This document shows positions 1 through 64,000 of a stretch of 64,000 nucleotides of DNA, piece by piece. The notes under the pieces were generated by a model. The model made no database searches and had not been told where the DNA came from. It was given only the letters and a program-made list of their open reading frames with translations. Positions within the stretch are counted from its first letter, which is position 1, and each line of letters opens with the position of its first letter. The stretch is taken from positions 62,001-126,000 of the forward strand of contig JAFPWG010000013.1 in the NCBI GenBank assembly GCA_017395045.1, in the 5' to 3' direction. This DNA is from Bacteroidales bacterium (GTDB lineage: Bacteria > Bacteroidota > Bacteroidia > Bacteroidales > UBA932). A program made the position numbers and the translations under genes.

Positions 1-1392
1 GGCCCGTCCGCGACCGTCATTTGCATTGACCAGCCGCTGGTGCTCACCCTGGACAAGACTCCCGTGCTGGGCAATTCCGGCCTCGTGCAGGTGTTCAAGG
101 CCGACGGTACCCTCGTGGACCGGATCGACCTGGCCGACCTCTCCAAAATGGAAACCCTATCCGACGGCACGATGGTCCCCAAGGGGGCCGATGCCGACGC
201 TGGCCAGATCGCGATCAACAACGATACGCCGTTCCATACGTTCATGGATGCCCTCCACAGCAACCAGTACAGGGTCGTCCACTACACGCCGCTCCGGATC
301 GACGGTAGGAAACTGGAAATCAAGCTTCACAACGAGGTCCTGTCCTACGGGGATAGCTATTATGTGACGGTCGATGAATCCGTGGCCGGCCAGGCCTTCG
401 GAAAGGACGACCTGCCCTTCACCGTGAAGGCGGCGCCCGCCGGCAAGACCTTCCGGGTCGCGGCCGACGGCTCCGGCGACTTCTGCACCGTGCAGGGTGC
501 GCTGAGCCACGTCAGTCGTGCCGTGGGCAAGGATGATGCCGTCACCATCGAAATAGGGGAGGGCACCTATCGCGAACTGCTGTTCCTCCGCAACAAGAAC
601 AACGTGACAATCAAGGGCTTATCCCGCGAGAAGACGGTCATCGCCTACCCCAATAACGACTCCTACGAGACCGGTTCCGGCGCGTCCTTGTCGACACGTC
701 CTGAAGTGGGAAGGTCCATCGGCAAATCCGGCGGGCGCAGCGTATTCCTCGTCGAGGGCTGCGACAACCTGGTCCTGGAGGACCTGACCATCGAGAACAC
801 GTACTCTATCCCTTCGCACAAGGGGCAGGCCGAAACCATCTACTTCAACTCCCAGTACCGGCTCACGATCGAGAATTGCTCCCTGATCTCCTGGCAGGAC
901 ACGTTCCTGACCAAGGGGAAGGTCTGGGTGCACAACAGCCTGATTGCCGGACACGTGGACTATATCTGGGGCTATCCCGAAGCCTGCCTGTTCGAGGACT
1001 GCGAGATCCGCTCCCGCGCCGGCGGCTACATCGTCCAGGCCCGGATCCCGTCTGCCTCCAACAAGGGTTTTGTGTTCCTGAACTGCAAGCTCACCGCTTC
1101 CGAAGGCGTAGCGGACGGCAAGATGTACCTCGCCCGTTCCGGCGGCTCCACGGACTATTACGACAATGTCGTGTTCGTCGGCTGCACGATGGGACCTGTG
1201 ATTGCCTCTACCGGCTGGTACACCTCACCGGCCCCCAACCCTTCGGCTCCCACCGCCACCTCCGGCTGGCGGGAATATGGCTCCAAGGACCCGTCTGGCA
1301 AGGCCGTCTCCGGCCACAACGCCTCCGGTAAGGTCCTCTCCGCCTCCGAAGCCGAGCCCTACTCCTCCCGGAAGGCCGTCCTGGGCTGGTAG
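1..1392 (+). CDS. Pectinesterase family protein, 5' truncated by window edge
   Basis: The frame is open from base 1, so the gene begins upstream; the first GTG at 40 is not a convincing start. The C-terminal ~310 residues match carbohydrate esterase family 8, which de-esterifies pectin: GTYREL early in the beta-helix, QAETIYFNS, SWQDTF with the first catalytic Asp, GHVDYIWG with the second Asp, and YLARSGG where the family usually has the LGRPW arginine. The ~120 residues before this look like an Ig-like bacterial domain ending in a PAGK linker. The protein is probably secreted or surface attached, but the N-terminus is missing. No other pectin-degradation gene is visible beside it. The Arg-containing motif departs from consensus but keeps the Arg. 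Confidence 0.85.
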   Translation, partial: GPSATVICIDQPLVLTLDKTPVLGNSGLVQVFKADGTLVDRIDLADLSKMETLSDGTMVPKGADADAGQIAINNDTPFHTFMDALHSNQYRVVHYTPLRIDGRKLEIKLHNEVLSYGDSYYVTVDESVAGQAFGKDDLPFTVKAAPAGKTFRVAADGSGDFCTVQGALSHVSRAVGKDDAVTIEIGEGTYRELLFLRNKNNVTIKGLSREKTVIAYPNNDSYETGSGASLSTRPEVGRSIGKSGGRSVFLVEGCDNLVLEDLTIENTYSIPSHKGQAETIYFNSQYRLTIENCSLISWQDTFLTKGKVWVHNSLIAGHVDYIWGYPEACLFEDCEIRSRAGGYIVQARIPSASNKGFVFLNCKLTASEGVADGKMYLARSGGSTDYYDNVVFVGCTMGPVIASTGWYTSPAPNPSAPTATSGWREYGSKDPSGKAVSGHNASGKVLSASEAEPYSSRKAVLGW

Positions 1393-1424
1393 CAGAGGTT
1401 TTACCGAAAGTCTTATTAACGTTG

Positions 1425-1505
1425 CCTGTAGGTCAATTCGTGGGACCTACAGGCTGTTTTTAACCCCATTTTTTAGCCTGATGGTCCCACGAATGGACCT
1501 ACGGG
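1425..1505. repeat. REP-like inverted pair downstream of the transposase
   Basis: At 1425-1453 a perfect 10-bp stem (CCTGTAGGTC with GACCTACAGG) encloses a 9-base loop. At 1483-1505 a second, inverted copy of the same unit occurs; its reverse complement reads CCCGTAGGTC followed by nearly the same loop. Both carry the GTAG foot typical of REP elements mobilised by RAYT enzymes. They lie between the pectinesterase stop and the transposase stop. Confidence 0.8.
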
Positions 1506-1537
1506 CAAAGAAGAATCGTAAAGGTATATAGGCGTTG

Positions 1538-2428
1538 CTATGGAGCATCCAGATATCGGGCAACCTCCTCCATTTTCAAAGAGGTAACCCGGGCGATTTG
1601 GTGAATGTCGGCACTGAAGCGTCGGCGGAGCTGCCGGACCAGTTCCTGCCGCTGATTATCATCCAGTGTAGAAACCTCACTCTTGCCGAAGAATGAACGG
1701 CAGAGGTCCGGTATTGCTGCATAGAGAACCTGGTCCCGGAAGGAGGGGAGATCGTTTCCTTGAAACTCGCTTTTCCGCTTGGCTTTGGATGAATTCTGAA
1801 GGAAATAGTTCATCCGCTTTGGCTTTCGGAAGATGGACTCCACCAGGTTGACTGGCACATAGGATTCGGGGAGGATATACCCATCTTCCCCGACAATCCA
1901 ATGGGCCGGGAGGGCACGTTTGGTGTGCAATAGCTTATAGATGGCATGCCGGGACATTTCACCCAGTCGCATTCCTTTCTCAGTACGTACTTTGAAGAAC
2001 GTTCCGCCTGTTCCCCACGGATAGTCGGCCGGGGTCAGACAGATGTTGGCGGCCGGAGGATTCATCTGCGTATAGGCGACGGCCCTTTCGAACGATTCGT
2101 CATCCGGGGAGATTCTTTGGATGTCCACCCGGTTCCGTCTCAGCAAATCCCTGACTCCGTACTTCAAGGCCACGAATCGAGAGCAGTCGGCCTTGAACTC
2201 GTTGATAAAGTTCCGTGCTTCCTCCTCGGTACAGTAGAGTACGAAATGGACATGATTAGACATCAGCACGAAGGCCAGGATCATCACTCCACAAACGAAG
2301 GATGCGATGGCTACATAGTTCATCCCAACCCTGTAGTCCTCGTTGTCCCTGAACCAGAGCCCTTTCTTCAAATGCTCCGTCGTGACCAGATAATAGCCTT
2401 TAGAAGGGGTAGTATTCGCTTTCACCAT
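1538..2428 (-). CDS. REP-associated tyrosine transposase (RAYT, Y1/IS200-like)
   Basis: A 296-residue single-strand DNA transposase of the HUH/Y1 type. The motif SNHVHFVLY (~residues 60-70) holds the HxH metal-binding pair, and VAYTQMNP (~125) holds the candidate catalytic Tyr in the YxxxNP context seen in RAYTs. It is longer than IS200 TnpA, which fits the RAYT branch. I place the start at ATG 2428; a GTG at 2452 adds eight residues. Palindromic GTAG repeats flank the gene on both sides, which strongly supports a RAYT rather than a classical IS. A TACTTTTG promoter lies at 2493-2500 and the leader contains a 7-bp hairpin (2469-2486). Codon use is more AT-rich than the neighbours. Confidence 0.88.
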   Translation of the reverse strand: MVKANTTPSKGYYLVTTEHLKKGLWFRDNEDYRVGMNYVAIASFVCGVMILAFVLMSNHVHFVLYCTEEEARNFINEFKADCSRFVALKYGVRDLLRRNRVDIQRISPDDESFERAVAYTQMNPPAANICLTPADYPWGTGGTFFKVRTEKGMRLGEMSRHAIYKLLHTKRALPAHWIVGEDGYILPESYVPVNLVESIFRKPKRMNYFLQNSSKAKRKSEFQGNDLPSFRDQVLYAAIPDLCRSFFGKSEVSTLDDNQRQELVRQLRRRFSADIHQIARVTSLKMEEVARYLDAP

Positions 2429-2492
2429 TGATCCGGGACGCTCAAATCTCACACACTTTAATCTGTTCCGGAAGCGATTGCTTCCGCTTCTA

Positions 2493-2500
2493 CAAAAGTA
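2493..2500 (-). promoter_or_regulatory. Bacteroidota -7 element for the transposase
   Basis: On the minus strand this reads TACTTTTG, matching TAnnTTTG. It lies about 65 bases upstream of the chosen ATG; the intervening leader can form a CGGAAGC/GCTTCCG hairpin at 2469-2486. No clear -33 TTTG was found. Confidence 0.5.
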
Positions 2501-2584
2501 TTGTTTTTGTTGGGGAACGGCAAGCGTTTTATTTCCTTTTTTGCAGATAAGATATGCCGTGGTTCACCCATGGGGCCATCAATT

Positions 2585-2651
2585 GGACCTACGGGAAAGA
2601 AATACGTACATAAATTTTCCCGTAGGTCCAACGAATGAACCTACGGGAAAA
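2585..2651. repeat. REP-like inverted pair upstream of the transposase
   Basis: The right unit forms a 13-bp stem (2615-2627 with 2639-2651) built on TTTTCCCGTAGGT and an 11-base loop. The left unit at 2585-2598 carries the inverted GGACCTACGGGAAA arm with a degraded partner arm. Same core as the pair at 1425-1505, so the transposase sits between two REP pairs. The right hairpin lies ~50 bases past the gdhA stop and might also affect gdhA transcript ends. Confidence 0.78.
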
Positions 2652-2700
2652 ACTCTGGAAGGATTCCGGTCAATAGCCGGGAATTCCAATCGATGCTGCC

Positions 2701-4065
2701 CTACACCAGGCCCTGGTCCACCATCGCGTTGGCGACTTTGATGAAGCCGGCGATGTTGGCGCCCTTGACGTAGTTGATGTAGCCGTTTTCTTCGGTGCCG
2801 TACTTGAGGCAGGCGGCGTGGATATCGGCCATGATGCGCTGGAGGGCGGCGTCCACTTCCTCGGCCGTCCATTTCTGGCGGATGGAGTTCTGCGTCATCT
2901 CCAGACCGGAGGTGGCTACGCCGCCCGCATTGGATGCCTTGCCGGGGGCGTAGAGGAGACCGTTCGACTGGAAGATGCGGATGGCTTCCGGGGTGGAAGG
3001 CATGTTGGCGCCTTCCGCTACGCAGAAGCAGCCGCCGGCGACGAGGTTCTCGGCGTCGGCCTTCTCGATCTCGTTCTGCGTGGCGCAGGGGAGGGCGATA
3101 TCGCAGGGGATGCGCCAGGGACGCTCGCCCGGATAGTAGGAAGATTGCGGGTACTGCTCCACATACTCCTTGATTCGGCCACGACGGAAGTTCTTGAGTT
3201 CAAATACGAAAGCAAGCTTCTCCTCATCCAATCCTTCAGGATCGTGAATGAAGCCGTCGGAGTCCGAAAGGGTGACCACCTTGGCGCCCAGACGCATCGC
3301 CTTCTGGGCAGCGTACTGGGCTACGTTTCCGGAACCGGAGATGAGGACGGTCTTCCCCTGGAAAGACTCTCCGCGGGTGGCGAGCATCTTCTCGGCGAAG
3401 TAGCACAGGCCATAGCCCGTCGCCTCCGGACGCAGGCGGGAACCGCCCCAGCCGAGGCCTTTTCCGGTAAGGGTGCCGGAGAATTCGTCGCGAAGCCGCT
3501 TGTACTGGCCGAACAGGTAGCCGATCTCACGGCCGCCCACGCCGATGTCGCCCGCAGGGACGTCGGTGTCCTGGCCGATGTGGCGCTGGAGTTCGGTCAT
3601 GAAGCTCTGGCAGAAGCGCATCACCTCCGCATCGGACCGGCCCCTCGGATTGAAGTCGGAACCACCCTTGCCACCGCCCATCGGAAGGGTGGTGAGGCTG
3701 TTCTTGAAGGTCTGCTCGAAAGCAAGGAACTTCATGATGGATAGATTCACGCTTGGATGGAAACGGATACCGCCCTTGTAAGGGCCGATGGCGCTGTTCA
3801 TTTGCACGCGGTAGCCACGGTTGATCTGGATCTGCCCCCGGTCGTCGGTCCACGGGACACGGAACATGATGACCCTTTCGGGCTCGACCATGCGTTCCAT
3901 GATCTTGAGGTCCAGCAGATGGGGGTAGGCGGTGATGTAGGGAGCGACGCTTTCGACCACCTCGCGCACGGCCTGGTGGAACTCGCTCTCACCCGGGTTG
4001 CGCGCGATGACGTTCGCCATGAACCCGTCGATGTAGTTCTGGGTGAATTTGTCCATAGGAAACAC
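2701..4065 (-). CDS. gdhA: Glutamate dehydrogenase
   Basis: A 454-residue hexameric-type glutamate dehydrogenase interconverting 2-oxoglutarate plus ammonia and glutamate. GPYKGGIRFHP (~residue 95) and LPMGGGKGGSDF (~125) contain the substrate-binding lysines; AGDIGVGGREIGYLFGQYK follows, and the C-terminal Rossmann domain shows ISGSGNVAQYA. Length is normal for the family. NADP preference is usual for this subfamily but is not established here. It is transcribed alone, divergently from the WYL regulator. A TATGTTTG element lies ~20 bases upstream of the ATG. It pairs functionally with icd/gltA at 39.7-42.2 kb, which would supply 2-oxoglutarate. Confidence 0.96.
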   Translation of the reverse strand: MFPMDKFTQNYIDGFMANVIARNPGESEFHQAVREVVESVAPYITAYPHLLDLKIMERMVEPERVIMFRVPWTDDRGQIQINRGYRVQMNSAIGPYKGGIRFHPSVNLSIMKFLAFEQTFKNSLTTLPMGGGKGGSDFNPRGRSDAEVMRFCQSFMTELQRHIGQDTDVPAGDIGVGGREIGYLFGQYKRLRDEFSGTLTGKGLGWGGSRLRPEATGYGLCYFAEKMLATRGESFQGKTVLISGSGNVAQYAAQKAMRLGAKVVTLSDSDGFIHDPEGLDEEKLAFVFELKNFRRGRIKEYVEQYPQSSYYPGERPWRIPCDIALPCATQNEIEKADAENLVAGGCFCVAEGANMPSTPEAIRIFQSNGLLYAPGKASNAGGVATSGLEMTQNSIRQKWTAEEVDAALQRIMADIHAACLKYGTEENGYINYVKGANIAGFIKVANAMVDQGLV

Positions 4066-4085
4066 TGACTAACTATAACCGCTTA

Positions 4086-4093
4086 CAAACATA
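4086..4093 (-). promoter_or_regulatory. Promoter -7 element of gdhA
   Basis: Minus strand TATGTTTG, 20 bases upstream of the gdhA ATG, inside an AT-rich intergenic stretch. A well-spaced -33 TTTG was not found. Confidence 0.6.
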
Positions 4094-4174
4094 ATAAATT
4101 ATTTTACAATAAAAAAGAAAATTTTAAAAAACTTAACAGGCTGTCCGAGCCTTGCGGAATAGGGGGAAAATGGT

Positions 4175-4182
4175 TACATTTG
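4175..4182 (+). promoter_or_regulatory. Promoter -7 element of the WYL regulator
   Basis: TACATTTG matches TAnnTTTG. The alternative TTG start at 4180 lies inside this element, so translation most likely starts at ATG 4204. Confidence 0.55.
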
Positions 4183-4203
4183 CCAAAGCTTGGCACATTC
4201 CTG

Positions 4204-5112
4204 ATGGTCTCCGAACTCATCGACAAATATATCTGGCTGGTGCAAAGCCTCATTGACGCCGGTCCGGGCGGGCTTTCGCTGGAGGAAATCTCCCGGAAGT
4301 GGACGAACCGGTACGGTGGGTCGGAGTATCCCAGGAGGTCGTTCAACAACCACCGGGAAGCCGTCGCCGAAGTATTCGGCATCGACATCGCCTGCAACCG
4401 CAGCACCAACCGTTATTATATAGACGCGGGCGAGAGCGCGGTGGACAAGCGCCAATCCGTTGAGTGGCTGGTCAATACCTTCACGGTCAATAATCTCCTC
4501 TCCCTGGGAAAGGAACGCCTGTCGGGCCGGGTGTCCGTGGAAGACATCCCGTCGGGACACCGGTGGCTCGTCGCCGTGATGCAGGCCATGCTGGACGACG
4601 GGAAGATGGAACTCCGCTACCGGAAATACCTGAGCGAAGGGGAGGAGGTCCGGCACATCCGGCCATACGCGGTGAAGGAGTTCGCCAAGCGCTGGTACGT
4701 GGTCGCTTTCAGCGAGGAGGCGGCGGCCATCCGCGTGTATGCGATGGACCGCATCCTGTCCCTGGAGCCTACCGGCGAAAAGTTCCGGATGCCGAAAGGC
4801 TTTTCGGTCGATGCGCTCTTCGAATCCAGCTACGGAATCTACCCGCCGGAGGACGAACCGCCGGTGCTCGTCAGGTTCCGAACGACCGAAAGGGAAGCCG
4901 CCTACCTGAAGGATCTGCCCATCCATCCAAGCCAGGTTTTCCTGGGGAAGGATGCCGACGGAAAGAGCCTTTTCGCGATGCGCCTGATCCCCAATCCGGA
5001 CCTCGTGATGGAGCTGTGCCGTCATGGGAACCGCTTGGAAGTGCTGGAACCCGCCTCTTTGAGGGAAAAAGTGGCCGAAGAATTGAGGAAAGCTCTATTA
5101 CTCTATGAATAA
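4204..5112 (+). CDS. WYL-domain transcriptional regulator
   Basis: A 302-residue protein with an N-terminal winged-helix-like region (~1-70, including a GGSEYPRRSFNNH stretch) and a central WYL domain (~130-210; the core reads RWYVVAF, with RPYAVKEF before it). The C-terminal WCX-like extension ends in EELRKALLLYE. WYL proteins usually regulate transcription, sensing nucleic acids or nucleotides through the WYL pocket, and are common near stress and defence genes. The start is set at ATG 4204 because the upstream TTG lies in the promoter. The S9 peptidase begins ~25 bases downstream on the same strand, so both probably share a transcript. The regulated target is unknown. Confidence 0.85.
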   Translation: MVSELIDKYIWLVQSLIDAGPGGLSLEEISRKWTNRYGGSEYPRRSFNNHREAVAEVFGIDIACNRSTNRYYIDAGESAVDKRQSVEWLVNTFTVNNLLSLGKERLSGRVSVEDIPSGHRWLVAVMQAMLDDGKMELRYRKYLSEGEEVRHIRPYAVKEFAKRWYVVAFSEEAAAIRVYAMDRILSLEPTGEKFRMPKGFSVDALFESSYGIYPPEDEPPVLVRFRTTEREAAYLKDLPIHPSQVFLGKDADGKSLFAMRLIPNPDLVMELCRHGNRLEVLEPASLREKVAEELRKALLLYE

Positions 5113-5136
5113 GATAATAAAACAAATATGTTGAAT

Positions 5137-7350
5137 ATGAAAACAAAAATGTTAACCCTCGCATTGGCGGTTTTTTCCGTCCTTGCGTGCAAAAATGAAG
5201 ACATGAAACCCCAGCAAGGCTACATCGGTCCGGCCGACCTGAAGGTCGAAGACGGCAGGATGTCTCCGGAGCTCCTGCTCTCCCTCGGACGCCTCTCCGA
5301 CCCCCAGCTTTCTCCCGACGGAAAGACCATCCTTTACGGCGTGAGCTACACCGACATCGCGGAGAATCGCAGCGTCCGCAACCTCTTCACCATCCCCGTC
5401 GAGGGCGGTGAGAAAACCCAGCTCACGATGGACGGCAAGAGCATCTCCAATGCCCGCTGGGCGCCGGAAGGAGACGCTGTCTATTTCCTTCAGGGCGGGC
5501 AGGTCTGGAAGGCCGCCTACAAGAACGGGAAACTGGGCAAGCGCGTCCAGGTGACGGACGTAGAGAAGGGGATCGGTGAATTCACCCTCTCTCCGGACGG
5601 CAGCCAGCTGATGTTCGTGAGCTCGGTCCACAGCGCCGTGGAGCGTCCCGTCGACACCGACCCGCTCCTGTCCAAGGCCGAGGCTTATGCGACCGAGGAC
5701 CTGATGTACCGCCACTGGGACCATTGGGTGGAGGAAATCGACCACACCTTCATCGCTCCGCTCTCCAACGGCGTGATCAAGGAAGGCCTGGACATCCTGG
5801 GTGGCCCCGACGTGAAATACCAGCTCCCGAACGGCCCGTTCGGCGGCATCGAGAACCTCTGCTGGAGCCCGGACGGCCGCTACATCGCCTATTCCTGCAA
5901 GAAGAAGACGGGGAAGGAATACGCCTTCTCCACCGATACCGAAATCTATATCTACTGCCCCCTCACGGGCGAAACCACGGTCATCGCGATGGGCGGCGGC
6001 TACGACACCGTTCCCGTCTGGAGCCCCGACGGCACCAAGATCGCCTGGCTGTCCATGGCGCGGGACGGCTATGAGGCCGACAAGGTACGCCTGATGGTGG
6101 CCGACGTGGTCTATGAGCCGGAAGGGGAGGGTCAGACCTCCAATCCCAAGGTTGAAAACATCCTGGACCTGACGGCCGATTTCGCTTACAATGCAGATGC
6201 ACCCCTTTGGGCGGAAGATAGCAAATCGCTGTATTTCAATTCTTTAGTAGAAGGACTTCAGGGCATTTTCAACGTTATCTGCGATCCTGAAACCGCCTTC
6301 TTCCGCCGCACTGCCCCCACCCTCTGGTTCGACTTTGGCACTCCGTTCGCCGTCCTTCAGGACGGTACGCTCCTGACCACCTACAGCTCCATGGATTTCC
6401 CGACCGAACTCGTGGCTGTAAAGGATAATTCCATCGAGCAGCTTACCTTCGAGAACGCCCACCTGCTGGACCAGCTGGACAAGCACGAGACCGAAGCCCG
6501 GATGGTTCCGACCGCCGACGGCGGCGAGATGCTCACCTGGGTCCTCTATCCGCCGCAGTTCGACCGTACCAAGCAGTACCCGGCCATCGAGATCTGCCTG
6601 GGCGGCCCGCAGGGCACGCTCTCCCAGGGCTGGTCCTACCGCTGGAACTACTGCCTGATGGCCCATCAGGGTTTCGTCGTCGTCCTTCCGAACCGCCACG
6701 GCACGACCGCTTTCGGCCAGCCCTGGTGCGAGCAGATCTCCGGCGACTACATTGGCCTGAACATGCAGGACTACCTGGCCGCCGGCAGGATGATCAAGGA
6801 CGAACCCTTCGTGGACAAGCTGGCTGCCTGTGGCGCTTCGTATGGAGGCTATAGTGTTTATTATCTGGCTGGTATCCACGGTGACCTGTATGACTGCTTC
6901 ATATCCCATGCGGGCATTTTCAATGAGGAGCACATGTACATGACCACCGAGGAAATGTGGTTCCCGAACTGGGACAACGGCGGTATTCCGCACGAGTACG
7001 CCTATGAGGAAGGCAAGCTGGGTGCGGCCGGCGACGGCATCACCTTCGGCGGCCTCCAGCAGGCTGGCTCGCCGTGGTCCAACGCCCCGAAAGCCGTACG
7101 CCACTACGCCAACTCTCCGCACAAGCTCGTCCAGAACTGGCATACCCCGATCCTCTGCATGCACGGCGGCAGCGACTTCCGGGTCCCGTACGACGAAGGA
7201 ATGGCGGCCTTCAACGCCGCCCAGATGATGGGCGTCCCGTCCAAACTGGTCGTGTTCCCGGGCGAGAACCACTGGATCCTCAAGCCCCAGAACGCCCTGT
7301 ACTGGCACCGGACCTATTTCAACTGGCTGAACCGCTGGATGCTCCCTTAG
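5137..7350 (+). CDS. S9 family peptidase lipoprotein (prolyl oligopeptidase/DPP type)
   Basis: A ~737-residue exported serine peptidase. The N-terminus from ATG 5137 is a lipoprotein signal with lipobox SVLAC (Cys ~18); ATG 5128 is an alternative three codons earlier. The first ~400 residues hold repeated WD40-like beta-propeller blades (LSPDGKTILYG, LSPDGSQLMFV, WSPDGRYIAYS, WSPDGTKIAWL). The C-terminal alpha/beta hydrolase domain shows the nucleophile GASYGGY (~568), the Asp in HGGSDFRVP (~678) and the His in GENHWI (~711). Such enzymes remove dipeptides or short peptides in the periplasm. It follows the WYL regulator closely. Exact substrate preference cannot be read from sequence. Confidence 0.92.
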   Translation: MKTKMLTLALAVFSVLACKNEDMKPQQGYIGPADLKVEDGRMSPELLLSLGRLSDPQLSPDGKTILYGVSYTDIAENRSVRNLFTIPVEGGEKTQLTMDGKSISNARWAPEGDAVYFLQGGQVWKAAYKNGKLGKRVQVTDVEKGIGEFTLSPDGSQLMFVSSVHSAVERPVDTDPLLSKAEAYATEDLMYRHWDHWVEEIDHTFIAPLSNGVIKEGLDILGGPDVKYQLPNGPFGGIENLCWSPDGRYIAYSCKKKTGKEYAFSTDTEIYIYCPLTGETTVIAMGGGYDTVPVWSPDGTKIAWLSMARDGYEADKVRLMVADVVYEPEGEGQTSNPKVENILDLTADFAYNADAPLWAEDSKSLYFNSLVEGLQGIFNVICDPETAFFRRTAPTLWFDFGTPFAVLQDGTLLTTYSSMDFPTELVAVKDNSIEQLTFENAHLLDQLDKHETEARMVPTADGGEMLTWVLYPPQFDRTKQYPAIEICLGGPQGTLSQGWSYRWNYCLMAHQGFVVVLPNRHGTTAFGQPWCEQISGDYIGLNMQDYLAAGRMIKDEPFVDKLAACGASYGGYSVYYLAGIHGDLYDCFISHAGIFNEEHMYMTTEEMWFPNWDNGGIPHEYAYEEGKLGAAGDGITFGGLQQAGSPWSNAPKAVRHYANSPHKLVQNWHTPILCMHGGSDFRVPYDEGMAAFNAAQMMGVPSKLVVFPGENHWILKPQNALYWHRTYFNWLNRWMLP

Positions 7351-9482
7351 GAGATCTGGGAATAGTCCTTCCGGACATACCTGTCTTTTCGAAGCTCGGC
7401 CGCGAGAACCGCGTTGCCGGGCTTTTCCAATGTGGGATCCTGCTCCAGGATATGCGCCGCATAGGTGCGGGCGTCGGAGAGGATGAGACCGTCCCGGGCG
7501 AGGGAGGCGATGTTCAGGGAGATGGGCAGGCCGCTCTGCTGGGTGCCTTCCAGGTCGCCCGGGCCGCGCATCTTCATGTCTTCCTCCGCGATCTCGAAAC
7601 CATTCTCGGTAGCGCACATCAGGTCCAGGCGTTTCTGGGACTCCTTGGATACCTTATACCCCTTCATGAGGATGCAGTAAGACCGTTCGGCGCCCCGGCC
7701 CACCCGGCCGCGAAGCTGGTGTAACTGGCTCAGGCCGAAACGTTCGGCGCTCTCGATGACCATGACGGAAGCATTGGGCACGTCCACGCCCACTTCGATG
7801 ACGGTGGTGGACACGAGGATGTTGGCCCGGCCGGCCACGAACGCGTCCATATGGAAGGCCTTCTGCTCGGCGGTCTGCTGGCCGTGGAGGATGGCCACGT
7901 GGTACTGCGGCTCCGGGAAACGCTTGATGACCTCCTCGTAACCCAGTTCCAGGTTCCTGTAGTCCACCTTCTCGCTCTCGAAGATGAGCGGATACACGAT
8001 GAATGCCTGGCGCCCCTTGGCGATTTCGTCAGCGATGAAGTTGTACATCGCGTGACGCTTGTTTTCGCCCACGCAGAGCGTCTGGACGGGCTTCCGGCCC
8101 GGAGGCATCTCGTCGATGACGGAAACGTCCAGGTCGCCGTACAGCGTCATGGCAAGGGTGCGCGGGATGGGGGTGGCCGTCATTACGAGCACGTGCGGGG
8201 CGACCCCGCCGGCTCCCTTGGCCCACAGCTTCGCCCGCTGGTCCACGCCGAAGCGGTGCTGCTCGTCCACCACCGCAAGCCCCAGCGACTTGAATACGAC
8301 CGTGTCCTCGATGAGGGCATGCGTGCCGATGAGGATGCCGATGGAACCGTCCTTCAGGCCGGCGTGGATCTCGCGCCGGGCCGCCGCACCGGTGGAGCCG
8401 GTGAGGAGGGCGGCCTTCACGCCTGTGGGTGCCAGATACTTGGAAACATTGGCAAAATGCTGATGCGCAAGCACTTCCGTAGGCGCCATCAGGCAGGCCT
8501 GATAGCCATTTCCGACCGCGATGAGTGATGAAAGCACGGCCACCATGGTCTTTCCGCTGCCCACGTCTCCCTGCAGCAGCCGGTTCATCTGGTGGCCGCC
8601 TTTGAGGTCGTCGCGGATCTCCTTGATCACGCGTTTCTGGGCGTTCGTCAGGTCGTAGGGAAGCGCCTTGTAGCAGCGGTTGAACGCATCGCCCACGCGC
8701 GGCATCGCGAGGCCCACGGCGTTGCGGCTGCGGACGTATTTCTGCTTGAGCAGCGAGAGCTGCAGGAAGAACAGCTCCTCGAATTTCAGGCGGTAGGTGG
8801 CCTTGGCCAGCGCGTTCTGGTCGGTAGGGAAGTGGATCTGCCGATAGGCGAAACTCAGCGGCACCAGACCTTTTTCCCGAAGGATATACTCCGGCAGGGT
8901 TTCCTCCAGCTTGGGCAGGACCATCTCCAGGGCCGACGAGACCAGCTTCACCATCACTTTTCCGGTGATGCCGCCGGACTTGAGCTTCTCCGTGGACGGG
9001 TAGATGCCCGTGAGCACCCCGGCCGCGGCCGCTTCCGGCGCGTCGAACTCGGGATGGACCATGTTGATGCGCCCGTTGAAGGCGGTAGGCTTGCCGAAGA
9101 AGAGGAAGGTGCTTCCCGGAGCCAGCCGGGGATGCATCCATTTGATGCCCTTGAAGAAGACGACTTCCATTTCGCCGGAATCGTCGGCGATGATGACGCT
9201 CAGGCGGTTCGCGAGGTTGTACTTGACCTTGTCCGGGGGCAGTTCGGCGCCGTTTTTGGCGAACAGGCGCGCCTTCTGTACGGTTCCCACCACCTGCACG
9301 TAGGCCTGGTCGGGATGGAGGTCGGCGATCCGCTGGACGGTACTCCGGTCGATGTAACGGAAGGGATACAGGCGCACGAGGTCGCCTATCGTCGCCACTT
9401 CCAGCTCGTTGCGCAGCAACGCCGCCCGGCGCGGTCCCACGCCCGGCAGGTACTGGATATCCGTTTCCATCACCGGCTTCAT
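7347..9482 (-). CDS. recG: ATP-dependent DNA helicase RecG
   Basis: A 711-residue replication-fork and Holliday-junction remodelling helicase. The N-terminus has the helix-hairpin-helix-like YLPGVGPRRA and an OB-fold wedge region (~60-160). Helicase motifs follow: GDVGSGKT (Walker A, ~300), DEQHRFG (motif II, ~405), MTATPIPRTLAMT (motif III), VSTTVIEVGVDVPNA and QLRGRVGRG (motif VI). The open frame continues 163 codons further upstream, but that part is the antisense of the S26 peptidase gene; the ATG at 9482 has a TATTTTTG promoter 5 bases upstream and the family N-terminus starts here. It overlaps the 3' end of the S9 peptidase gene (convergent) by 4 bp. Confidence 0.96.
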   Translation of the reverse strand: MKPVMETDIQYLPGVGPRRAALLRNELEVATIGDLVRLYPFRYIDRSTVQRIADLHPDQAYVQVVGTVQKARLFAKNGAELPPDKVKYNLANRLSVIIADDSGEMEVVFFKGIKWMHPRLAPGSTFLFFGKPTAFNGRINMVHPEFDAPEAAAAGVLTGIYPSTEKLKSGGITGKVMVKLVSSALEMVLPKLEETLPEYILREKGLVPLSFAYRQIHFPTDQNALAKATYRLKFEELFFLQLSLLKQKYVRSRNAVGLAMPRVGDAFNRCYKALPYDLTNAQKRVIKEIRDDLKGGHQMNRLLQGDVGSGKTMVAVLSSLIAVGNGYQACLMAPTEVLAHQHFANVSKYLAPTGVKAALLTGSTGAAARREIHAGLKDGSIGILIGTHALIEDTVVFKSLGLAVVDEQHRFGVDQRAKLWAKGAGGVAPHVLVMTATPIPRTLAMTLYGDLDVSVIDEMPPGRKPVQTLCVGENKRHAMYNFIADEIAKGRQAFIVYPLIFESEKVDYRNLELGYEEVIKRFPEPQYHVAILHGQQTAEQKAFHMDAFVAGRANILVSTTVIEVGVDVPNASVMVIESAERFGLSQLHQLRGRVGRGAERSYCILMKGYKVSKESQKRLDLMCATENGFEIAEEDMKMRGPGDLEGTQQSGLPISLNIASLARDGLILSDARTYAAHILEQDPTLEKPGNAVLAAELRKDRYVRKDYSQIS

Positions 9483-9487
9483 ACTCG

Positions 9488-9495
9488 CAAAAATA
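9488..9495 (-). promoter_or_regulatory. Promoter -7 element of recG
   Basis: Minus strand TATTTTTG ends only 5 bases before the recG ATG at 9482, implying a very short or absent 5' leader. It supports the recG start choice. Confidence 0.6.
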
Positions 9496-9508
9496 ATAAA
9501 TCTTTTGC

Positions 9509-9516
9509 TATCTTTG
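9509..9516 (+). promoter_or_regulatory. Promoter -7 element of the S26/PqqD/ABC operon
   Basis: TATCTTTG, 8 bases before ATG 9525 (17 before ATG 9534). It is divergent from the recG element 13 bases away. No -33 TTTG is evident. Confidence 0.65.
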
Positions 9517-9524
9517 TACCCTAT

Positions 9525-10016
9525 ATGGAAAAGATGGTGGTAGACAACGACACGTTCTTCGCCGACGTGCTGCAGGTGCTGGAACAGGGCCGCCGGGTGA
9601 CGATTCCGGTCAAGGGTTACAGCATGCTCCCCTTCATCCGCGGCGGCAAGGACCTCGTGGTCCTGGAGAAGGCCGGAGCGGACCTGAAGCGGGACGACAT
9701 CGTCCTTTTCCACATGGGCCCCGCGGAAGGCGGCCGGTACGTGATGCACCGCATCCTGTCCGTCGATGGCGACGCGGTGGATATCATGGGCGACGGCGTT
9801 CCGAAGAACCACGAACACGTCCGCAGGAACCAGATCCTCGCCAAGGCGGTGGAGATCCTCCGCGGCGGGAAACGCCCTGTGGACCCGTACAGCCCCCGGG
9901 AAATCCGGAAGGTACGCTTTTGGCAGCGGATCCGCCCCGTGCGGCGGTACCTGCTTTTCGCCTACAGGCACCTCCCGTGGAACCGAAGTTGGATCAAAGA
10001 AAGCGCAACGATATGA
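9525..10016 (+). CDS. S24/S26 family peptidase, SipW/ER-type signal peptidase-like
   Basis: A 163-residue protein. The motif KGYSMLPF (Ser33) matches the nucleophile box of S26 signal peptidases, and VMHRIL (His75) matches the Ser/His type (SipW/Sec11-like) rather than the Ser/Lys type. No strong N-terminal anchor is seen; the hydrophobic YLLFAYRHLPW segment is near the C-terminus, so membrane attachment is uncertain. It is first in a tightly overlapping four-gene operon (ATGA overlap with the PqqD gene) and could mature a peptide bound by the PqqD protein; this is inference from context. The start is ATG 9525, with ATG 9534 as alternative; the longer open frame upstream is antisense to recG. 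Confidence 0.8.
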   Translation: MEKMVVDNDTFFADVLQVLEQGRRVTIPVKGYSMLPFIRGGKDLVVLEKAGADLKRDDIVLFHMGPAEGGRYVMHRILSVDGDAVDIMGDGVPKNHEHVRRNQILAKAVEILRGGKRPVDPYSPREIRKVRFWQRIRPVRRYLLFAYRHLPWNRSWIKESATI

Positions 10017-10279
10017 AAATCAAGGAAGGATTCGTCCTCAGGACCATCTGCGGGCAGAATGTCATCTCCGGAGAGGGAACGGCCAACGTGAACTTCTCCA
10101 AGCTCGTAAGCCTGAACGACACCGCGGCCTACCTGTACAAGGCCGTGGAAGGGAAGGATTTCACCGCCGAGACCCTGGCCGACCTGCTCCTGGAGGAGTA
10201 CGACGTGGACCGGGAAACGGCCCTGAAGGACGCCGCCGCCCTGTGCGAGCAATGGAAGGAGATCGGCATAGTCGAGTAG
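10013..10279 (+). CDS. PqqD family protein (RiPP recognition element-like)
   Basis: An 88-residue protein with the PqqD/RRE layout: N-terminal beta strands (FVLRTICGQNVISG), a SLNDTAAYLYKAVEGKDFT segment where the family has its LNxTAxxIW core, then a helical C-terminus with EYDVDRETALKD. RRE proteins bind leader peptides of ribosomally made, modified peptides and hand them to modifying enzymes. The start ATG overlaps the stop of the S26 peptidase gene (ATGA). No precursor peptide gene is visible in the operon, so the client is unknown. Confidence 0.85.
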   Translation: MKIKEGFVLRTICGQNVISGEGTANVNFSKLVSLNDTAAYLYKAVEGKDFTAETLADLLLEEYDVDRETALKDAAALCEQWKEIGIVE

Positions 10280-11376
10280 CGGAACCGTTCTTTTCGCTCC
10301 TGCGGTCCGGGCTTTGGAACGAAGTCCCGGACAGTTCCCTTTTTGCAGGAGACACCGACTGGGAGGGGCTCTACCGCCTTTCCTTCGAGCAGACCGTCGT
10401 CCCGCTCGTGACCGACGGCATCAACCGCCTTCCCAAGGAATGCCTTCCCGCCGAACCCGAGCGGATGGACCCGTTCCTGGGTGACATGATGGTCACGGCG
10501 CAGCGGAACATGACGCTGGATGCGTTCATTCCCAAGCTGTTCGGCCTCTTGGAGGGGATTCCCGCCATTCTGGTCAAAGGCCAGGCCCTGGCCCAGGATT
10601 ACCCGGACCCGCTCCGGCGGCAGCCCGGCGACATCGACCTGCTGCTCCCTCCGTCGTCCTATGAGGCGGCGAAGGCCGTCCTCTTCCCCAAGGCCACGAA
10701 GGTCCTGGACGAGCATCCGGAGATCCTCCACCAGGGGATGATGTTCGGGAGCAAGGAGGTCGAGCTTCACGGAACCATCGGCACGCTGATGTCCCGGAAA
10801 CTGGACCGCAAACTGGCCGCATTGCTGAAGGAACAGTTCGACGGCAGGCTGCTTCCGACCGTATCCATCGGCGGAGCCGGGATACCCGTCCCCGAAGCCG
10901 GTTTCAACGCCGTGTACGTGTTCGTCCACTTCCTGAACCACTACTGGTCCGGCGGGGTGGGGCTCAGGCAACTGGTGGACTGGATGACCTTCACGTCGGT
11001 GCACAAGCGGGACATCCATCCGGTGATCCTGGAAACCACCTTGCATGACCTGGGGCTCCTGAATGTGTGGAAAGTCTTCACCGGATTCGCGCAGGAATAC
11101 CTGGGCTGCCCGGCGGAGAAACTGCCCCTCGCCGCCGCACCGGACAGCCGGAAGAACGCCCGCATCTGGAGCTATCTGCTCCGCTGCGGGAACTTCGGGA
11201 AGAATACGGAGCGCACCCGCAGGAATGAGCCGTGGCTCATCCGGAAAGTGCACTCCTTCTTCCGCCTGACCGTGGCCGACCGGCTGCGGCATTTCCGGGT
11301 GTTCCCCAAGGAATCCATCCGGTTTTTCCTGGGAGCCTTTGGTTATGGACTTCAACGACTTGCGAACGGAGAATGA
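10252..11376 (+). CDS. NTP_transf_5 family nucleotidyltransferase
   Basis: A 374-residue protein of the uncharacterised nucleotidyltransferase family PF14907. The active-site region reads LVKGQALAQDY (Lys109) followed by PGDIDLLL (Asp127, Asp129), the DxD metal pair of the nucleotidyltransferase fold. Relatives often sit next to PqqD, HPr-kinase-like or lasso-peptide genes and may nucleotidylate a peptide or small molecule, but no substrate is proven. The start ATG 10252 lies inside the PqqD gene (28-bp overlap); the open frame upstream is not coding. The stop overlaps the ABC transporter start (ATGA). Confidence 0.8.
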   Translation: MEGDRHSRVAEPFFSLLRSGLWNEVPDSSLFAGDTDWEGLYRLSFEQTVVPLVTDGINRLPKECLPAEPERMDPFLGDMMVTAQRNMTLDAFIPKLFGLLEGIPAILVKGQALAQDYPDPLRRQPGDIDLLLPPSSYEAAKAVLFPKATKVLDEHPEILHQGMMFGSKEVELHGTIGTLMSRKLDRKLAALLKEQFDGRLLPTVSIGGAGIPVPEAGFNAVYVFVHFLNHYWSGGVGLRQLVDWMTFTSVHKRDIHPVILETTLHDLGLLNVWKVFTGFAQEYLGCPAEKLPLAAAPDSRKNARIWSYLLRCGNFGKNTERTRRNEPWLIRKVHSFFRLTVADRLRHFRVFPKESIRFFLGAFGYGLQRLANGE

Positions 11377-13013
11377 AAGGAATCCTTAAATATCTTCGCT
11401 GGCTCTGGACGCACTCCGTAGGAGCGCGGGGGGCGGTGCTTCTGAACGTCCTGCTGGGGACGCTGAACGTGGGTTTGAACCTGCTGTTCATTTTCATCTG
11501 CAAGCGCCTCGTGGACATCGCCACGGGGGCCGCGACGGGCAGCCTTGTCACCTACACCGGCATCGTCCTAGTCCTCATCGTCGCCCGTCTCGCCGTGTCG
11601 GCCGTCAACGTCCGGCTGGAGAACCTCACCAACTCCCGGATGAACTTCCTCATCCGCAAGGGTCTCTATTCCGACCTCCTCCAGTCCGAATGGCTGGGCA
11701 AGGAACGACGCCACACCGGCGACACCATCAACCGTCTGGAAACCGACGTTTCCACGGTGACCGGCGTCATCTGCTCCGACTTCCCGCAGTTCTTTACGAC
11801 CATCATCCAGCTGATCGCCGCCGTCATCTTCCTGTGTACGATGGAATGGAGGCTGGCGCTCCTGCTGGTCGTCATCACACCCGCCTTCGTGGCCTTCAGC
11901 AAGGTTTTCTTCCACCGGATGCGGGAGATGACCCGGGGGATCCGCGAAACCGAAAGCCAGGTGCAGAGCCATCTCCAGGAGAGTCTCCAGCACCGGATGG
12001 TCATCCAGTCCATGGAGAACGAAGGCCGGATGGAAGGCCGTCTGGACGACCTCCAGGACCGGGAATACGGCCAGATCGTGGAGCGTACCCGGTTCAACAT
12101 CTTCGCCCGTACGATGGTGAGCGCAGCTTTTTCGTTCGGTTACATCGCCGCCTTCCTCTGGGGTGTATACGGCATCTCCAAGGGCTCCATTTCCTTCGGT
12201 GTAATGACCGCCTTCCTCCAGCTGGTGGGACAGATCCAGCGGCCCGTCGTGAACCTCACGCGCCAGGTCCCTTCCTTCATCTATGCGACCGCCTCCATCG
12301 ACCGCCTGATGGAGCTGGAAGACGCGCCCAAGGCCGACGCCGGCGAACCCGTGAAACTGGAGGGTACTGCCGGGGTGAAGGTGGAGGGCCTGAACTATCG
12401 GTATCCCGACGGAAAACGTCTGGTCCTGAAGGATCTCACCTTCGATTTCCCGCCGCTTTCGCGCACCGCCATCGTGGGGGAAACGGGTGCCGGAAAGAGC
12501 ACACTCATCCGCCTGATGCTGGCGTTGTTGAAGCCGGTTTCCGGAAGTGTTACTTTATATGATGGAAAACGGTCGGTGGAGGCCTCTCCGGCCACGCGCT
12601 GCAACCTGGTCTATGTCCCCCAGGGCAACACCCTGTTCAGCGGAACGGTCCGCGAAAATCTCCTGATGGGGAACCCCGAAGCTACGGAGGCGCAGATGCA
12701 TGACGCGCTGGAAACGGCGGTCGCCGGCTTCGTGTTCGGCCTGCACGACGGGCTGGACACCCGCTGCGGCGAAGGCGGCGCAGGCCTGAGCGAAGGCCAG
12801 GCCCAGCGCATCGCCATCGCCCGCGGTCTCCTGCGCCCGGGCAGCATCCTGCTCCTGGACGAGTTCAGCTCGTCCCTGGACCCCGAGACCGAGGCGATGC
12901 TCATGGAGAACCTCACGAAAAAAGCGGCGGGCAAGACGATGATCTTCATTACCCACCGCGAAAAGATCGCGCAGTATTGCGAACGGACCTGCCGGATCGT
13001 CCGGCCCGACTGA
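11373..13013 (+). CDS. ABC transporter, fused permease and ATPase
   Basis: A 546-residue half-transporter: an ABC type-1 exporter membrane domain (~1-300, about six hydrophobic segments, e.g. LLNVLLGTLNVGLNLLFIF) then the ATPase with GETGAGKST (Walker A, ~369), LSEGQAQRIAIARG (signature), ILLLDEFSSSLD (Walker B) and an ITHRE H-loop. No C39 peptidase domain is present, so any leader removal would need another enzyme, plausibly the S26-like protein three genes upstream. The last gene of the operon; its TGA stop abuts the pdxA stop (TGATCA at 13011-13016). Confidence 0.9.
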   Translation: MKGILKYLRWLWTHSVGARGAVLLNVLLGTLNVGLNLLFIFICKRLVDIATGAATGSLVTYTGIVLVLIVARLAVSAVNVRLENLTNSRMNFLIRKGLYSDLLQSEWLGKERRHTGDTINRLETDVSTVTGVICSDFPQFFTTIIQLIAAVIFLCTMEWRLALLLVVITPAFVAFSKVFFHRMREMTRGIRETESQVQSHLQESLQHRMVIQSMENEGRMEGRLDDLQDREYGQIVERTRFNIFARTMVSAAFSFGYIAAFLWGVYGISKGSISFGVMTAFLQLVGQIQRPVVNLTRQVPSFIYATASIDRLMELEDAPKADAGEPVKLEGTAGVKVEGLNYRYPDGKRLVLKDLTFDFPPLSRTAIVGETGAGKSTLIRLMLALLKPVSGSVTLYDGKRSVEASPATRCNLVYVPQGNTLFSGTVRENLLMGNPEATEAQMHDALETAVAGFVFGLHDGLDTRCGEGGAGLSEGQAQRIAIARGLLRPGSILLLDEFSSSLDPETEAMLMENLTKKAAGKTMIFITHREKIAQYCERTCRIVRPD

Positions 13014-14039
13014 TCAGCCCCTGTGCAGCTCGTCGTACTCCAACCGGTGATTGAAGATGTCGATCGCCGTGTAGATGGCGTGCATCATCGAGCGCGGGTC
13101 GGCCTGGTCCCGGCCGGACATGTCGTAGGCCGTGCCGTGGTCCGGCGAAGTGCGCACGACGGGAAGGCCCGCCGTAAAGTTCACGCCGTCCGTGAACGCC
13201 AGGGCCTTGAACGGGCCCAGCCCCTGGTCGTGGTACATGGCCAGGGTGGCGTCGAACCGGCCGTAGTTCCCAAGGCCGAAGAATCCGTCGGGGGAGTAGG
13301 GACCGAAGGCGAGGATGCCTTCCGACTGCGCCTCCTGTACGGCGGGTAGGATGATGTCCTTCTCCTCGTCGCCCAGCAGTCCGCCGTCGCCGCAGTGCGG
13401 GTTCAGGCCCAGCACGGCGATCTTCGGGCTGTCGATGCCGAAGTCGCGCTCCAGCGAGCGGTTCATCAGCCGCAGCTTGGAAAGGATGCGCTCCTTCGTG
13501 ATGGCCCCGGGGACGTCCTTGAGCGGGATGTGGCCCGTGACGACGGCCACCTTCAGCTGCTCGGACACCATGATCATCGCGATTTCTTCGGACTGGAAAG
13601 CGTCCTGCAGGTATTCCGTATGACCGGTGTAGCCGAAGCCTTCGGCCGTCATCGCCCGCTTGTTGATGGGGCCGGTCACGAGAACGTCGATATACCCGTC
13701 CTTCAGGTCCTTCACGGCGGCTTCCAGCGACATCATCGCGGCCTTCGCCGAATCCGGAGTGGACTGGCCGGGCTCCGCGTAGAAGTTGTCCGGGAGGCAG
13801 TTGACGATGTTGATGCGCTTCAGGTGCACGTCCTTCGCCGAGTGGATCACGTAGGTTTCCATCTGGTCGATATCGTGGATCTGCTTGCGGTAGAATCCGA
13901 AGATCTTGGACGATCCGTACACCACGGGGGTGAAGGACTCCAGGATGCGGGAATCCGCGAGCGCCTTGATGATGACTTCATATCCGATGCCGTTGCTGTC
14001 ACCCTGGGTGACGCCCACGACGAGTTTGGGTTTGCTCAT
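13014..14039 (-). CDS. pdxA: 4-hydroxythreonine-4-phosphate dehydrogenase
   Basis: A 341-residue enzyme of pyridoxal 5'-phosphate synthesis (DXP-dependent route), oxidising 4-phosphohydroxy-L-threonine. Family marks: VTQGDSNGIGYEVI near the start, VTGPINKRAM (~residue 115), GYTGHTEYL, the metal-ligand region VVTGHIPL, LNPHCGDGG (~215) and MYHDQGLGPFKAL (~270), ending in RTSPDHGTAYDMSG. Length is typical. It overlaps the rnhA stop by 4 bp (ATGA), so rnhA-pdxA form one leftward operon driven from 14529-14536. Function is clear; no anomaly seen. Confidence 0.96.
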   Translation of the reverse strand: MSKPKLVVGVTQGDSNGIGYEVIIKALADSRILESFTPVVYGSSKIFGFYRKQIHDIDQMETYVIHSAKDVHLKRINIVNCLPDNFYAEPGQSTPDSAKAAMMSLEAAVKDLKDGYIDVLVTGPINKRAMTAEGFGYTGHTEYLQDAFQSEEIAMIMVSEQLKVAVVTGHIPLKDVPGAITKERILSKLRLMNRSLERDFGIDSPKIAVLGLNPHCGDGGLLGDEEKDIILPAVQEAQSEGILAFGPYSPDGFFGLGNYGRFDATLAMYHDQGLGPFKALAFTDGVNFTAGLPVVRTSPDHGTAYDMSGRDQADPRSMMHAIYTAIDIFNHRLEYDELHRG

Positions 14040-14521
14040 ATGATCGTATTCTGATTTTCAGCGAGATAACCGGTGTCTTCCTGCAGGTTCTCCCCTTGGT
14101 AGGCAGCTACAGCGAGCTGGTCGCAACGCTCGTTCTCGGGGTGGCCGGCATGGCCCTTGAGCCAGTTGAAGGATACCCGGTGGCGGCGGTATGCCGCATC
14201 GAAACGGAGCCAGAGGTCCACGTTCTTCTTCTTGGCGAAGCCGGTGCGTTTCCACGTTTCCAGCCAGCCTTCGTTCACCGCCTTCACCACGTACGAGGAG
14301 TCGCTCCAGACGTGGACTTCGGCGTTCTCCCAGCGGATGGCTTCCAGGCCCTTGATCACGGCGAGGAGCTCCATCCGGTTGTTGGTGGTGAGGCGGAACC
14401 CTTCCGACATCACCTTCTCGTAGCCGGCGCAACGGAGCACCACGCCGTAGCCGCCCGGGCCGGGATTGCCGCTGGCGGCCCCGTCGGTGTACAGGAATAT
14501 GGGCGGACGTTTCGGTTCCAT
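14036..14521 (-). CDS. rnhA: Ribonuclease HI
   Basis: A 161-residue enzyme cutting RNA in RNA-DNA hybrids. Catalytic acidic residues are visible in FLYTDGAASGNPGPGGYG (first Asp), NNRMELLAVIKGLEAI (Glu) and VWSDSSYVVKAV (Asp), with WLKGHAGHPENERCD supplying the His loop and last Asp. The ATG at 14521 is chosen over an upstream start at 14551 because the TATCTTTG promoter lies between them, 7 bases before this ATG. First gene of the rnhA-pdxA operon. Confidence 0.96.
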   Translation of the reverse strand: MEPKRPPIFLYTDGAASGNPGPGGYGVVLRCAGYEKVMSEGFRLTTNNRMELLAVIKGLEAIRWENAEVHVWSDSSYVVKAVNEGWLETWKRTGFAKKKNVDLWLRFDAAYRRHRVSFNWLKGHAGHPENERCDQLAVAAYQGENLQEDTGYLAENQNTII

Positions 14522-14528
14522 GCTTATG

Positions 14529-14536
14529 CAAAGATA
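14529..14536 (-). promoter_or_regulatory. Promoter -7 element of rnhA-pdxA
   Basis: Minus strand TATCTTTG, 7 bases upstream of the rnhA ATG, back to back with the capsule operon promoter on the other strand. Confidence 0.65.
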
Positions 14537-14554
14537 GCACTTTCCGGGCAATAA

Positions 14555-14586
14555 TTTGCTTTCCTAAAGGAAAAACCGTAATTTTG
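14555..14586 (+). promoter_or_regulatory. Canonical Bacteroidota promoter of the first polysaccharide operon
   Basis: TTTG at 14555-14558 and TAATTTTG at 14579-14586 are separated by 20 bases, the expected spacing for the Bacteroidota primary sigma factor. Transcription should start near 14592, giving a ~20-base leader to the ATG at 14614. This is the only strong promoter seen before the next ~17 kb of co-directional genes. Confidence 0.8.
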
Positions 14587-14613
14587 TACGTTTATAACGG
14601 ACAATTGTTTGAT

Positions 14614-15441
14614 ATGAAAAAGATACTTCGATTCCTGTGTGCAGCCACCCTCCTTTCGGGGCTTGTTTCCTGCAATCCTGAAACTTACAAGAAAATCAAC
14701 TATTTGCAGGATATCAACGAGAACACGACGATGAGCATGAAAGTGAACCAGGGCATCATCATCCAGCCCCAGGACCAGCTTTCCATCATCGTGACGAGCC
14801 GTGATCCGAAGATGGCCGTCCCGTTCAACCTCTCCGTCTCCAACTTCTACACCGGGTCGGAAATGGTGTCCGGCGGTGGCAGCCAGCACATTACGGGCTA
14901 TGTCGTGGACAACGGCGGCAACATCAACTTTCCGTCCCTCGGCCCCGTGCACGCCGCCGGCCTGAACCGTTGGGAGCTCCAGGACCTGATCCGGGAGAAA
15001 CTCGCCGACGAGGGACTGCTCAAGGATGCCACGGTCACCGTCGAATTCCTCAATTTCCGGGTTTCCGTCCTGGGTGAGGTCGCCGCTCCCGGCAGCTATA
15101 ACGTGACCGGCGACAAGATCACCATCCTCCAGGCCCTCGCCCTGGCCCGGGACCTCACCATCTACGGCCGCCGCGACAACGTGCAGGTGATCCGCGAGCA
15201 GAACGGCAAGCGCCAGATCTACCTCCTGGACCTCACGAATTCCGAAATCTTCAATTCGCCCGGCTACTACCTGCAGCAGAACGACGTCGTGTACGTGACT
15301 CCGTCCACGGTCCGCGCCGGCCAGGGCGAAATCAACGAGAACTACTTCAAGAGCGGATCCTTCTGGATCTCCCTCGCAAGCATTTCCATGACAACGATCA
15401 ACTTCATCATCGCCCTCACCCAACTGGGTGGCAACAAGTAA
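14614..15441 (+). CDS. Polysaccharide export outer-membrane lipoprotein (Wza-like)
   Basis: A 275-residue lipoprotein: signal ending GLVSC (Cys20), a Poly_export domain (~45-150, IIQPQDQLSIIV then INFPSLGPVHAAGL) and an SLBB-like domain (VSVLGEVAAPGSYNV). It lacks the long periplasmic repeats of E. coli Wza, as is usual in Bacteroidota. A C-terminal hydrophobic helix (FWISLASISMTTINFIIAL) could span the outer membrane. It is the first gene of the operon and the partner of the tyrosine kinase that follows after 19 bases. Start at ATG 14614; an upstream TTG overlaps the promoter. Confidence 0.92.
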   Translation: MKKILRFLCAATLLSGLVSCNPETYKKINYLQDINENTTMSMKVNQGIIIQPQDQLSIIVTSRDPKMAVPFNLSVSNFYTGSEMVSGGGSQHITGYVVDNGGNINFPSLGPVHAAGLNRWELQDLIREKLADEGLLKDATVTVEFLNFRVSVLGEVAAPGSYNVTGDKITILQALALARDLTIYGRRDNVQVIREQNGKRQIYLLDLTNSEIFNSPGYYLQQNDVVYVTPSTVRAGQGEINENYFKSGSFWISLASISMTTINFIIALTQLGGNK

Positions 15442-15460
15442 TTCATTTCCTGTCGAAAAT

Positions 15461-17896
15461 ATGGCTGAAAACAACCAGAACAACGTGCCGGTCACGACCG
15501 CTCCGGTGAACGAAGAAGAACAGTCCCTCCAGCTCGCGGACCTGTGGGCCCTCGTCTGGGACAACAAGTGGTGGTATGTAGCCTGCATCCTCGCCGCCCT
15601 GCTGGCCGCTGGCTTCTACCTGTACAAGACGCCGAAGACCTACAGCCGCACCGAGAAAGTCATCGTGGATGAAGACACGCAGAACTCCATGATGCGCGAC
15701 CTCACCGCCTTCGCCGGTACGGCCGCCCGCCGGTATACCGGTACGAATGTGGACAACGAGATCGAAGCCTTCAGCGCGCCGGACCTCATGCAGAAGGTCG
15801 TCTCCCGCCTGGGACTTGAGACCTCCTACATCGACAACCAGTTCCTCCGCGTCCGCGAGTTGTACAAGAACAGCCCGATCGAGATGCAACTTCCCGACGA
15901 GGTCGCCGCGTCCAGTTTCTCCTTCAGCATCAGCAAGGAGAAGGACAGCACCTTCGTCATCAAGGACCTGTTCGTCGGCCCCGAGGAGTTCAAGGGCTTC
16001 AAGGTCAGCGGCCACCTGCAGGACACCGTGGAAACCCCGGTGGGCCGGATGGTCATCTACCCGACCGCCAACTATCCCAAGTGGAAGAACGACATCACGG
16101 TCTCCTGGGTCAATGCAGCCAGCCGTGCCAAATCCTACTGCGCGCGCCTCTCCGCCGGACTCTCCAGCAAGCAGTCTTCCGTCGTGGTCCTGTCGCAGAA
16201 GGACGTGTTCCCGTCCCGCGCCGAGGTTGTCCTGGGTACCCTCCTGGACATCTACAACGAAGAATGGGTGGAGAACAAGAACCAGTCCGTCCGCAATACG
16301 TCCCTGTTCATCAACGACCGTCTGAACGTCATCGAGCGTGAACTCGGCGGCATCGAACAGGACCTGAAAGACTACAAGCAGAGCCACAACATCACGAACG
16401 TGCAGCAGGTCGGAAACGCCTATATGCAGCAGTCTACGGCCTATTCGGCCCAGGGCTTCGAGGCCTCCAACCAGCTCGCGATCGCCAAGATGATCAAGCA
16501 GTTCATCAACGACCCGGCGCATGCGAACGACCTGATGCCCGCGAACTCCGGCCTGTCCAGCGCGAACATCGAGTCCCAGATCCGCGACTACAACACGGCC
16601 CTCCTCGAGCGCGACCGTTCCCTGGCTCTTTCCAGTGAGAACAACCCGTACGTCCAGGACCTGAACAAGAGCCTGGAGATGTACAAGTCGGCCGTGAACC
16701 GTTCCATCGACAACCTCATCTCCACCCTGCAGCTGCAGGTGAGCAAGATCGAGCAGCAGGAGAACGCCATCCTGGGCCGTCTGTCCTCCACTTCCGGACA
16801 GGAACTGGAACTCCTCTCCATCGAGCGTCAGCAGAAGGTGAAGGAGCAGCTGTACATCTTCCTGCTCCAGAAACGTGAGGAGAACGAACTCCAGGGCCTC
16901 CTGACCGTGGGCAACACCCGCCTGATCCAGCGTGCGACCGGCGGTACCGCCCCGATCGCCCCGAACAAGATGATGATCCTGCTCGTGGCCCTGATCCTGG
17001 GCTTCGGCATCCCGTTCGCCGTCTTCTACGTGATGAAGGTGCTGGACACCACCGTCCGCGGCCGCTCCGACCTGAGCCGCCTGAACGTGCCGTTCCTCGC
17101 CGAACTGCCGCAGCTGGGCGCATCGGCCAACTACTGGGACCGTTTCCGCCTGAACCGGTTCGACCACAAGAACAACAAGATCCTCGTGGAGCACGGCAAG
17201 CGCGACTCCATCAACGAGGCCTTCCGCGTGCTCCGTACGAACCTGGACCTGATGATCCACAAGGAAACCGAGACGCAGGCCATCATGATCACCTCCTTCA
17301 ACCCGAACGCCGGCAAGACCTTCACGCTGATGAACCTGGCTGCGTCCATGTCCCTGAAGGGCGGCAAGAAGGTCGTGGTCGTGGACCTGGACCTGCGCAA
17401 GGCCACCCTTTCCAAGTCCCTGGGCAAGAACGGCACCGGCGTCGCCTCCTACCTGAACGCAAAGTACGACGATCCGTTCGAGCACATCGTCAACATCCAG
17501 GAGAACCTGGACATGATGCCCGTAGGCTCCATTCCTCCGAACCCGGCCGAACTGCTGGTCTCCGAGCGTCTGGGCATGCTGGTCGCTGCGCTCAAGAAGC
17601 ACTACGACTACGTGTTCCTGGACTGCCCGCCCGTGGACCTCGTGGCCGATACGAGCATCATCGCCCCGCACGCCGACATCACGGCCTTTATCGTCCGTGC
17701 CGGCCTGTTCGACAAGCGTGCCCTCCCTGCCGTGGAGCAGCTGTATGCTGAAGGCAAGTACAACCGCATGGCCCTCATCCTGAACGGCGTCGAGTCTTAC
17801 ACCGGCCACCGTGGCTATGGTTATGGCTACGGCTACGGTTACGGCTATGGCTACGGTTACGGGAACGAAGATTCCTCCGCGAACGCAAAAGCCTGA
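15461..17896 (+). CDS. Wzc-type polysaccharide co-polymerase and tyrosine autokinase
   Basis: An 811-residue inner-membrane BY-kinase controlling chain length and export. Layout: TM1 (~37-55), a large periplasmic Wzz/GNVR region with coiled-coil stretches, TM2 (~502-527), then a cytoplasmic kinase with SFNPNAGKTFT (Walker A, ~611-621), VVVDLDLRK (Walker A', ~640) and YVFLDCPP (Walker B, ~716). The tail is a Tyr cluster made of eight consecutive Gly-Tyr pairs (residues ~785-800; bases 17813-17860), the expected autophosphorylation site. The gene is followed by its presumed phosphatase with a 1-base overlap. Confidence 0.95.
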   Translation: MAENNQNNVPVTTAPVNEEEQSLQLADLWALVWDNKWWYVACILAALLAAGFYLYKTPKTYSRTEKVIVDEDTQNSMMRDLTAFAGTAARRYTGTNVDNEIEAFSAPDLMQKVVSRLGLETSYIDNQFLRVRELYKNSPIEMQLPDEVAASSFSFSISKEKDSTFVIKDLFVGPEEFKGFKVSGHLQDTVETPVGRMVIYPTANYPKWKNDITVSWVNAASRAKSYCARLSAGLSSKQSSVVVLSQKDVFPSRAEVVLGTLLDIYNEEWVENKNQSVRNTSLFINDRLNVIERELGGIEQDLKDYKQSHNITNVQQVGNAYMQQSTAYSAQGFEASNQLAIAKMIKQFINDPAHANDLMPANSGLSSANIESQIRDYNTALLERDRSLALSSENNPYVQDLNKSLEMYKSAVNRSIDNLISTLQLQVSKIEQQENAILGRLSSTSGQELELLSIERQQKVKEQLYIFLLQKREENELQGLLTVGNTRLIQRATGGTAPIAPNKMMILLVALILGFGIPFAVFYVMKVLDTTVRGRSDLSRLNVPFLAELPQLGASANYWDRFRLNRFDHKNNKILVEHGKRDSINEAFRVLRTNLDLMIHKETETQAIMITSFNPNAGKTFTLMNLAASMSLKGGKKVVVVDLDLRKATLSKSLGKNGTGVASYLNAKYDDPFEHIVNIQENLDMMPVGSIPPNPAELLVSERLGMLVAALKKHYDYVFLDCPPVDLVADTSIIAPHADITAFIVRAGLFDKRALPAVEQLYAEGKYNRMALILNGVESYTGHRGYGYGYGYGYGYGYGYGNEDSSANAKA

Positions 17897-18618
17897 TGTT
17901 CTTCTGGTTCCATCGCCGCTCCGTCCTTGAAAGCGGACTGCTGAAAGGTGCCGTCGACAATCACAGCCACATCCTGTACGGGCTGGACGACGGCGTCAAG
18001 ACGCAGGAAGACTCGCTTTCCATTCTCCGCTTCCTGGCGAATGCGGGGGTGACGGACCTTTGGCTCACGCCCCACGTGATGGAGGACGTTCCGAACACCA
18101 CGGAGGGCATCCGCGCCCGGTTCGAAGAGCTCAAGGCCGCCTATACGGGCGGCATCCGGCTGCACCTTGCCGCGGAATACATGATAGACACCCTGTTCGA
18201 AGAGCGGCTGGCCCAGAAGGACCTCCTGACCCACGGAGAGGACTCTGTGCTGGTGGAGACCTCCGCCATCGCCCCGCCCATCAATTTCTGGGAGATCCTG
18301 GAGCAGATGCGCGCCACCGGCTACCGGGCAATCATCGCCCATCCGGAGCGCTACCGCTACATGGAGAAATCCGACTATCGCCGCCTGCATGAGATGGGCT
18401 GCATCCTGCAGCTGAACCTTCCTTCCATCCTCGGATTCTACGGGGAAGGGGCGCGGAAGCGGGCGCAGTACATCCTGGACAAGGGCTGGTATTCGATGAC
18501 AGGGTCAGACTGCCACCGCTACCGGGTCATCCAGACCCAGTACGGGAAACACGAGCTGAAGAAGAAGACCATCCGCCAGCTCGCCCGCCTGATGGGCGGC
18601 ATGCCGGAGGAAATATAG
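17896..18618 (+). CDS. CpsB/YwqE-type PHP tyrosine-protein phosphatase
   Basis: A 240-residue manganese-dependent phosphatase of the PHP family that dephosphorylates the BY-kinase tail. Metal-binding motifs: VDNHSHILYGLDDG (~20-33), WLTPHVM, AAEYMID, IIAHPERYRY (~140) and TGSDCHR (~200). The ATG overlaps the kinase TGA by one base, so the pair is translationally coupled. Together with the Wza-like protein it completes the export and control module. Confidence 0.95.
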   Translation: MFFWFHRRSVLESGLLKGAVDNHSHILYGLDDGVKTQEDSLSILRFLANAGVTDLWLTPHVMEDVPNTTEGIRARFEELKAAYTGGIRLHLAAEYMIDTLFEERLAQKDLLTHGEDSVLVETSAIAPPINFWEILEQMRATGYRAIIAHPERYRYMEKSDYRRLHEMGCILQLNLPSILGFYGEGARKRAQYILDKGWYSMTGSDCHRYRVIQTQYGKHELKKKTIRQLARLMGGMPEEI

Positions 18619-18627
18619 GCCGGGGAT

Positions 18628-18651
18628 CCGGGCTCCAGGACTGGAGGCCGG
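18628..18651. repeat. GC-rich hairpin between phosphatase and rmlD genes
   Basis: CCGGGCTCCAG (18628-18638) pairs with CTGGAGGCCGG (18641-18651) with one mismatch and a 2-base gap. No T-run follows, so it is not a standard terminator; it may act as an RNA processing or stability element between the export module and the sugar genes. Confidence 0.4.
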
Positions 18652-18710
18652 ACCCGGTCTTCCTGGTCTGTCCATGCAAAATGGGCGGAGGAATATAAAC
18701 ATATCCCATT

Positions 18711-19583
18711 ATGAACATATTGGTTACGGGCGCCAACGGCCAACTGGGAACCGAGATGCGGAACATCTCCCGGGGTTCCGCCGACCGCTACATCTTCACC
18801 GACGTCACCTCCCTTCCGGGAGTGGAAACCGTGTACCTGGACATCACCAACCGGGATGCCGTGCGGCTCATCTGCGAGTCGGAGGAAGTGGATGTCATCA
18901 TCAACTGTGCGGCCTATACCAACGTGGACAAGGCCGAGGACGACGTGGCCATGGCCGACCTCCTGAACCATCAGGCACCGGGTATCCTGGCCTCTGTGGC
19001 GGCCGAACGGGGTGCGCACCTCATCCACATCTCCACGGACTACGTGTTCCAGGGCGACATCGCCCTCCCTTGCCGCGAGGATTGGCCGGTGCAGCCTACG
19101 GGCGTGTACGGGGCCACGAAACTGCAGGGCGAACAGGCCGTTCAGGCGGCGGGCTGCAGCTGGCAGATCTTCCGTACGGCCTGGCTCTATTCCCCATACG
19201 GGAAGAACTTCGTAAAGACGATGCGCCAGCTTACGGCCGAGCGGCCCGCGCTGAAGGTGGTCTTCGACCAGGTGGGGACCCCCACCTACGCGGCCGACCT
19301 GGCGGCGCTCCTGTACAAGGTCGTGTCGGAGCGGATGATGGACAAGGGAGGCATCTACCACTTCTCGGACGAAGGGGTATGCTCCTGGTTCGACTTCGCC
19401 TGCGCCATCCGCGACCTTTCTGGAAACACTTGTGACATAGCGCCTTGCCACAGTGATGAGTTCCCCTCCAAGGTCCGCCGTCCGCACTTCTCCGTGCTGG
19501 ACAAGACCAAGGTCAAGGAGACCTTCGGCGTGGCGGTCCCGCACTGGTATGAATCCCTGAAAAAATGCATTGACAGACTATGA
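18711..19583 (+). CDS. rfbD: dTDP-4-dehydrorhamnose reductase
   Basis: A 290-residue SDR enzyme making dTDP-L-rhamnose from the 4-keto intermediate with NAD(P)H. It shows VTGANGQLG (nucleotide binding), NCAAYTNVDKAE, HISTDYVF and the catalytic VYGATKLQGE (YxxxK). Length is normal. The order rfbD-rfbC-rfbB with short overlaps indicates one transcript; rfbA is separate at 35.3 kb. Confidence 0.95.
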   Translation: MNILVTGANGQLGTEMRNISRGSADRYIFTDVTSLPGVETVYLDITNRDAVRLICESEEVDVIINCAAYTNVDKAEDDVAMADLLNHQAPGILASVAAERGAHLIHISTDYVFQGDIALPCREDWPVQPTGVYGATKLQGEQAVQAAGCSWQIFRTAWLYSPYGKNFVKTMRQLTAERPALKVVFDQVGTPTYAADLAALLYKVVSERMMDKGGIYHFSDEGVCSWFDFACAIRDLSGNTCDIAPCHSDEFPSKVRRPHFSVLDKTKVKETFGVAVPHWYESLKKCIDRL

Positions 19584-20116
19584 ATATCATCCAAACCGAG
19601 ATTGACGGCCTCATGGTGATCGAACCGCGGGTGTTCGGCGACGACCGGGGCTACTTCTTTGAATCGTTCAACGAACGGGAGTTCCGGGAGAAAGTTGGGG
19701 ATGTGCAGTTCGTACAGGACAACGAGAGCAAGTCGCGCTACGGCGTTTTGCGGGGGCTGCACTTCCAGAAGGGAGAGCACGCCCAGGCGAAGCTCGTCCG
19801 CGTGGTGAGCGGTGCCGTGCTGGACGTAGCCGTGGACCTGCGGCCGGGATCGCCCACCTACGGGAAGCACCACGCGGAGGTCCTGTCGGGGGAGAACCAC
19901 CGGCAGATGTTCATCCCGCGCGGATTTGCCCACGGGTTCAGCGTCCTCTCCGAAGAGGTCGTGTTCCAGTACAAGTGCGACAACTTCTACTGCCCGGACT
20001 CCGAAGGCGCCATCGCCTGGAACGACCCGGACCTGGCCATCGACTGGCGCATCCCCGCCGAATCGGTCATCCTTTCCGAAAAAGACAAACATCACCCTTT
20101 CCTATATGAGCACTAG
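19580..20116 (+). CDS. rfbC: dTDP-4-dehydrorhamnose 3,5-epimerase
   Basis: A 178-residue cupin-fold epimerase. Active-site features: RGLHFQKGEHAQAKLVRV (catalytic His region), LDVAVDLRPGSPTYG (Asp), PRGFAHGFSV and the Tyr in VFQYKCDNFYCP. Its ATG overlaps the rfbD stop by 4 bases. Third step of dTDP-rhamnose synthesis. Confidence 0.96.
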   Translation: MNIIQTEIDGLMVIEPRVFGDDRGYFFESFNEREFREKVGDVQFVQDNESKSRYGVLRGLHFQKGEHAQAKLVRVVSGAVLDVAVDLRPGSPTYGKHHAEVLSGENHRQMFIPRGFAHGFSVLSEEVVFQYKCDNFYCPDSEGAIAWNDPDLAIDWRIPAESVILSEKDKHHPFLYEH

Positions 20117-21245
20117 AACCATCCTCATCACCGGCGGGGCCGGATTCATCGGCAGCCACGTCGTGCGGCTGTTCGTGAACAAGTATCCGGACTACCGGAT
20201 CATCAACCTGGACAAGCTAACCTACGCTGGCAACCTCGCGAACCTCAAGGACATCGAGGACAAGCCCAACTATAGTTTCGTAAAGGCCGATATCTGCGAC
20301 TTCGACACGGTCCTGAAAGTCATTACCGACAACCGGGTGGACGGCATCATCCACCTCGCGGCGGAATCCCACGTGGACCGTTCCATCAAGGATCCGTTCA
20401 CCTTCGCGCAGACCAACGTCATCGGCACCCTGTCCATGCTGCAGGCCGCGAAGGCGTACTGGGAGAGCCTGCCGGAGAAGTATGAAGGCAAGCGTTTCTA
20501 CCACATCTCCACCGACGAGGTGTACGGCGCGCTCGAGCTTACGCATCCGGAGGGAATCGAACCGCCTTTCACGACGAAGGCTTCGTCCGGAAAGCACCAT
20601 CTGGCCTATGGCGAAAGCTTTTTCACGGAGGACCTGAAGTACCAGCCGCACAGCCCTTATAGCGCCGCAAAGGCGTCCAGCGACCACTTCGTGCGGGCCT
20701 TCCACGACACGTACGGAATGCCCACCATCGTCACGAACTGCTCGAACAATTACGGCCCGTACCAGTTCCCCGAGAAGCTTATTCCTCTGTTTGTCAATAA
20801 CATCCGCCACCGCAAGCCGCTGCCTGTGTACGGGAAGGGCGAGAACGTCCGCGACTGGCTGTACGTGGAGGACCACGCCCGCGCCATCGACCTCATCTTC
20901 CATGAGGGGACCGTGGCCGAGACCTACAACATCGGCGGTTTCAACGAGTGGAAGAACATCGACATCGTGAAGACGCTCATCCGCGTCACCGACCGCCTTC
21001 TGGGCCGTCCGGAAGGGGCCGACGACGACCTCATCACTTACGTCACCGACCGTGCAGGCCACGACCTGCGCTACGCCATCGACAGCCGCAAGCTCCAGAA
21101 GGAACTGGGCTGGGAACCGTCCCTCCAGTTCGAAGAGGGCATTGAGAAGACCATCAGATGGTATCTCGAGAACCAGGACTGGCTGGACAACGTCACCAGC
21201 GGTGACTACCAGAAGTATTACGAGGAAATGTACAAGGGGAGATAA
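20106..21245 (+). CDS. rfbB: dTDP-glucose 4,6-dehydratase
   Basis: A 379-residue extended SDR: TGGAGFIGSH (NAD binding, ~9-18), STDEVYGAL (~135; the DE pair used in dehydration), YSAAKASSDHF (~185; Tyr and Lys), NCSNNYGPYQFPEKLIPL and NVRDWLYVEDH. An internal stretch around residues 150-170 (TTKASSGKHHLAYGESFF) is typical of Bacteroidota RmlB. The ATG at 20106 lies inside rfbC (11-bp overlap); the frame upstream of it is not coding. Confidence 0.96.
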   Translation: MSTRTILITGGAGFIGSHVVRLFVNKYPDYRIINLDKLTYAGNLANLKDIEDKPNYSFVKADICDFDTVLKVITDNRVDGIIHLAAESHVDRSIKDPFTFAQTNVIGTLSMLQAAKAYWESLPEKYEGKRFYHISTDEVYGALELTHPEGIEPPFTTKASSGKHHLAYGESFFTEDLKYQPHSPYSAAKASSDHFVRAFHDTYGMPTIVTNCSNNYGPYQFPEKLIPLFVNNIRHRKPLPVYGKGENVRDWLYVEDHARAIDLIFHEGTVAETYNIGGFNEWKNIDIVKTLIRVTDRLLGRPEGADDDLITYVTDRAGHDLRYAIDSRKLQKELGWEPSLQFEEGIEKTIRWYLENQDWLDNVTSGDYQKYYEEMYKGR

Positions 21246-22687
21246 TGCCCAGCCTCAAAAAGAATTTCTTCTACAGCGCGCTTCTTACCGTCGCGAACTA
21301 TATCTTCCCCCTGATCACGTATCCCTACGTGTCCAGGGTTTTGGGCGTGACGAACATAGGTATCTGCAATTTCGTTGACAATATTGTCAATTATTTCCTG
21401 GTATTCTCGACGATGGGTATATCCATCCTCGGGGTTCGCGAGATAGCAGGGGCGGGAACGGATCAGAACAAGCGGAACAGCACTTTTTCCAGCCTGCTTA
21501 CCTTGAATGCCTTGACGACCTTCGTGGCCGCCGTGGTCTTGACCATAGCGATCTTCGTCGTCCCCTCATTGGCGGAATATAGGAAACTGCTATTTGTAGG
21601 CGTGGCTAAATTGCTGGCTAACAGCTTGTTCCTGGAATGGTTATTCCGGGGATTGGAGGAATTCAAATTCATTACCAGCCGCTCCATCCTCATCAAGTCC
21701 CTGTATGTGGTAGCGGTTTTCCTCTTTATAAAGGAGCCTGGGGACTACGGGATTTATTACCTCCTTTTGACAGTCGCGGTCGTCTTGAATGCCTTGGTCA
21801 ATGCCGTCTATTCCCGCCGGTTCGTCCGTTTCTCCCTGCATGATCTCCGACTGGGCGATTTCGCAAAACCCTATTTCGTACTGGGCGTGAATTTCATCCT
21901 GACGTCGATGTATACATCCTTCAACGTCATCTGCCTGGGATTCATGCAGGACCCTGAACAAGTGGGCTTTTATACGTCGGCGACGAAGGTCCTTTCCATC
22001 TTCTCCGCCTTGCTGACTGCCTGTACGACGGTGTTGCTCCCGCGGATGAGCGCCGTGCTTTCTGAAGGGAAGACGGATGAATTCGAGGCCTTTATCAACA
22101 ATACGCTCAAGGTCTTCTTCCTGGTCGGAATTCCGTTGGTTTTCCTGATAGAAGCGACGGCTGCCGACATCATCCGCGTCCTCTCCGGGGCCGGTTATGA
22201 AGGGGCCATCCTTCCGTTGAAGACCATTGCACCACTCGTCCTCGTAGTCGGTTTGGAAGAGATCCTCATCGTCCAGGTGATGATGCCCCGGAAAATGGAC
22301 CGGGGCGTACTCAGGAACTCCGTTCTGGGTGCCGTTACGGGAACGGTGCTGAACCTGGTCCTGGTGAAAACCTTTCAGGCGGAAGGATCAGCCATCGTTT
22401 GGCTCTGCTCCGAATGTGCGGTGCTCTGCGGTGCTTTCTTCGCTGTTTTTGGACGGTCGGGAAGCGGTTTCCCCGGCAGGGTTTTCCTGAAGGACCTCTT
22501 GGTTTATGTGCCCCTGCTGCTCATCCTGCTGGTTATCCAGCATTTGTGCGGGAACCTTTCCGCCCTGTTGCGCCTGACGGTGTGCGCTGCCATAGCGGGC
22601 GTTTATTTCCTGGTCGTATCCTGCTGGATTGACAGGAATCCCGTCATACTCGGTTTGTTACAACCCCTTACACGTTGGAAAAGATGA
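21245..22687 (+). CDS. Wzx-type polysaccharide flippase
   Basis: A 480-residue multi-pass protein of the polysaccharide biosynthesis/MATE-like family that should flip lipid-linked repeat units across the inner membrane. It begins KKNFFYSALLTVANYIFPLITYPYVSRVLG, a hallmark of the family split here as KKNFFYSALLTVANYIF and PLITYPYVSRVLG, and has about 12-14 hydrophobic helices. It overlaps rfbB by one base (TAATG) and the next gene by four. A single flippase in this operon pairs with one polymerase at 24494-25741. Confidence 0.92.
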   Translation: MPSLKKNFFYSALLTVANYIFPLITYPYVSRVLGVTNIGICNFVDNIVNYFLVFSTMGISILGVREIAGAGTDQNKRNSTFSSLLTLNALTTFVAAVVLTIAIFVVPSLAEYRKLLFVGVAKLLANSLFLEWLFRGLEEFKFITSRSILIKSLYVVAVFLFIKEPGDYGIYYLLLTVAVVLNALVNAVYSRRFVRFSLHDLRLGDFAKPYFVLGVNFILTSMYTSFNVICLGFMQDPEQVGFYTSATKVLSIFSALLTACTTVLLPRMSAVLSEGKTDEFEAFINNTLKVFFLVGIPLVFLIEATAADIIRVLSGAGYEGAILPLKTIAPLVLVVGLEEILIVQVMMPRKMDRGVLRNSVLGAVTGTVLNLVLVKTFQAEGSAIVWLCSECAVLCGAFFAVFGRSGSGFPGRVFLKDLLVYVPLLLILLVIQHLCGNLSALLRLTVCAAIAGVYFLVVSCWIDRNPVILGLLQPLTRWKR

Positions 22688-23664
22688 AGAAGATCCGCAT
22701 CGCTTTCAAGGACTATTGGGAGGATTTCCCGCAGACGATGGAGAACTATCTCATCCTCAAGATCCTGCGTGCGCATTATGAGGTAGAGGTCTGCGACGAT
22801 CCTGACTATGTCTTTTTCTCGGTGATGGGGAATTCACACTGGAGCGTTCCCGACCGCTGTATCAAGATCTTCCATACCGGCGAAAACCTGGTTCCGGATT
22901 TCAATGCCTGTGACTATGCCATCGGATTCGAATGGATGGATTATGGTGACCGCTATCTCCGGTTCCCCTTGTACCTGTTCTACCGGAGGGAACTGCTTGA
23001 AGAGGCTTGGCACAAGCATGAGATTCCGGAAGGGTGGGACCTGGCGAAAGAGAAACCGGCATTCTGCAGTTTCGTGGTCAGCAACCCCAACAATCCGGAC
23101 CGGAACGAAGCCTATCGTCAGCTGAATCGCTACAAAAAGGTGGATTCGGGAGGAAGATATCTGAACAATGTCGGAGGCCCGGTCACCGACAAGTTGGCCT
23201 TTGACCGGAAGCATAAGTTCTCCCTGTGCTACGAGAACGGTTCCCATCCCGGCTATACGACGGAGAAACTGGTCGAAGCGTTCGCGGCGCGTACCGTCCC
23301 CCTGTATTGGGGCGATCCGGAGGTGGCCAGGACCTTCAATCCTTCCGCTTTCGTGGACCTGACAGGCTATTCCTCGCTCGAAGAGGCGCTTCCACTGATC
23401 GAGGCTTTGGACCGGGACGACGACCGGTATCTGCAGATGCTGCGGGAACCGGCCTTCCGGGCCGATGCCCCTTCCCTGGAGGAGTCCTATGCCCGTTTGG
23501 AGGCCTGGCTGCTGCATATTTTCGAGCAGCCGCTGGAGAAGGCCTATCGGCGCAATCGGAACAACCAAGGGAAACTGTATATCGAAAACCGGCTCCGCCT
23601 GGATTGCTGGGCCAACCGGAAAGCCTTGTGGGGCTTGTTGAAACATCGTCTTACCGGAAAATGA
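22684..23664 (+). CDS. GT10 family (alpha-1,3/4-fucosyltransferase-like) glycosyltransferase
   Basis: A 326-residue enzyme with the GT10 donor-binding signature at ~178-208: FSLCYENGSHPGYTTEKLV, then AFAARTVPLYWGDPEV, equivalent to the conserved FxLxFENS...TEKL...VPxxWG block. The N-terminal half includes FHTGENLVPDFNACDYAIGF. Members of this family transfer fucose from GDP-fucose to GlcNAc-containing acceptors. No GDP-fucose genes (gmd, fcl, fkp) are visible in the window, so the donor must be made elsewhere or differ. Start ATG 22684 overlaps the flippase stop; a TTG at 22675 is less likely. Confidence 0.88.
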   Translation: MKKIRIAFKDYWEDFPQTMENYLILKILRAHYEVEVCDDPDYVFFSVMGNSHWSVPDRCIKIFHTGENLVPDFNACDYAIGFEWMDYGDRYLRFPLYLFYRRELLEEAWHKHEIPEGWDLAKEKPAFCSFVVSNPNNPDRNEAYRQLNRYKKVDSGGRYLNNVGGPVTDKLAFDRKHKFSLCYENGSHPGYTTEKLVEAFAARTVPLYWGDPEVARTFNPSAFVDLTGYSSLEEALPLIEALDRDDDRYLQMLREPAFRADAPSLEESYARLEAWLLHIFEQPLEKAYRRNRNNQGKLYIENRLRLDCWANRKALWGLLKHRLTGK

Positions 23665-24497
23665 TCGGGGTCGTCGTCGTCAGTTATCGTTCGGACGACT
23701 TGACCGTCCGCTTCGTACGGGACCAGCTGGGCCGGATCACGCTTCCTTGCCGGATCGTCGTTGTGGACAACGGTGCAACGGCCCAGGAAGCCGAGGTCCT
23801 GCAGCAACGGATTCCGGAAGCGGTGGTCCTGCCCGCGGAAAACAAAGGCTTTGCCGTAGGGAACAATATCGGGATCCGGTATCTGCTTGAACACGGACGG
23901 CCGGACCGCATCCTCCTGGCGAACAATGACGTCGTTTTCGTTACCGAACGGGTCGTTGAGGCGCTGGCAGAAGTCCTTGATACACATCCGGATGTGGGTA
24001 TTGTGGGACCTGAAGTGGTCGGCCCCGACGGCCGCCGGCAAGGGCCGGAGCCCTATCAGGGAATGTGGAAGCGTTACTTCTGGATGTATGTTTCCACGCC
24101 TTTCCTGAGCCGGAAGGCAAAGCGCAGGCTGTTCGACCTGGATTATGCGGAACAGGCTGCCGAGGGAAGGCACGATAAACTGGTCGGCGCATTCATGCTG
24201 GCCGATACGGACGCGCTGGTCCAGGCTGGCCTGTTCGATGAGGGAACCTTCCTGTATGCCGAAGAAAACATTCTCTCCGACAGGATGGCAGCTATCGGGA
24301 AGTACTGCTGGTTCTGCCCTTCCGTCCGGGTACTCCACGATCACGGACAGACGGTCGGGCGGAATTTCAGCACGCGCCGGCAAGACTTGCTGCAGTGGGA
24401 GAGTATGTCCTATTATTACCGGAAATACCGGGGATACAGCGCCTTTTCGGTTCGTGTCCTGTCCGTACTCTTCCAGATGATCCTGAGCGTCAAATGA
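23661..24497 (+). CDS. GT2 family glycosyltransferase (rhamnosyltransferase-like)
   Basis: A 278-residue GT-A fold enzyme. IGVVVVSYRSDD starts the domain, ENKGFAVGNNIGIRY is typical of the WcaE/rhamnosyl-type GT2 group, and LLANNDVVF is the DxD-equivalent metal site. A later LFDEGTFLYAEE gives the catalytic acidic region. The ATG overlaps the GT10 stop (ATGA). Sugar and linkage cannot be assigned, although dTDP-rhamnose is made in the same operon. Confidence 0.88.
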   Translation: MIGVVVVSYRSDDLTVRFVRDQLGRITLPCRIVVVDNGATAQEAEVLQQRIPEAVVLPAENKGFAVGNNIGIRYLLEHGRPDRILLANNDVVFVTERVVEALAEVLDTHPDVGIVGPEVVGPDGRRQGPEPYQGMWKRYFWMYVSTPFLSRKAKRRLFDLDYAEQAAEGRHDKLVGAFMLADTDALVQAGLFDEGTFLYAEENILSDRMAAIGKYCWFCPSVRVLHDHGQTVGRNFSTRRQDLLQWESMSYYYRKYRGYSAFSVRVLSVLFQMILSVK

Positions 24498-25741
24498 GTC
24501 GTTCTGTCTGGGGCGTTCCCAGTAGAAAAAGAAGCTATATCGAGGTGTGGGTTTTCCTGCTCCTCATATGCTCCGTGAACTTCTTTGACATTATTCCCAT
24601 TACGAGATTGGTAGGGGTCAACGGTCCGTTCGCCTTCTACCTGCTGTCTCTGTTCTTCATGTTCACCTTCAACAGGAGGGCGCTGATCGGCGAGTCCCGT
24701 TCCTGGCTGACCCCTTTCTGGTGGTTCCTGTTCGGGGTTGTCCTGTCTTTTATTCCTGCCCTGCTGTATTACGGACAGAGTTTCGTCCAGTCTTTCTTTA
24801 CATATCGACATTTCTTCGAACTGGTCGCTTTCCCGATCCTGATCGCGCTCCGTCCGAATGAAAAGGAATTGCGGACGGCCTTGTACGCCTTTTCCGTCTT
24901 GTACCTGGTCCTGTGCCTTTTCATCACATTCTTCGCCCCGAACCTGATTCCAGAGGTGGAGAATCGGGAATTCGTTGAAAGCGGGAATTATCTCCACGCC
25001 CTTCCAGGCATCCGCCACGTCTTCCTGGCATTTATTTTCGCGTTCCACAAGGCGATGCGGCAAGGGTCCATCAGGAACTACGGATGGGGAATCTTCCTTT
25101 TCCTCGTCCTGTTCATTGCCCAGAACCGGACTTCGCTGATCGCCACCATCTTCGTCTCCGCCTACGTCCTGTTCACCATGAAGATGAGCTCCCGGAAACT
25201 GATCATGATCGCCGTCGTGATAATTGCCGTCGTGTTCATGGTGATGTATACGGCGGACCAGTGGGCAATCCTGTACAAGGAGACGATGGACCAGATCAAC
25301 AATCCGGAGTACAACCGCATCAAAGCCCTGATCTATATGACCCGTCGCCGGGACATCCTGCGATACCTGCTGGGCGAGGGCTTCATTTCCGCCAATGTGA
25401 ATCCGATCATCCATATCCTGCAGGAAGGTGGAATCGACCATTCGGATGTGGGCTTTGTGGGGCTATGGCATCAGTTCGGGGTGATTCCCGTCATCACCGT
25501 CCTTGTCATGACGATCAAGGGCCTTTCTTCCCGAAAGTCCTTCCTGGTCAGATTATCGGCCATCTACACGCTCACCGGGGCACTGACGCTGTCCTACATC
25601 GCGTTCGGAGAAACCCTGTTGTGGTTCTCCTGCTACCTGTATCTCTATTACGCCAGCGGTTCTCCCATGTTCGAAGAACCCATTTCGAACAAGAACGGAG
25701 CCCAATACTGGCTTAACCGGTCCTCGGAACGCTCATTATGA
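24494..25741 (+). CDS. Wzy-like polysaccharide polymerase
   Basis: A 415-residue integral membrane protein with about ten hydrophobic helices and a large external loop (GNYLHALPGIRHVFLAF region). The pattern fits O-antigen/capsule polymerases, which join flipped repeat units in the periplasm; sequence conservation in this family is low, so the call rests on topology and position between glycosyltransferases. It overlaps both neighbours by 4 bases. Confidence 0.78.
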   Translation: MSRSVWGVPSRKRSYIEVWVFLLLICSVNFFDIIPITRLVGVNGPFAFYLLSLFFMFTFNRRALIGESRSWLTPFWWFLFGVVLSFIPALLYYGQSFVQSFFTYRHFFELVAFPILIALRPNEKELRTALYAFSVLYLVLCLFITFFAPNLIPEVENREFVESGNYLHALPGIRHVFLAFIFAFHKAMRQGSIRNYGWGIFLFLVLFIAQNRTSLIATIFVSAYVLFTMKMSSRKLIMIAVVIIAVVFMVMYTADQWAILYKETMDQINNPEYNRIKALIYMTRRRDILRYLLGEGFISANVNPIIHILQEGGIDHSDVGFVGLWHQFGVIPVITVLVMTIKGLSSRKSFLVRLSAIYTLTGALTLSYIAFGETLLWFSCYLYLYYASGSPMFEEPISNKNGAQYWLNRSSERSL

Positions 25742-27204
25742 TCCATACCCTCTTCCTGTTCTGTCTCTTTGTCCTGCTGAACATCCGTTCCCAGGCCGAC
25801 TTCGACGCCCTTCCCGCCCGGCTGGACAGTGTCCTGCACGCTGAGGAAGTGCCTGAACTGGTGGAAGTCCGCATCGAACCCGGTGTCTATTTCTATGGCG
25901 AGCGGCATCTGGACCTGAGCTGGCTGGAGCTGCCGGGGACCCGGATTGCCATCACCGGCGACAACTGTACGCTGGTGGCAAAGGACCATGGAAGCGGTTA
26001 TGACCTGGGATACAATTATGTCGACCTGAATACCCTGGAAGGGGAAGATACCTGGACACCGGTCCGGAAAGCCGGCAGTTGGCCGGTTCCCGTCCTTTTC
26101 AATAAGGGCGTCTACAAGATCCGCTGCAAGGAACCGGACCTGTCCGAAGAAGAGGCGAAAGACCTGTGGCTGCATATCTCCCAATGGTTCGTGGGACCGT
26201 TCTATCCCGTGGTCCGGATCAGGAACGGCTGGCTGTATTTCCGGAAAGAAGCGGATCCGGGGACGCCCATCCTGTCGGAACTCCGTTACGGGCGGTGCCT
26301 GCCGCGGTATGTCCTCTGCGACAAGCCCGAACGGGAAGGCCTGCACGCCTGCACGGTAACGACGTTCCTCTCACTGAGCAATTCCCGTCTGGCGGGGTTT
26401 GAGATGAAAGGACTCTCTTTCCTGGGCAATGCCACCGGGCAATACCTTGTGTGGCTGGACGGGGTCCAGGCCGATTCTCTGGCCATCCGGGACTGCCGCT
26501 TCAGCCACCTGCGTTCCATCGGCATCAAGGTGGACCGGACGGACGGTTTCCTGCTGGAGAACTGCCTGTTCACCGGGAACTACAACGGCTGCGTGAACAT
26601 CAACGAAGTGAGCCGGAACGCCGTCATCGCCGGAAACCGTTTCATCGGAAACGGCCGGATGATGACGAACCAGCCCCTGATCCGCTGCAGCGGAGTCAAT
26701 TATCACGTGGTCGGGAACTATATCGAGGACTTCTCCCATTCCGCCCTGGGCCTGGGCATCAACTATACGGAGAAGGACGAATACGGGACTTCCGGAATCG
26801 TTGAAAAGAATGAAATCTGCCAGTCGGAGGCATTCCGGAAACGGCCGATGCGCTCCCTGGTCGATGCGGGCGCCATCTATATCTCCACCAACAATACGCG
26901 GACGGTGGTCCGGAACAATTATATCCACGACATCGACGGCCCCCACGGCAACCACGGCATCTTCGCCGACGACGGCGCGGTGAACGTGACCATCGAAGGC
27001 AATAGGATCGAGCGCATCCGGAATGGCCGCTGCATCGACCTCAGGAAGTGTTTCAGCATCGTCCGGCACCCTGAGACGAAGGTTTCCGCGCCGAACACGG
27101 GCAACATCATCCGGGACAATGTCTATGACGGGAAGGCCAGGATTTTCGTCCGGAAAGACGACCCGACCTCTTTTCTGGGCAACAACGGAAAAGAATGCGA
27201 ATAA
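25738..27204 (+). CDS. Secreted right-handed parallel beta-helix protein
   Basis: A 488-residue protein with an N-terminal signal (MIHTLFLFCLFVLLNIRSQA) and then repeated beta-helix coils (LAIRDCRFSHLRSIGIKVD, GFLLENCLFTGNYNGCVNI, AVIAGNRFIGN, TVVRNNYIHDIDG, VTIEGNRIERI). This fold is used by pectate lyases, C5-epimerases and polysaccharide hydrolases. Lying inside the capsule operon with 4- and 10-bp overlaps, it may trim or epimerise the polymer in the periplasm; no catalytic residues could be assigned. A similar fold is encoded at 55666 in the second operon. Confidence 0.75.
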   Translation: MIHTLFLFCLFVLLNIRSQADFDALPARLDSVLHAEEVPELVEVRIEPGVYFYGERHLDLSWLELPGTRIAITGDNCTLVAKDHGSGYDLGYNYVDLNTLEGEDTWTPVRKAGSWPVPVLFNKGVYKIRCKEPDLSEEEAKDLWLHISQWFVGPFYPVVRIRNGWLYFRKEADPGTPILSELRYGRCLPRYVLCDKPEREGLHACTVTTFLSLSNSRLAGFEMKGLSFLGNATGQYLVWLDGVQADSLAIRDCRFSHLRSIGIKVDRTDGFLLENCLFTGNYNGCVNINEVSRNAVIAGNRFIGNGRMMTNQPLIRCSGVNYHVVGNYIEDFSHSALGLGINYTEKDEYGTSGIVEKNEICQSEAFRKRPMRSLVDAGAIYISTNNTRTVVRNNYIHDIDGPHGNHGIFADDGAVNVTIEGNRIERIRNGRCIDLRKCFSIVRHPETKVSAPNTGNIIRDNVYDGKARIFVRKDDPTSFLGNNGKECE

Positions 27205-28112
27205 GCGTCATCATACCGGCCTATAACGCGGCGGACACGATCGTTCCCTGTCTGGAATCGGTCGTGAACGGCGCCGACGAGGTCGTCGTCGTGGACGACG
27301 GCTCCACGGACGGGACGGCCGATGTCGTCCGGAAGGCTTTTCCGGAAGTCATTGTCCTTCAGCAACAAAACCAGGGTGTCTCCGCCGCAAGAAATGCCGG
27401 CATGGATGCCGCTACGGGCGATTATTTCGCCTTTGTCGATGCCGACGACCGCTTGTTCCCGAATGCTCTTCCGGAGGCGGCCGCCTGTGCAGGGGAGACG
27501 GAACCGGACCTGCTGGTTCTCCGGATCCTGTCCGACAGTGGAGAGCATTATCCCTGGAGGGGACGCTTCCGTTCCGTTCGGGACTATGACAAGACGGATA
27601 TCGTGGAAGAGGGTTATATGCGGGGATCGGCGTGCGGATGCCTGTTCAAACGGGATTATATCCGGCGGCTGTCACTCCGTTTCCCGGAAGGGATCAGCAT
27701 GGCGGAGGATACGCTGTTCTTCAATGCGGCCGTTGCCGGAGGAGGAAGGATCCGATTCGGGGAAATCCCGTTCTACCACGTCATTGAGCGGCCCGGAAGT
27801 GCCTCCAGAAACTATGACGATGCCTTTTTCAAGCGCTTGTCCGCGGCTTTGTTCCGGGCGCCTGAAATGATTCCCGACGAAGCGCTGTGCACGCAGATCC
27901 GGATGAGCATCATCCTGTCCATCACCTCCCATGCGATCCAACAGCATCGTTCTCCGAAATGGACCCGCGAGATAACGGGGTTGGATCAGGCCCGTCCGCT
28001 TCCGCTTCATGGCCTGAAGAAGGGCAGGATGACGGTCCGGTTGCTGAATGCCAGCTATCCGCTGTTTTACAGGATCGTCCAGATCAAAGATTCCCTGAAA
28101 GCCCATGGCTGA
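27195..28112 (+). CDS. GT2 family glycosyltransferase
   Basis: A 305-residue GT-A enzyme beginning ISVIIPAYNAADTI. VVVDDGSTDGT binds the nucleotide, GVSAARNAGMDAATGDYFAF precedes the FVDADDR metal site, and SMAEDTLFFNAA is the acceptor-side ED motif. It overlaps the preceding beta-helix gene by 10 bp and the next gene by 8. Donor sugar unknown. Confidence 0.92.
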   Translation: MRISVIIPAYNAADTIVPCLESVVNGADEVVVVDDGSTDGTADVVRKAFPEVIVLQQQNQGVSAARNAGMDAATGDYFAFVDADDRLFPNALPEAAACAGETEPDLLVLRILSDSGEHYPWRGRFRSVRDYDKTDIVEEGYMRGSACGCLFKRDYIRRLSLRFPEGISMAEDTLFFNAAVAGGGRIRFGEIPFYHVIERPGSASRNYDDAFFKRLSAALFRAPEMIPDEALCTQIRMSIILSITSHAIQQHRSPKWTREITGLDQARPLPLHGLKKGRMTVRLLNASYPLFYRIVQIKDSLKAHG

Positions 28113-29109
28113 CCTGTATATCACGAACGTTTTTGCCGAATACCGGAGAGACTGGGCCAACAGTCTCTCCAAGGCCGGATACCGCATCTGCTACTATATG
28201 CAGGGGGATGTGCCGGTCCGGTACATCCTGGGGAAGGCATTCTTAAAGGACCCGGTCGCCTTGTTGGAACAGGAGCGACCCGCCCATGTGATCGTACCGG
28301 AGTTCTCAGGAATTGCCCTGCAGATGGCTTTGCTCCGTAAACGCTTCGGAATCAAGGTGGTATCCATGTGCGACGACAGCCTGGACATGGTCGAAGGGAA
28401 TGATTTCACCGGGTTCCACCGGCTGGCCCGGCGGCTGCTGCCCGGACGCCTGGACGGAATCATCGTCCACGGGAAGTCCATCGGCAACTGGTATCGGGAC
28501 CGGTATGGGATTGGAAACCTGCTTATGCCCATCATGAACGACGAAAGGCGGATCCGCCCCGAACTGGAACGGGTCCTGCCCCTGGCCCGGGAAATCCGGC
28601 CGACGGAAAAACCCATCGTCGCATTCGTCGGGCGCCTGGTCGGACTCAAGAACATCCCCACCCTCATCCGGGCTTTCGAGCCCCTGAAGGAAAGGGCGCA
28701 GCTTGTCATCGTCGGGGACGGACCGGAAAGGGAAGCCCTCGAATCCCTGGCTCCGGACGCCGTTTTTACCGGGATGAGAAGCGGCGACGACCTGCTGGCC
28801 TGGTATGACCTGATTGACATCCTCGTCCTTCCGAGCACCCAGGAAGCCTATGGCGCCGTCGTCGGAGAGGCGCTGATGGCCGGAGCGAAGGTTGTCGTTT
28901 CCCGGAAAGCCGGGGCCTGCGACCTGGTCCGGGTAGGGGAGAATGGCTATATCGTCGATCCGGACGATGCCGGGGAGATGACCTCGTGTATCTCCCGCCT
29001 GCTGGACACGGTGGAAACCGGACGCGGATTGTCGCTGAGGGAGAACCTCCATCCCTACCGGTTCGTGGATCGCGTGAACGCGGTTATCGACGGAATACGC
29101 TCACTATGA
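28105..29109 (+). CDS. GT4 family glycosyltransferase
   Basis: A 334-residue GT-B enzyme. The C-terminal domain has VAFVGRLVGLKNIPTLI, LVIVGDGPEREALE, and STQEAYGAVVGEALMAGAKVV (the EX7E region). The N-terminal domain is less conserved, with PEFSGIALQMALLRKRFG. Retaining transfer is expected for the family; sugar unknown. Followed by a 7-base gap. Confidence 0.9.
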   Translation: MADLYITNVFAEYRRDWANSLSKAGYRICYYMQGDVPVRYILGKAFLKDPVALLEQERPAHVIVPEFSGIALQMALLRKRFGIKVVSMCDDSLDMVEGNDFTGFHRLARRLLPGRLDGIIVHGKSIGNWYRDRYGIGNLLMPIMNDERRIRPELERVLPLAREIRPTEKPIVAFVGRLVGLKNIPTLIRAFEPLKERAQLVIVGDGPEREALESLAPDAVFTGMRSGDDLLAWYDLIDILVLPSTQEAYGAVVGEALMAGAKVVVSRKAGACDLVRVGENGYIVDPDDAGEMTSCISRLLDTVETGRGLSLRENLHPYRFVDRVNAVIDGIRSL

Positions 29110-29116
29110 ATGTTTT

Positions 29117-29953
29117 ATGAATCTTAAGGAAAAAACCGTCGTCATCTGCTCCATCGTCCGGAATGCCCGGCGGGGACTGGTCCGGAACGTTCCGGTCATC
29201 CGCTCCCTGTGCTCGCGTTTCCGGGACTACCGGGTGGTCGTTTTCGAAAACGACAGTACGGATGGCACGGACCATTTCCTGAAGGATTGGGCGGAGCAGG
29301 ACCCGAAAGTGTATGTCTGCTGTCGCAGGATCGGATTGCGGACGATTCCCAAGGCGGAGGACGTTTCCTGCAACCCGTTTTTCAGCCGGTGGCGGATTGA
29401 AAAGATGGTAGCGTTGAGAAACCAGTATCTGGAGTATGTGGAGTCTCAGGACTGGAATCCGGATTTCCTGGTAGTCGTGGACCTGGACGTGGTCCGGCTG
29501 GACCTGGACGGGATCCTGTCCAGTTTCAGGGCCCCGGTCGAATGGGATGCCGTCACTTCTTTCGGATACTCCCTGTCCCCGAAACTGAGCCGACGTTATC
29601 ATGACACGTACGCCTTGGTGGAATACGGATGCGAAGACATTCCCCAGACGGAGGAGTCCATCGCAAGCGCACAGTACCGCTATGCGAAGTTGAAGCCGAC
29701 CGATCCCTGGATCAGGGTATTCTCGGCTTTCGGAGGCCTGGCTATCTATCGGTACCCTTGCCTTCAAGGTCTTCGATACCAGGCGCTGGACAATGCGGAT
29801 CCCAGGGTGGAATGCCGTTGTGAACATTTCAGCCTGTCTTCCCAGATGAAGCAGCGGGGGTTCGACCGGGTGTACCTCAATCCGGCCATGACCCTGAAGT
29901 ACCAGCGGCTCACCTTCAAATTAGTTTGGAAACATATTATCAATAAGTTATAA
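29117..29953 (+). CDS. Glycosyltransferase, possibly GT69/CAP59-like
   Basis: A 278-residue protein. VVVFENDSTDGTDHFL (~45-60), VALRNQYLEYV and FLVVVDLDVVRLD (~120-132, DxD) resemble the layout of alpha-mannosyltransferase CMT1/CAP59 proteins, and AFGGLAIYR sits where GT-A enzymes contact acceptor. The family placement is from motif pattern only; a divergent GT2 is the alternative. It precedes gmhA with a 1-base overlap. Confidence 0.7.
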   Translation: MNLKEKTVVICSIVRNARRGLVRNVPVIRSLCSRFRDYRVVVFENDSTDGTDHFLKDWAEQDPKVYVCCRRIGLRTIPKAEDVSCNPFFSRWRIEKMVALRNQYLEYVESQDWNPDFLVVVDLDVVRLDLDGILSSFRAPVEWDAVTSFGYSLSPKLSRRYHDTYALVEYGCEDIPQTEESIASAQYRYAKLKPTDPWIRVFSAFGGLAIYRYPCLQGLRYQALDNADPRVECRCEHFSLSSQMKQRGFDRVYLNPAMTLKYQRLTFKLVWKHIINKL

Positions 29954-30531
29954 TGAAATCTACCGAAGTTATCAAGGCTCAGATGGCCGAGTCCATCCGG
30001 GTGAAGCAGGCCCTGATGGAAGACGAAAGCCTGATGGAAAAGATCGCCCATATCGCCTCCCTGATGGTCGATGCCTACAAAGCCGGCCACAAGACCCTTT
30101 GGGCCGGCAACGGAGGGAGCGCGGCGGATGCGCAGCACATGGCCGGCGAACTGGTGAACAAGTTCTGTTTTGACCGTCCCGGCCTGGCCGCGCTGTCCCT
30201 GTCCACCGACACCTCCATCATCACGGCCGTGGGTAACGACTATGGCTTCGAACGGCTTTTCGCCCGTCAGGTGGAGGCCCAGGGATGCCCCGGGGACGTG
30301 TTCATCGGCATTTCCACGTCGGGAAAGTCGAAGAACCTCGTGGAGGCCCTTCCCGCCTGCCGCGCCAAGGGTATCACCTCAGTCGCTATCGTGGGTGCAA
30401 ATCCTTGTCCGATGGACGATTACGATTATGTGATCCACGTACCGTCCACGGTGACACCGCGCATCCAGGAGTGCCAGACGCTCATCGGCCATACCCTGTG
30501 CTACCTGGTTGAGCAAGCCCTCTTTGCCTGA
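29953..30531 (+). CDS. gmhA: D-sedoheptulose-7-phosphate isomerase
   Basis: A 192-residue SIS-domain isomerase for the first step of ADP- or GDP-heptose synthesis. Motifs: WAGNGGSAADAQHMAGELVNKF split as WAGNGGSAADAQHMAG and ELVNKF, LSTDTSIITAVGNDYGFE, ISTSGKSKNLVEAL and TPRIQECQTLIGH with its catalytic Glu/His. No HldE, GmhB or HddA homologue is recognisable in the window, so the rest of the heptose pathway must lie elsewhere. Position between a glycosyltransferase and the wecA-like gene suggests a heptose in the product or an adapted isomerase. Confidence 0.92.
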   Translation: MKSTEVIKAQMAESIRVKQALMEDESLMEKIAHIASLMVDAYKAGHKTLWAGNGGSAADAQHMAGELVNKFCFDRPGLAALSLSTDTSIITAVGNDYGFERLFARQVEAQGCPGDVFIGISTSGKSKNLVEALPACRAKGITSVAIVGANPCPMDDYDYVIHVPSTVTPRIQECQTLIGHTLCYLVEQALFA

Positions 30532-31658
30532 TGGATACTTCCTATCTGATCGTCGGGCTGGATTTCATCGCCGCGTTCCTGCTGGGCGCAGCGATGATCA
30601 AGCTTCTGCTGAAGGTGGCTTACCATAACCGGCTCTTCGACCTTCCCGATGTCCGCAAGGTCCACCAGATTCCGGTGCCCCGCCTGGGAGGGATGTCGTT
30701 CCTGCCTACGATCGTCGTCGTGATCGCCTTTACAATCGGCAGCCTGTACCAGTTCAACATCGTCCACCAGACCTTCATGGAGAATATCCTGTTCGTCCGG
30801 GTGGCCTATCTGATGGGGGCGGCGATGATCCTTTACGTGGTGGGCGTGGCGGACGACCTGAGCGACATCGGCTACAAGACCAAGTTCATCTTCCAGTTCC
30901 TGGCGGCGGTGGTAATGGTCTTGTCGGGCCTGTGGATCAAGGACTTATATGGCCTGTTCGGCCTGCACGCCATCCCGGACTGGGTCGGGATTCCCCTCAC
31001 CCTGGTCATGCTTGTGTTCGTGATGAACGCCCTGAACCTGATCGACGGTATCGACGGGCTGGCCTCCGGGCTCGCCATCGTGTCCCTGGCCTGTTTCTGC
31101 GCCATCTTCATCTTCGAACGGCGATTCGTCTATGCGATGACCGCAATGACCTCCCTGGGGGTCGTCAGCGCTTTCTGGCTGTTCAACGTGTTCGGCAAGC
31201 CGGAGAAAGAGACCAAACTGTATATGGGGGATACGGGCTCGCTCACGCTGGGGCTGATCCTGTGCTTCCTGATCCTGGTCCTGGGGACCTTCATCGGCCA
31301 TAACGGGCCCACGAGAAACTGCAAGTACTTCACCATCGCGTTCAGCTCCCTGATGATTCCGCTCCTGGACGTGGTCCGGCTCGTCATCTACCGGATCAAG
31401 CACCACCGGAATCCGTTCAAGCCGGACATGAACCATGTCCACCACAAGCTGCTGCAACTGGGATTCTCGCCCCGGAAGACCCTGTGGGTCATCCTGGCCG
31501 CCGACGTGGCCCTGATCCTGCTGAACGCCTTCTTCTCGATGTACGTGAACGTGAACATCCTGCTGGTCGCGGATGTCGTCATCTATTATCTGGCGATCAA
31601 GCTGCTGACCGAGAAGATTATCAGCAAACTGGGATCCGGTCCAGGCGCAGGAGCCTGA
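30531..31658 (+). CDS. WecA-type undecaprenyl-phosphate GlcNAc-1-phosphate transferase
   Basis: A 375-residue polyprenyl-phosphate HexNAc-1-P transferase starting lipid-linked assembly. About ten TM helices; KVHQIPVPRLGGM near the N-terminus, VGVADDLSDIG (DD metal motif), NALNLIDGIDGLASG (~165-180), MGDTGSLTLGLIL and the C-terminal NHVHHKLL (HIHH-type) motif. It is probably the initiating enzyme of this operon. The last 38 bp overlap the convergent acyltransferase gene. Confidence 0.93.
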   Translation: MDTSYLIVGLDFIAAFLLGAAMIKLLLKVAYHNRLFDLPDVRKVHQIPVPRLGGMSFLPTIVVVIAFTIGSLYQFNIVHQTFMENILFVRVAYLMGAAMILYVVGVADDLSDIGYKTKFIFQFLAAVVMVLSGLWIKDLYGLFGLHAIPDWVGIPLTLVMLVFVMNALNLIDGIDGLASGLAIVSLACFCAIFIFERRFVYAMTAMTSLGVVSAFWLFNVFGKPEKETKLYMGDTGSLTLGLILCFLILVLGTFIGHNGPTRNCKYFTIAFSSLMIPLLDVVRLVIYRIKHHRNPFKPDMNHVHHKLLQLGFSPRKTLWVILAADVALILLNAFFSMYVNVNILLVADVVIYYLAIKLLTEKIISKLGSGPGAGA

Positions 31659-32550
31659 ACAGGTTCATCAGGAGCCATTCCGCAGCGAGGACACTCAGGG
31701 CTACAAAGAAAGGACCTGCCGCGATTGGCAAGGACATCCACTCCGCCGCTTTCGTGAAGGCCGATATGAACAGGCAGTGGGACAGATAGATCCCGAGGCT
31801 GCAGTCTCCCAGGATCCGGATGGCCGGAGAAAGCCGGGGCCTGTAGGAAGACTTGACAATCAGGTAGAAAACACACGCTGCGACGAGTATTTCAAAGGGG
31901 AAGCTGTTCTCCGTAAGCACCCTTTGGAAGAAATCCCCCAGGAATCCGAGGACCAGTAATACGGACGTGACAATGATGACGGGCTTGGAGGGACGAAGGA
32001 ACCGGACAAGCCAGAAACCGGCCACATACTCTGTCAGGCAGTTGAGGTAGGGGAAGTACAGAAGGGGAATGGTAAGCACCAGAAGGAGGGTGCATCCCGT
32101 TTCCGTACGGCAGATCAACCGGAGCAAGGGCGTAATCAGGTAAAGGCCCAGGATGACATAGATGAACCAATAGGTCCCGTGGATACCGTTCGTCACGAGT
32201 CTCCGGCCGAAATCGGACAGGCACGAACTCCAGTCGAACCCTTTGGTGGTCAGGCCCGTGAGGATGTAAACGATGACGCTCCAGATCAGGAACGGAACAA
32301 GGACTCTTCTGAGGCGTTTCCGGTAAAAGCCCCATAGAGGCTCCTCTTTCCCCAGAAGGAGCGCACCGCTCAGGAGAAAGAAAAGATGGACGCCCGGGGA
32401 TATGATGCTTTTGAGAAGCGCATACTCCACCCGGAGCGGGGACCAGCCGACAGGCGCCGCACCGTTCAGCATTCCCATCGAATGGATGAAGACGATGAGG
32501 ACGATGGCAATGCAACGGACAAGGTCGTAGCGGCTGTCTCTGGCTTCCAT
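31621..32550 (-). CDS. Acyltransferase family 3 (OafA/WecH-like) membrane protein
   Basis: A ~309-residue protein with ten hydrophobic helices. RYDLVRCIAIVLIVFIHS contains the family Arg and His; PGVHLFFLLSGALLL and FYRKRLRRVLVPFLIW are further family blocks. Such enzymes O-acetylate surface sugars. It is the only gene inside the first polysaccharide region on the minus strand, with its own TATTTTTG promoter at 32556-32563, so acetylation may be controlled separately. ATG 32550 is preferred over GTG 32556. Confidence 0.9.
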   Translation of the reverse strand: MEARDSRYDLVRCIAIVLIVFIHSMGMLNGAAPVGWSPLRVEYALLKSIISPGVHLFFLLSGALLLGKEEPLWGFYRKRLRRVLVPFLIWSVIVYILTGLTTKGFDWSSCLSDFGRRLVTNGIHGTYWFIYVILGLYLITPLLRLICRTETGCTLLLVLTIPLLYFPYLNCLTEYVAGFWLVRFLRPSKPVIIVTSVLLVLGFLGDFFQRVLTENSFPFEILVAACVFYLIVKSSYRPRLSPAIRILGDCSLGIYLSHCLFISAFTKAAEWMSLPIAAGPFFVALSVLAAEWLLMNLFRLLRLDRIPVC

Positions 32551-32555
32551 GGGCA

Positions 32556-32585
32556 CAAAAATACGTTATTTCTTTCAAAACACAA
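32556..32585 (-). promoter_or_regulatory. Promoter of the acyltransferase gene
   Basis: Minus strand TATTTTTG at 32556-32563 with TTG at 32583-32585, 19 bases apart. The element ends 5 bases before ATG 32550, implying almost no leader. It overlaps the 5' end of the divergent TagA-like gene. Confidence 0.65.
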
Positions 32586-33331
32586 TGCCAGGATCGTTCT
32601 TGGTCGGAAAAGTCCCGATCCACAATATCACCGTCCCGGACGCATGTTCCCGGATCTCTGAGGCCATCGCCGCCGGGGAGACGGGCTACGTGTGCGTGTC
32701 CAACATGCGGACGGTCGTCGCCGCGAACCGGGATGCGGCCTATCTGGACGTGATGGAGCATTCGCTCCTGAACGTCCCGGACGGCACGCCCCTGGTCTGG
32801 TGCGGCAAGGCCTGGGGACTCCCTGTCGAAAGGGTGGTGGGACTGGACCTGTTCACGGAGCTGCTGAGGGCCGATTTCCCCCAGTTCTTCCTCGGAGATA
32901 CGGGAGAGGTTTTGACGGCCCTGAGCGGGAAGGCGGCATCGGCCGGGACCCGCGTGGCGGGGGTGTATTCGCCGCCTTTTGCACCGCTGGAAGAGTATGA
33001 CCTTCAGGGTATTGCGGACCGGATCAACGCCTCCGGCGCCCGCCTTGTCTGGACCTCCCTCCGGGCGCCGAAGCAGGATTTCCTGGCCGCCCGCCTGCTG
33101 CCTTATCTGGACGACGGCATCGTCCTCGTCGGCGTGGGCGCCGCCTTCCGCCTGTATCTGGGCGAGTATGAACTGGACCGCGGAATCCTCCAGAAAATGG
33201 GCCTCGGCGGGCTGAAAATGCTCCGGAACACGACGGTGTGGAAAGAGCTGAAATGGTACGCCGTCCATAGTGCGTATCTGCTTTGCTTCCTGGTGGAGAT
33301 CTATTGGAAACGACTGACTCATAAGGCCTGA
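32585..33331 (+). CDS. WecG/TagA/CpsF family (GT26) glycosyltransferase
   Basis: A 248-residue enzyme that adds the second sugar (often ManNAcA or ManNAc) to undecaprenyl-PP-GlcNAc. KVPIHNITVPDACSRI starts the family domain, followed by VSNMRTVVAANRDAAYLDVM (split: VSNMRTVVAANR, DAAYLDVM), NVPDGTPLVW (catalytic Asp region) and FFLGDTGEVL. It would follow the WecA-like enzyme. ATG 32585 matches the family start; ATG 32549 would add 12 unsupported residues. The 1-base overlap with the ATP-grasp gene indicates co-transcription. Confidence 0.9.
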   Translation: MPGSFLVGKVPIHNITVPDACSRISEAIAAGETGYVCVSNMRTVVAANRDAAYLDVMEHSLLNVPDGTPLVWCGKAWGLPVERVVGLDLFTELLRADFPQFFLGDTGEVLTALSGKAASAGTRVAGVYSPPFAPLEEYDLQGIADRINASGARLVWTSLRAPKQDFLAARLLPYLDDGIVLVGVGAAFRLYLGEYELDRGILQKMGLGGLKMLRNTTVWKELKWYAVHSAYLLCFLVEIYWKRLTHKA

Positions 33332-34443
33332 TGGCAAAGATACTTCTGTTCGGCGCCGGACTGCAAGTCCTTTCCGTTGCCTGGTCCCTGAAGGACAGGC
33401 ACCAGGTGGAGGCTTGTGCGGAGGACATTTCGGTCATCCGCCGCTGCCGGTCGCTGACGCGTTGTTTCAAGGTGTGTCTGGAAACGCTTCCACTCTCGAC
33501 ATTTGACGGGTACGACCTGATCATCCCCGTCGAGGAGGTGTATGCGGAATGGCTCAGCCTCCATCGCGGGAGCCTCGGGGCAAAGGCCGCCGTCATGGAT
33601 TGGGAAACCTTTTCCCTGGCCTCGGATAAAACCCGCCTGATGGCCCTTTGCGAAGAACGGGGCTTCCCGCATCCGAAGACCCGCGACCTGGAAAAGTATT
33701 CCCCGGCGGAAGCGGCGGCGTACGTGGGATTCCCCGCACTGGTCAAGCCGTCGCACGGGTCGGGCGCACGCGGAATCCATCTGGTCCACGACCTGTCGGA
33801 ACTGCAGGCCATACTGCCGTCCATCCAGGCTGAATACGGCTCCTGCGCCTTGCAGGAGTTCATCGACGGTTCCGGAGAGTACTACAATGTCATGCTGTTC
33901 CGATGCCGGGACGGAGCCTGGGGCAATCACGCGGTCACGCGCATTCTCCGGTATTATCCGGTCCAGGGCGGGAGCAGCAGCCTTTGCATCACCGTGGAGG
34001 AGCCCGGGCTTGTCCGGATGTGCCAGGAAGTGCTGGAAGCGCTTGACTGGCATGGATTTGCCGATTTCGACGTACTGGAAAAGGGCAGCGGTGACTTCCG
34101 CATCATCGAGGTCAATCCCCGGATTCCCGCCAGCATCCGTGCGGCGGAGACGGCGGGCGTAAACTTCCCGGAAATGATCGTTTCGGAGGCCATCGACGGC
34201 ACCGTCCCTACTTATGAATACCGGCCAGGAAGGTATCTCCGCTGTCTTGGTCTGGACCTCGCCTGGTTCGCGCATTCAAATCGCCGGTGGAAGGCCAGCC
34301 CTTCCTGGTTCCGCTTCTTCCGGAACACCGTGTACCAGGATGGCGGATGGCGCGATTTCCCCGCGATGATGGCGTCGCTGTGGGTTGGAATCCGGAAGAT
34401 GACGGATCCCGCCTTCCGCCGGAAAAAAGCCGGAATGAATTGA
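33331..34443 (+). CDS. ATP-grasp domain protein
   Basis: A 370-residue protein with a Rossmann-like N-terminus (ILLFGAGLQVLSVA) and an ATP-grasp core: FPALVKPSHGSGARGIHLV (~135-152) binds ATP, CALQEFIDGSGEYYNVM is the hinge, and FRIIEVNPRIPAS (~255) provides metal ligands. These enzymes ligate a carboxylate to an amine through an acyl-phosphate. In a polysaccharide operon it may attach an amino acid to a sugar or carrier; the substrate is not determinable. The C-terminal ~70 residues are not part of the fold. Confidence 0.82.
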   Translation: MAKILLFGAGLQVLSVAWSLKDRHQVEACAEDISVIRRCRSLTRCFKVCLETLPLSTFDGYDLIIPVEEVYAEWLSLHRGSLGAKAAVMDWETFSLASDKTRLMALCEERGFPHPKTRDLEKYSPAEAAAYVGFPALVKPSHGSGARGIHLVHDLSELQAILPSIQAEYGSCALQEFIDGSGEYYNVMLFRCRDGAWGNHAVTRILRYYPVQGGSSSLCITVEEPGLVRMCQEVLEALDWHGFADFDVLEKGSGDFRIIEVNPRIPASIRAAETAGVNFPEMIVSEAIDGTVPTYEYRPGRYLRCLGLDLAWFAHSNRRWKASPSWFRFFRNTVYQDGGWRDFPAMMASLWVGIRKMTDPAFRRKKAGMN

Positions 34444-34444
34444 T

Positions 34445-35299
34445 ATGAACGTACTTACCATCGACCTGGAGGAATGGTTCCACCTGCTGGACTATGACGC
34501 CACCCGCACCGAGGCGGAGTGGGGGAAGTTCGAGGTGCGTATCTACGGGAACACCGAGCGGCTGCTCCGGATCCTGGAGGATACCGGGTCGCGCGCTACG
34601 TTCTTCGTCATCGGGTGGATCGCCCGGACGTATCCGGACCTCGTGCGCCGGATTGCGGAGAAGTACCCCGTGGGTTCGCATACGGAAAACCACCAGCTCG
34701 TGTGGCAGCAGAGCCCGGCACAGTTCCGCGAGGATGTGCGGGCTTCCGTCCGCCGGCTGGAGGACATCACCGGGCGGAAAGTGGACACGTTCCGCGCGCC
34801 CGGGTTCTCCATCCGGCCATCCGAAGCCTGGGCCTTCGAGACCCTCGCGGAGGAGGGAATCACGGTGGACAGTTCCATCTTCCCGGCGCCGGCATCGCAC
34901 GGCGGATGGCCCGGATTCCCGGCCTCATCGCCGGTGCTCGTGCAGGGTAACGGCTTCACGGTCAAGGAGTTCCCGGTCAGCCTGAAACGCCTGGCAGGAC
35001 GATCTTTTGTTTTCGCCGGCGGGGGCTATTTCCGCCTGTGCCCCTATCCGCTGCTGCGCCGATGGACCCGGGAGAATCCGGATTACCACCTCAGTTACAT
35101 CCATCCCCGCGACCTGGACGCGGGCCAGCCGATGGTGCCCGGCCTGCCGCTCGTCCGCCGGTTCAAATCGTACTGTGGCCTAGCCGGAGCGGAGAAGAAA
35201 CTGCGCCGGTACCTGACTGAATTCTCCTTCACCGACCTGCGCACGGCCGTCGACCAGGTCGATTGGGCATCGGTCCCCACCGTCCGCATTCAAGAATAA
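34445..35299 (+). CDS. NodB-type polysaccharide deacetylase (CE4)
   Basis: A 284-residue protein of the DUF3473-containing deacetylase group often found in exopolysaccharide loci. LTIDLEEWFHL carries the catalytic and metal Asp, GSHTENHQLVW supplies the two metal His residues, TFRAPGFSIRPSEAW is motif 3, and YIHPRDLD is near the C-terminus. It has no signal peptide, so it likely acts on cytoplasmic or lipid-linked sugar. It follows the ATP-grasp gene after one base. Confidence 0.9.
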   Translation: MNVLTIDLEEWFHLLDYDATRTEAEWGKFEVRIYGNTERLLRILEDTGSRATFFVIGWIARTYPDLVRRIAEKYPVGSHTENHQLVWQQSPAQFREDVRASVRRLEDITGRKVDTFRAPGFSIRPSEAWAFETLAEEGITVDSSIFPAPASHGGWPGFPASSPVLVQGNGFTVKEFPVSLKRLAGRSFVFAGGGYFRLCPYPLLRRWTRENPDYHLSYIHPRDLDAGQPMVPGLPLVRRFKSYCGLAGAEKKLRRYLTEFSFTDLRTAVDQVDWASVPTVRIQE

Positions 35300-35303
35300 A
35301 ACG

Positions 35304-35311
35304 TATATTTG
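35304..35311 (+). promoter_or_regulatory. Promoter -7 element of rfbA
   Basis: TATATTTG, 6 bases before the rfbA ATG, implying a nearly leaderless transcript. It allows rfbA-pgl to be transcribed separately from the long upstream operon. Confidence 0.6.
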
Positions 35312-35317
35312 CATACT

Positions 35318-36184
35318 ATGAAAGGAATCGTACTCGCCGGAGGCAGCGGAACGCGCCTCTATCCCATCACCAAGGGAGTTTCCAAGCAGCTCCTGCCCAT
35401 TTATGATAAGCCCATGATCTACTATCCCGTGTCGGTCCTGATGATGGCCGGGATCCGGGAGATCCTTGTCATTTCCACGCCCCACGACCTGCCGGGCTTC
35501 GAACGGCTGCTCGGGGACGGGTCCGACTTCGGCGTGAAGTTCTCCTATGCGGAGCAGCCGTCGCCGGACGGCCTTGCCCAGGCGTTCATCATCGGCCGCG
35601 AGTTCATCGGGGACGACACCGCCTGTATGGTGCTGGGTGACAATATCTTCCATGGCGCCGGGTTCGAGGCGCAGCTGCGCCAGGCGGTGGCCGATGCGGA
35701 CCGCGGCCTCGCCACCGTGTTCGGATACTGGGTGTCCGATCCGGAGCGCTACGGCGTGGCGGAGTTCGACGCCTCCGGCAAATGCATCTCCATCGAGGAG
35801 AAGCCGGCCCAGCCCAAGTCCAACTACGCGGTCACGGGGCTCTATTTCTACCCGAACAAGGTGGTGGATGTGGCCGCGGCGGTGAAGCCTTCGGCCCGCG
35901 GCGAGCTGGAGATTACCTCTGTGAATCAGGCGTTTCTGTCCTCCGGCGAGCTGCTGGTCCAAACCCTCGGCCGCGGCTTCGCGTGGCTGGACACCGGCAC
36001 GCACGAGTCGCTCGCGGAAGCATCGACCTATATCGAAGTGATCGAGAAGCGGCAGGGACTCAAGATCGCCTGCCTGGAGGAAATCGCCTACCGGAACGGG
36101 TGGATCACGCGCGAGAAACTGCGTGAAGTCGCATTCCCGATGCGCAAGAACCAGTACGGACAGTATTTGCTTGAATTGGTATGA
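35318..36184 (+). CDS. rfbA: Glucose-1-phosphate thymidylyltransferase
   Basis: A 288-residue enzyme making dTDP-glucose, first step of dTDP-rhamnose synthesis. [19 protein letters not shown] (nucleotide loop), [53 protein letters not shown] (split: [21 protein letters not shown]) and [10 protein letters not shown] are all present. Full length. Three degenerate copies of its first ~45 codons lie at 49.3, 50.9 and 53.4 kb. ATG 35318 is chosen because the promoter lies immediately upstream. Confidence 0.97.
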
Positions 36185-37335
36185 GGAAGTTCCTGTTTGC
36201 GCTGCTGTTAGCCGTCGCGTCCTGCGCCAGGCCGGATGTCCTGACCATGTTCGTGGGCACGTATTCCGATGGCTTTTATGCCTATGAGTTCGACCAGCAG
36301 GCCGGTGTGCTGGTAGGGGAGAACCCTGTCGCGAAGGCCTCCATGCCCAATCCGTCGTACCTGGCCGTGCAAGGGAATAAGGTGTATGCCGTGAGCGAGA
36401 TGCCGGACGCATCGGCCTCCGTATGGGCCTGGCGCTACGGCGGAAACGGGTTTGAACTCGTGAATTCTGTGCCGACAGGAGTGGTAGCGCCAGGGGCGCC
36501 GGCCTCAGGCACTACTGGGGCGCTGGCCCCCGGCTCCTCTGAGGCTACGGCCCCCGGTTTCACCGAGAGCCTCGTCTCCGGCGAGGACCCGTGCTACGTC
36601 TCCACCGACGGCATCTTGCTGGCCGTCGCCAACTACTCCGGCGGCACCCTCGGCGTGTACCGCCTGCGGGAGGACGGCAGCATCGCCCCGCTGGACTCGC
36701 TGCTGGTGTCCGGCATCGGCGGCCCCGACCTGTCGCGGCAGGACGCGCCGCACGTGCACTGCGCCGTGTTTACGCCCGACGGCAAGCACCTCCTTTTCAC
36801 CGAATTCAGTGCCGATGAGATCGGCCGGCTGGACGTCTATGCCGGAGGCGTGCGCAACTACTGCCGCGCCGCCACCCTGCATCCCGACTACGGCCCGAGG
36901 CACATGGTCTTCGATGCTTCCGGCACCCACCTTTTTGTAATCGGCGAACTCTCCGGCGACATCACTGTCTACGACTATGCCGCCGGTCTCCTGACCGAGA
37001 AGCAGGTGATCAAGGCCGACCGCCTCGATGCCCGCGGCGCTGCCGACATCCACCTCTCTCCCGACGGTAAGTACCTCTATGCCAGCCTCCGACTGCGTGG
37101 CGACGGCATCGTCGTCTTCTCCGTCGCCGAGGATGGAACCTTGACATATGTCGGCTACCAGGCTACAGGAACCCACCCTCGCAACTTCAACATCACCCCG
37201 AACGGCCGCTGGCTTTTGGTAGCCTGCCGTGACACCGACGCCATCGAAATCTACGCCCTCGATCCCGCCACCGGCCTCCTCTCCGACACCTCCCGCCGCA
37301 TCCCCGTCCAGCGCCCCGCCTTCGTGGGCTGGTGA
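36181..37335 (+). CDS. 6-phosphogluconolactonase-like beta-propeller lipoprotein
   Basis: A 384-residue protein of the lactonase seven-bladed propeller family (PF10282), with lipobox LAVASC (Cys ~15). [45 protein letters not shown] and [15 protein letters not shown] mark the family. Known cytoplasmic relatives hydrolyse 6-phosphogluconolactone; a lipoprotein form would act outside the cytoplasm and may have another substrate. Residues ~100-122 are a Pro/Ala/Gly/Thr-rich insertion ([17 protein letters not shown]) absent from typical members. It overlaps rfbA by 4 bases. Confidence 0.85.
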
Positions 37336-37341
37336 TTGGCT

Positions 37342-37429
37342 TCCGTGATCACCCTTTTGCGACTTGGTGATTGTTCTCTTGCGTCGTGTTGACCGATCTC
37401 TTGCGAGTTAGCGATCCTCCTCCTGCGAC
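37342..37429. repeat. Four tandem 22-bp units
   Basis: Units at 37342-37363, 37364-37385, 37386-37407 and 37408-37429 have exactly equal length and share a GAT near the front and a C-T-rich run leading into (T/C)TGCG near the end. They begin just after the lactonase stop codon. Divergence between units is substantial. Function unknown. Confidence 0.65.
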
Positions 37430-37921
37430 ATATTTAATTGAATATCAACGTTTTAGCCGTTAGCCTTTGTTCTTTCCGGGACATAGACTAGCGGCTAATC
37501 GTTTGATGCTCAGTTTGTTGAATCGCAGGGAGTTGGGTAAAGAGAGAACGATTCGAGGGGAGATGATAGATAAATTTGTATTACGGGACAAGGGGTAAAT
37601 GCTAAATTTTTGACTATTAGATTGTTGCATCGCATGGATCTAAGGGACTGTGGGGTGGTGGATGAAGATAAGGAAATGGGCGAGCACTCGCGAAGTCGCA
37701 AAATAGGCCGAAAACGTCGCCCCGGCCGTGCTGGAGCATTTGTGAGGTGACATTATGGGCCAAAAACGTCGCCCCGGCCGTGCCGGAGCTTTTGTCAGGT
37801 TACAAAAGAGGTAATCCTGCGACGTATCTGGTTAATAATCAATTGTTTGAGCGCTTGCCTTTGTTCTTTTTGGGACACAGGCTAACGGCTAATCGTTTGG
37901 TAATCAATTTGTTACATCGCA
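37421..37921. repeat. Dispersed 107-bp repeat, two full copies and one partial
   Basis: Copy A 37421-37527 and copy B 37815-37921 align without gaps over 107 bases; by eye about 81 positions match. A shorter, more decayed copy C (~37575-37636) shares GGGACA, GCTAA and the ATCGCATGG end. Each copy is followed by G-rich sequence. The first part of copy A coincides with the end of the fourth 22-bp unit. Copy B lies within a possible 81-codon frame (37747-37992) that I do not accept as a gene. Confidence 0.6.
37706..37801. repeat. Tandem pair of ~45-bp GC-rich units
   Basis: 37706-37750 and ~37757-37801 share AACGTCGCCCCGGCCGTG and the following GGAGC(A/T)TTTGT(G/C)AGGT, with few mismatches. They lie between partial copy C and copy B of the 107-bp repeat. 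Confidence 0.6.
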
Positions 37922-38180
37922 TGGCACGAGCAGGGCTTGGGGGGATTCGAGGAGGCTCGAGGGTGCTCAGGAGGGATGAGGGTGTGAACTAGAAGGTTGA
38001 TGATGGCTGGATGAGGAGAGTGACGAGGGTGAGGATAGGGTGTGGATAAGGAAGTTGATAAGAAGGTTGACGAGAAGGTGGATGAGGATGGGGTAATAAA
38101 TTGTAATAGTGTTAACTGATTGATAATTAGTTTGATATGCGGAAAGAGGTGCGCGGGAGGGCGTGCCTCTTTTTCGATGC
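37922..38180. other. Purine-rich non-coding stretch
   Basis: From about 37930 to 38100 the plus strand is strongly G+A rich, with imperfect repeats around GAAGGTTGA and GGATGAGG. No credible coding frame is seen on either strand. The rest, up to the ugd promoter, is unremarkable AT-rich DNA with a GCGCGGGAGGGCGTGCC segment before a T-run (38170-38174) that could weakly terminate. Confidence 0.5.
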
Positions 38181-38212
38181 TTTGCTTTATTGGCGATTAT
38201 TTAGTAAATTTG
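38181..38212 (+). promoter_or_regulatory. Canonical Bacteroidota promoter of ugd
   Basis: TTTG at 38181-38184 and TAAATTTG at 38205-38212 with a 20-base spacer. Transcription should start near 38218, giving a ~130-base leader to the ugd ATG. The leader contains the short hairpin ATAGC-AAA-GCTAT at 38220-38232 and a GCTCC/GGAGC pairing around 38250-38270; no known riboswitch was recognised. Confidence 0.75.
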
Positions 38213-38350
38213 AACGATTTATAGCAAAGCTATAATAGTTCGACGGTTTGCGCTCCTGGAGAGGAGCCGCGCTGCCGGGCTTTGACCCCGCTCAAAGGTT
38301 TTGGTCGCGGGGAATATAATTCGTGTGTCGAGGGAAGTAAAAGTCTGTTT

Positions 38351-39667
38351 ATGAAAATTGCAGTTGCAGGAACCGGATATGTGGGGCTGTCCATCGCGAC
38401 ACTGCTGGCGCAGCGGAACGAGGTGGTGGCTGTGGACGTGATTCCGGAGAAGGTTGAGAAGATCAACGCCAAGATCAGTCCCATCCAGGACGAGTATATC
38501 GAGAAATACCTGGCGGAGAAGCCTTTGCGGCTCACGGCGACGCTCGACGGCCGGGCCGCGTACCGCGACGCCGACTTTGTCGTGATCGCCGCGCCCACCA
38601 ACTACGACCCCAAGAAGAACTTCTTCGACACCTCCCACGTGGAGGAGGTCATCGAACTGGTCCTGGAGGTCAATCCCAACGCGGTGATGGTAATCAAGTC
38701 CACCGTTCCGGTGGGATACACCAAGGCGACCCGGGAAAAATTCTCGTATCGCGAGCGCCAGGCCGATGGCAAAATGAAGGTCGTGACGCCGAAGCTCCTC
38801 TTTGCCCCGGAGTTCCTCCGCGAGAGCAAAGCGCTGTACGACAACCTGTACCCGAGCCGCATTATCGTCGGGTACGACGGGCCGGGAACGGCTCCCGGGA
38901 CGAAAAAAAGTGTCCCGGGACCCGCATCCACCCCGGACCTGAAAGCCGCGGCGGAGACCTTCGCCGCCCTCATCAAGGAGGGCGCGCTGAAGGAGGATGT
39001 GCCGGTGCTGTTCATGGGGACGACGGAGGCGGAGGCGGTGAAGCTGTTCGCCAATACGTATCTGGCGCTGCGGGTGAGCTACTTCAACGAGCTGGACACG
39101 TATGCGGAGATGAAAGGACTTGATACGCAGGCGATTATCGAAGGCGTGTGTCTGGACCCGCGGATTGGGACGCACTATAACAACCCGAGCTTCGGCTACG
39201 GCGGATACTGCCTGCCGAAGGACACGAAGCAGTTGCTGGCGAACTTCAACGACGTGCCGGAGAACCTGATTAAGGCCATCGTGGAGTCCAACCGGACGCG
39301 GAAGGACTACATTGCCGACCGCGTGCTGGACAAGGCCGGATTCTACAGCGCGAACAGCGCCTACGATCCGGCGAAGGAAGTGGAAGTGGTCGTGGGCGTG
39401 TACCGCCTCACGATGAAGTCGAACTCCGACAACTTCCGCCAGAGCGCCATCCAGGGCATCATGAAACGCATCAAGGCACGGGGCGCCAAGGTGATCGTGT
39501 ACGAGCCCGCGCTCGAGGACGGCACCACCTTCTTCGGCAGCCGCGTGGTGAATGACCTGGCGACGTTCAAGGCGCAGAGCGACGCCATCATCGCCAACCG
39601 GTACGACCCGGTGCTGGACGACGTGGCCGGGAAGGTGTATACCCGGGACATTTTCAAGAGAGATTAG
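38351..39667 (+). CDS. ugd: UDP-glucose 6-dehydrogenase
   Basis: A 438-residue NAD-dependent enzyme oxidising UDP-glucose to UDP-glucuronate. [14 protein letters not shown] starts the Rossmann fold, KSTVPVGYT and FAPEFLRE follow, and the catalytic Cys is in [14 protein letters not shown]. Residues ~178-198 hold a loop ([15 protein letters not shown]) longer than in many homologues. ATG 38351 is chosen; the frame extends upstream without family similarity. UDP-glucuronate would feed the epimerase at 45864. Confidence 0.94.
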
Positions 39668-39706
39668 TTCAACACATACAGTTAGTTAGTTTAAAATCAG
39701 TGTATT

Positions 39707-40894
39707 ATGGCAAAGATCAAGATGACCGGCGCGGGACTGAGGGTCCCGAATGACATCACGGTTCCGTTCATTACGGGTGACGGTATCGGAAGGGAAATCA
39801 TGCCCGTTTGCCGCAAGGTGGTGGATGCCGCCGTGAAGCAGGCGTACAACGGGAACAGAAGCATTGATTGGCTGGAAGTAATGGCCGGCGAAGAGGCGTT
39901 CAAGCAGAGCGGCGCGTACCTGCCGGACGAGACCGTGGCGGCCTTCAAGGAGTACCTCGTGGGCCTGAAGGGCCCGCTCATGACTCCGGCCGGCCGTGGC
40001 GTGCGCTCCCTGAGCATCATGCTGCGCCAGGCGCTGGACCTGTATGCCTGCCAGCGGCCGTTCCGCTATTTCTTCGGCGTCACCTCGCCGGTGAAGTATC
40101 CGGACCGGATCAACCTGTGCGTGTTCCGCGAGAGCACCGAAGACGTGTATGCCGGCATCGAGTGGCCGTACGGCTCCGAGAAAGGCACCAAGTTCGGCGA
40201 ATTCCTGCAGAAGGAACTGAACGAAGAGAAAGTACGTTTCCCGGAAACGTCGGCCTACGGCGTGAAGCCCGTGTCCAAGGAAGGCACCGAACGGATCATC
40301 CGCTGCGCGATCGACTATGCGCTGAGCCACAACCGCCGCAGCGTCACGCTCGTGCACAACGGCAATATCATGAAATACACCGAGGGCGCCTTCGTCAACT
40401 GGGCGTACGACGTCGCCGAGCGCGAGTACGGCACCTACCTGTCATCGGGCCGCCTGCGCCTCACCGGCATCACCTGCGATGCGTTCTTTCAGAACGCCAT
40501 CCTGCATCCGGAGGAGTACGGCGTGATCGTCACCTCCAACCTGAACGGCGACTACATCTCCGACGTGTTCGCCGCGCAGGTGGGCGGCGTGGGCATGTCC
40601 CCGGGCGGAAACATCAACTACGAAACCGGCCACGCCATCTTCGAGGCCACGCACGGGGTCGCCTCCGACATCGTGGGCCGGAACGTCGCCAACCCAAGCT
40701 CCCTGATCCTCGCGGCATCCATGATGCTGGAGTACCTGGGCTGGAAGGAGGCGGCCGACCTCATCGTCACGGCCATCGAGCGCACGCTCCGGCAGGGGAT
40801 CACCACCGCCGACATCGCCGATTCCTACAAGCACAGCTCCTGCGTGGGCACCCGGGAGTTCGGCGAAGCGGTCGTCAAGATGATGAGCATCTAG
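39707..40894 (+). CDS. icd: Isocitrate dehydrogenase (NADP-type)
   Basis: A 395-residue enzyme converting isocitrate to 2-oxoglutarate. PFITGDGIGREIMPVCRKV, RSLSIMLRQALDLYAC (substrate loop with Ser and Arg), VFRESTEDVYAGIEW, VHNGNIMKYTEGAF and NLNGDYISDVFAAQVGG (Asp metal ligands) are visible; the cofactor segment EATHGVASDIVG resembles NADP-dependent forms. Followed after 4 bases by gltA. With gdhA it links 2-oxoglutarate to glutamate. No aconitase gene is in the window. Confidence 0.95.
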   Translation: MAKIKMTGAGLRVPNDITVPFITGDGIGREIMPVCRKVVDAAVKQAYNGNRSIDWLEVMAGEEAFKQSGAYLPDETVAAFKEYLVGLKGPLMTPAGRGVRSLSIMLRQALDLYACQRPFRYFFGVTSPVKYPDRINLCVFRESTEDVYAGIEWPYGSEKGTKFGEFLQKELNEEKVRFPETSAYGVKPVSKEGTERIIRCAIDYALSHNRRSVTLVHNGNIMKYTEGAFVNWAYDVAEREYGTYLSSGRLRLTGITCDAFFQNAILHPEEYGVIVTSNLNGDYISDVFAAQVGGVGMSPGGNINYETGHAIFEATHGVASDIVGRNVANPSSLILAASMMLEYLGWKEAADLIVTAIERTLRQGITTADIADSYKHSSCVGTREFGEAVVKMMSI

Positions 40895-40898
40895 GACC

Positions 40899-42245
40899 AT
40901 GAACAAGAAATACCTGGTCTATAAATTGGCCGACAAGGTCAAGAGCACCAGCCGCATCGACAGCGCGCTGTTCCAGCGGTATGGCGTGAAGAAAGGCCTG
41001 CGGAACGAGGACGGCTCCGGTGTGCTTGTGGGGCTGACCAAGATCGGCAACGTCGTGGGCTATGAGCGGCAGGAAGACGGCTCCCTGAAGCCCGTGGACG
41101 GCCGACTGTATTACCGGGGCTACGAGCTGAAGGACCTCACGCGCCCCATCCTGGAGGACGGGAAGCGCTTCGGCTATGAGGAGACCGCCTACCTCCTCCT
41201 GTCAGGGGATCTTCCTGACAGTGAGGAACTTGAGTCCTTCTCCGAACTCCTGAACTCCCGCATGGCGCTGGATCACCGGTCGCTGGTGCACATCATCGAC
41301 CTGGAGGGATCCAACATCATGAACATCCTCTCCCGCTGCGTGCTGGAGATGTACACCTTCGACCCGAACCCTGACGAGGGATCCCGCGAGAACCAGATGC
41401 GGCAGGCCGTGGACCTGATCGCCCAGTTCCCCACGATCATCGCCTACGCCTACAACTGCTACCGGCACTCGGTACAGGGGAAGGGGCTCCACATCCGCCA
41501 TCCGAAGGAAGGCCTCTCGCTGGCCGAAAACTTCCTCTGGATGCTCCGGGGCGAGTATTCCCCCCTGGAAGCCCGCATGCTGGACCTCCTCATGATCACC
41601 CAGGCCGAACACGGCGGCGGTAACAACTCCACCTTCACCGTCCGGGTGACGAGCTCCACGCAGACGGACATCTACTCGTCCATCGCCGCGGGCATCGGCT
41701 CCCTGAAGGGTCGCCTGCACGGCGGCGCCAACATGATGGTGGCCGACATGTTCAAGCATCTGCGGGAGGAAATCCAGGACTGGGAGAACGATGATGAAAT
41801 CGATGAATACCTGATGCGGATGCTCCGGAAGGAGGCCTACGACCGCTCCGGACTCATTTACGGCCTGGGCCACGCGGTGTACACCGTGAGCGACCCCCGC
41901 GCCGTCACGCTCAAGCGGATGGCCGGTGAAATGGCCCGGGAAAAAGGCTTCGAGAAAGAGTTCGACTTCCTGCGGCGCATCGAGGCGCGCGGGCTGGAAT
42001 GCATCGGCAAGGTGCACCCCAGCGGCCGCCCCATCTGCGCGAACCTGGACTTCTACTCCGGCTTCATCTATGAGATGATCGGCATCCCCCAGGAGCTGTA
42101 CACGCCCATCTTCGCGATGTCCCGCATCGTGGGCTGGTGCGCCCACCGGCTGGAAGAACTGAACTTCGAGGACCGGCGCATCATCCGTCCCGCGTACATC
42201 AACGTGGGAGGGGAGCGGACGTACAGGCCCATGGAAAAAAGATAA
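40899..42245 (+). CDS. gltA: Citrate synthase
   Basis: A 448-residue enzyme condensing acetyl-CoA with oxaloacetate. YYRGYELKDL, YETAYLLLSGDLP, LMITQAEHGGGNNST (catalytic His), LKGRLHGGANMMV (second His) and LIYGLGHAVYTVSDPRA (third His region) match the family; the C-terminal part has CANLDFYSGFIYEMIG with the catalytic Asp. Likely co-transcribed with icd. Confidence 0.95.
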   Translation: MNKKYLVYKLADKVKSTSRIDSALFQRYGVKKGLRNEDGSGVLVGLTKIGNVVGYERQEDGSLKPVDGRLYYRGYELKDLTRPILEDGKRFGYEETAYLLLSGDLPDSEELESFSELLNSRMALDHRSLVHIIDLEGSNIMNILSRCVLEMYTFDPNPDEGSRENQMRQAVDLIAQFPTIIAYAYNCYRHSVQGKGLHIRHPKEGLSLAENFLWMLRGEYSPLEARMLDLLMITQAEHGGGNNSTFTVRVTSSTQTDIYSSIAAGIGSLKGRLHGGANMMVADMFKHLREEIQDWENDDEIDEYLMRMLRKEAYDRSGLIYGLGHAVYTVSDPRAVTLKRMAGEMAREKGFEKEFDFLRRIEARGLECIGKVHPSGRPICANLDFYSGFIYEMIGIPQELYTPIFAMSRIVGWCAHRLEELNFEDRRIIRPAYINVGGERTYRPMEKR

Positions 42246-42261
42246 CGTTTAACCCAATTAT

Positions 42262-43311
42262 ATGTCAATTTTCAAGGATAAGGTCCTCCTCATCACCGGA
42301 GGAACCGGCAGTTTCGGAAACGCGGTACTGAACCGTTTCCTGAGAACGGATATCGGCGAGATCCGTATCTTCTCCCGCGACGAGAAGAAACAGGACGACA
42401 TGCGCCACGACTTCCAGTCCCGCATGCCCGACGTGGCGAACAAGATCAAGTTCTACATAGGCGACGTGCGCAACAAAAGCACGCTGAAATACGCCATGAA
42501 GGGCGTGGATTACGTGTTCCACGCCGCCGCCCTGAAGCAGGTGCCTTCCTGCGAGTTTTTCCCGATGGAGGCCGTGAAAACCAACGTGATCGGAACGGAC
42601 AACACGCTGGACGCAGCCATCGACGCCGGTGTGAAATGCGTGATCTGCCTCTCCACCGACAAAGCCGCGTACCCCATCAATGCGATGGGAATCAGCAAGG
42701 CGCTGGAGGAGAAGGTGGCCGTGGCCAAGAGCCGGAACTCCGGGAACACGAAGATCTGCTGCACCCGCTACGGCAACGTTATGTGCAGCAGGGGCTCCGT
42801 GATTCCCCTCTGGATCGACCAGATCCGGAAGGGCAATCCCATCACCCTCACCGAGCCCAAGATGACCCGCTTCATCATGAGCCTCGAGGAGGCCGTGGAC
42901 CTGGTCCTCTTCGCCTTCGAGAACGGCAAGAACGGAGACATCCTGGTCCAGAAAGCCCCCGCCTGCACCATCCAGACGCAGGCCGAGGCCGTGTGCGAAC
43001 TTTTCGGGGGCAAGAAGGAAGACATCAAGGTGATCGGCATCCGCCATGGCGAAAAGATGTACGAGACGCTCCTGACGAAGGAGGAGGCGGCGAAGGCCAT
43101 CGACATGGGCGATTTCTACGCCGTCCCGGCCGACAACCGCGACCTGAACTACGACAAGTACTTCAAGGATGGCGACACCAAACGGGCTCTGATCGAGGAG
43201 TTTAACTCCGACAACACCCGCCGCCTGGACCTCGAAGAGACCAAGGCCAAGATCGCGAGCCTGCAGTACATCCAGAACGAACTGAACGGAATTCCTAACA
43301 TTGTGAAGTGA
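42262..43311 (+). CDS. CapE/FnlA-type UDP-GlcNAc 4,6-dehydratase/5-epimerase
   Basis: A 349-residue extended SDR. LLITGGTGSFGNAVLNRFL binds NADP, FSRDEKKQDDMRHDF is the group signature, HAAALKQVPSCEFFPMEAVKTN (split: HAAALKQVPSC, EFFPMEAVKTN) and STDKAAYPINAMGISK (with the Met-Gly-x-x-Lys variant of YxxxK) follow. The enzyme starts UDP-FucNAc/UDP-PneNAc type synthesis; CapF and CapG partners are not seen in the window. It overlaps sodB by one base. Confidence 0.9.
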   Translation: MSIFKDKVLLITGGTGSFGNAVLNRFLRTDIGEIRIFSRDEKKQDDMRHDFQSRMPDVANKIKFYIGDVRNKSTLKYAMKGVDYVFHAAALKQVPSCEFFPMEAVKTNVIGTDNTLDAAIDAGVKCVICLSTDKAAYPINAMGISKALEEKVAVAKSRNSGNTKICCTRYGNVMCSRGSVIPLWIDQIRKGNPITLTEPKMTRFIMSLEEAVDLVLFAFENGKNGDILVQKAPACTIQTQAEAVCELFGGKKEDIKVIGIRHGEKMYETLLTKEEAAKAIDMGDFYAVPADNRDLNYDKYFKDGDTKRALIEEFNSDNTRRLDLEETKAKIASLQYIQNELNGIPNIVK

Positions 43312-43889
43312 TGCATACCCTCCTCGATTTACCCTGCCCGATCAACGCCCTGGAACCGGTGATCAGCGCCCGTACGCTGGAATTCCACCACGGCAAGCAC
43401 CTCCAAGGCTACGTGGACAACCTGAACAAACTCATCGCCGGAACGGAGTATGAGAACCTGTCCCTGGAGGACATTGTCCGCCAGGCAAGCGGCGCCGTGT
43501 TCAACAACGCCGGCCAGATCCTGAACCACAACCTGTATTTCTTGCAGTTCGCCCCGAAGCCGTCATCCCCGGCCCCGACAGGCAAACTTCTGAAGCAGAT
43601 TGAGGGGCAGTGGGGGAGCCTGGACGCCTTCAAGGCCGACTTCGTGGCCAAAGGCATCGGCCTCTTCGGCTCCGGCTGGGTCTGGCTCCAGGCCGATGCC
43701 TCCGGCGCCCTCTCTATCGCCCAATACTCCGGCGCCGACAACCCCGTCGCCCACGGCCTCAAACCCCTCCTGACCTTCGACGTGTGGGAGCACGCCTACT
43801 ATCTTGATTACCAGAACCGTCGCGCCGCGCACCTGGAGGCGTTGTGGGGGATTGTGGAGTGGGGGAAGGTGGAGGAGAGATTTCATTGA
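43311..43889 (+). CDS. sodB: Superoxide dismutase (Fe/Mn)
   Basis: A 192-residue dismutase. Metal ligands are visible as the first His in LEFHHGKHLQGYVDNL, the second in LNHNLYFLQF, Asp in LLTFDVWEHAYYLDYQNR and His in the same block. GSGWVWLQ is the core Trp motif. The ATG at 43311 overlaps the dehydratase stop (TGATG). It is an ordinary stress gene at the edge of the mosaic region; the AT-rich DUF4062 gene starts 9 bases after its stop. Confidence 0.95.
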   Translation: MHTLLDLPCPINALEPVISARTLEFHHGKHLQGYVDNLNKLIAGTEYENLSLEDIVRQASGAVFNNAGQILNHNLYFLQFAPKPSSPAPTGKLLKQIEGQWGSLDAFKADFVAKGIGLFGSGWVWLQADASGALSIAQYSGADNPVAHGLKPLLTFDVWEHAYYLDYQNRRAAHLEALWGIVEWGKVEERFH

Positions 43890-43898
43890 CGCAATAAG

Positions 43899-45074
43899 AT
43901 GGCTAAAACAGTAGTATTCGTTAGTTCAACCTGTTATGACCTGTCTCAAATCCGTAAAGATTTGGAAGATGGGATTCGCGAAATGGGGCATGAACCAATG
44001 CTATCTGAATCGAAGGTTTTTCCTGTAGATCCTTTGTTGACTTCTGAGGAGAACTGTATTAATGCTGTACGTAATTATGCGGATGTATTTGTACTGATCA
44101 TCGGAAATAGATATGGATATAAGCTTGAGTCTGGCAAGTCGATAACGAATACGGAATATCTCACAGCGATAAACAAAGGTATCCCGGTTTACACCTTCTC
44201 TCTCAAACAGATGGTTAATATCCTTCCCGTGTGGAAGCATAATCGTGGAGGAGATTATAGCCATATTGTTGACGATAACAAGGTATTTGAGTTTCTGGAG
44301 GATGTCAGAGAGAAAAGATCAAAATGGAACTTTGAATTTGAGTCAGCTCAGGATATTCTGAGTATTTTCAAGTCCCAAATGTCGATTCTCTTCAGGAGTT
44401 CGCTGAATAGTTGGTTAAGACTGGGAGGCAGCAAACCGATTTATCCGGAGGATCTTTCGGCCCATTCATTGAAGCTTCTTGTGGAGAAACCTGAAGCATA
44501 CGAGTATCGTCTGTTCTTTCAGATGCTTCAGGATGAGGTTGAGAAATATCATTATTTGAAGAAGGATTGTGACCATGCTATCCATATCCAGTCTGGAATC
44601 TTTCTTAATGAGTCAAAACAGTATCTGGACTGGCAACGTAATAAACTAACCCAGTTGCATGAATCATTAGATGTACTGAACAAACTCTTTACGGTTCTTG
44701 CTCAATACATGGGAGAGCCCGGCGTTCCGTCCGATATCGACGGCCTTCACTATGTCGCTAAAAGGATTGGAGATTACTATGCCAATTTGCTGAATTGGGT
44801 ATTCGATGTCCGCAGCGCATTTGTTCCTGAGGTATTTCATCCTCTCAAGGATCTGGTTGCAAAGTTACCCTTGCTTGCGATTCAGACACTGGAAGAATGG
44901 CCATCTACCTCTCTTCAGAAGATAGAGTCCAGTCTGCGAGCTTTATCTGAAGGTTCGCTCAAAAAAGGATCAGAGATAAACCTTGTACTGAAATTAGGTT
45001 TTGATGAAGAGGTCTTGAATCAGTTTAAAGAAGAGATAAATAGATTAAGTTTGAACCTGACCGATTTCTTGTGA
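43899..45074 (+). CDS. DUF4062 domain protein, putative defence gene
   Basis: A 391-residue protein. The first ~110 residues are a DUF4062 (TIR-like fold) domain: TVVFVSSTCYDLSQIRKDL, SESKVFPVDP, CINAVRNYADVFVLIIGNRYG (split: CINAVRNYADV, FVLIIGNRYG) and ITNTEYLTAINKGIPV with the conserved Glu. The remaining ~280 residues are helical (coiled-coil-like QYLDWQRNKLTQLHESL) and unassigned. DUF4062 proteins are common in defence and signalling gene clusters. The gene is visibly more AT-rich than its left neighbours and is followed 38 bases later by a small gene that may be its partner. Confidence 0.8.
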   Translation: MAKTVVFVSSTCYDLSQIRKDLEDGIREMGHEPMLSESKVFPVDPLLTSEENCINAVRNYADVFVLIIGNRYGYKLESGKSITNTEYLTAINKGIPVYTFSLKQMVNILPVWKHNRGGDYSHIVDDNKVFEFLEDVREKRSKWNFEFESAQDILSIFKSQMSILFRSSLNSWLRLGGSKPIYPEDLSAHSLKLLVEKPEAYEYRLFFQMLQDEVEKYHYLKKDCDHAIHIQSGIFLNESKQYLDWQRNKLTQLHESLDVLNKLFTVLAQYMGEPGVPSDIDGLHYVAKRIGDYYANLLNWVFDVRSAFVPEVFHPLKDLVAKLPLLAIQTLEEWPSTSLQKIESSLRALSEGSLKKGSEINLVLKLGFDEEVLNQFKEEINRLSLNLTDFL

Positions 45075-45112
45075 GGTTCGTACAGATAGTAATTAGATAT
45101 AGTTCTACTTAA

Positions 45113-45721
45113 ATGGACATCATACTGCTAGATAACAACTTGGATGAAATCGCCAATTCTTCGTGTAGTGACTTGTTGACTGACGAAGAAAAGCGGAAGG
45201 TTTGCAATTATGCTGGATTAGACCAGGAGACGTCAGATTTCAAGAGGATCAATATTGGGCCAGGGGCAGATCTGTTTGTTATTCTTGCGGCGATTTGGAA
45301 GACTATTGAGGTGGTAGGGACCGTCTATACAGCAGTTGATTTATCCAAAAGGTTTGGGTCGTTTATTGAGAAGATAAATGAGTTTATCAAGAACCGCCAA
45401 CTGGTTTCCATCGATGAAGACGGTGCCAAATTGCTGGCGATGGATTATGTGATAAAGACCTTCAAGTCGGAATCAATAAAAGTACTTGACTTGAAAACGG
45501 TTATTCCAAGCGGTGGCGGTTCGTATGTAGAGTATCCGGAGCATCCGATAGCAATGACTCCACATCGATACTATATCTTCGTTTTTGAGATAGATGGTGG
45601 GGATACTGTTGTAATGGGAGTGAAATCAACGGGAGAAATGGAGGTAATCAAGGCTTTCGAATTTGATCCTTATGGATTAACGGAGGCTCGCACGCTTCGG
45701 GAATCTGATCGAGATGAATGA
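45113..45721 (+). CDS. Hypothetical protein with one hydrophobic segment
   Basis: A 202-residue protein not recognised. Residues ~50-75 (GADLFVILAAIWKTIEVVG) are hydrophobic and could insert in a membrane or form a buried helix. The C-terminal half looks like a small alpha/beta domain (YYIFVFEIDGGDTVVMGV). It shares base composition and orientation with the DUF4062 gene, 38 bases upstream, so the two probably form one cassette. No function is proposed beyond that. Confidence 0.6.
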   Translation: MDIILLDNNLDEIANSSCSDLLTDEEKRKVCNYAGLDQETSDFKRINIGPGADLFVILAAIWKTIEVVGTVYTAVDLSKRFGSFIEKINEFIKNRQLVSIDEDGAKLLAMDYVIKTFKSESIKVLDLKTVIPSGGGSYVEYPEHPIAMTPHRYYIFVFEIDGGDTVVMGVKSTGEMEVIKAFEFDPYGLTEARTLRESDRDE

Positions 45722-45725
45722 AAGC

Positions 45726-45740
45726 CCTCGGGGGCCGAGG
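45726..45740. repeat. Short perfect hairpin after the DUF4062 cassette
   Basis: CCTCGG (45726-45731) and CCGAGG (45735-45740) pair around GGG. No T-run follows, so terminator activity is doubtful. It marks the border between AT-rich cargo and the GC-rich epimerase gene. Confidence 0.35.
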
Positions 45741-45863
45741 AGAAAGAGCCGGATCATGAACGTATTTTTATTTGTCAATGAGTACGCACCCATACGTACA
45801 TCCTCCTTTGAGCCAATGCGTTCCTGGACAGGAAGCGCGCCAGAATAAAAGAATAGTATCCAA

Positions 45864-46928
45864 GTGAATTACAATCCAAATACAATCCAAACCATCCTCG
45901 TGACCGGCTCGGCCGGATTCATTGGCTCCAATCTCGTGCTGAGACTTCTTGAAAACGAGGAGCCGCTCAACATCGTAGGGCTTGACAACCTGAACGACTA
46001 CTATGATCCTTCGTTGAAGGAGTATCGGATGGGCGAGATCCAGAAGAAAGCCGAAACCGCCAAAAGGCATACCTACAAATTCATCAAGGGCGACCTTGCC
46101 GATAAGGCCCTGATTGACAGCCTCTTCGCGGAATGCCATTTCGATATCGTCGTGAACCTGGCCGCGCAGGCGGGTGTCCGGTATAGCATTGAGAACCCGG
46201 ATGCGTATATCCAGAGCAACATGATCGGGTTCTATAACATTCTGGAGGCCTGTCGGCATTATCCGGTGCAGCATCTGGTGTATGCCAGTTCCAGCAGCGT
46301 GTATGGCGGCAACAAGAAAGTCCCGTTCAGCACGGATGACAGGGTGGATAATCCGGTGAGCTTGTACGCGGCCACAAAGAAGAGCAACGAGCTCTTCGCT
46401 CACTGCTATTCCAAGCTGTACAACATCCCTACTACGGGCCTCCGCTTTTTCACCGTTTACGGTCCAGCCGGCCGTCCTGACATGGCTTATTTCGGATTTA
46501 CGAACAAACTGCTGAAAGGTCAGACCATCCAGATCTTCAACTACGGCAATTGCCGACGGGATTTCACCTATGTTGATGACATCGTGGAAGGCATTGTTCG
46601 TGTCATGCGCAAAGCCCCGGAAAGGAAGACCGGTGAAGATGGGCTGCCCATCCCTCCGTATGCCGTCTATAACATCGGCGGTGGCCAGCCCGAGAACCTG
46701 CTGGACTTTGTCAATATCCTCCAGGAGGAACTCGTCCGCGCCGGCGTGCTCCCCACGGACTACGACTTCGATGCCCATAAGGAACTCGTCCCCATGCAAC
46801 CGGGCGACGTCCCTACAACCTATGCCGACGCCTCCGCCCTCGAGAAGGATTTCGGCTTCATCCCGAAAATCACGCTCCGCGAAGGCCTGCGCAAATTCGC
46901 TGAGTGGTATAAAGCCTATTATCAGTAA
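45864..46928 (+). CDS. NAD-dependent epimerase, UDP-glucuronate 4-epimerase-like
   Basis: A 354-residue extended SDR: ILVTGSAGFIGSNLVLRLL, LDNLNDYYDPSLKEYR (the DYYD..LK signature of UDP-GlcA 4-epimerases), NLAAQAGVRYSIENP, YASSSSVYGGN and the catalytic SLYAATKKSNE. It would make UDP-galacturonate from the product of Ugd. The start is GTG 45864; no ATG is available before the conserved domain. The last ~128 codons have a second, truncated copy at 48.8-49.2 kb. Confidence 0.9.
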   Translation: MNYNPNTIQTILVTGSAGFIGSNLVLRLLENEEPLNIVGLDNLNDYYDPSLKEYRMGEIQKKAETAKRHTYKFIKGDLADKALIDSLFAECHFDIVVNLAAQAGVRYSIENPDAYIQSNMIGFYNILEACRHYPVQHLVYASSSSVYGGNKKVPFSTDDRVDNPVSLYAATKKSNELFAHCYSKLYNIPTTGLRFFTVYGPAGRPDMAYFGFTNKLLKGQTIQIFNYGNCRRDFTYVDDIVEGIVRVMRKAPERKTGEDGLPIPPYAVYNIGGGQPENLLDFVNILQEELVRAGVLPTDYDFDAHKELVPMQPGDVPTTYADASALEKDFGFIPKITLREGLRKFAEWYKAYYQ

Positions 46929-48061
46929 TGCAATATCACATTTTCAGTCCTTACCGTGTCTGTCCTTTAGGTGCCCATGTGGACCACCAGCACGGGTTAG
47001 TAACCGGTTTCGCCATTGATAAAGGCGTGGACCTGTGGTTTGATGTCAGTGATGACAGTATGCTCGTCTTGGATAGTGAAACTTTCACTGGCCATGTGGA
47101 GTTTGATATCGCCACGCCAACGCTGATCAAGCAGGGAAACTGGGGCGATTATGCGCGTGGAGCGAAGTTTGCCCTGCAGAAGCGGTTCAAACTCAGTAAG
47201 GGCGTTAAAGGAGTCATCAAGGGATCGTTACCGATTGGTGGACTTAGCAGCAGTGCTGCCGTTCTCATCGCTTATGTGATGGCTTTTGCCAAGGCCAATA
47301 GCATCAGCCTTGAGCCCTTCGAGGTGGTGAAGATCGCGTCGGAGGCGGAGCGTGAGTACATCGGCCTGAACAATGGTCTGTTGGATCAGGCTTGTATTGC
47401 CTTGGGAAAGAAAGACCACCTGCTCATGCTCGACTGCGAGTCCAATGAATATCGGCTCATCCCGAAAGCGGCCAATATGCCGGACTTCGAGTTGGGCATC
47501 TTTTTCAGCGGCCTTACCCGTAGTTTGATATCCAGTGACTACAACCTCCGTGTTACTGAGTGCAAGACTGCCGCATGGATTGTCCAGGCCTATGAAAACG
47601 TGCCCTTGAAGACCCACGACAAGACCTTCCTGAGGGATGTCCCTGAGAGCATGTTTAAACGCCATCGCGACGAAATGCCGCCTCGCTTCGCCCGGCGGGC
47701 TGAGCACTTCTACGGCGAACACAAGCGCGTCCGCGAAGGCATCACCGCCTGGGAAACCGGCAACCTGGAATGGTTCGGCTCCCTGAGCAAGGCCAGCTGC
47801 GACTCCAGCATCCACAACTACGAATGCGGCAGCCCTGAACTCCAGGCCATCTACCAGGTCATGCTCACGACCGATGGCATTTACGGCGGCCGCTTCTCCG
47901 GCGCCGGCTTCAAGGGCGCCTGCATCGCCCTGGTCGATCCGTCCAAGAAGGAAAGCATCGAGCAAACGATTACGGAAAGGTATCTTGCACAGTTCCCGCA
48001 GTATCGCGATTCTTTCAAGGTGTTTTTCTGCAAGTCTGACGACGGAGCCCGTTTCGTATGA
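46928..48061 (+). CDS. GHMP family sugar kinase (galactokinase-like)
   Basis: A 377-residue kinase. The N-terminal SPYRVCPLGAHVDHQHG corresponds to the galactokinase GRxNxxGEHxDY motif, SLPIGGLSSSAAVL is the ATP loop, and GGRFSGAGFKGACIALV is motif 3. It is followed directly by a sugar nucleotidyltransferase, so kinase plus pyrophosphorylase may salvage a free sugar (galacturonate or a related sugar is possible) into a nucleotide sugar. The exact sugar is not determinable. A 224-bp segment of this gene (47507-47730) is duplicated at 53556-53779. Confidence 0.85.
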   Translation: MQYHIFSPYRVCPLGAHVDHQHGLVTGFAIDKGVDLWFDVSDDSMLVLDSETFTGHVEFDIATPTLIKQGNWGDYARGAKFALQKRFKLSKGVKGVIKGSLPIGGLSSSAAVLIAYVMAFAKANSISLEPFEVVKIASEAEREYIGLNNGLLDQACIALGKKDHLLMLDCESNEYRLIPKAANMPDFELGIFFSGLTRSLISSDYNLRVTECKTAAWIVQAYENVPLKTHDKTFLRDVPESMFKRHRDEMPPRFARRAEHFYGEHKRVREGITAWETGNLEWFGSLSKASCDSSIHNYECGSPELQAIYQVMLTTDGIYGGRFSGAGFKGACIALVDPSKKESIEQTITERYLAQFPQYRDSFKVFFCKSDDGARFV

Positions 48062-48795
48062 AAACGATCGTAATTGCCGCCGGCTACGCGACCCGGCTGT
48101 ACCCGCTGACCGAGCACTTCCCGAAACCGCTCCTGCAGATTGGGAAGAGCACCATCCTGGACCGGATGCTGGATGACATCGACGGCATTCCGGAGATTTC
48201 CGAACACATTGTGGTGACGAATCACAAGTTCGCCTCCATTTTCGAGGAGTGGGCGAGGAGCAGGGAGCGTGTGCGTATCCTCGACGACGGGACGACCACC
48301 AACGAGACGAGGCTTGGCGCCGTGCGGGACCTGATCCTGGCCCTGGACACTTTCGGAATTGACGAAGATATCCTCGTCGTCGCGGCCGACAATATCCTTG
48401 AATTCAGTTTCAAGGATTTCGTAGAGGCCTACAAGCGCACACGGACCTCGATGATCATGTGCCACCACGAGCCTGAAATCTGGAAGCTTCAGCGGACCGG
48501 AGTAATTGAGGTCGACGGGAACATGCGCGTCCTGCAGATGCAGGAGAAGCCGCAGGAACCCGTCAGCCATTGGGCGGTCCCTCCGTTCTACCTGTACAGA
48601 CGGGAAGACCTGGACCTCATCCGGCATGCCGTTGAAAATGGATGCGGGGCCGATGCCCCCGGGAACCTGGCCCACTACCTGGTGGACCGGACCGTCCTCC
48701 ACGCTTGGCCCATGAACGGCGGCAGGTTTGACATCGGTTCACTGGATACGTATGAGGAAGCGAAGCGGAAGTATGGCGGGGATGTCTTTGAATGA
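48058..48795 (+). CDS. Sugar-phosphate nucleotidyltransferase
   Basis: A 245-residue GT-A-like nucleotidyltransferase: VIAAGYATRLYPLTEHFPKPLLQIG (split: VIAAGYATRLYPLT, EHFPKPLLQIG) is the NTP loop with Lys, VVAADNILEF holds the metal Asp, and LQMQEKPQEPVSHWAVPPFY is the sugar site. It overlaps the kinase stop by 4 bases and the following fragment by 4. Together with the kinase it should yield an NDP-sugar. The usual GGxGxRL loop is shortened to AAGYATRL. Confidence 0.9.
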   Translation: MKTIVIAAGYATRLYPLTEHFPKPLLQIGKSTILDRMLDDIDGIPEISEHIVVTNHKFASIFEEWARSRERVRILDDGTTTNETRLGAVRDLILALDTFGIDEDILVVAADNILEFSFKDFVEAYKRTRTSMIMCHHEPEIWKLQRTGVIEVDGNMRVLQMQEKPQEPVSHWAVPPFYLYRREDLDLIRHAVENGCGADAPGNLAHYLVDRTVLHAWPMNGGRFDIGSLDTYEEAKRKYGGDVFE

Positions 48796-49259
48796 ATGTA
48801 AAGTATTTTATCCGTGAGGATTGCAGTCCAAATAAAACCTTGACCATCCAGATCTACAACTACGGCAACTGCCGACGCGATTTCACCTATGTCGATGACA
48901 TCGTGGAAGGCATCGTCCGAGTTATGCGCAAAGCCCCGGAAAAGAAGAACGGCGAGGACGGATTGCCCGTCCCTCCGTATGCCGTTTACAACATCGGCGG
49001 CGGGCAGCCTGAGAACCTGCTGGACTTTGTCAATATCCTCCAGGAGGAACTCGTCCGCGCCGGCGTCCTCCCCGCCGACTACGACTTCGAGGCCCACAAG
49101 GAGCTCGTGCCGATGCAGCCCGGCGACGTCCCCACCACTTATGCCGATGCCTCCGCCCTCGAGCGCGATTTCGGGTTCACGCCGAAGATCACGCTGCGGG
49201 AAGGGCTCCGGAAGTTTGCCGAGTGGTTAATGCAGTATCAATTAGCCTTTGATTGCTAA
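48792..49259 (+). pseudogene. 3' fragment of a second UDP-glucuronate 4-epimerase gene
   Basis: From 48843 to 49227 the sequence aligns without gaps to 46524-46908 of the intact epimerase and keeps the frame (NYGNCRRDFTYVDDIVEGI, YNIGGGQPENLLDFVN, MQPGDVPTTYADASALE). The first ~16 codons are unrelated to that part; CAGTCCAAAT near 48828 resembles the intact gene's start region, so an internal deletion joining the first codons to codon ~220 at ACCATCC is likely. It lacks the whole NAD-binding domain and catalytic YxxxK, so it cannot be an epimerase. Frame intact for 155 codons. Confidence 0.85.
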
Positions 49260-49273
49260 ATAGATTCGATACA

Positions 49274-49409
49274 ATGAAAAGCATCGTCCTCGCCGGCGGC
49301 TCCGGTCCACGTCTTTACCCCATTACCAAGGGAGTCAGCAAGCAGCTTCTGCCCATTTATGATGGGTCGATGGTGTGTGAGGCCATTAGCGGGCTGATGT
49401 TTGCAGGGA
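49274..49409 (+). pseudogene. rmlA 5' fragment, copy 1
   Basis: Codons 1-45 resemble rfb[17 protein letters not shown] then [14 protein letters not shown], followed by a decaying [14 protein letters not shown]. Similarity then stops and the frame runs on to 49543 with unrelated residues. It lies directly upstream of the AT-rich AbiH gene and directly downstream of the epimerase fragment. It is closer to copies 2 and 3 than to the intact rfbA (shared AGTCAGCAAGCAGCT and GATGGGTCGATGG with copy 2). Confidence 0.85.
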
Positions 49410-49517
49410 CCTTCCATATCAAGACATCTTTTTGGGCGAATGAGATTATACACTATGTGAGCGGATTGACCTCCGTAAAGCATAGAGACGTAGCTGTGAA
49501 TACTAACACATCCCTTT

Positions 49518-50510
49518 ATGAACATTGTCTATTTCATAGGTAACGGCCTTGACATAGGTCTTGGACTGAAGACCCGTTATCTGGATTTTTACAAGTATTA
49601 CTGTAGCCTTGATGACGGCCAGAGAAATGAGGATGTTATCAAGTTGCGAGATTCCATAGCGAAGGGGAAGGAAGACTGGAAAGATTTGGAGTATCAATTA
49701 GGGCAGTATACTATCAATGTGAAAGATGCGGAATCCATGGAGCGAATTTGTCTGGATTTGAGTGATTCGCTCCGTGAGTATCTCCTTCGGGAGCAGGAGA
49801 AAGTGAAAGCAGAAGATTTCGACAGGAATTGCTTTATTAACAACCTAATGCACCCTGAGTCTTTTTTGCTGCCGACCGATAGCGAGATTCTTTATAACGG
49901 TATGTCTAACATCAGTGATAGGTCAATCAATATCATAACCTTAAACTACACGGATACCCTGGAGAAGATTCTCTTGCTTGGGACAAAGGGGGTAGCTGGC
50001 GACGGTATTGATTCCGCGGGGATTCGATGGAAATTTAACAGTCTTCTTCATGTTCATGGAACTTTGAGCGGATCTCCGCTGGTAGGGGTCGATAATGTTA
50101 CTCAGATAGCTAATAAAGAGTTTGCGGCTAATGAAGATCTCCGAGAACTCATGTTGAAGCCCAATGCAAATGTTGCAATTAAGTCAGGTATCGATAATCG
50201 TTGCAGAGACCTGATTCGTGCAGCCAATTTGATTGTGCTTTTTGGGGTATCACTTGGCGAAACAGACCTTATTTGGTGGAAGGAAGTTGGAGCAAGAGTG
50301 AAGAAGGGGGCCAAAGCGGTCATTCTTCATCACGATGCCGGTCTCGGGATAGAGCATCATGAAAATTTAATTGCCCGTTATGAAAGGCGAGTGAGATCTG
50401 ATTTCGTTAAAAAAGCGTCTTTAGAAGGGGTGGAAAAAGATTGGCGAAATGGTATATTTGTTACATTTGATCATACATTCTTGAGTGGTGTGGTTAAGAG
50501 TACAGTGTAA
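49518..50510 (+). CDS. abiH: AbiH family protein (phage abortive infection)
   Basis: A 330-residue protein with the AbiH layout: [20 protein letters not shown] at the start, TLNYTDTLE (~140), [10 protein letters not shown] (~170) and a C-terminal [17 protein letters not shown]. Known AbiH confers abortive infection in Lactococcus; the fold is related to SIR2-like Rossmann proteins and the mechanism is not settled. The gene is clearly more AT-rich than the sugar genes on both sides and stands alone between two blocks of gene fragments. A start codon upstream in the same frame is not evident. Confidence 0.85.
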
Positions 50511-50644
50511 TGTTCCCTTATCTTCTCCTCCATGGGCCGATGGTGACGTCAACTCAGCGATATTTAACATTTGAGTCGGGGAAAGAATCAGCTCCGAATA
50601 CCCATGGAACCACATCGCGTTTCCACAAAGGTTAAACCATTATC

Positions 50645-50872
50645 ATGTCATACAACCCCCTAACCCTCCCTAAAGATTCCCTCTTTCTCGTCACCGGCGG
50701 CGCCGGCTTCATCGGCTCGAACCTGTGCGAGGCGATTCTTAACCTGGGCTATAGGGTCCGCTGCCTGGACGATCTGTCCACGGGCAAGCAGGCCGATGTG
50801 GATCTCTTCGTCAACCACCCGAACTGTGGGTCCATAAAGGGCGGCATCAAGGATTTGTGGACTCGGATATAA
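50645..50872 (+). pseudogene. 5' fragment of a UDP-GlcNAc 4-epimerase-like gene
   Basis: Seventy-five codons: LFLVTGGAGFIGSNLCEAIL and RVRCLDDLSTGKQADVDLF match the NAD-binding N-terminus of WbpP/Gne-type epimerases; after IKGGIKDLWTRI a stop occurs where the family continues for ~270 residues. No remainder is found downstream. GC-rich, in contrast to the AbiH gene before it and the genes after it. It is not a copy of the 45864 epimerase. Confidence 0.8.
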
Positions 50873-50916
50873 TTCTCCCGTCAATTGAATTATTATAGAA
50901 ACAGGAACACGATACT

Positions 50917-51057
50917 ATGAAAGGCCACGTCCTCGCCGGCGGCTCCAGCACACGTCTTTACCCGATTACCAAGGGAGTCAGCAAGCAGCTTCTGCCCATC
51001 TATGATGGGTCGATGGGGTATGATCCCAGCAGCGAGCTGATGCGGACAGCGGCTTGA
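50917..51057 (+). pseudogene. rmlA 5' fragment, copy 2
   Basis: Forty-six codons: [30 protein letters not shown], then a decayed [13 protein letters not shown] and stop. It aligns to rfbA codons 1-46 without gaps. The bases just before its ATG (GATACT) also match those before rfbA (CATACT). It precedes the AT-rich 131-residue gene and the TcmP pair. Confidence 0.85.
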
Positions 51058-51170
51058 TTCTGGACCACAAAGTTAGCCAAGTTCTAATCGAACAGTTTTC
51101 AGAGCCTTGTAAGTTGTTATAATTATACTTTAAACCCTATCGGAGTTTATTTCTCCGGACAGTAGTGAAT

Positions 51171-51560
51171 ATGAATACAGAATCAGTACTTGAACGATTA
51201 AGTGTTAATCCACCGGAACATTTTTGCTATTGTACTGTTGAGGCTAATGACGTTTACAAAGACATCAATGGAAAACCTTTACGTGTCGACTACGATTGCG
51301 ATATATTGAAGATTGAGTTTGTAAAAGACTCACAAGGTAAGTATAAACCTACAATTATGCTTTGGAGTAACGGGGGAGTTTCTGTCCTAATTCACGTTGT
51401 AGGTTATGGCGACTTTTGTTTCCCGGTTACTGGAAAGAACGAGCATTACGAGGAAAGGCTAAAGTCATATTTCTGGTTCAAGAAGTTCGTGGAAAATGGG
51501 GGAGATGAAGTTGAATTGCTAAGAATTTGCGACTGGATTGAAAAGGCGTGCATATCGTAG
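51171..51560 (+). CDS. Hypothetical protein, AT-rich
   Basis: A 129-residue protein not recognised (ATG 51171; GTG 51165 is an alternative). It has an alternating strand pattern (LRVDYDCDILKIEFV, IMLWSNGGVSVLIHVVGYG) then a helical acidic C-terminus. No signal or membrane segment. It lies between rmlA copy 2 and tcmP, 105 bases before the latter, with the same base composition, so it may belong to that system or be an immunity or accessory protein; this is inference. Confidence 0.5.
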   Translation: MNTESVLERLSVNPPEHFCYCTVEANDVYKDINGKPLRVDYDCDILKIEFVKDSQGKYKPTIMLWSNGGVSVLIHVVGYGDFCFPVTGKNEHYEERLKSYFWFKKFVENGGDEVELLRICDWIEKACIS

Positions 51561-51665
51561 TCACTATCGTGATTTAGCTCGCATTTTTCATCATAAACTA
51601 ATGACATCTTATAGGCGGGATTAAAGCTAGAGTTTTCCAATCATCTGTTTTTACGGAATAAAAGT

Positions 51666-52595
51666 ATGTCTAAACGTATTATTTTTCCTCAGATTCTTAA
51701 TCCCCAGTGTATTAGGAATTGTAATAAGGAGCAACGGCGTACGACATGTACAGACAATGATATCTGTAAGATAGCATCAGCGTTGGATGACTCCTTGCCT
51801 ATCAGATGTGTGGGCACCTGGGCTCAGAAGAAAATATACTTTATTGCTCAGTATTTTGGGATTTTTGCTACGGGAATGCATAACAAGTGGAAGTTGAATT
51901 ATGTGGAGATTTGTAGTGGACCGGGAAAATGTATTGATCGAAAAAGTGGGTACGAATTTGATGGAACAGCTTTGAGTGTTTTAAAGCATGACTCTTTCAA
52001 GTACTTGAAGAATGCATTTTTCTTTGATTATGATCAAAATGTAGTCAGTATTTTGAATCAACGCATACAGAGTTTGCTGATTCCTAATGCAAAGGCTTAT
52101 GTTGGCGATTATTGCAACGCTAATTCTATTTGCGACGTTCTACGCTCTCAAGTGACTTCTGAGAGCCTCAACCTTGTGGTTATTGATCCAACGGATTGCA
52201 GTGTCCCTTTCTCGTGTATCGAGTCATTAAAATCTACGCTGTCAAACATGGATATCATCATTAACGTGGCGACACGAATGGATTTTAATAGAAATGTAGA
52301 CAACATCCTCTCAGATCCAAAGAAATACGCTGATGTTAAGGATAAGTATGAGGCATTCTTGAATAAAAGGGGATTCTTTGATTCTTTGAGGAGGGGCTCA
52401 TTTAATGTTGATATGCGTAAGGCTTTTCGCGATGCTTTTAAAGATAGTCTTAGCAGAATAGGATATAGTCATTTTGAAATAAAGGAGGTTGAGAATTATT
52501 ATGATATCTTGTTTGCTTCGGAAAGCGAAAGAGGACTCGATTTCTGGAATAAAGCAAATAAGTTGACCTTTGATGGACAATACAGCCTGTTTTGA
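51666..52595 (+). CDS. tcmP: Three-Cys-motif partner protein TcmP
   Basis: A 309-residue protein with a methyltransferase-like Rossmann core: KIYFIAQYFGIFATGM leads into LNYVEICSGPGKC (~93-105, where the family has DxFAGPG), DGTALSVL, and LVVIDPTDCSVPF (~170). The N-terminus has several Cys residues. TcmP is the named partner of the three-Cys-motif protein encoded next, and the pair is scattered among bacteria on mobile or accessory DNA. Biochemical role is not established. One base separates it from the next ATG. Confidence 0.82.
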   Translation: MSKRIIFPQILNPQCIRNCNKEQRRTTCTDNDICKIASALDDSLPIRCVGTWAQKKIYFIAQYFGIFATGMHNKWKLNYVEICSGPGKCIDRKSGYEFDGTALSVLKHDSFKYLKNAFFFDYDQNVVSILNQRIQSLLIPNAKAYVGDYCNANSICDVLRSQVTSESLNLVVIDPTDCSVPFSCIESLKSTLSNMDIIINVATRMDFNRNVDNILSDPKKYADVKDKYEAFLNKRGFFDSLRRGSFNVDMRKAFRDAFKDSLSRIGYSHFEIKEVENYYDILFASESERGLDFWNKANKLTFDGQYSLF

Positions 52596-52596
52596 G

Positions 52597-53370
52597 ATGA
52601 AAAAGGAATTTGGCACATATGAATGGGCAGATTCGACCATAAACATTATTAATGGATGTGGGCATAATTGCAGGTATTGTTTTAGTCGTGAGATGGCTTC
52701 TCGTTTTAAACGGAAGGATCCTCGTTCGTGGGAAAACGAAGAGCTCAATCTAATGCAGTATAATCAGAGAATTCCTCACAAGGCCGGTGTAATCATGTTT
52801 CCCTCCACTCATGACATCACTCCTGATAATCTTCAATATACACTTCCTTTTATTGTTAGAATTTTAGAAAGGGGAAATCGTGTATTAGTTGTGTCAAAGC
52901 CTCACTTAGAATGTGTGACTCGGATTTGTACTATATGTGCTGAATATAGGGATAGAATGCTGTTTAGGTTTACAATAGGCTCGAAAGACAATGAAACTCT
53001 TTCTTTTTGGGAGCCTAATGCGCCTAACTATGAGGAGAGGAAAGAGTCTTTGATTTATGCGTTTAACAATGGTTTTCGAACAAGTTTGTCTTGTGAACCG
53101 ATGCTAGATGAAGATGTGGAAGCGCTTATAGAAGATTTGCAAAGCTATGTATCAGATGAGATTTGGGTTGGAAAAATGAATTTTGTACTTCGTCGACTAC
53201 ATGCGAATGGTTATAACGATTTAGAGAGCATCGCGGCGGCTCAAAGAATTCTGGATATTCAATCTGATGAGAATATTGTATCATTGGTCGCCAGGCTAAA
53301 CAATAATCCCAAAATCAGGTGGAAAGATAGTATTAAGGCAGTTATGGCGAAATACGTGAGCGTTCGATAG
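52597..53370 (+). CDS. Three-Cys-motif protein (radical SAM-like, Gp37/Gp68-related)
   Basis: A 257-residue protein with INGCGHNCRYCFSREMASRF: Cys21, Cys25 and Cys28 form CX3CX2C, the iron-sulfur pattern of radical SAM enzymes. A TIM-barrel-like continuation includes VIMFPSTHDITPDNL, RVLVVSKPHLE, FRFTIGSKDN and SLSCEPMLDED, resembling phage Gp37/Gp68 proteins. It is translationally next to TcmP; a start at 52570 would overlap TcmP. The pair is a recognised but uncharacterised two-gene system, here in AT-rich DNA between rmlA fragments. Confidence 0.8.
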   Translation: MKKEFGTYEWADSTINIINGCGHNCRYCFSREMASRFKRKDPRSWENEELNLMQYNQRIPHKAGVIMFPSTHDITPDNLQYTLPFIVRILERGNRVLVVSKPHLECVTRICTICAEYRDRMLFRFTIGSKDNETLSFWEPNAPNYEERKESLIYAFNNGFRTSLSCEPMLDEDVEALIEDLQSYVSDEIWVGKMNFVLRRLHANGYNDLESIAAAQRILDIQSDENIVSLVARLNNNPKIRWKDSIKAVMAKYVSVR

Positions 53371-53441
53371 TGCATGTTTATTCGGATCTCCAACTATGAC
53401 CACATTTCATCATCATCTTGGATTCATTAATATTTGACCCA

Positions 53442-53876
53442 GTGAAAGCCCGCGTCCTACCCACTGTCTCCGTCGCAAGATTCTACCCCATTACCAAGGG
53501 AGTCAGCAAGCAGCTCCTGCCCATCTATGACAAACCGATTGTGTATGAGCCAATTAGCGGCATGTCCCGGAGTTCTGTGTCCAGCGACTACAACCTCTGC
53601 GTTAAGGAATGCAAGACCGCCGCTTGGATTGTCCAGGCCTATGAGAACGTGCCCCTGAAGACCCACGACAAGACTTTCTTGCGGGATGTCCCTGAGAGCA
53701 TGTACAAGCGTCATCGCGACGAAATGCCGCCTCACTTCGCACGGCGGGCCGAGCACTTCTACGGCGAGCACATGCGTGTTTATTCTTCATTTGTTACCTG
53801 GCTTATGGCGCTGGTAGGTACCACGAGAATACTGTTTGGCGAAAGAGAACCGAAGCGCATGTCTGTGGTCAACTAA
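53442..53876 (+). pseudogene. Chimeric fragment: rmlA 5' copy 3 fused to GHMP kinase segment
   Basis: 53442-53560 resembles rfbA codons 1-40 (first 12 decayed, then [19 protein letters not shown]). At AGCGG (53556-53560) it changes in frame to a 224-bp segment matching kinase 47507-47730 without gaps ([42 protein letters not shown]). AGCGG is also present at 47507-47511 and in rmlA copy 1, so short-homology joining is likely. Beyond 53779 the frame continues to a stop at 53876 with unrelated residues. It cannot be a functional kinase or transferase. Confidence 0.85.
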
Positions 53877-54502
53877 TGCTGTATTTGCATGGAGGGTTTG
53901 AGTTGGCTCATTTCAATTTGTCTTATTTATTGTCAGTTTCAATGAGAGAGGAATATGAATTTAACGACGGCCTACAGTACTCTGATGAAGTATTGAATGC
54001 TGTGCGTTATGGCTATCAGTATCGCTTGGAAGCAGAGAAGTATTGCCAAGAAAAGAAGATCCATGTTAATCATTGTCTGGAAGATGCTCCTGCTCTTCTT
54101 TGCTGGATTGTTAAACTGATTATTGATGGGGTTGCCTGGGATTCACTGAAGAAGACGGCGAGATCTGTAGTAGAACATTTTCAGCGAGAGAAAAGGACTA
54201 TACCTCCCATGGTAAATGAGATTCTGACCGATCAGCAAAGTTTTCAACAACTTTATGAGTATATTAAAGAGTTCAAAGAGGGGAAATTGAATATCTCTGA
54301 CAGAGAAAGGGAGTATATTATCGAAGAGATCGAGGCAGATTATTGCGGGAAACAAGCAGCAAAGATTTATGAGGCGGAAAAACGTTTCCCCACAGTCGAA
54401 GAGTACAAACGTATTTATCGTGATGCCCATGAGGCAGCGATGATGATTCTACCCTTGAGGGAGAGGCACAGTATCAACGAAGACGTCTCGTCGGAAAGGT
54501 GA
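53876..54502 (+). CDS. Hypothetical protein, mostly helical
   Basis: A 208-residue protein not recognised. It is rich in charged helices (DREREYIIEEIEADYCGKQ, RFPTVEEYKRIYRDAH). ATG 53942 is a possible alternative start (MREEYEFND). AT-rich like the other cargo genes, and placed directly after the chimeric rmlA/kinase fragment. No membrane segment. It may be a further defence-type cargo gene, but nothing in the sequence shows its activity. Confidence 0.5.
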   Translation: MLYLHGGFELAHFNLSYLLSVSMREEYEFNDGLQYSDEVLNAVRYGYQYRLEAEKYCQEKKIHVNHCLEDAPALLCWIVKLIIDGVAWDSLKKTARSVVEHFQREKRTIPPMVNEILTDQQSFQQLYEYIKEFKEGKLNISDREREYIIEEIEADYCGKQAAKIYEAEKRFPTVEEYKRIYRDAHEAAMMILPLRERHSINEDVSSER

Positions 54503-54562
54503 TTCCGGTGAGGTAAAAAGATTTATCTGACTAATAAAGTAAAGCTACAAAAAATAGGGTTT

Positions 54563-54922
54563 ATGCCAACAGTAACCACTTATATCCTCTCCATGCTCCT
54601 GGGGCCTCGGGCAATTCAGGGAATCAATGCATTGAAGGCAACGTACAATTTGCCTGCATTAATCCATTTGGTCGGTACCTTGTCGATGGTTGAGTCCGGA
54701 ATCCGCCCCACCTTGACGGATGATGAGATTCGACGCGGGTTGGAGGAATTCAAGAACATTTTGGATCTGGGAATCGACAACCGGACCGATCTAGCGGAGT
54801 GGCAAAAAGAAATGAAGAAGAATGGGAACGCATATCTTGTCAACGGTTGCTATGGAGAGATTTTATGCATGTTAGGGAGGAACGGATACTCAATGCGAAT
54901 TAACCATCAAGGTAATTCTTGA
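54563..54922 (+). CDS. Small hypothetical protein
   Basis: A 119-residue protein not recognised. It starts with a hydrophobic stretch (TYILSMLLGPRAI), then LTDDEIRRGLEEFKNIL and a helical middle. It lies 60 bases after the preceding hypothetical gene. Composition is intermediate between cargo and sugar genes. It could be a real small gene or a remnant. Confidence 0.4.
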   Translation: MPTVTTYILSMLLGPRAIQGINALKATYNLPALIHLVGTLSMVESGIRPTLTDDEIRRGLEEFKNILDLGIDNRTDLAEWQKEMKKNGNAYLVNGCYGEILCMLGRNGYSMRINHQGNS

Positions 54923-54960
54923 CGTTGAGGATGAAATGACACGGTTTTATTTAAGAGAAA

Positions 54961-55170
54961 ATGACTCAACTGACTGATCAAGAACGGACTGCCCAGATGA
55001 ACGACATGCGCTCGTTCGATGAGTAAATGCCTTGCGTGGGTATTTTCTGGTACGATCCGGCCGATCGCAGTTTCTTCGGCGTACGGAAGAAGGAAATCAC
55101 TCCGCAGATGGTCGAAGATGTGGCGGAGAAAGGGGGCCTTTATCAGTTATTGTTACCTTCGCTACCTTGA
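54961..55170 (+). pseudogene. Remnants of small unknown reading frames
   Basis: Two abutting frames: 21 codons at 54961-55026 and 47 codons at 55027-55170 (VGIFWYDPADRSFFGVRKK). The latter resembles the N-terminus of small Bacteroidota proteins of unknown function starting VGIFWYD, but stops early. A further open stretch from 55260 reads MEFGWTDIDNRWLPL, possibly the other end of the same former gene. GC is high again here. I treat the stretch as a decayed gene. Confidence 0.4.
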
Positions 55171-55305
55171 CTTAATGAGAGGTTGCCGTTAATACTTAAA
55201 CCTCTGCAGGAAGAACAATATAACATGCTGCCGATCGAGCCGGCCGGGGAGCATTCCGGATGGAATTCGGATGGACGGACATCGACAATCGCTGGCTCCC
55301 CTTGG

Positions 55306-55333
55306 AATCCGCTGAACAGGCGGATTTTTTATT
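55306..55333 (+). terminator. Rho-independent terminator
   Basis: AATCCGC (55306-55312) pairs with GCGGATT (55320-55326) around a 7-base loop and runs into a T-rich tract to 55333. It closes the mosaic region before the promoter of the second polysaccharide operon. Confidence 0.7.
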
Positions 55334-55377
55334 GTCAATCCCAAAGCGGAGAGGAGGCAAAATCCGAATTTTAATCG

Positions 55378-55385
55378 TATCTTTG
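55378..55385 (+). promoter_or_regulatory. Promoter -7 element upstream of the second polysaccharide operon
   Basis: TATCTTTG, 45 bases after the terminator T-tract. No TTTG at the expected -33 distance. A second match, TAGTTTTG at 55546-55553, could be an internal start nearer the gene. Confidence 0.5.
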
Positions 55386-55390
55386 CGAAC

Positions 55391-55665
55391 TAATCAGGAA
55401 GTACCGCGTAGCGGTAACGCTTCTGCCCGGTAGGGGCCTCTTGGATAGGGGGCCGCTTTGGGTGGATTATGTCCTTGCTTGATGGAAAAACGGGCGAGGA
55501 ATGGAGGATTTTGCCAAATAAAATAATCACATCATTGTTGTCTGCTAGTTTTGGTGAACTGTAAAGGGAAATAGTAAAGAATGGATTATTAAAGGAAAAG
55601 CTTGACGGTAGTAGGGGATTTTATACTCCATAGATTATACAAAAACAGGTTAATACAGTAAGCAT
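55391..55665 (+). ncRNA. Long 5' leader with hairpin, candidate cis-regulatory RNA
   Basis: About 275 bases between the promoter and the first ATG without a convincing reading frame. Near the 5' end TACCGC-GTA-GCGGTA (55402-55416) is a perfect 6-bp hairpin, extended by GAAG/CTTC (55398-55423) with a 3-base bulge; GGCC at 55435-55438 and 55451-55454 can form a second stem. No known riboswitch or RNA family was recognised. The 5' part is GC-rich, the 3' part AT-rich. It could control readthrough into the operon. Confidence 0.4.
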
Positions 55666-57045
55666 ATGAGCATCAAAATAAAAACAACTCTTCTAGTATG
55701 TATTCTTCCGCTGATTTCTGCGATGGGTCGATCATCAACAATAGGTGATTCAGTTAAATTGAATTCAGATTATTTGACCCCTTTGATGTATGGCGCGAAA
55801 GGAGATGGTAAACACGATGATACTAATGCTTTCAGGGAAGCCTTGTATGAGTCGGATAAACGAGGAAAGATTCTGTATATACCTTCGGGATATAATTTCA
55901 AAGTAACAGGTACTCTGAATTATTATAATAAAGAATATCAATCCTATACATTGAATTTATTGGGATGTCTCCCAATTAAGAGGGGCTCATATTCTGTTAA
56001 AGAGTATGGTGGGATATCTGTCTCAAAAGGAGTGAAGTTATTTATAGGAGCGGTGATTAGTGGAAGTATAGAAAGGGTATGTATAACAGGACAGAGGGAC
56101 CTTGATCTTCATTTCTTTAATAATTGTGATTGCCAGGGACTTGTGATTAACGGATGCAATATCTCTAATTTCGGTGCACTCTTTTTCGACTCTAAACTAC
56201 ATAAGGTTAGCCAAATAACGCAAAACACTTTTTTGACGTTGTTCTATTTTGCTCGTAATGACAAGACTTCCAGCGGAATGACGGACTCAATGATTTCGCT
56301 CAATTATATCAATGGAGGGATGGAGCAGAACGACAATTCATGCTTTGAGTGGTCGTACTACAATGGCGATATCATATCCAACAACTTCATAGATTACTAC
56401 AGGACCATCTATTATCCTAAAGCAATCTCGAAACAGGCTTTTGTTGGGCCGTTGAGCTATTGCAACCAGTACCAAGTGTTTCGTTATTTCTATGCTGCAG
56501 GTCCCAATATCGACACAGTGACGTTTTCCAGCACGTCCGACTCCTTTAACTGGAATGATCCGTCAACGCTTGAAAAGCTACAAAAGTATGAGGCCTATAC
56601 CTATAAGGGGAAAGATGGCAAGACCTATGAGATCCCGCCTTATGTGGCGTGCTGTAATTCGGCATGGAATATTACCATCTCTGATGCAAAGGTGGAGCGA
56701 AATATGAAGTCACTCGTTTTTATAGCCTCAACGCTCACGCAATACGAATATAATCGTTTTGATGTCTCTTTCACTGGAAACAATAAATATAAAGAGGGTC
56801 AAATCAGCTATAAGCAGGGAGATGAAAAACCGTTTTATAATAGCGGAAATCATTTCCAAAATACAATGAACATTGATGGCGTCGTTGAAGTCTTAGATGA
56901 GCTCCCGCAGCTTAGTACCAGTTGGAGCGCTTCTACGCAGGGGCGGACTGTTAAAGTTGGAGAAAAGGTCTATCGTGCTGTAAATAAAGTTGAAGGGAAG
57001 AAGCGTGTTGCACGCTGGGAAGAGATTAATCAAGGAGAAAAATAG
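55666..57045 (+). CDS. Secreted pectate-lyase-fold beta-helix protein
   Basis: A 459-residue protein with a signal peptide (LLVCILPLISAMG) and the Pectate_lyase_3 entry motif MYGAKGDGKHDDTNAFREAL followed by irregular beta-helix coils (CQGLVINGCNISNFGALFF, NYINGGMEQND, NFIDYYRTIYY). The C-terminal ~50 residues (VGEKVYRAVNKVEGKKR) look like a small separate domain. First gene of the second operon, it may act on the polymer or bind it; no catalytic residues could be assigned. AT-rich. Confidence 0.75.
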   Translation: MSIKIKTTLLVCILPLISAMGRSSTIGDSVKLNSDYLTPLMYGAKGDGKHDDTNAFREALYESDKRGKILYIPSGYNFKVTGTLNYYNKEYQSYTLNLLGCLPIKRGSYSVKEYGGISVSKGVKLFIGAVISGSIERVCITGQRDLDLHFFNNCDCQGLVINGCNISNFGALFFDSKLHKVSQITQNTFLTLFYFARNDKTSSGMTDSMISLNYINGGMEQNDNSCFEWSYYNGDIISNNFIDYYRTIYYPKAISKQAFVGPLSYCNQYQVFRYFYAAGPNIDTVTFSSTSDSFNWNDPSTLEKLQKYEAYTYKGKDGKTYEIPPYVACCNSAWNITISDAKVERNMKSLVFIASTLTQYEYNRFDVSFTGNNKYKEGQISYKQGDEKPFYNSGNHFQNTMNIDGVVEVLDELPQLSTSWSASTQGRTVKVGEKVYRAVNKVEGKKRVARWEEINQGEK

Positions 57046-57052
57046 TTAATCG

Positions 57053-58588
57053 ATGAAGATAAAATCATCAGGTAATAGAGTAGTTGGGAATACTATCATT
57101 ATGTATGTCCAATTGGTATTGAACGTACTGATTGGGCTTATATCTGTACGAGTCATACTGAATGCCTTAGGCGAGAGTGATTATGGCGTATATGATGTGA
57201 TTGCTGGAATTGTAGGATTGTTGAGTTTTATCAGCAATTCGCTTTCACAATCATCTATGCGTTTTATCTCCGTCAGTCTTGGCAAAGGAGATTTGTCTGA
57301 AACCAATAAAGTTTTTAATGCCTGTTTCTGGCTTCACCTTGGCATCGCAGGCGTTCTATGCGTGCTTCTGGAGATCGCTGGCATCTTCCTATTTGACGGT
57401 TTTTTGAATATACCGGAAGACAGAATCGAAGTTGCAAAAGTTATTTATCAGTGCATGGTTTTGAGCCTTTTCATAAAGGTTAACGTTACACCATTGAAGG
57501 CGGTAGCGAGCTCCTATGAAGAATTCTGGTATGTGGCAACTGTCTCCATTACGGATTCGTTACTGAAGTTAGCGATCGCATTGATAGTAGCTCATACAAT
57601 GCGCGACAAATTGTTGATATATGGATTCTTAATGGTGGGTATCACTATCGTTAATTATTCCCTTTATAGAGTATTTAATCATGTTAAGCATCGTGCGATA
57701 GTCAAGATTCACCGTCCGATATATGCGAGAATAAAAAAAGTGGTTGGTTTTGCCAGTTGGACGTTATTAGATACCTTCAGTTCCGTCATCAATCGCCAAG
57801 GGTACTCCATTATGTTGAATAAATTCTTTGGACCCGTTATGAATTCTGCTTTTGCTGTTTCAAGGCAATTGGAAGGACATATTTATTCAATATCCTCGGC
57901 AGTCGTCAGTTCGATGAAGCCGCAGATTATGAAAAGTCATGGGATGGGGGATGATGCGCGTATGTATAGGCTGTCATTAACTTCTGGGAAGTTCGGTTTC
58001 TATATGATGTCTCTTGTAATTATTCCGCTATTAGTAATGATGCCAGATGTATTGCGCATCTGGTTGGTAAAAGTACCAGAGCATACGGTAGACTTTGCCC
58101 GGTTGTTGATTATTGCATGTTCGGCAGAGCAACTGACGCGTGGACTTGTTCATGCTAATCAGGCTTTGGGCAATATAAAGTGGTTCTCGATTGTAATTTC
58201 AACTTTGCGAATTTTGGCCTTACCAGTATCATGTCTCGCATTATATCTTGGGGCGAAGGCTGAGATGGCCATCATGGTTTTCTTGATTTTTGAAACACTG
58301 GGATCCGGAGCGCGTGTTTTTATCCTATCCAGAATATCTGACTTTAAAGCATCGTTTTTCCTTCGCGATGTTTTATTGCACGTTGTGCCTCCTTTCCTGA
58401 TTTCCTATCTTGTTTGCTATTTTGTCTATCCATTGTCATCGGGTATCGTATGGATGATAGTGGTATTCATCATCTCGGGTTTTATTTTAGGCATTTGCGT
58501 CTTCCTCTTTGGTTTGACAAAAGATGAAGGGCATTTCGTTTATTCTATAGTGTCTCCGATTATTAACAAATTATCACATCGTAAATAG
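57053..58588 (+). CDS. Wzx-type flippase, second operon
   Basis: A 511-residue multi-pass protein of the polysaccharide transporter/MATE-like family. NTIIMYVQLVLNVLIGLISV then RVILNALGESDYGVYDVIAG are typical of the Bacteroidota lipopolysaccharide flippase group, and about 12-14 hydrophobic helices follow. It is unlike the 21245 flippase in sequence, so it should serve a different repeat unit. Seven bases after the beta-helix gene. Confidence 0.9.
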   Translation: MKIKSSGNRVVGNTIIMYVQLVLNVLIGLISVRVILNALGESDYGVYDVIAGIVGLLSFISNSLSQSSMRFISVSLGKGDLSETNKVFNACFWLHLGIAGVLCVLLEIAGIFLFDGFLNIPEDRIEVAKVIYQCMVLSLFIKVNVTPLKAVASSYEEFWYVATVSITDSLLKLAIALIVAHTMRDKLLIYGFLMVGITIVNYSLYRVFNHVKHRAIVKIHRPIYARIKKVVGFASWTLLDTFSSVINRQGYSIMLNKFFGPVMNSAFAVSRQLEGHIYSISSAVVSSMKPQIMKSHGMGDDARMYRLSLTSGKFGFYMMSLVIIPLLVMMPDVLRIWLVKVPEHTVDFARLLIIACSAEQLTRGLVHANQALGNIKWFSIVISTLRILALPVSCLALYLGAKAEMAIMVFLIFETLGSGARVFILSRISDFKASFFLRDVLLHVVPPFLISYLVCYFVYPLSSGIVWMIVVFIISGFILGICVFLFGLTKDEGHFVYSIVSPIINKLSHRK

Positions 58589-58592
58589 TTGT

Positions 58593-59777
58593 ATGAAATT
58601 CATTAACAATATTAAATACATACTATTGTGTATTCTTCTATTTTTGATGGCTATTTCTTATCATCCATTTTTTTTTGGTGATATCAATGCTGAAGTCGAG
58701 GTGGGGAATCGTGTGTTATCGCTTCCCATATACATATCATTTGTTGCATTATTCCTATTATCCTTTCTTACCGCGAAAAAACTTAATACAAAGCTTTTCA
58801 TGGTTTCGTTAGTGTCATTTGTTATAATAGGCGTCTTGGCATGGTTTATTCTTGCCGTCTTTGGAGATGCGACAATGATTTCTGACATAAAGGTATTACT
58901 TTTTGTGGTAGCATCTATTGTCATAGGAAAGTCGCTTAATCTTTCAGATAGGAAACTATTGATACTGGTTGCCGTATTTGGTTTAACTGCCCTTCTCTCC
59001 GGTATTATGCAAGTTTACCAAAACATCGGCGGATTTATCATCCTTGATCAATATCGAGCTAATAGCAAGAACTCTCTTGGGGCAATCCTAGCGACAGCAG
59101 TTATTTCATTCATATATGCTGCATCTAGAACTAAAAAGACTATCAGAATTGCTTTTGTTGCTTTTGCTGTTCTAGGAATCATAGTTGTGCTGACAATCCG
59201 GGCAAGAGCATCTTTTCTTGCAATCGTTCTTGTCATAATGGCGATATTCATGCGGCAAATTAAGAGCAAAGGAGTTATTTGGGCTTTTGTGATTCTTTTA
59301 GTAGGTGGAATATTACTCGCCCTCGCACCTGACAGCGTCTCTAATTTCGTTATAGACAGCATTACTGCTGGCCGTCAAGGTGGTGATATAACATCAGGGC
59401 GGATGGGAGCATACCAACAAGCGTTGTCTATTTTTTCTAGTAGTCCTTTTTTAGGAAATATTGCAGAGCAGCAGGAGATAGCCTGGGTTCATAATTATCT
59501 ACTTTTAAAGTTATCAAATTTTGGATTATTATTTGCTTGGCCTTTCTTTGTTTATTACTTTTTCCTTTTGATATATTGTTTCAAACACATGTTAAGGACA
59601 AATCAGAAGAGAGAGGACCTTCCTTTATTCTATCAAGGATTTCCATTGGTGCTTATCCCCTTTGTTATTTCAATACTTGAACCGACATTCCCCTTTGCGC
59701 CAGGTACAGCCGTAGCATATAATTTCATCATGCTTGGTCTATCAGATTCGTATTATCATTCTCGGTTAAGTAATTAA
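58593..59777 (+). CDS. Wzy/O-antigen ligase-like membrane protein
   Basis: A 394-residue protein with about ten hydrophobic helices. The stretch TIRARASFLAIVLVIMAIF and the periplasmic loop with ITSGRMGAYQQALSIFSSSP, then AWVHNYLLLKLSNFGLLF, match the Wzy_C/O-antigen ligase pattern (conserved Arg and HN). It may polymerise the repeat unit or ligate it to lipid A core. Located 4 bases after the flippase. Confidence 0.85.
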   Translation: MKFINNIKYILLCILLFLMAISYHPFFFGDINAEVEVGNRVLSLPIYISFVALFLLSFLTAKKLNTKLFMVSLVSFVIIGVLAWFILAVFGDATMISDIKVLLFVVASIVIGKSLNLSDRKLLILVAVFGLTALLSGIMQVYQNIGGFIILDQYRANSKNSLGAILATAVISFIYAASRTKKTIRIAFVAFAVLGIIVVLTIRARASFLAIVLVIMAIFMRQIKSKGVIWAFVILLVGGILLALAPDSVSNFVIDSITAGRQGGDITSGRMGAYQQALSIFSSSPFLGNIAEQQEIAWVHNYLLLKLSNFGLLFAWPFFVYYFFLLIYCFKHMLRTNQKREDLPLFYQGFPLVLIPFVISILEPTFPFAPGTAVAYNFIMLGLSDSYYHSRLSN

Positions 59778-59783
59778 GCAGAA

Positions 59784-60980
59784 ATGAAAATAATAGTTCT
59801 AACACCAATTTACGCCTCCACTACCACAATGCAAGGCGCGACGCCTGTGGTGCATTATTTCGCTCGTGAATGGGTGAAGATGGGGCACGAAGTCAAGGTT
59901 TTTCATCTTGGACATAAATTCCCTCGTCCTTTTTACTGGATTTCAAAACGGTTTCAGCACCAACTGAACACCCGATTGGGGATGCTGGTGCCAGTAAACT
60001 ATCCTAAGGACACAGACTATGAAGCCGATGGCGTGAGGGTGTTCAAAAGGAGCATTAAAAAAATCAAGCCCCATTCACGTTATTCCCAAAGACAGATCAA
60101 CTATGCGTTGAGCATCATTAGCAAAGAATGTGAGCAAAACGGAGTGCCCGATTGGTTCATTGGCCATTGGGATAATCCTCAGTTGGAGTTGTTGTGTGCT
60201 CTTAAAAAAAGATTCAATAAACCTGCTTGTTTGGTGTTGCACAGCAACAAGTTTGACTTTGAGAGACTTTATGGCGAGAATGCCAAGGCAATGCTTGCGC
60301 AGATGGATTTGATTGGTTTTAGAAATGTGGCTGCTCAACAGGATTTTGAAAGTAAATATGGTAAGCCCAAGAAATCGTTTATCGCATATTCCGGAGTGTC
60401 TGAAGCCTTCCTGAAAGCGGGTGCAACTAACGAGAAAACCATTACAACACCTGTTCGCAATTTTGTTTTTGTGGGATCGCTTATCAATAGAAAATATCCA
60501 ACAGAAATTCTGACCGCCTTGTCAAGGGCCTATCCCGACGGGGATTTCAGCATGACATACATAGGGGATGGCGCCGATAAAGAGAGGATAGAGGCAGAAC
60601 ACAAGAGACTCGGCTCAAAAGGTTCAGTCAAGTTTACAGGCCGCATACCGCGAGAGGATATTGTTGACTATCTCAAGCAGTCTGATATCTTTGTTATGAT
60701 CTCCAAAGGTGAGATTTTCGGCCTGGTGTATCTCGAGGCAATGGCATTAGGAGTCATCCCTATTGGCTCAAAGAATGAAGGAATTGATGGTATTATCCGC
60801 GACGGGGAAAATGGTTTTCTTTGTGAGGCGGGTAATATAGATGATTTGACGAAAGTCTTAAATGAGCTAAAGAACTTATCTTCTGATAAACTCTTTAGTC
60901 TGTCGAATAACGCTAAATTCACTGCGCAAGCCTTTTCAGATAGGGGAGTCGCTGAAAAATATATAAATGCTTTGCTATGA
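59784..60980 (+). CDS. GT4 family glycosyltransferase
   Basis: A 398-residue GT-B enzyme. The N-terminal domain starts [20 protein letters not shown] with a glycine loop; the C-terminal domain has [49 protein letters not shown] and [20 protein letters not shown] (EX7E). Donor sugar unknown. It overlaps the next gene by 4 bases. Confidence 0.92.
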
Positions 60981-61627
60981 TTTTACTTAGAAATAAACAG
61001 TATGTTCGAGGTTGGTTTAAATATAGCCTTCGCGGACGTTTGGCACATAGGTTTGCACTGGTAAACATCAATTGTGTATTAAGCCCTAATTCCAGAGTGG
61101 GGATGAAGAGCAGGCTCAACAAGGTCTCCCTTGGGGATTTCTCTTATATTGGAAAAGATTGTGTTATACATAATACGACAATTGGGAAGTTTTGTTCGGT
61201 ATCAGATTGCTGCACAATCGGCCTGCCGGAACATCCTACCAGTTTTCTGTCGACATCTCCTATTTTCACTTCTCCTAAAAACGCCGTACGAAGGAAATGG
61301 GTGGATAAACATTTCTTTAAATCAGAAGCCAACGTAACTATCGGAAATGATGTATGGATAGGCTATGGGGTTCTGATTCCGAGAAACATAACCATCGGCG
61401 ACGGTGCTATTGTGGCTGCCGGTGCTGTTGTTACGAAAGACGTACCTCCCTATGCCATTGTAGGCGGTGTTCCTGCCAAAGTGATAAAGTATCGTTTCCC
61501 GGAAGATAAGATAGAAAAGCTGATGGATTTGAAATGGTGGAACAAGTCGGTGGAGGAGATAAAGTCTCATATCGATTTGTTTACCCAGCCGGACTTGAAT
61601 AGTGGGCAATTAAATAGTTGGAAGTAA
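60977..61627 (+). CDS. Hexapeptide-repeat acetyltransferase (CatB/LbetaH type)
   Basis: A 216-residue left-handed beta-helix acetyltransferase: repeats [21 protein letters not shown], then [20 protein letters not shown] (split: [20 protein letters not shown]) and [20 protein letters not shown], ending [26 protein letters not shown] is the loop of the VatD/CatB-like sugar group. It probably O- or N-acetylates a sugar of the repeat unit. Its TAA overlaps the next ATG. Confidence 0.92.
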
Positions 61628-62586
61628 TGAATTTAGGAAAAGTATACAACCGCATTGCCTCCCTCTCACCGTATATGGAGATCGCACTGAGACAGATCTA
61701 TTGGAGCAATGTCGGCCGGCTAAAAGGTATGAATCCTAATAAAGCCAAACATAAATCAAATAATAAAGAGGAGGCTGATTTTAATCATGTCGTAGAGTGG
61801 TTGAAAGACTGTGGCGTGAAGGAAGGAGATATACTTATCGTACATTCATCCTATGAAGGATTGGAGGGAACCGGTCTCTCTCCGGAAGAAATCATTGAGC
61901 GGCTCCTCGAATTGGTCGGCCCCACTGGGACTTTGTGCATGCCGGTCATTCGTCATTTCAAGGAGGAAAAGAAGGCGAAGAAAGAAGGGACTCCACTTAC
62001 TGATATCGTTTGTACGTATGATGTGAAGCGCACATTGGTAAGTTCCGGGATGTTGCCTTTCACATTGATGAGACACTCGGATGCTATTACCAGTCACTTC
62101 CCGTTGAACCCTCTTTGCGCAGTCGGCCCATTGGCCAAGGATATGATGGCTCATAATCTTGATGGAGACAGCCCGTCGCCGCATGGGCCTAACTCCAGTT
62201 GGAAATTTTGTGTAGACCACGGGGCAAAAGTATGTGCAATAGGGACCAGTCTTGAGCATCACAACACTTGCATCCACGTCGCTGAAGAAGCCTATGGAGA
62301 TTGGCGGTGGAAGGATGATGAATGGTACGATTTGCGAACTTTTGAAATCATCGATGAGAACAAGAACAGCAAAACTGTCGTCATCAAGAACAGAAAGTTG
62401 AAATGGGGAACACGCCATATCGCGGAAATTAATCTCAACAATGCTGAGAAAAGATCAGGCATCGTAAAGTCTTCCTCGATTGACGGAATAACCGTAGGCT
62501 TTGCCGAATCACAGAGAGTAATATCCTTCTTGCGGGCCAAGAACAAGAACGGGTATCCATATTTTGTTTTCCCTTGGCAAAAATAA
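61627..62586 (+). CDS. AAC(3) family N-acetyltransferase-like protein
   Basis: A 319-residue protein of the aminoglycoside 3-N-acetyltransferase fold (PF02522): GDILIVHSSYEGLEGTGL, LVGPTGTLCMPVIRHF, GMLPFTLMRHSDAITSHFPL (split: GMLPFTLMRH, SDAITSHFPL), and LEHHNTCIHVAEEAYGD with the catalytic His. In polysaccharide loci such proteins acylate amino sugars rather than give drug resistance; the neighbouring acyl carrier protein is a possible donor. ATG 61627 is used; TTG 61618 is an alternative. Confidence 0.88.
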   Translation: MNLGKVYNRIASLSPYMEIALRQIYWSNVGRLKGMNPNKAKHKSNNKEEADFNHVVEWLKDCGVKEGDILIVHSSYEGLEGTGLSPEEIIERLLELVGPTGTLCMPVIRHFKEEKKAKKEGTPLTDIVCTYDVKRTLVSSGMLPFTLMRHSDAITSHFPLNPLCAVGPLAKDMMAHNLDGDSPSPHGPNSSWKFCVDHGAKVCAIGTSLEHHNTCIHVAEEAYGDWRWKDDEWYDLRTFEIIDENKNSKTVVIKNRKLKWGTRHIAEINLNNAEKRSGIVKSSSIDGITVGFAESQRVISFLRAKNKNGYPYFVFPWQK

Positions 62587-62610
62587 TAATCATATAAATA
62601 CTTTATTATC

Positions 62611-62841
62611 ATGGAATTAAAAGAGTTTGTCAATCATTTCGCTGAGCAGTTCGACGATACTGACATCAGCCAGTTCACCCCCGAAACCAAGTTCAGGGAT
62701 CTCGATGAGTGGTCTTCAATCATAGGCCTGTCGATTATACTGATGGTCGATGAGGAGTATGGTATTACACTGAAGGCCTCTGACATTCAGGCCGCGACAA
62801 CAATTGGCGAACTGTTTAACATTGTGAGTTCAAAAGCATGA
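62611..62841 (+). CDS. Acyl carrier protein
   Basis: A 76-residue acidic four-helix ACP. LDEWSSIIGLSIILMVDEEYG (split: LDEWSSIIGL, SIILMVDEEYG) contains the phosphopantetheine Ser (Ser35 or Ser36; the usual motif is DSL, here WSS). A dedicated ACP in a sugar operon suggests acyl or keto-acid transfer to a sugar. It overlaps the SDR gene by 4 bases. Confidence 0.9.
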   Translation: MELKEFVNHFAEQFDDTDISQFTPETKFRDLDEWSSIIGLSIILMVDEEYGITLKASDIQAATTIGELFNIVSSKA

Positions 62842-63596
62842 TCCAGGAAAATCCTTATAGCCTCAGCGGAAAAACTATTCTGGTTACAGGAGGAGCCGGA
62901 GGCATCGGTAGCGAGACGGCAAGAGTTTGCGCTGGCTTGGGGGCAAGCATCATCCTTACTGACATTCGGGAGGAGGCTCTGGCTATGTCCTTGCAGTCAT
63001 TGCCTTCTCCTCAAGGGAGCGTCCCTCATGCCATGATTTGTGCCGACTTAACCAATGCTGCTGATCTTGAACGCTTGGTCGATAGCCTTCCGGTGTTGGA
63101 TGGATTTGTCTGTAACGCTGGTGTGATGAAGCTTGTTCTTACCCAATTCATTTCAGAGGAAGAGCTTACCAGAATCCAGAATATTAACCTGAATGCTCCT
63201 ATTTTGCTGACTCGGTTGCTACTGAAGAAAAAGAAGTTTTCCAAGAAGGCCTCAATTGTGTTTACTTCTTCGGCAGCCGGTGTCTATCGCGTGTCAGTGG
63301 GGAATGCGATCTATGCCACCACTAAGTGCGGTATCGATGCGTTTATGCGTACGGTAGCTCTGGAGTTTGGTCCGAAAGGAATACGGTGCAATAGTGTCAA
63401 CCCAGGTATGGTTGAGACGCCTTTGATCTCCGGGTTTACGGACGAGCAAAAAGAAAAAGAGAAAATGAATTATCCGCTCCGTCGTTTTGCACAGCCGGCA
63501 GACATCGCATTGGGTATTGCTTATCTACTCTCGGATGCATCATCCTTTGTCACTGGGACAGCTTTGAAGATTGACGGAGGAATGACTTTAAGCTGA
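62838..63596 (+). CDS. SDR family oxidoreductase (FabG-like)
   Basis: A 252-residue short-chain dehydrogenase: ILVTGGAGGIGSETARV (cofactor loop), DGFVCNAGVM, IVFTSSAAGVYRVSVGNAIY with AIYATTKCGIDAFMRTVA (Ser-Tyr-Lys) and CNSVNPGMVETPL. It follows the ACP gene with overlap, consistent with reduction of an ACP-bound 3-keto-acyl group, or with a sugar-linked oxidoreductase; both are inferred. Complete. Confidence 0.9.
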   Translation: MIQENPYSLSGKTILVTGGAGGIGSETARVCAGLGASIILTDIREEALAMSLQSLPSPQGSVPHAMICADLTNAADLERLVDSLPVLDGFVCNAGVMKLVLTQFISEEELTRIQNINLNAPILLTRLLLKKKKFSKKASIVFTSSAAGVYRVSVGNAIYATTKCGIDAFMRTVALEFGPKGIRCNSVNPGMVETPLISGFTDEQKEKEKMNYPLRRFAQPADIALGIAYLLSDASSFVTGTALKIDGGMTLS

Positions 63597-63602
63597 TTCA
63601 GA

Positions 63603-64000
63603 ATGGAGACACTATCAAATAAAGTGGCTATCGTGACCGGTGCCGGACGGGGTATGGGTCGCTGTATAGCCGAACTATTCGCCGCTGAAGGGGCGAAAGT
63701 CTATGCCTTTGATTTGCAATTTGCTGAAAATGAGCATATCGCAGTGTTGAGGGGTAATGCCGATCCCGTAGAAAAGATTGTCGTAGATATTTGTGATTTT
63801 GCAGCGGTAAAAGATGCGGTAGTGAAAATAAAGAAACAAGAAGGCCGTATCGACATACTGGTCAACAACGCAGGGCTGATCTCCTACGAAATGATGAGTA
63901 TGATTGACTACGAGCGGTTCCGCAAGATGATTGAGGTGAATGTAGTATCCCTCATCTATCTGATGCAACTTGTGGCCCGCGTGATGCAGCGCCAGCAAAG
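63603..64000 (+). CDS. SDR family oxidoreductase, 3' truncated by window edge
   Basis: Opens at ATG 63603, six bases after the preceding stop, and is open to the last base. VAIVTGAGRGMGRCIAELFA is the cofactor loop, then VVDICDF and IDILVNNAGLISYEMM. The catalytic YxxxK lies beyond the window. A second SDR after the ACP suggests a two-step reduction or dehydration pathway. Related in family to, but not a copy of, the preceding gene. Confidence 0.85.
   Translation, partial: METLSNKVAIVTGAGRGMGRCIAELFAAEGAKVYAFDLQFAENEHIAVLRGNADPVEKIVVDICDFAAVKDAVVKIKKQEGRIDILVNNAGLISYEMMSMIDYERFRKMIEVNVVSLIYLMQLVARVMQRQQ

Follow-up and report, generated by a model that had tools for sequence, protein, structure and literature searches.

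Several described systems resemble the locus analysed here. For the T6SS immunity arrays of Vibrio cholerae, a model has been proposed in which serial insertions proceed through one homologous anchor and one illegitimate join, and in which remnants stay beside the new modules; Rhs displacement is cited alongside (PMC5361080, as far as the available part of that report goes). Anchor plus illegitimate join, serial insertion and remnants are the points that such homology-facilitated illegitimate recombination arrays share with the reading proposed for our locus. The core defence hotspots cDHS1/2 of Pseudomonas aeruginosa share with it variable defence systems between conserved genes, and are flanked by tRNA or tmRNA genes, with core genes on both sides, according to the part of the source available (PMC10250203). 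In Streptococcus suis, as summarised in the abstract, a single variable defence locus shifts among defence types, which is again a likeness (PMC5398294).

The window, a 64,000-nucleotide stretch of a contig from a Bacteroidales bacterium, contains a polysaccharide cluster in which six sugar-gene pieces alternate, between 48842 and 53779, with AT-rich AbiH, TcmP/radical-SAM and uncharacterised genes. Three of the pieces are 5' stubs of rmlA (49274, 50917 and 53442), and of the others two come from epimerase genes, one a 3' and one a 5' end, and one from a galactokinase gene. The features of the region are as follows (other genomes carry G numbers).

42262..43311, +, capD-like polysaccharide gene (Polysacc_synt_2, Pfam 8e-106), upstream neighbour; one match between the window and G003 spans this gene and SOD
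43311..43889, +, Fe/Mn superoxide dismutase (SOD), left wall of the putative hotspot (Pfam Sod_Fe_C 8e-36, Sod_Fe_N 1e-25); 9 bp from its stop to the start of the following gene
43899..45074, +, DUF4062 gene, AT-rich cargo behind SOD (Pfam 3e-20; GC 40.9%)
45113..45721, +, 202-aa uncharacterised protein, AT-rich cargo; no match in Pfam, PADLOC or NCBIfam
45864..48795, +, intact genes for an epimerase, a galactokinase-like protein and an NTP-transferase; two of the pieces match the epimerase and galactokinase-like genes
48842..49250, +, epimerase 3' piece (87% to 46523-46908 over 386 bp)
49274..49402, +, rmlA 5' stub 1 (89 codons to its natural stop, 49 alignable to RmlA)
49518..50510, +, AbiH gene, cargo (PF14253 6e-32); its first 26 nt lie within the stub-1 reading frame
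50526..50547, +, 22-bp exact match to the sequence immediately 5' of the first G003 rmlA stub (E 1e-4)
50645..50868, +, 5' piece of a second epimerase (Pfam Epimerase 5e-9, 37 residues)
50917..51057, +, rmlA 5' stub 2 (46 codons up to its stop, 42 alignable)
51171..51560, +, 129-aa uncharacterised cargo; no match in Pfam, PADLOC or NCBIfam
51666..52595, +, TcmP, three-Cys-motif partner (PADLOC PDC-M41A; TIGR04474 1.4e-22, PDLC04636 5e-13)
52603..53370, +, radical-SAM/DUF5131-like partner (PDC-M41B; PF04055 4e-8, PDLC04639 2e-5)
53442..53560, +, rmlA 5' stub 3 (144 codons to its stop as a galK fusion, 38 alignable); GGS motif changed to TVS, likewise in the second G003 stub
53556..53779, +, galactokinase internal piece, in frame after stub 3 (86% to 47507-47730); the rmlA and galactokinase matches have 5 bp (AGCGG) in common
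53942..54502, +, uncharacterised cargo gene; listed ORF start 53876, a look-alike G090 ORF suggesting a later start
55027..55170, +, fragment of a gene of 157 aa in G057 and 155 aa in G152

The initial annotation had described three rmlA 5' copies and pieces of epimerase and kinase genes lying between AT-rich genes, and a repeat search, blastn and base composition all confirm this arrangement. The repeat search recovered a 133-bp rmlA family at 35311 (the intact gene), 49267, 50910 and 53435, which are the only rmlA places that a DNA search found in the whole genome, as well as the epimerase copy (46523 to 48842, 89% over 300 bp) and the kinase copy (47507 to 53556, 86% over 224 bp). In blastn, comparing copy with copy gives E-values of 3e-18 to 2e-134, far past chance. 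GC content is 53.6-59.4% in the sugar-gene pieces of the window and 37.8-43.0% in its defence-type and uncharacterised genes, with 46.7% in a 119-aa ORF at 54563. The further statement that the stubs resemble each other more than the intact rfbA holds for stub 2, which is 88% identical to stub 1 over the 133 bp, but not for stub 3, which at 72% is about as distant from stub 1 as the intact gene (71%) and whose closeness is confined to the middle (86% over 77 bp). An assembly artefact was rejected because divergence from stub 1 is 12% for stub 2 and 28% for stub 3, and because such layouts occur in independent genomes, on a 273-kb contig in G003 and a 110-kb contig in G073. The AbiH protein has relatives at 18 loci in named genomes, with best-segment identity of at most 34%.

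It had also been proposed that recurrence of a sugar-gene fragment with variable cargo would support an insertion system, and that restriction to one genome or assembly, or a simple one-time duplication, would speak against it. Comparison of other species of the genus, with one genome per species, showed that the layout does recur, in a few genomes, and that it is neither peculiar to one genome or assembly nor a plain single duplication. In the polysaccharide cluster of G003, SOD is followed by a ParA-like gene with SIR2 (SIR2_2), an rmlA stub, Abi_alpha, a second rmlA stub and an epimerase. In G189, at the same place, the order is SOD, an AAA ATPase (AAA_21) with RloB, DUF4145, Abi_alpha, an rmlA stub and a wecB-like gene at the contig end. 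Stubs of other sugar genes adjoin different defence-type genes in three further genomes. Behind SOD in G073, wecB-like 5' stubs lie on both sides of a pair formed by an AAA ATPase and a 221-aa protein, the two copies being 92% and 99% identical in two stretches and 73% in a third. A 41-codon capD stub in G081 separates an AAA_21 ATPase from a pair resembling DUF3791/DUF3990. Elsewhere in the cluster, beside capD instead of behind SOD, G027 has a wecB-like stub with AAA/nSTAND-like (nSTAND below the Pfam cut-off) and TIR genes. Because related species have the same layout with other defence genes, the spot looks like a reused entry point that keeps scars.

Stubs of rmlA are nevertheless confined to four genomes, one copy being decayed, among the 150 matches listed from a 300-genome search. 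A DNA search of 151 genomes led to 29 examined places in other genomes (L005-L033), 27 with intact or near-intact rmlA and two otherwise (G003 and G073), and all five new loci examined from a 249-genome family search have intact rmlA.

Several features bear on whether this is a defence hotspot. Several species carry defence modules behind SOD that differ from one species to the next, and homologous pieces lie at module borders in the window and in other species. On the far side, the loci examined have no common gene: an epimerase in G003, a wecB-like gene in G189 and other genes elsewhere. The 101 ORFs lying downstream of SOD were matched by 179 PADLOC models and the 72 upstream ORFs by 15, many of the 179 being ATPase models on the same six proteins; the downstream ORFs include AbiH (2), Abi_alpha (2), RloB (3) and CAP12/Pycsar TIR (2). 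Among the loci listed, several SOD genes have no defence cargo, and by eye these are mostly outside polysaccharide clusters. No tRNA was found in 33-64 kb of the window, no Rfam match in 43-58 kb, and no obvious integrase near the stubs among the Pfam matches listed (25 of 108 families, from the part of the window ORFs scanned). None of the plasmid records spans as much as 80% of the query, and the best 10 of 65 match at most 7% of it, at epimerase or rmlA parts; the annotated plasmid matches fall in epimerase or rfbA genes. Phage records gave three unannotated matches of 1-2% of the query, and the exact rmlA core described below is absent from the viral contigs searched.

We consider it probable, with moderate confidence, that the stretch is a defence-gene hotspot in a surface-polysaccharide cluster and that the stubs are scars left by successive rounds of recombination, guided at one end by homology to sugar genes and joined illegitimately at the other. 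The observations behind this are that the layout recurs with other cargo, that the stubs are homologous, that the two parts of one chimeric stub share a 5-bp word, and that the cargo is AT-rich and the stubs are richer in GC. Incoming DNA would consist of a defence module and part of a sugar gene, and this part would pair with the sugar gene already in place, or with an earlier stub; the other end would be joined by microhomology or illegitimately. Every round would add or swap cargo and leave a sugar-gene piece as a scar, and older stubs would provide homology for the following round. The wecB-like copies flanking the ATPase pair of G073 would fit an insertion-duplication step. Short microhomology at a join is seen as the single AGCGG overlap, and a join at an ATG may be read in G269.

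Could the stubs be more than scars? The initial annotation had offered homology anchors and scars as alternatives; recurrence of the layout gives this interpretation partial support, but its anchor part lost ground with the restriction of listed rmlA stubs to four genomes and with the stub census. In a first set of 43 partly hand-picked loci, 5' stubs outnumbered 3' stubs by 12:3 (one-sided p 0.018), but 20 further loci gave 1:3, and both sets pooled give 13:6 (p 0.08) for stubs that are non-independent. Detection bias was ruled out as the source of the first excess, with 45-residue pieces found in 111, 113 and 110 of 121 cases (5', middle and 3'). We build no argument on the 5' excess because the second set did not repeat it. 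That sugar-gene 5' stubs are portable homology anchors, with recombinase-free cassettes of defence modules travelling with a short sugar-gene start and exchanged within polysaccharide clusters, is a doubtful reading.

Plain decay is possible, if on balance unlikely: the region would be a dumping ground in which deletion during locus exchange broke sugar genes and defence genes were gained independently, the stubs having no role in entry. Amino-acid-changing differences exceed silent ones among the window and G003 stubs, as in dead genes, 3' and internal sugar-gene pieces occur too, and two of the 12 first-set 5' stubs have no adjoining cargo; a 30-codon galK stub (L064) and the decayed rmlA copy of G073 lie away from defence cargo. 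Yet the other 10 of the 12 are within ~600 bp of a cargo gene (a raw count from coordinates, without a shuffled control), and stubs are multiplied (rmlA three times and twice, wecB-like twice), which goes beyond deletion alone.

A more improbable alternative is that stubs are retained as a working translation start for downstream cargo, through a short leader frame, coupling or fusion, for which 5' ends alone could serve. All five window and G003 rmlA stubs have an open frame and align gap-free, stub 1 runs 26 nt into the AbiH gene, and the second G003 stub ends 1 nt from the epimerase start (TAGTATG). In G269, the first 48 nt of the DUF3990 gene match the start of the 155-157-aa gene as a 16-codon in-frame fusion, from the start codon to an ATG that is a possible own start of DUF3990. 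Against this, gaps of ~60-500 nt follow other stubs, the 5' excess is absent from the second set, and the apparent TAATG at 53876 is doubtful because a similar ORF has a later start.

Coding constraint is gone from the rmlA stubs except in codons 15-30, conserved in four of the five copies. In these four, 5/48 core columns vary versus 35/72 in the flanks (scan-corrected p 0.00025). None of 528 intact pairs is as skewed as the two stub pairs, nor any of 20000 intact quartets as the four stubs. Variation is 1/64 versus 23/96 at first and second codon positions and 3/32 versus 11/48 at third positions (p 0.14), and the core as a plain DNA site is weakened because the signal sits at first and second positions; conservation may be at the peptide rather than the DNA level. 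Positive selection in the flanks was ruled out: of the 34 differences that the two stub pairs show there, 11 fall at third positions, the one-third share expected under neutrality. That the core is an attachment site for an unseen recombinase is, despite this skew, very improbable: the second G003 stub breaks the core, capD and wecB-like genes are used at other sites with junctions outside it, and the Pfam matches listed hold no integrase.

If the scar reading is true, a single recombination event under phage pressure could alter both the coat at the cell surface and the set of defences inside the cell, and in uncultured gut bacteria earlier exchanges of defence genes would have left a legible record in the form of broken sugar genes. 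The portable-anchor reading, if true, would link surface-coat switching to anti-phage defence swapping in a single step. Either suggests a search rule for new defence genes: between sugar-gene stubs as well as behind SOD. In titles and abstract starts of open-licence PMC articles, we found no account of defence genes separated by stubs of sugar genes, nor of defence hotspots linked to SOD within a polysaccharide cluster.

A defence hotspot with recombination scars is of a known kind, and sugar-gene stubs between modules appear, from sequence, to be a variant new here. The Vibrio cholerae arrays accumulate orphan immunity genes and Rhs orphaned 3' regions, in the available part of the report, whereas in the window unrelated sugar-gene stubs, many of them 5', separate defence modules (PMC5361080). 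Sugar-gene stubs are absent from the abstract on the Streptococcus suis locus (PMC5398294). Unlike cDHS1/2, as described in the part of the source available (PMC10250203), the locus in the window is bounded on one side only, by SOD within a polysaccharide cluster; the tRNA search found none there, and its modules are separated by gene stubs.

The initial annotation proposed that the 5' ends of sugar genes may act as homology anchors for incoming cargo, or that the region is a scar of repeated locus exchange. Its three rmlA 5' stubs, 3' epimerase piece and kinase piece are borne out by direct repeats, and a Pfam match backs the 5' piece of a second epimerase. By whole-genome DNA search, the source genome (2.67 Mb in 42 contigs, with the window on contig C20) has four rmlA places, every one inside the window. 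Its gene content suggests the order Bacteroidales, perhaps a genus such as Cryptobacteroides. The defence-type and unknown genes are AT-rich, as described (37.8-43.0% GC, versus 53.6-59.4% for the sugar-gene pieces), with the exception of a 119-aa ORF at 54563 (46.7%). This cargo comprises AbiH, DUF4062, several unknowns, and TcmP (a three-Cys partner) with a radical-SAM partner, a pairing that PADLOC assigns to candidate system PDC-M41; the cargo begins 9 bp downstream of the stop codon of an Fe/Mn superoxide dismutase gene (SOD). The surroundings form a polysaccharide cluster by Pfam, with export, MatE-type flippase, glycosyltransferase and Wzy_C-like genes, the last slightly under the Pfam cut-off.

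1538-2452 (-), ORF resembling REP-associated transposase-like proteins by eye, with no Pfam match at 1e-5; similar-looking ORFs occur in two loci from other genomes (L081, L089)
about 35311, intact rmlA
37421-37924, two direct-repeat families (110 nt, 52 nt) behind a lactonase gene, bordering a strongly GC-skewed stretch (0.36)
49274, rmlA stub 1
50917, rmlA stub 2
53442, rmlA stub 3, fused in frame to a galactokinase piece
61618-62583, Antibiotic_NAT-family acyltransferase gene (PF02522), inside the polysaccharide cluster

A DNA search of 151 genomes of the genus led us to open 29 places in other genomes, and rmlA was intact or nearly so at 27 of them. We also searched 300 genomes with the RmlA protein start, listing the best 150 matches and then every match for 28 other genomes with at least four; among the matches listed, truncated rmlA outside the window occurred as two copies in G003, a single copy in G189 and a decayed one in G073. 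Matches that looked truncated in G175 and G142 were contig ends, and those in G010, G025 and G144 were left out of the count. Of 200 genomes, two (the source genome and G003) gave a single match that takes in both capD and SOD, and in G146 the two genes share a contig, about 4 kb apart.

The fragment-plus-different-cargo layout that the initial annotation suggested looking for does recur, in a few other species. G003 reads capD, SOD, ParA-like, SIR2_2, a cytidylyltransferase-like 5' piece (E 2e-7; 40% in a gapped alignment of 58 positions), an rmlA stub of 44 codons, Abi_alpha, a second stub of 30 codons, and an epimerase. G189 reads SOD, AAA_21 ATPase with RloB, DUF4145, Abi_alpha, an rmlA stub of 48 codons, and a wecB-like gene cut off by the contig end. 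Thus, one position holds differing defence genes with the same kind of stub. The G189 SOD gene (L054, 5895-6665, -) contains repeated in-frame CHSERSEES-type inserts, as apparently does that of G090 (L058); these resemble short dispersed repeats that are translated as part of the gene. In G253 (L112), a first SOD gene is followed by an intact rmlA and then a second SOD gene.

The 6 kb behind SOD in 27 loci contain 117 ORFs, of which we submitted 101 to Pfam and PADLOC; 72 of 77 upstream ORFs went to PADLOC. Downstream ORFs matched 179 PADLOC models, versus 15 upstream, although the same 6 of the 101 ORFs account for many of the 179, which are ATPase models, and leaving out 16 ORFs (two stub frames and ORFs of housekeeping-looking loci) tilts the comparison towards a hotspot. 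The top downstream match among those listed was AbiLi (1.9e-78), and among the 101 Pfam found AbiH (2), Abi_alpha (2), RloB (3), CAP12/Pycsar TIR (2) and DUF3990 (3). G252 again has Abi_alpha and, by resemblance, AAA-ATPase/RloB-like genes. In a second set of 20 SOD loci, inspection by eye places most of the SOD genes away from polysaccharide clusters and shows no defence cargo beside them.

Stubs of other sugar genes also accompany defence genes. In G073, an AAA-ATPase pair is flanked by wecB-like stubs (92%, 99% and 73% alike across stretches of 258, 209 and 172 bp, respectively). In G027, a wecB-like stub, sited beside capD and not behind SOD, precedes an AAA/nSTAND-like gene and a TIR gene; a 530-bp direct repeat, 99.4% identical, lies immediately upstream (L069, 7998-8527 and 9421-9950). 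A capD stub in G081 sits between an AAA ATPase and a DUF3791/DUF3990-like pair, named from Pfam family counts and resemblance. In G269, a DUF3990 gene opens with 48 nt that correspond to the beginning of a 155-157-aa gene, from its start codon to an ATG; this join was spotted by eye and is outside all tallies.

The first stub scan (121 gene queries) covered the window and 42 fetched loci, several of them fetched because they bear stubs. After 8 of 25 rows at contig or region ends were removed, the 17 kept represented one internal piece, three 3' pieces and 12 5' stubs, among which the decayed rmlA fills two rows. Detection of 45-residue pieces was equal by end (5' 111/121, middle 113/121, 3' 110/121). 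Scanning the 20 further SOD loci yielded 10 rows. Apart from 4 at edges, these were one 5' piece, one gene spread over two rows and three 3' pieces; the sole 5' piece and one 3' piece are two ends of the same decayed gene. The ratio of 12:3 (p 0.018) thus became 13:6 combined (p 0.08), and the 5' excess was not confirmed in the 20 further loci.

The stubs of the window and of G003 differ from one another mostly by amino-acid-changing substitutions, whereas 33 intact rmlA genes, compared across 43 codons in 528 pairs, average 21.4 silent and 4.7 changing differences. In the four longer stubs, YYP has E or D in place of its second Y, and both stub 3 and the second stub of G003 carry TVS instead of GGS. 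Judged against the window's intact rmlA alone, these shared changes suggest that the stubs of the two species are related to each other rather than fresh copies of the window gene. Across four stubs, 5 of 48 columns vary in codons 15-30 versus 35 of 72 outside (p 7e-6; 0.00025 corrected for choice of place), a skew equalled by none of 528 pairs or 20000 quartets of intact rmlA; adding a fifth copy, with the left flank only, weakens it (11/48 vs 20/42, p 0.012). Outside the core, differences are distributed across codon positions like neutral DNA, whereas within it positions one and two are protected. The core may be kept either as DNA, for homology, or as peptide.

We propose that such loci arise by serial recombination, in which pairing and strand exchange would occur at a sugar-gene anchor at one join and the other join would be illegitimate or microhomology-based. 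This would explain why stubs are repeated, why the cargo changes, why stub 3 is a chimera and why no integrase shows among the Pfam matches listed. A limited literature search found no report of sugar-gene stubs separating defence modules behind SOD. Defence hotspots and homology-assisted insertion are both already known. The hotspot part of the window locus resembles core defence hotspots (PMC10250203), and the serial recombination proposed here is similar to a mechanism put forward for the immunity-gene arrays of V. cholerae (PMC5361080).
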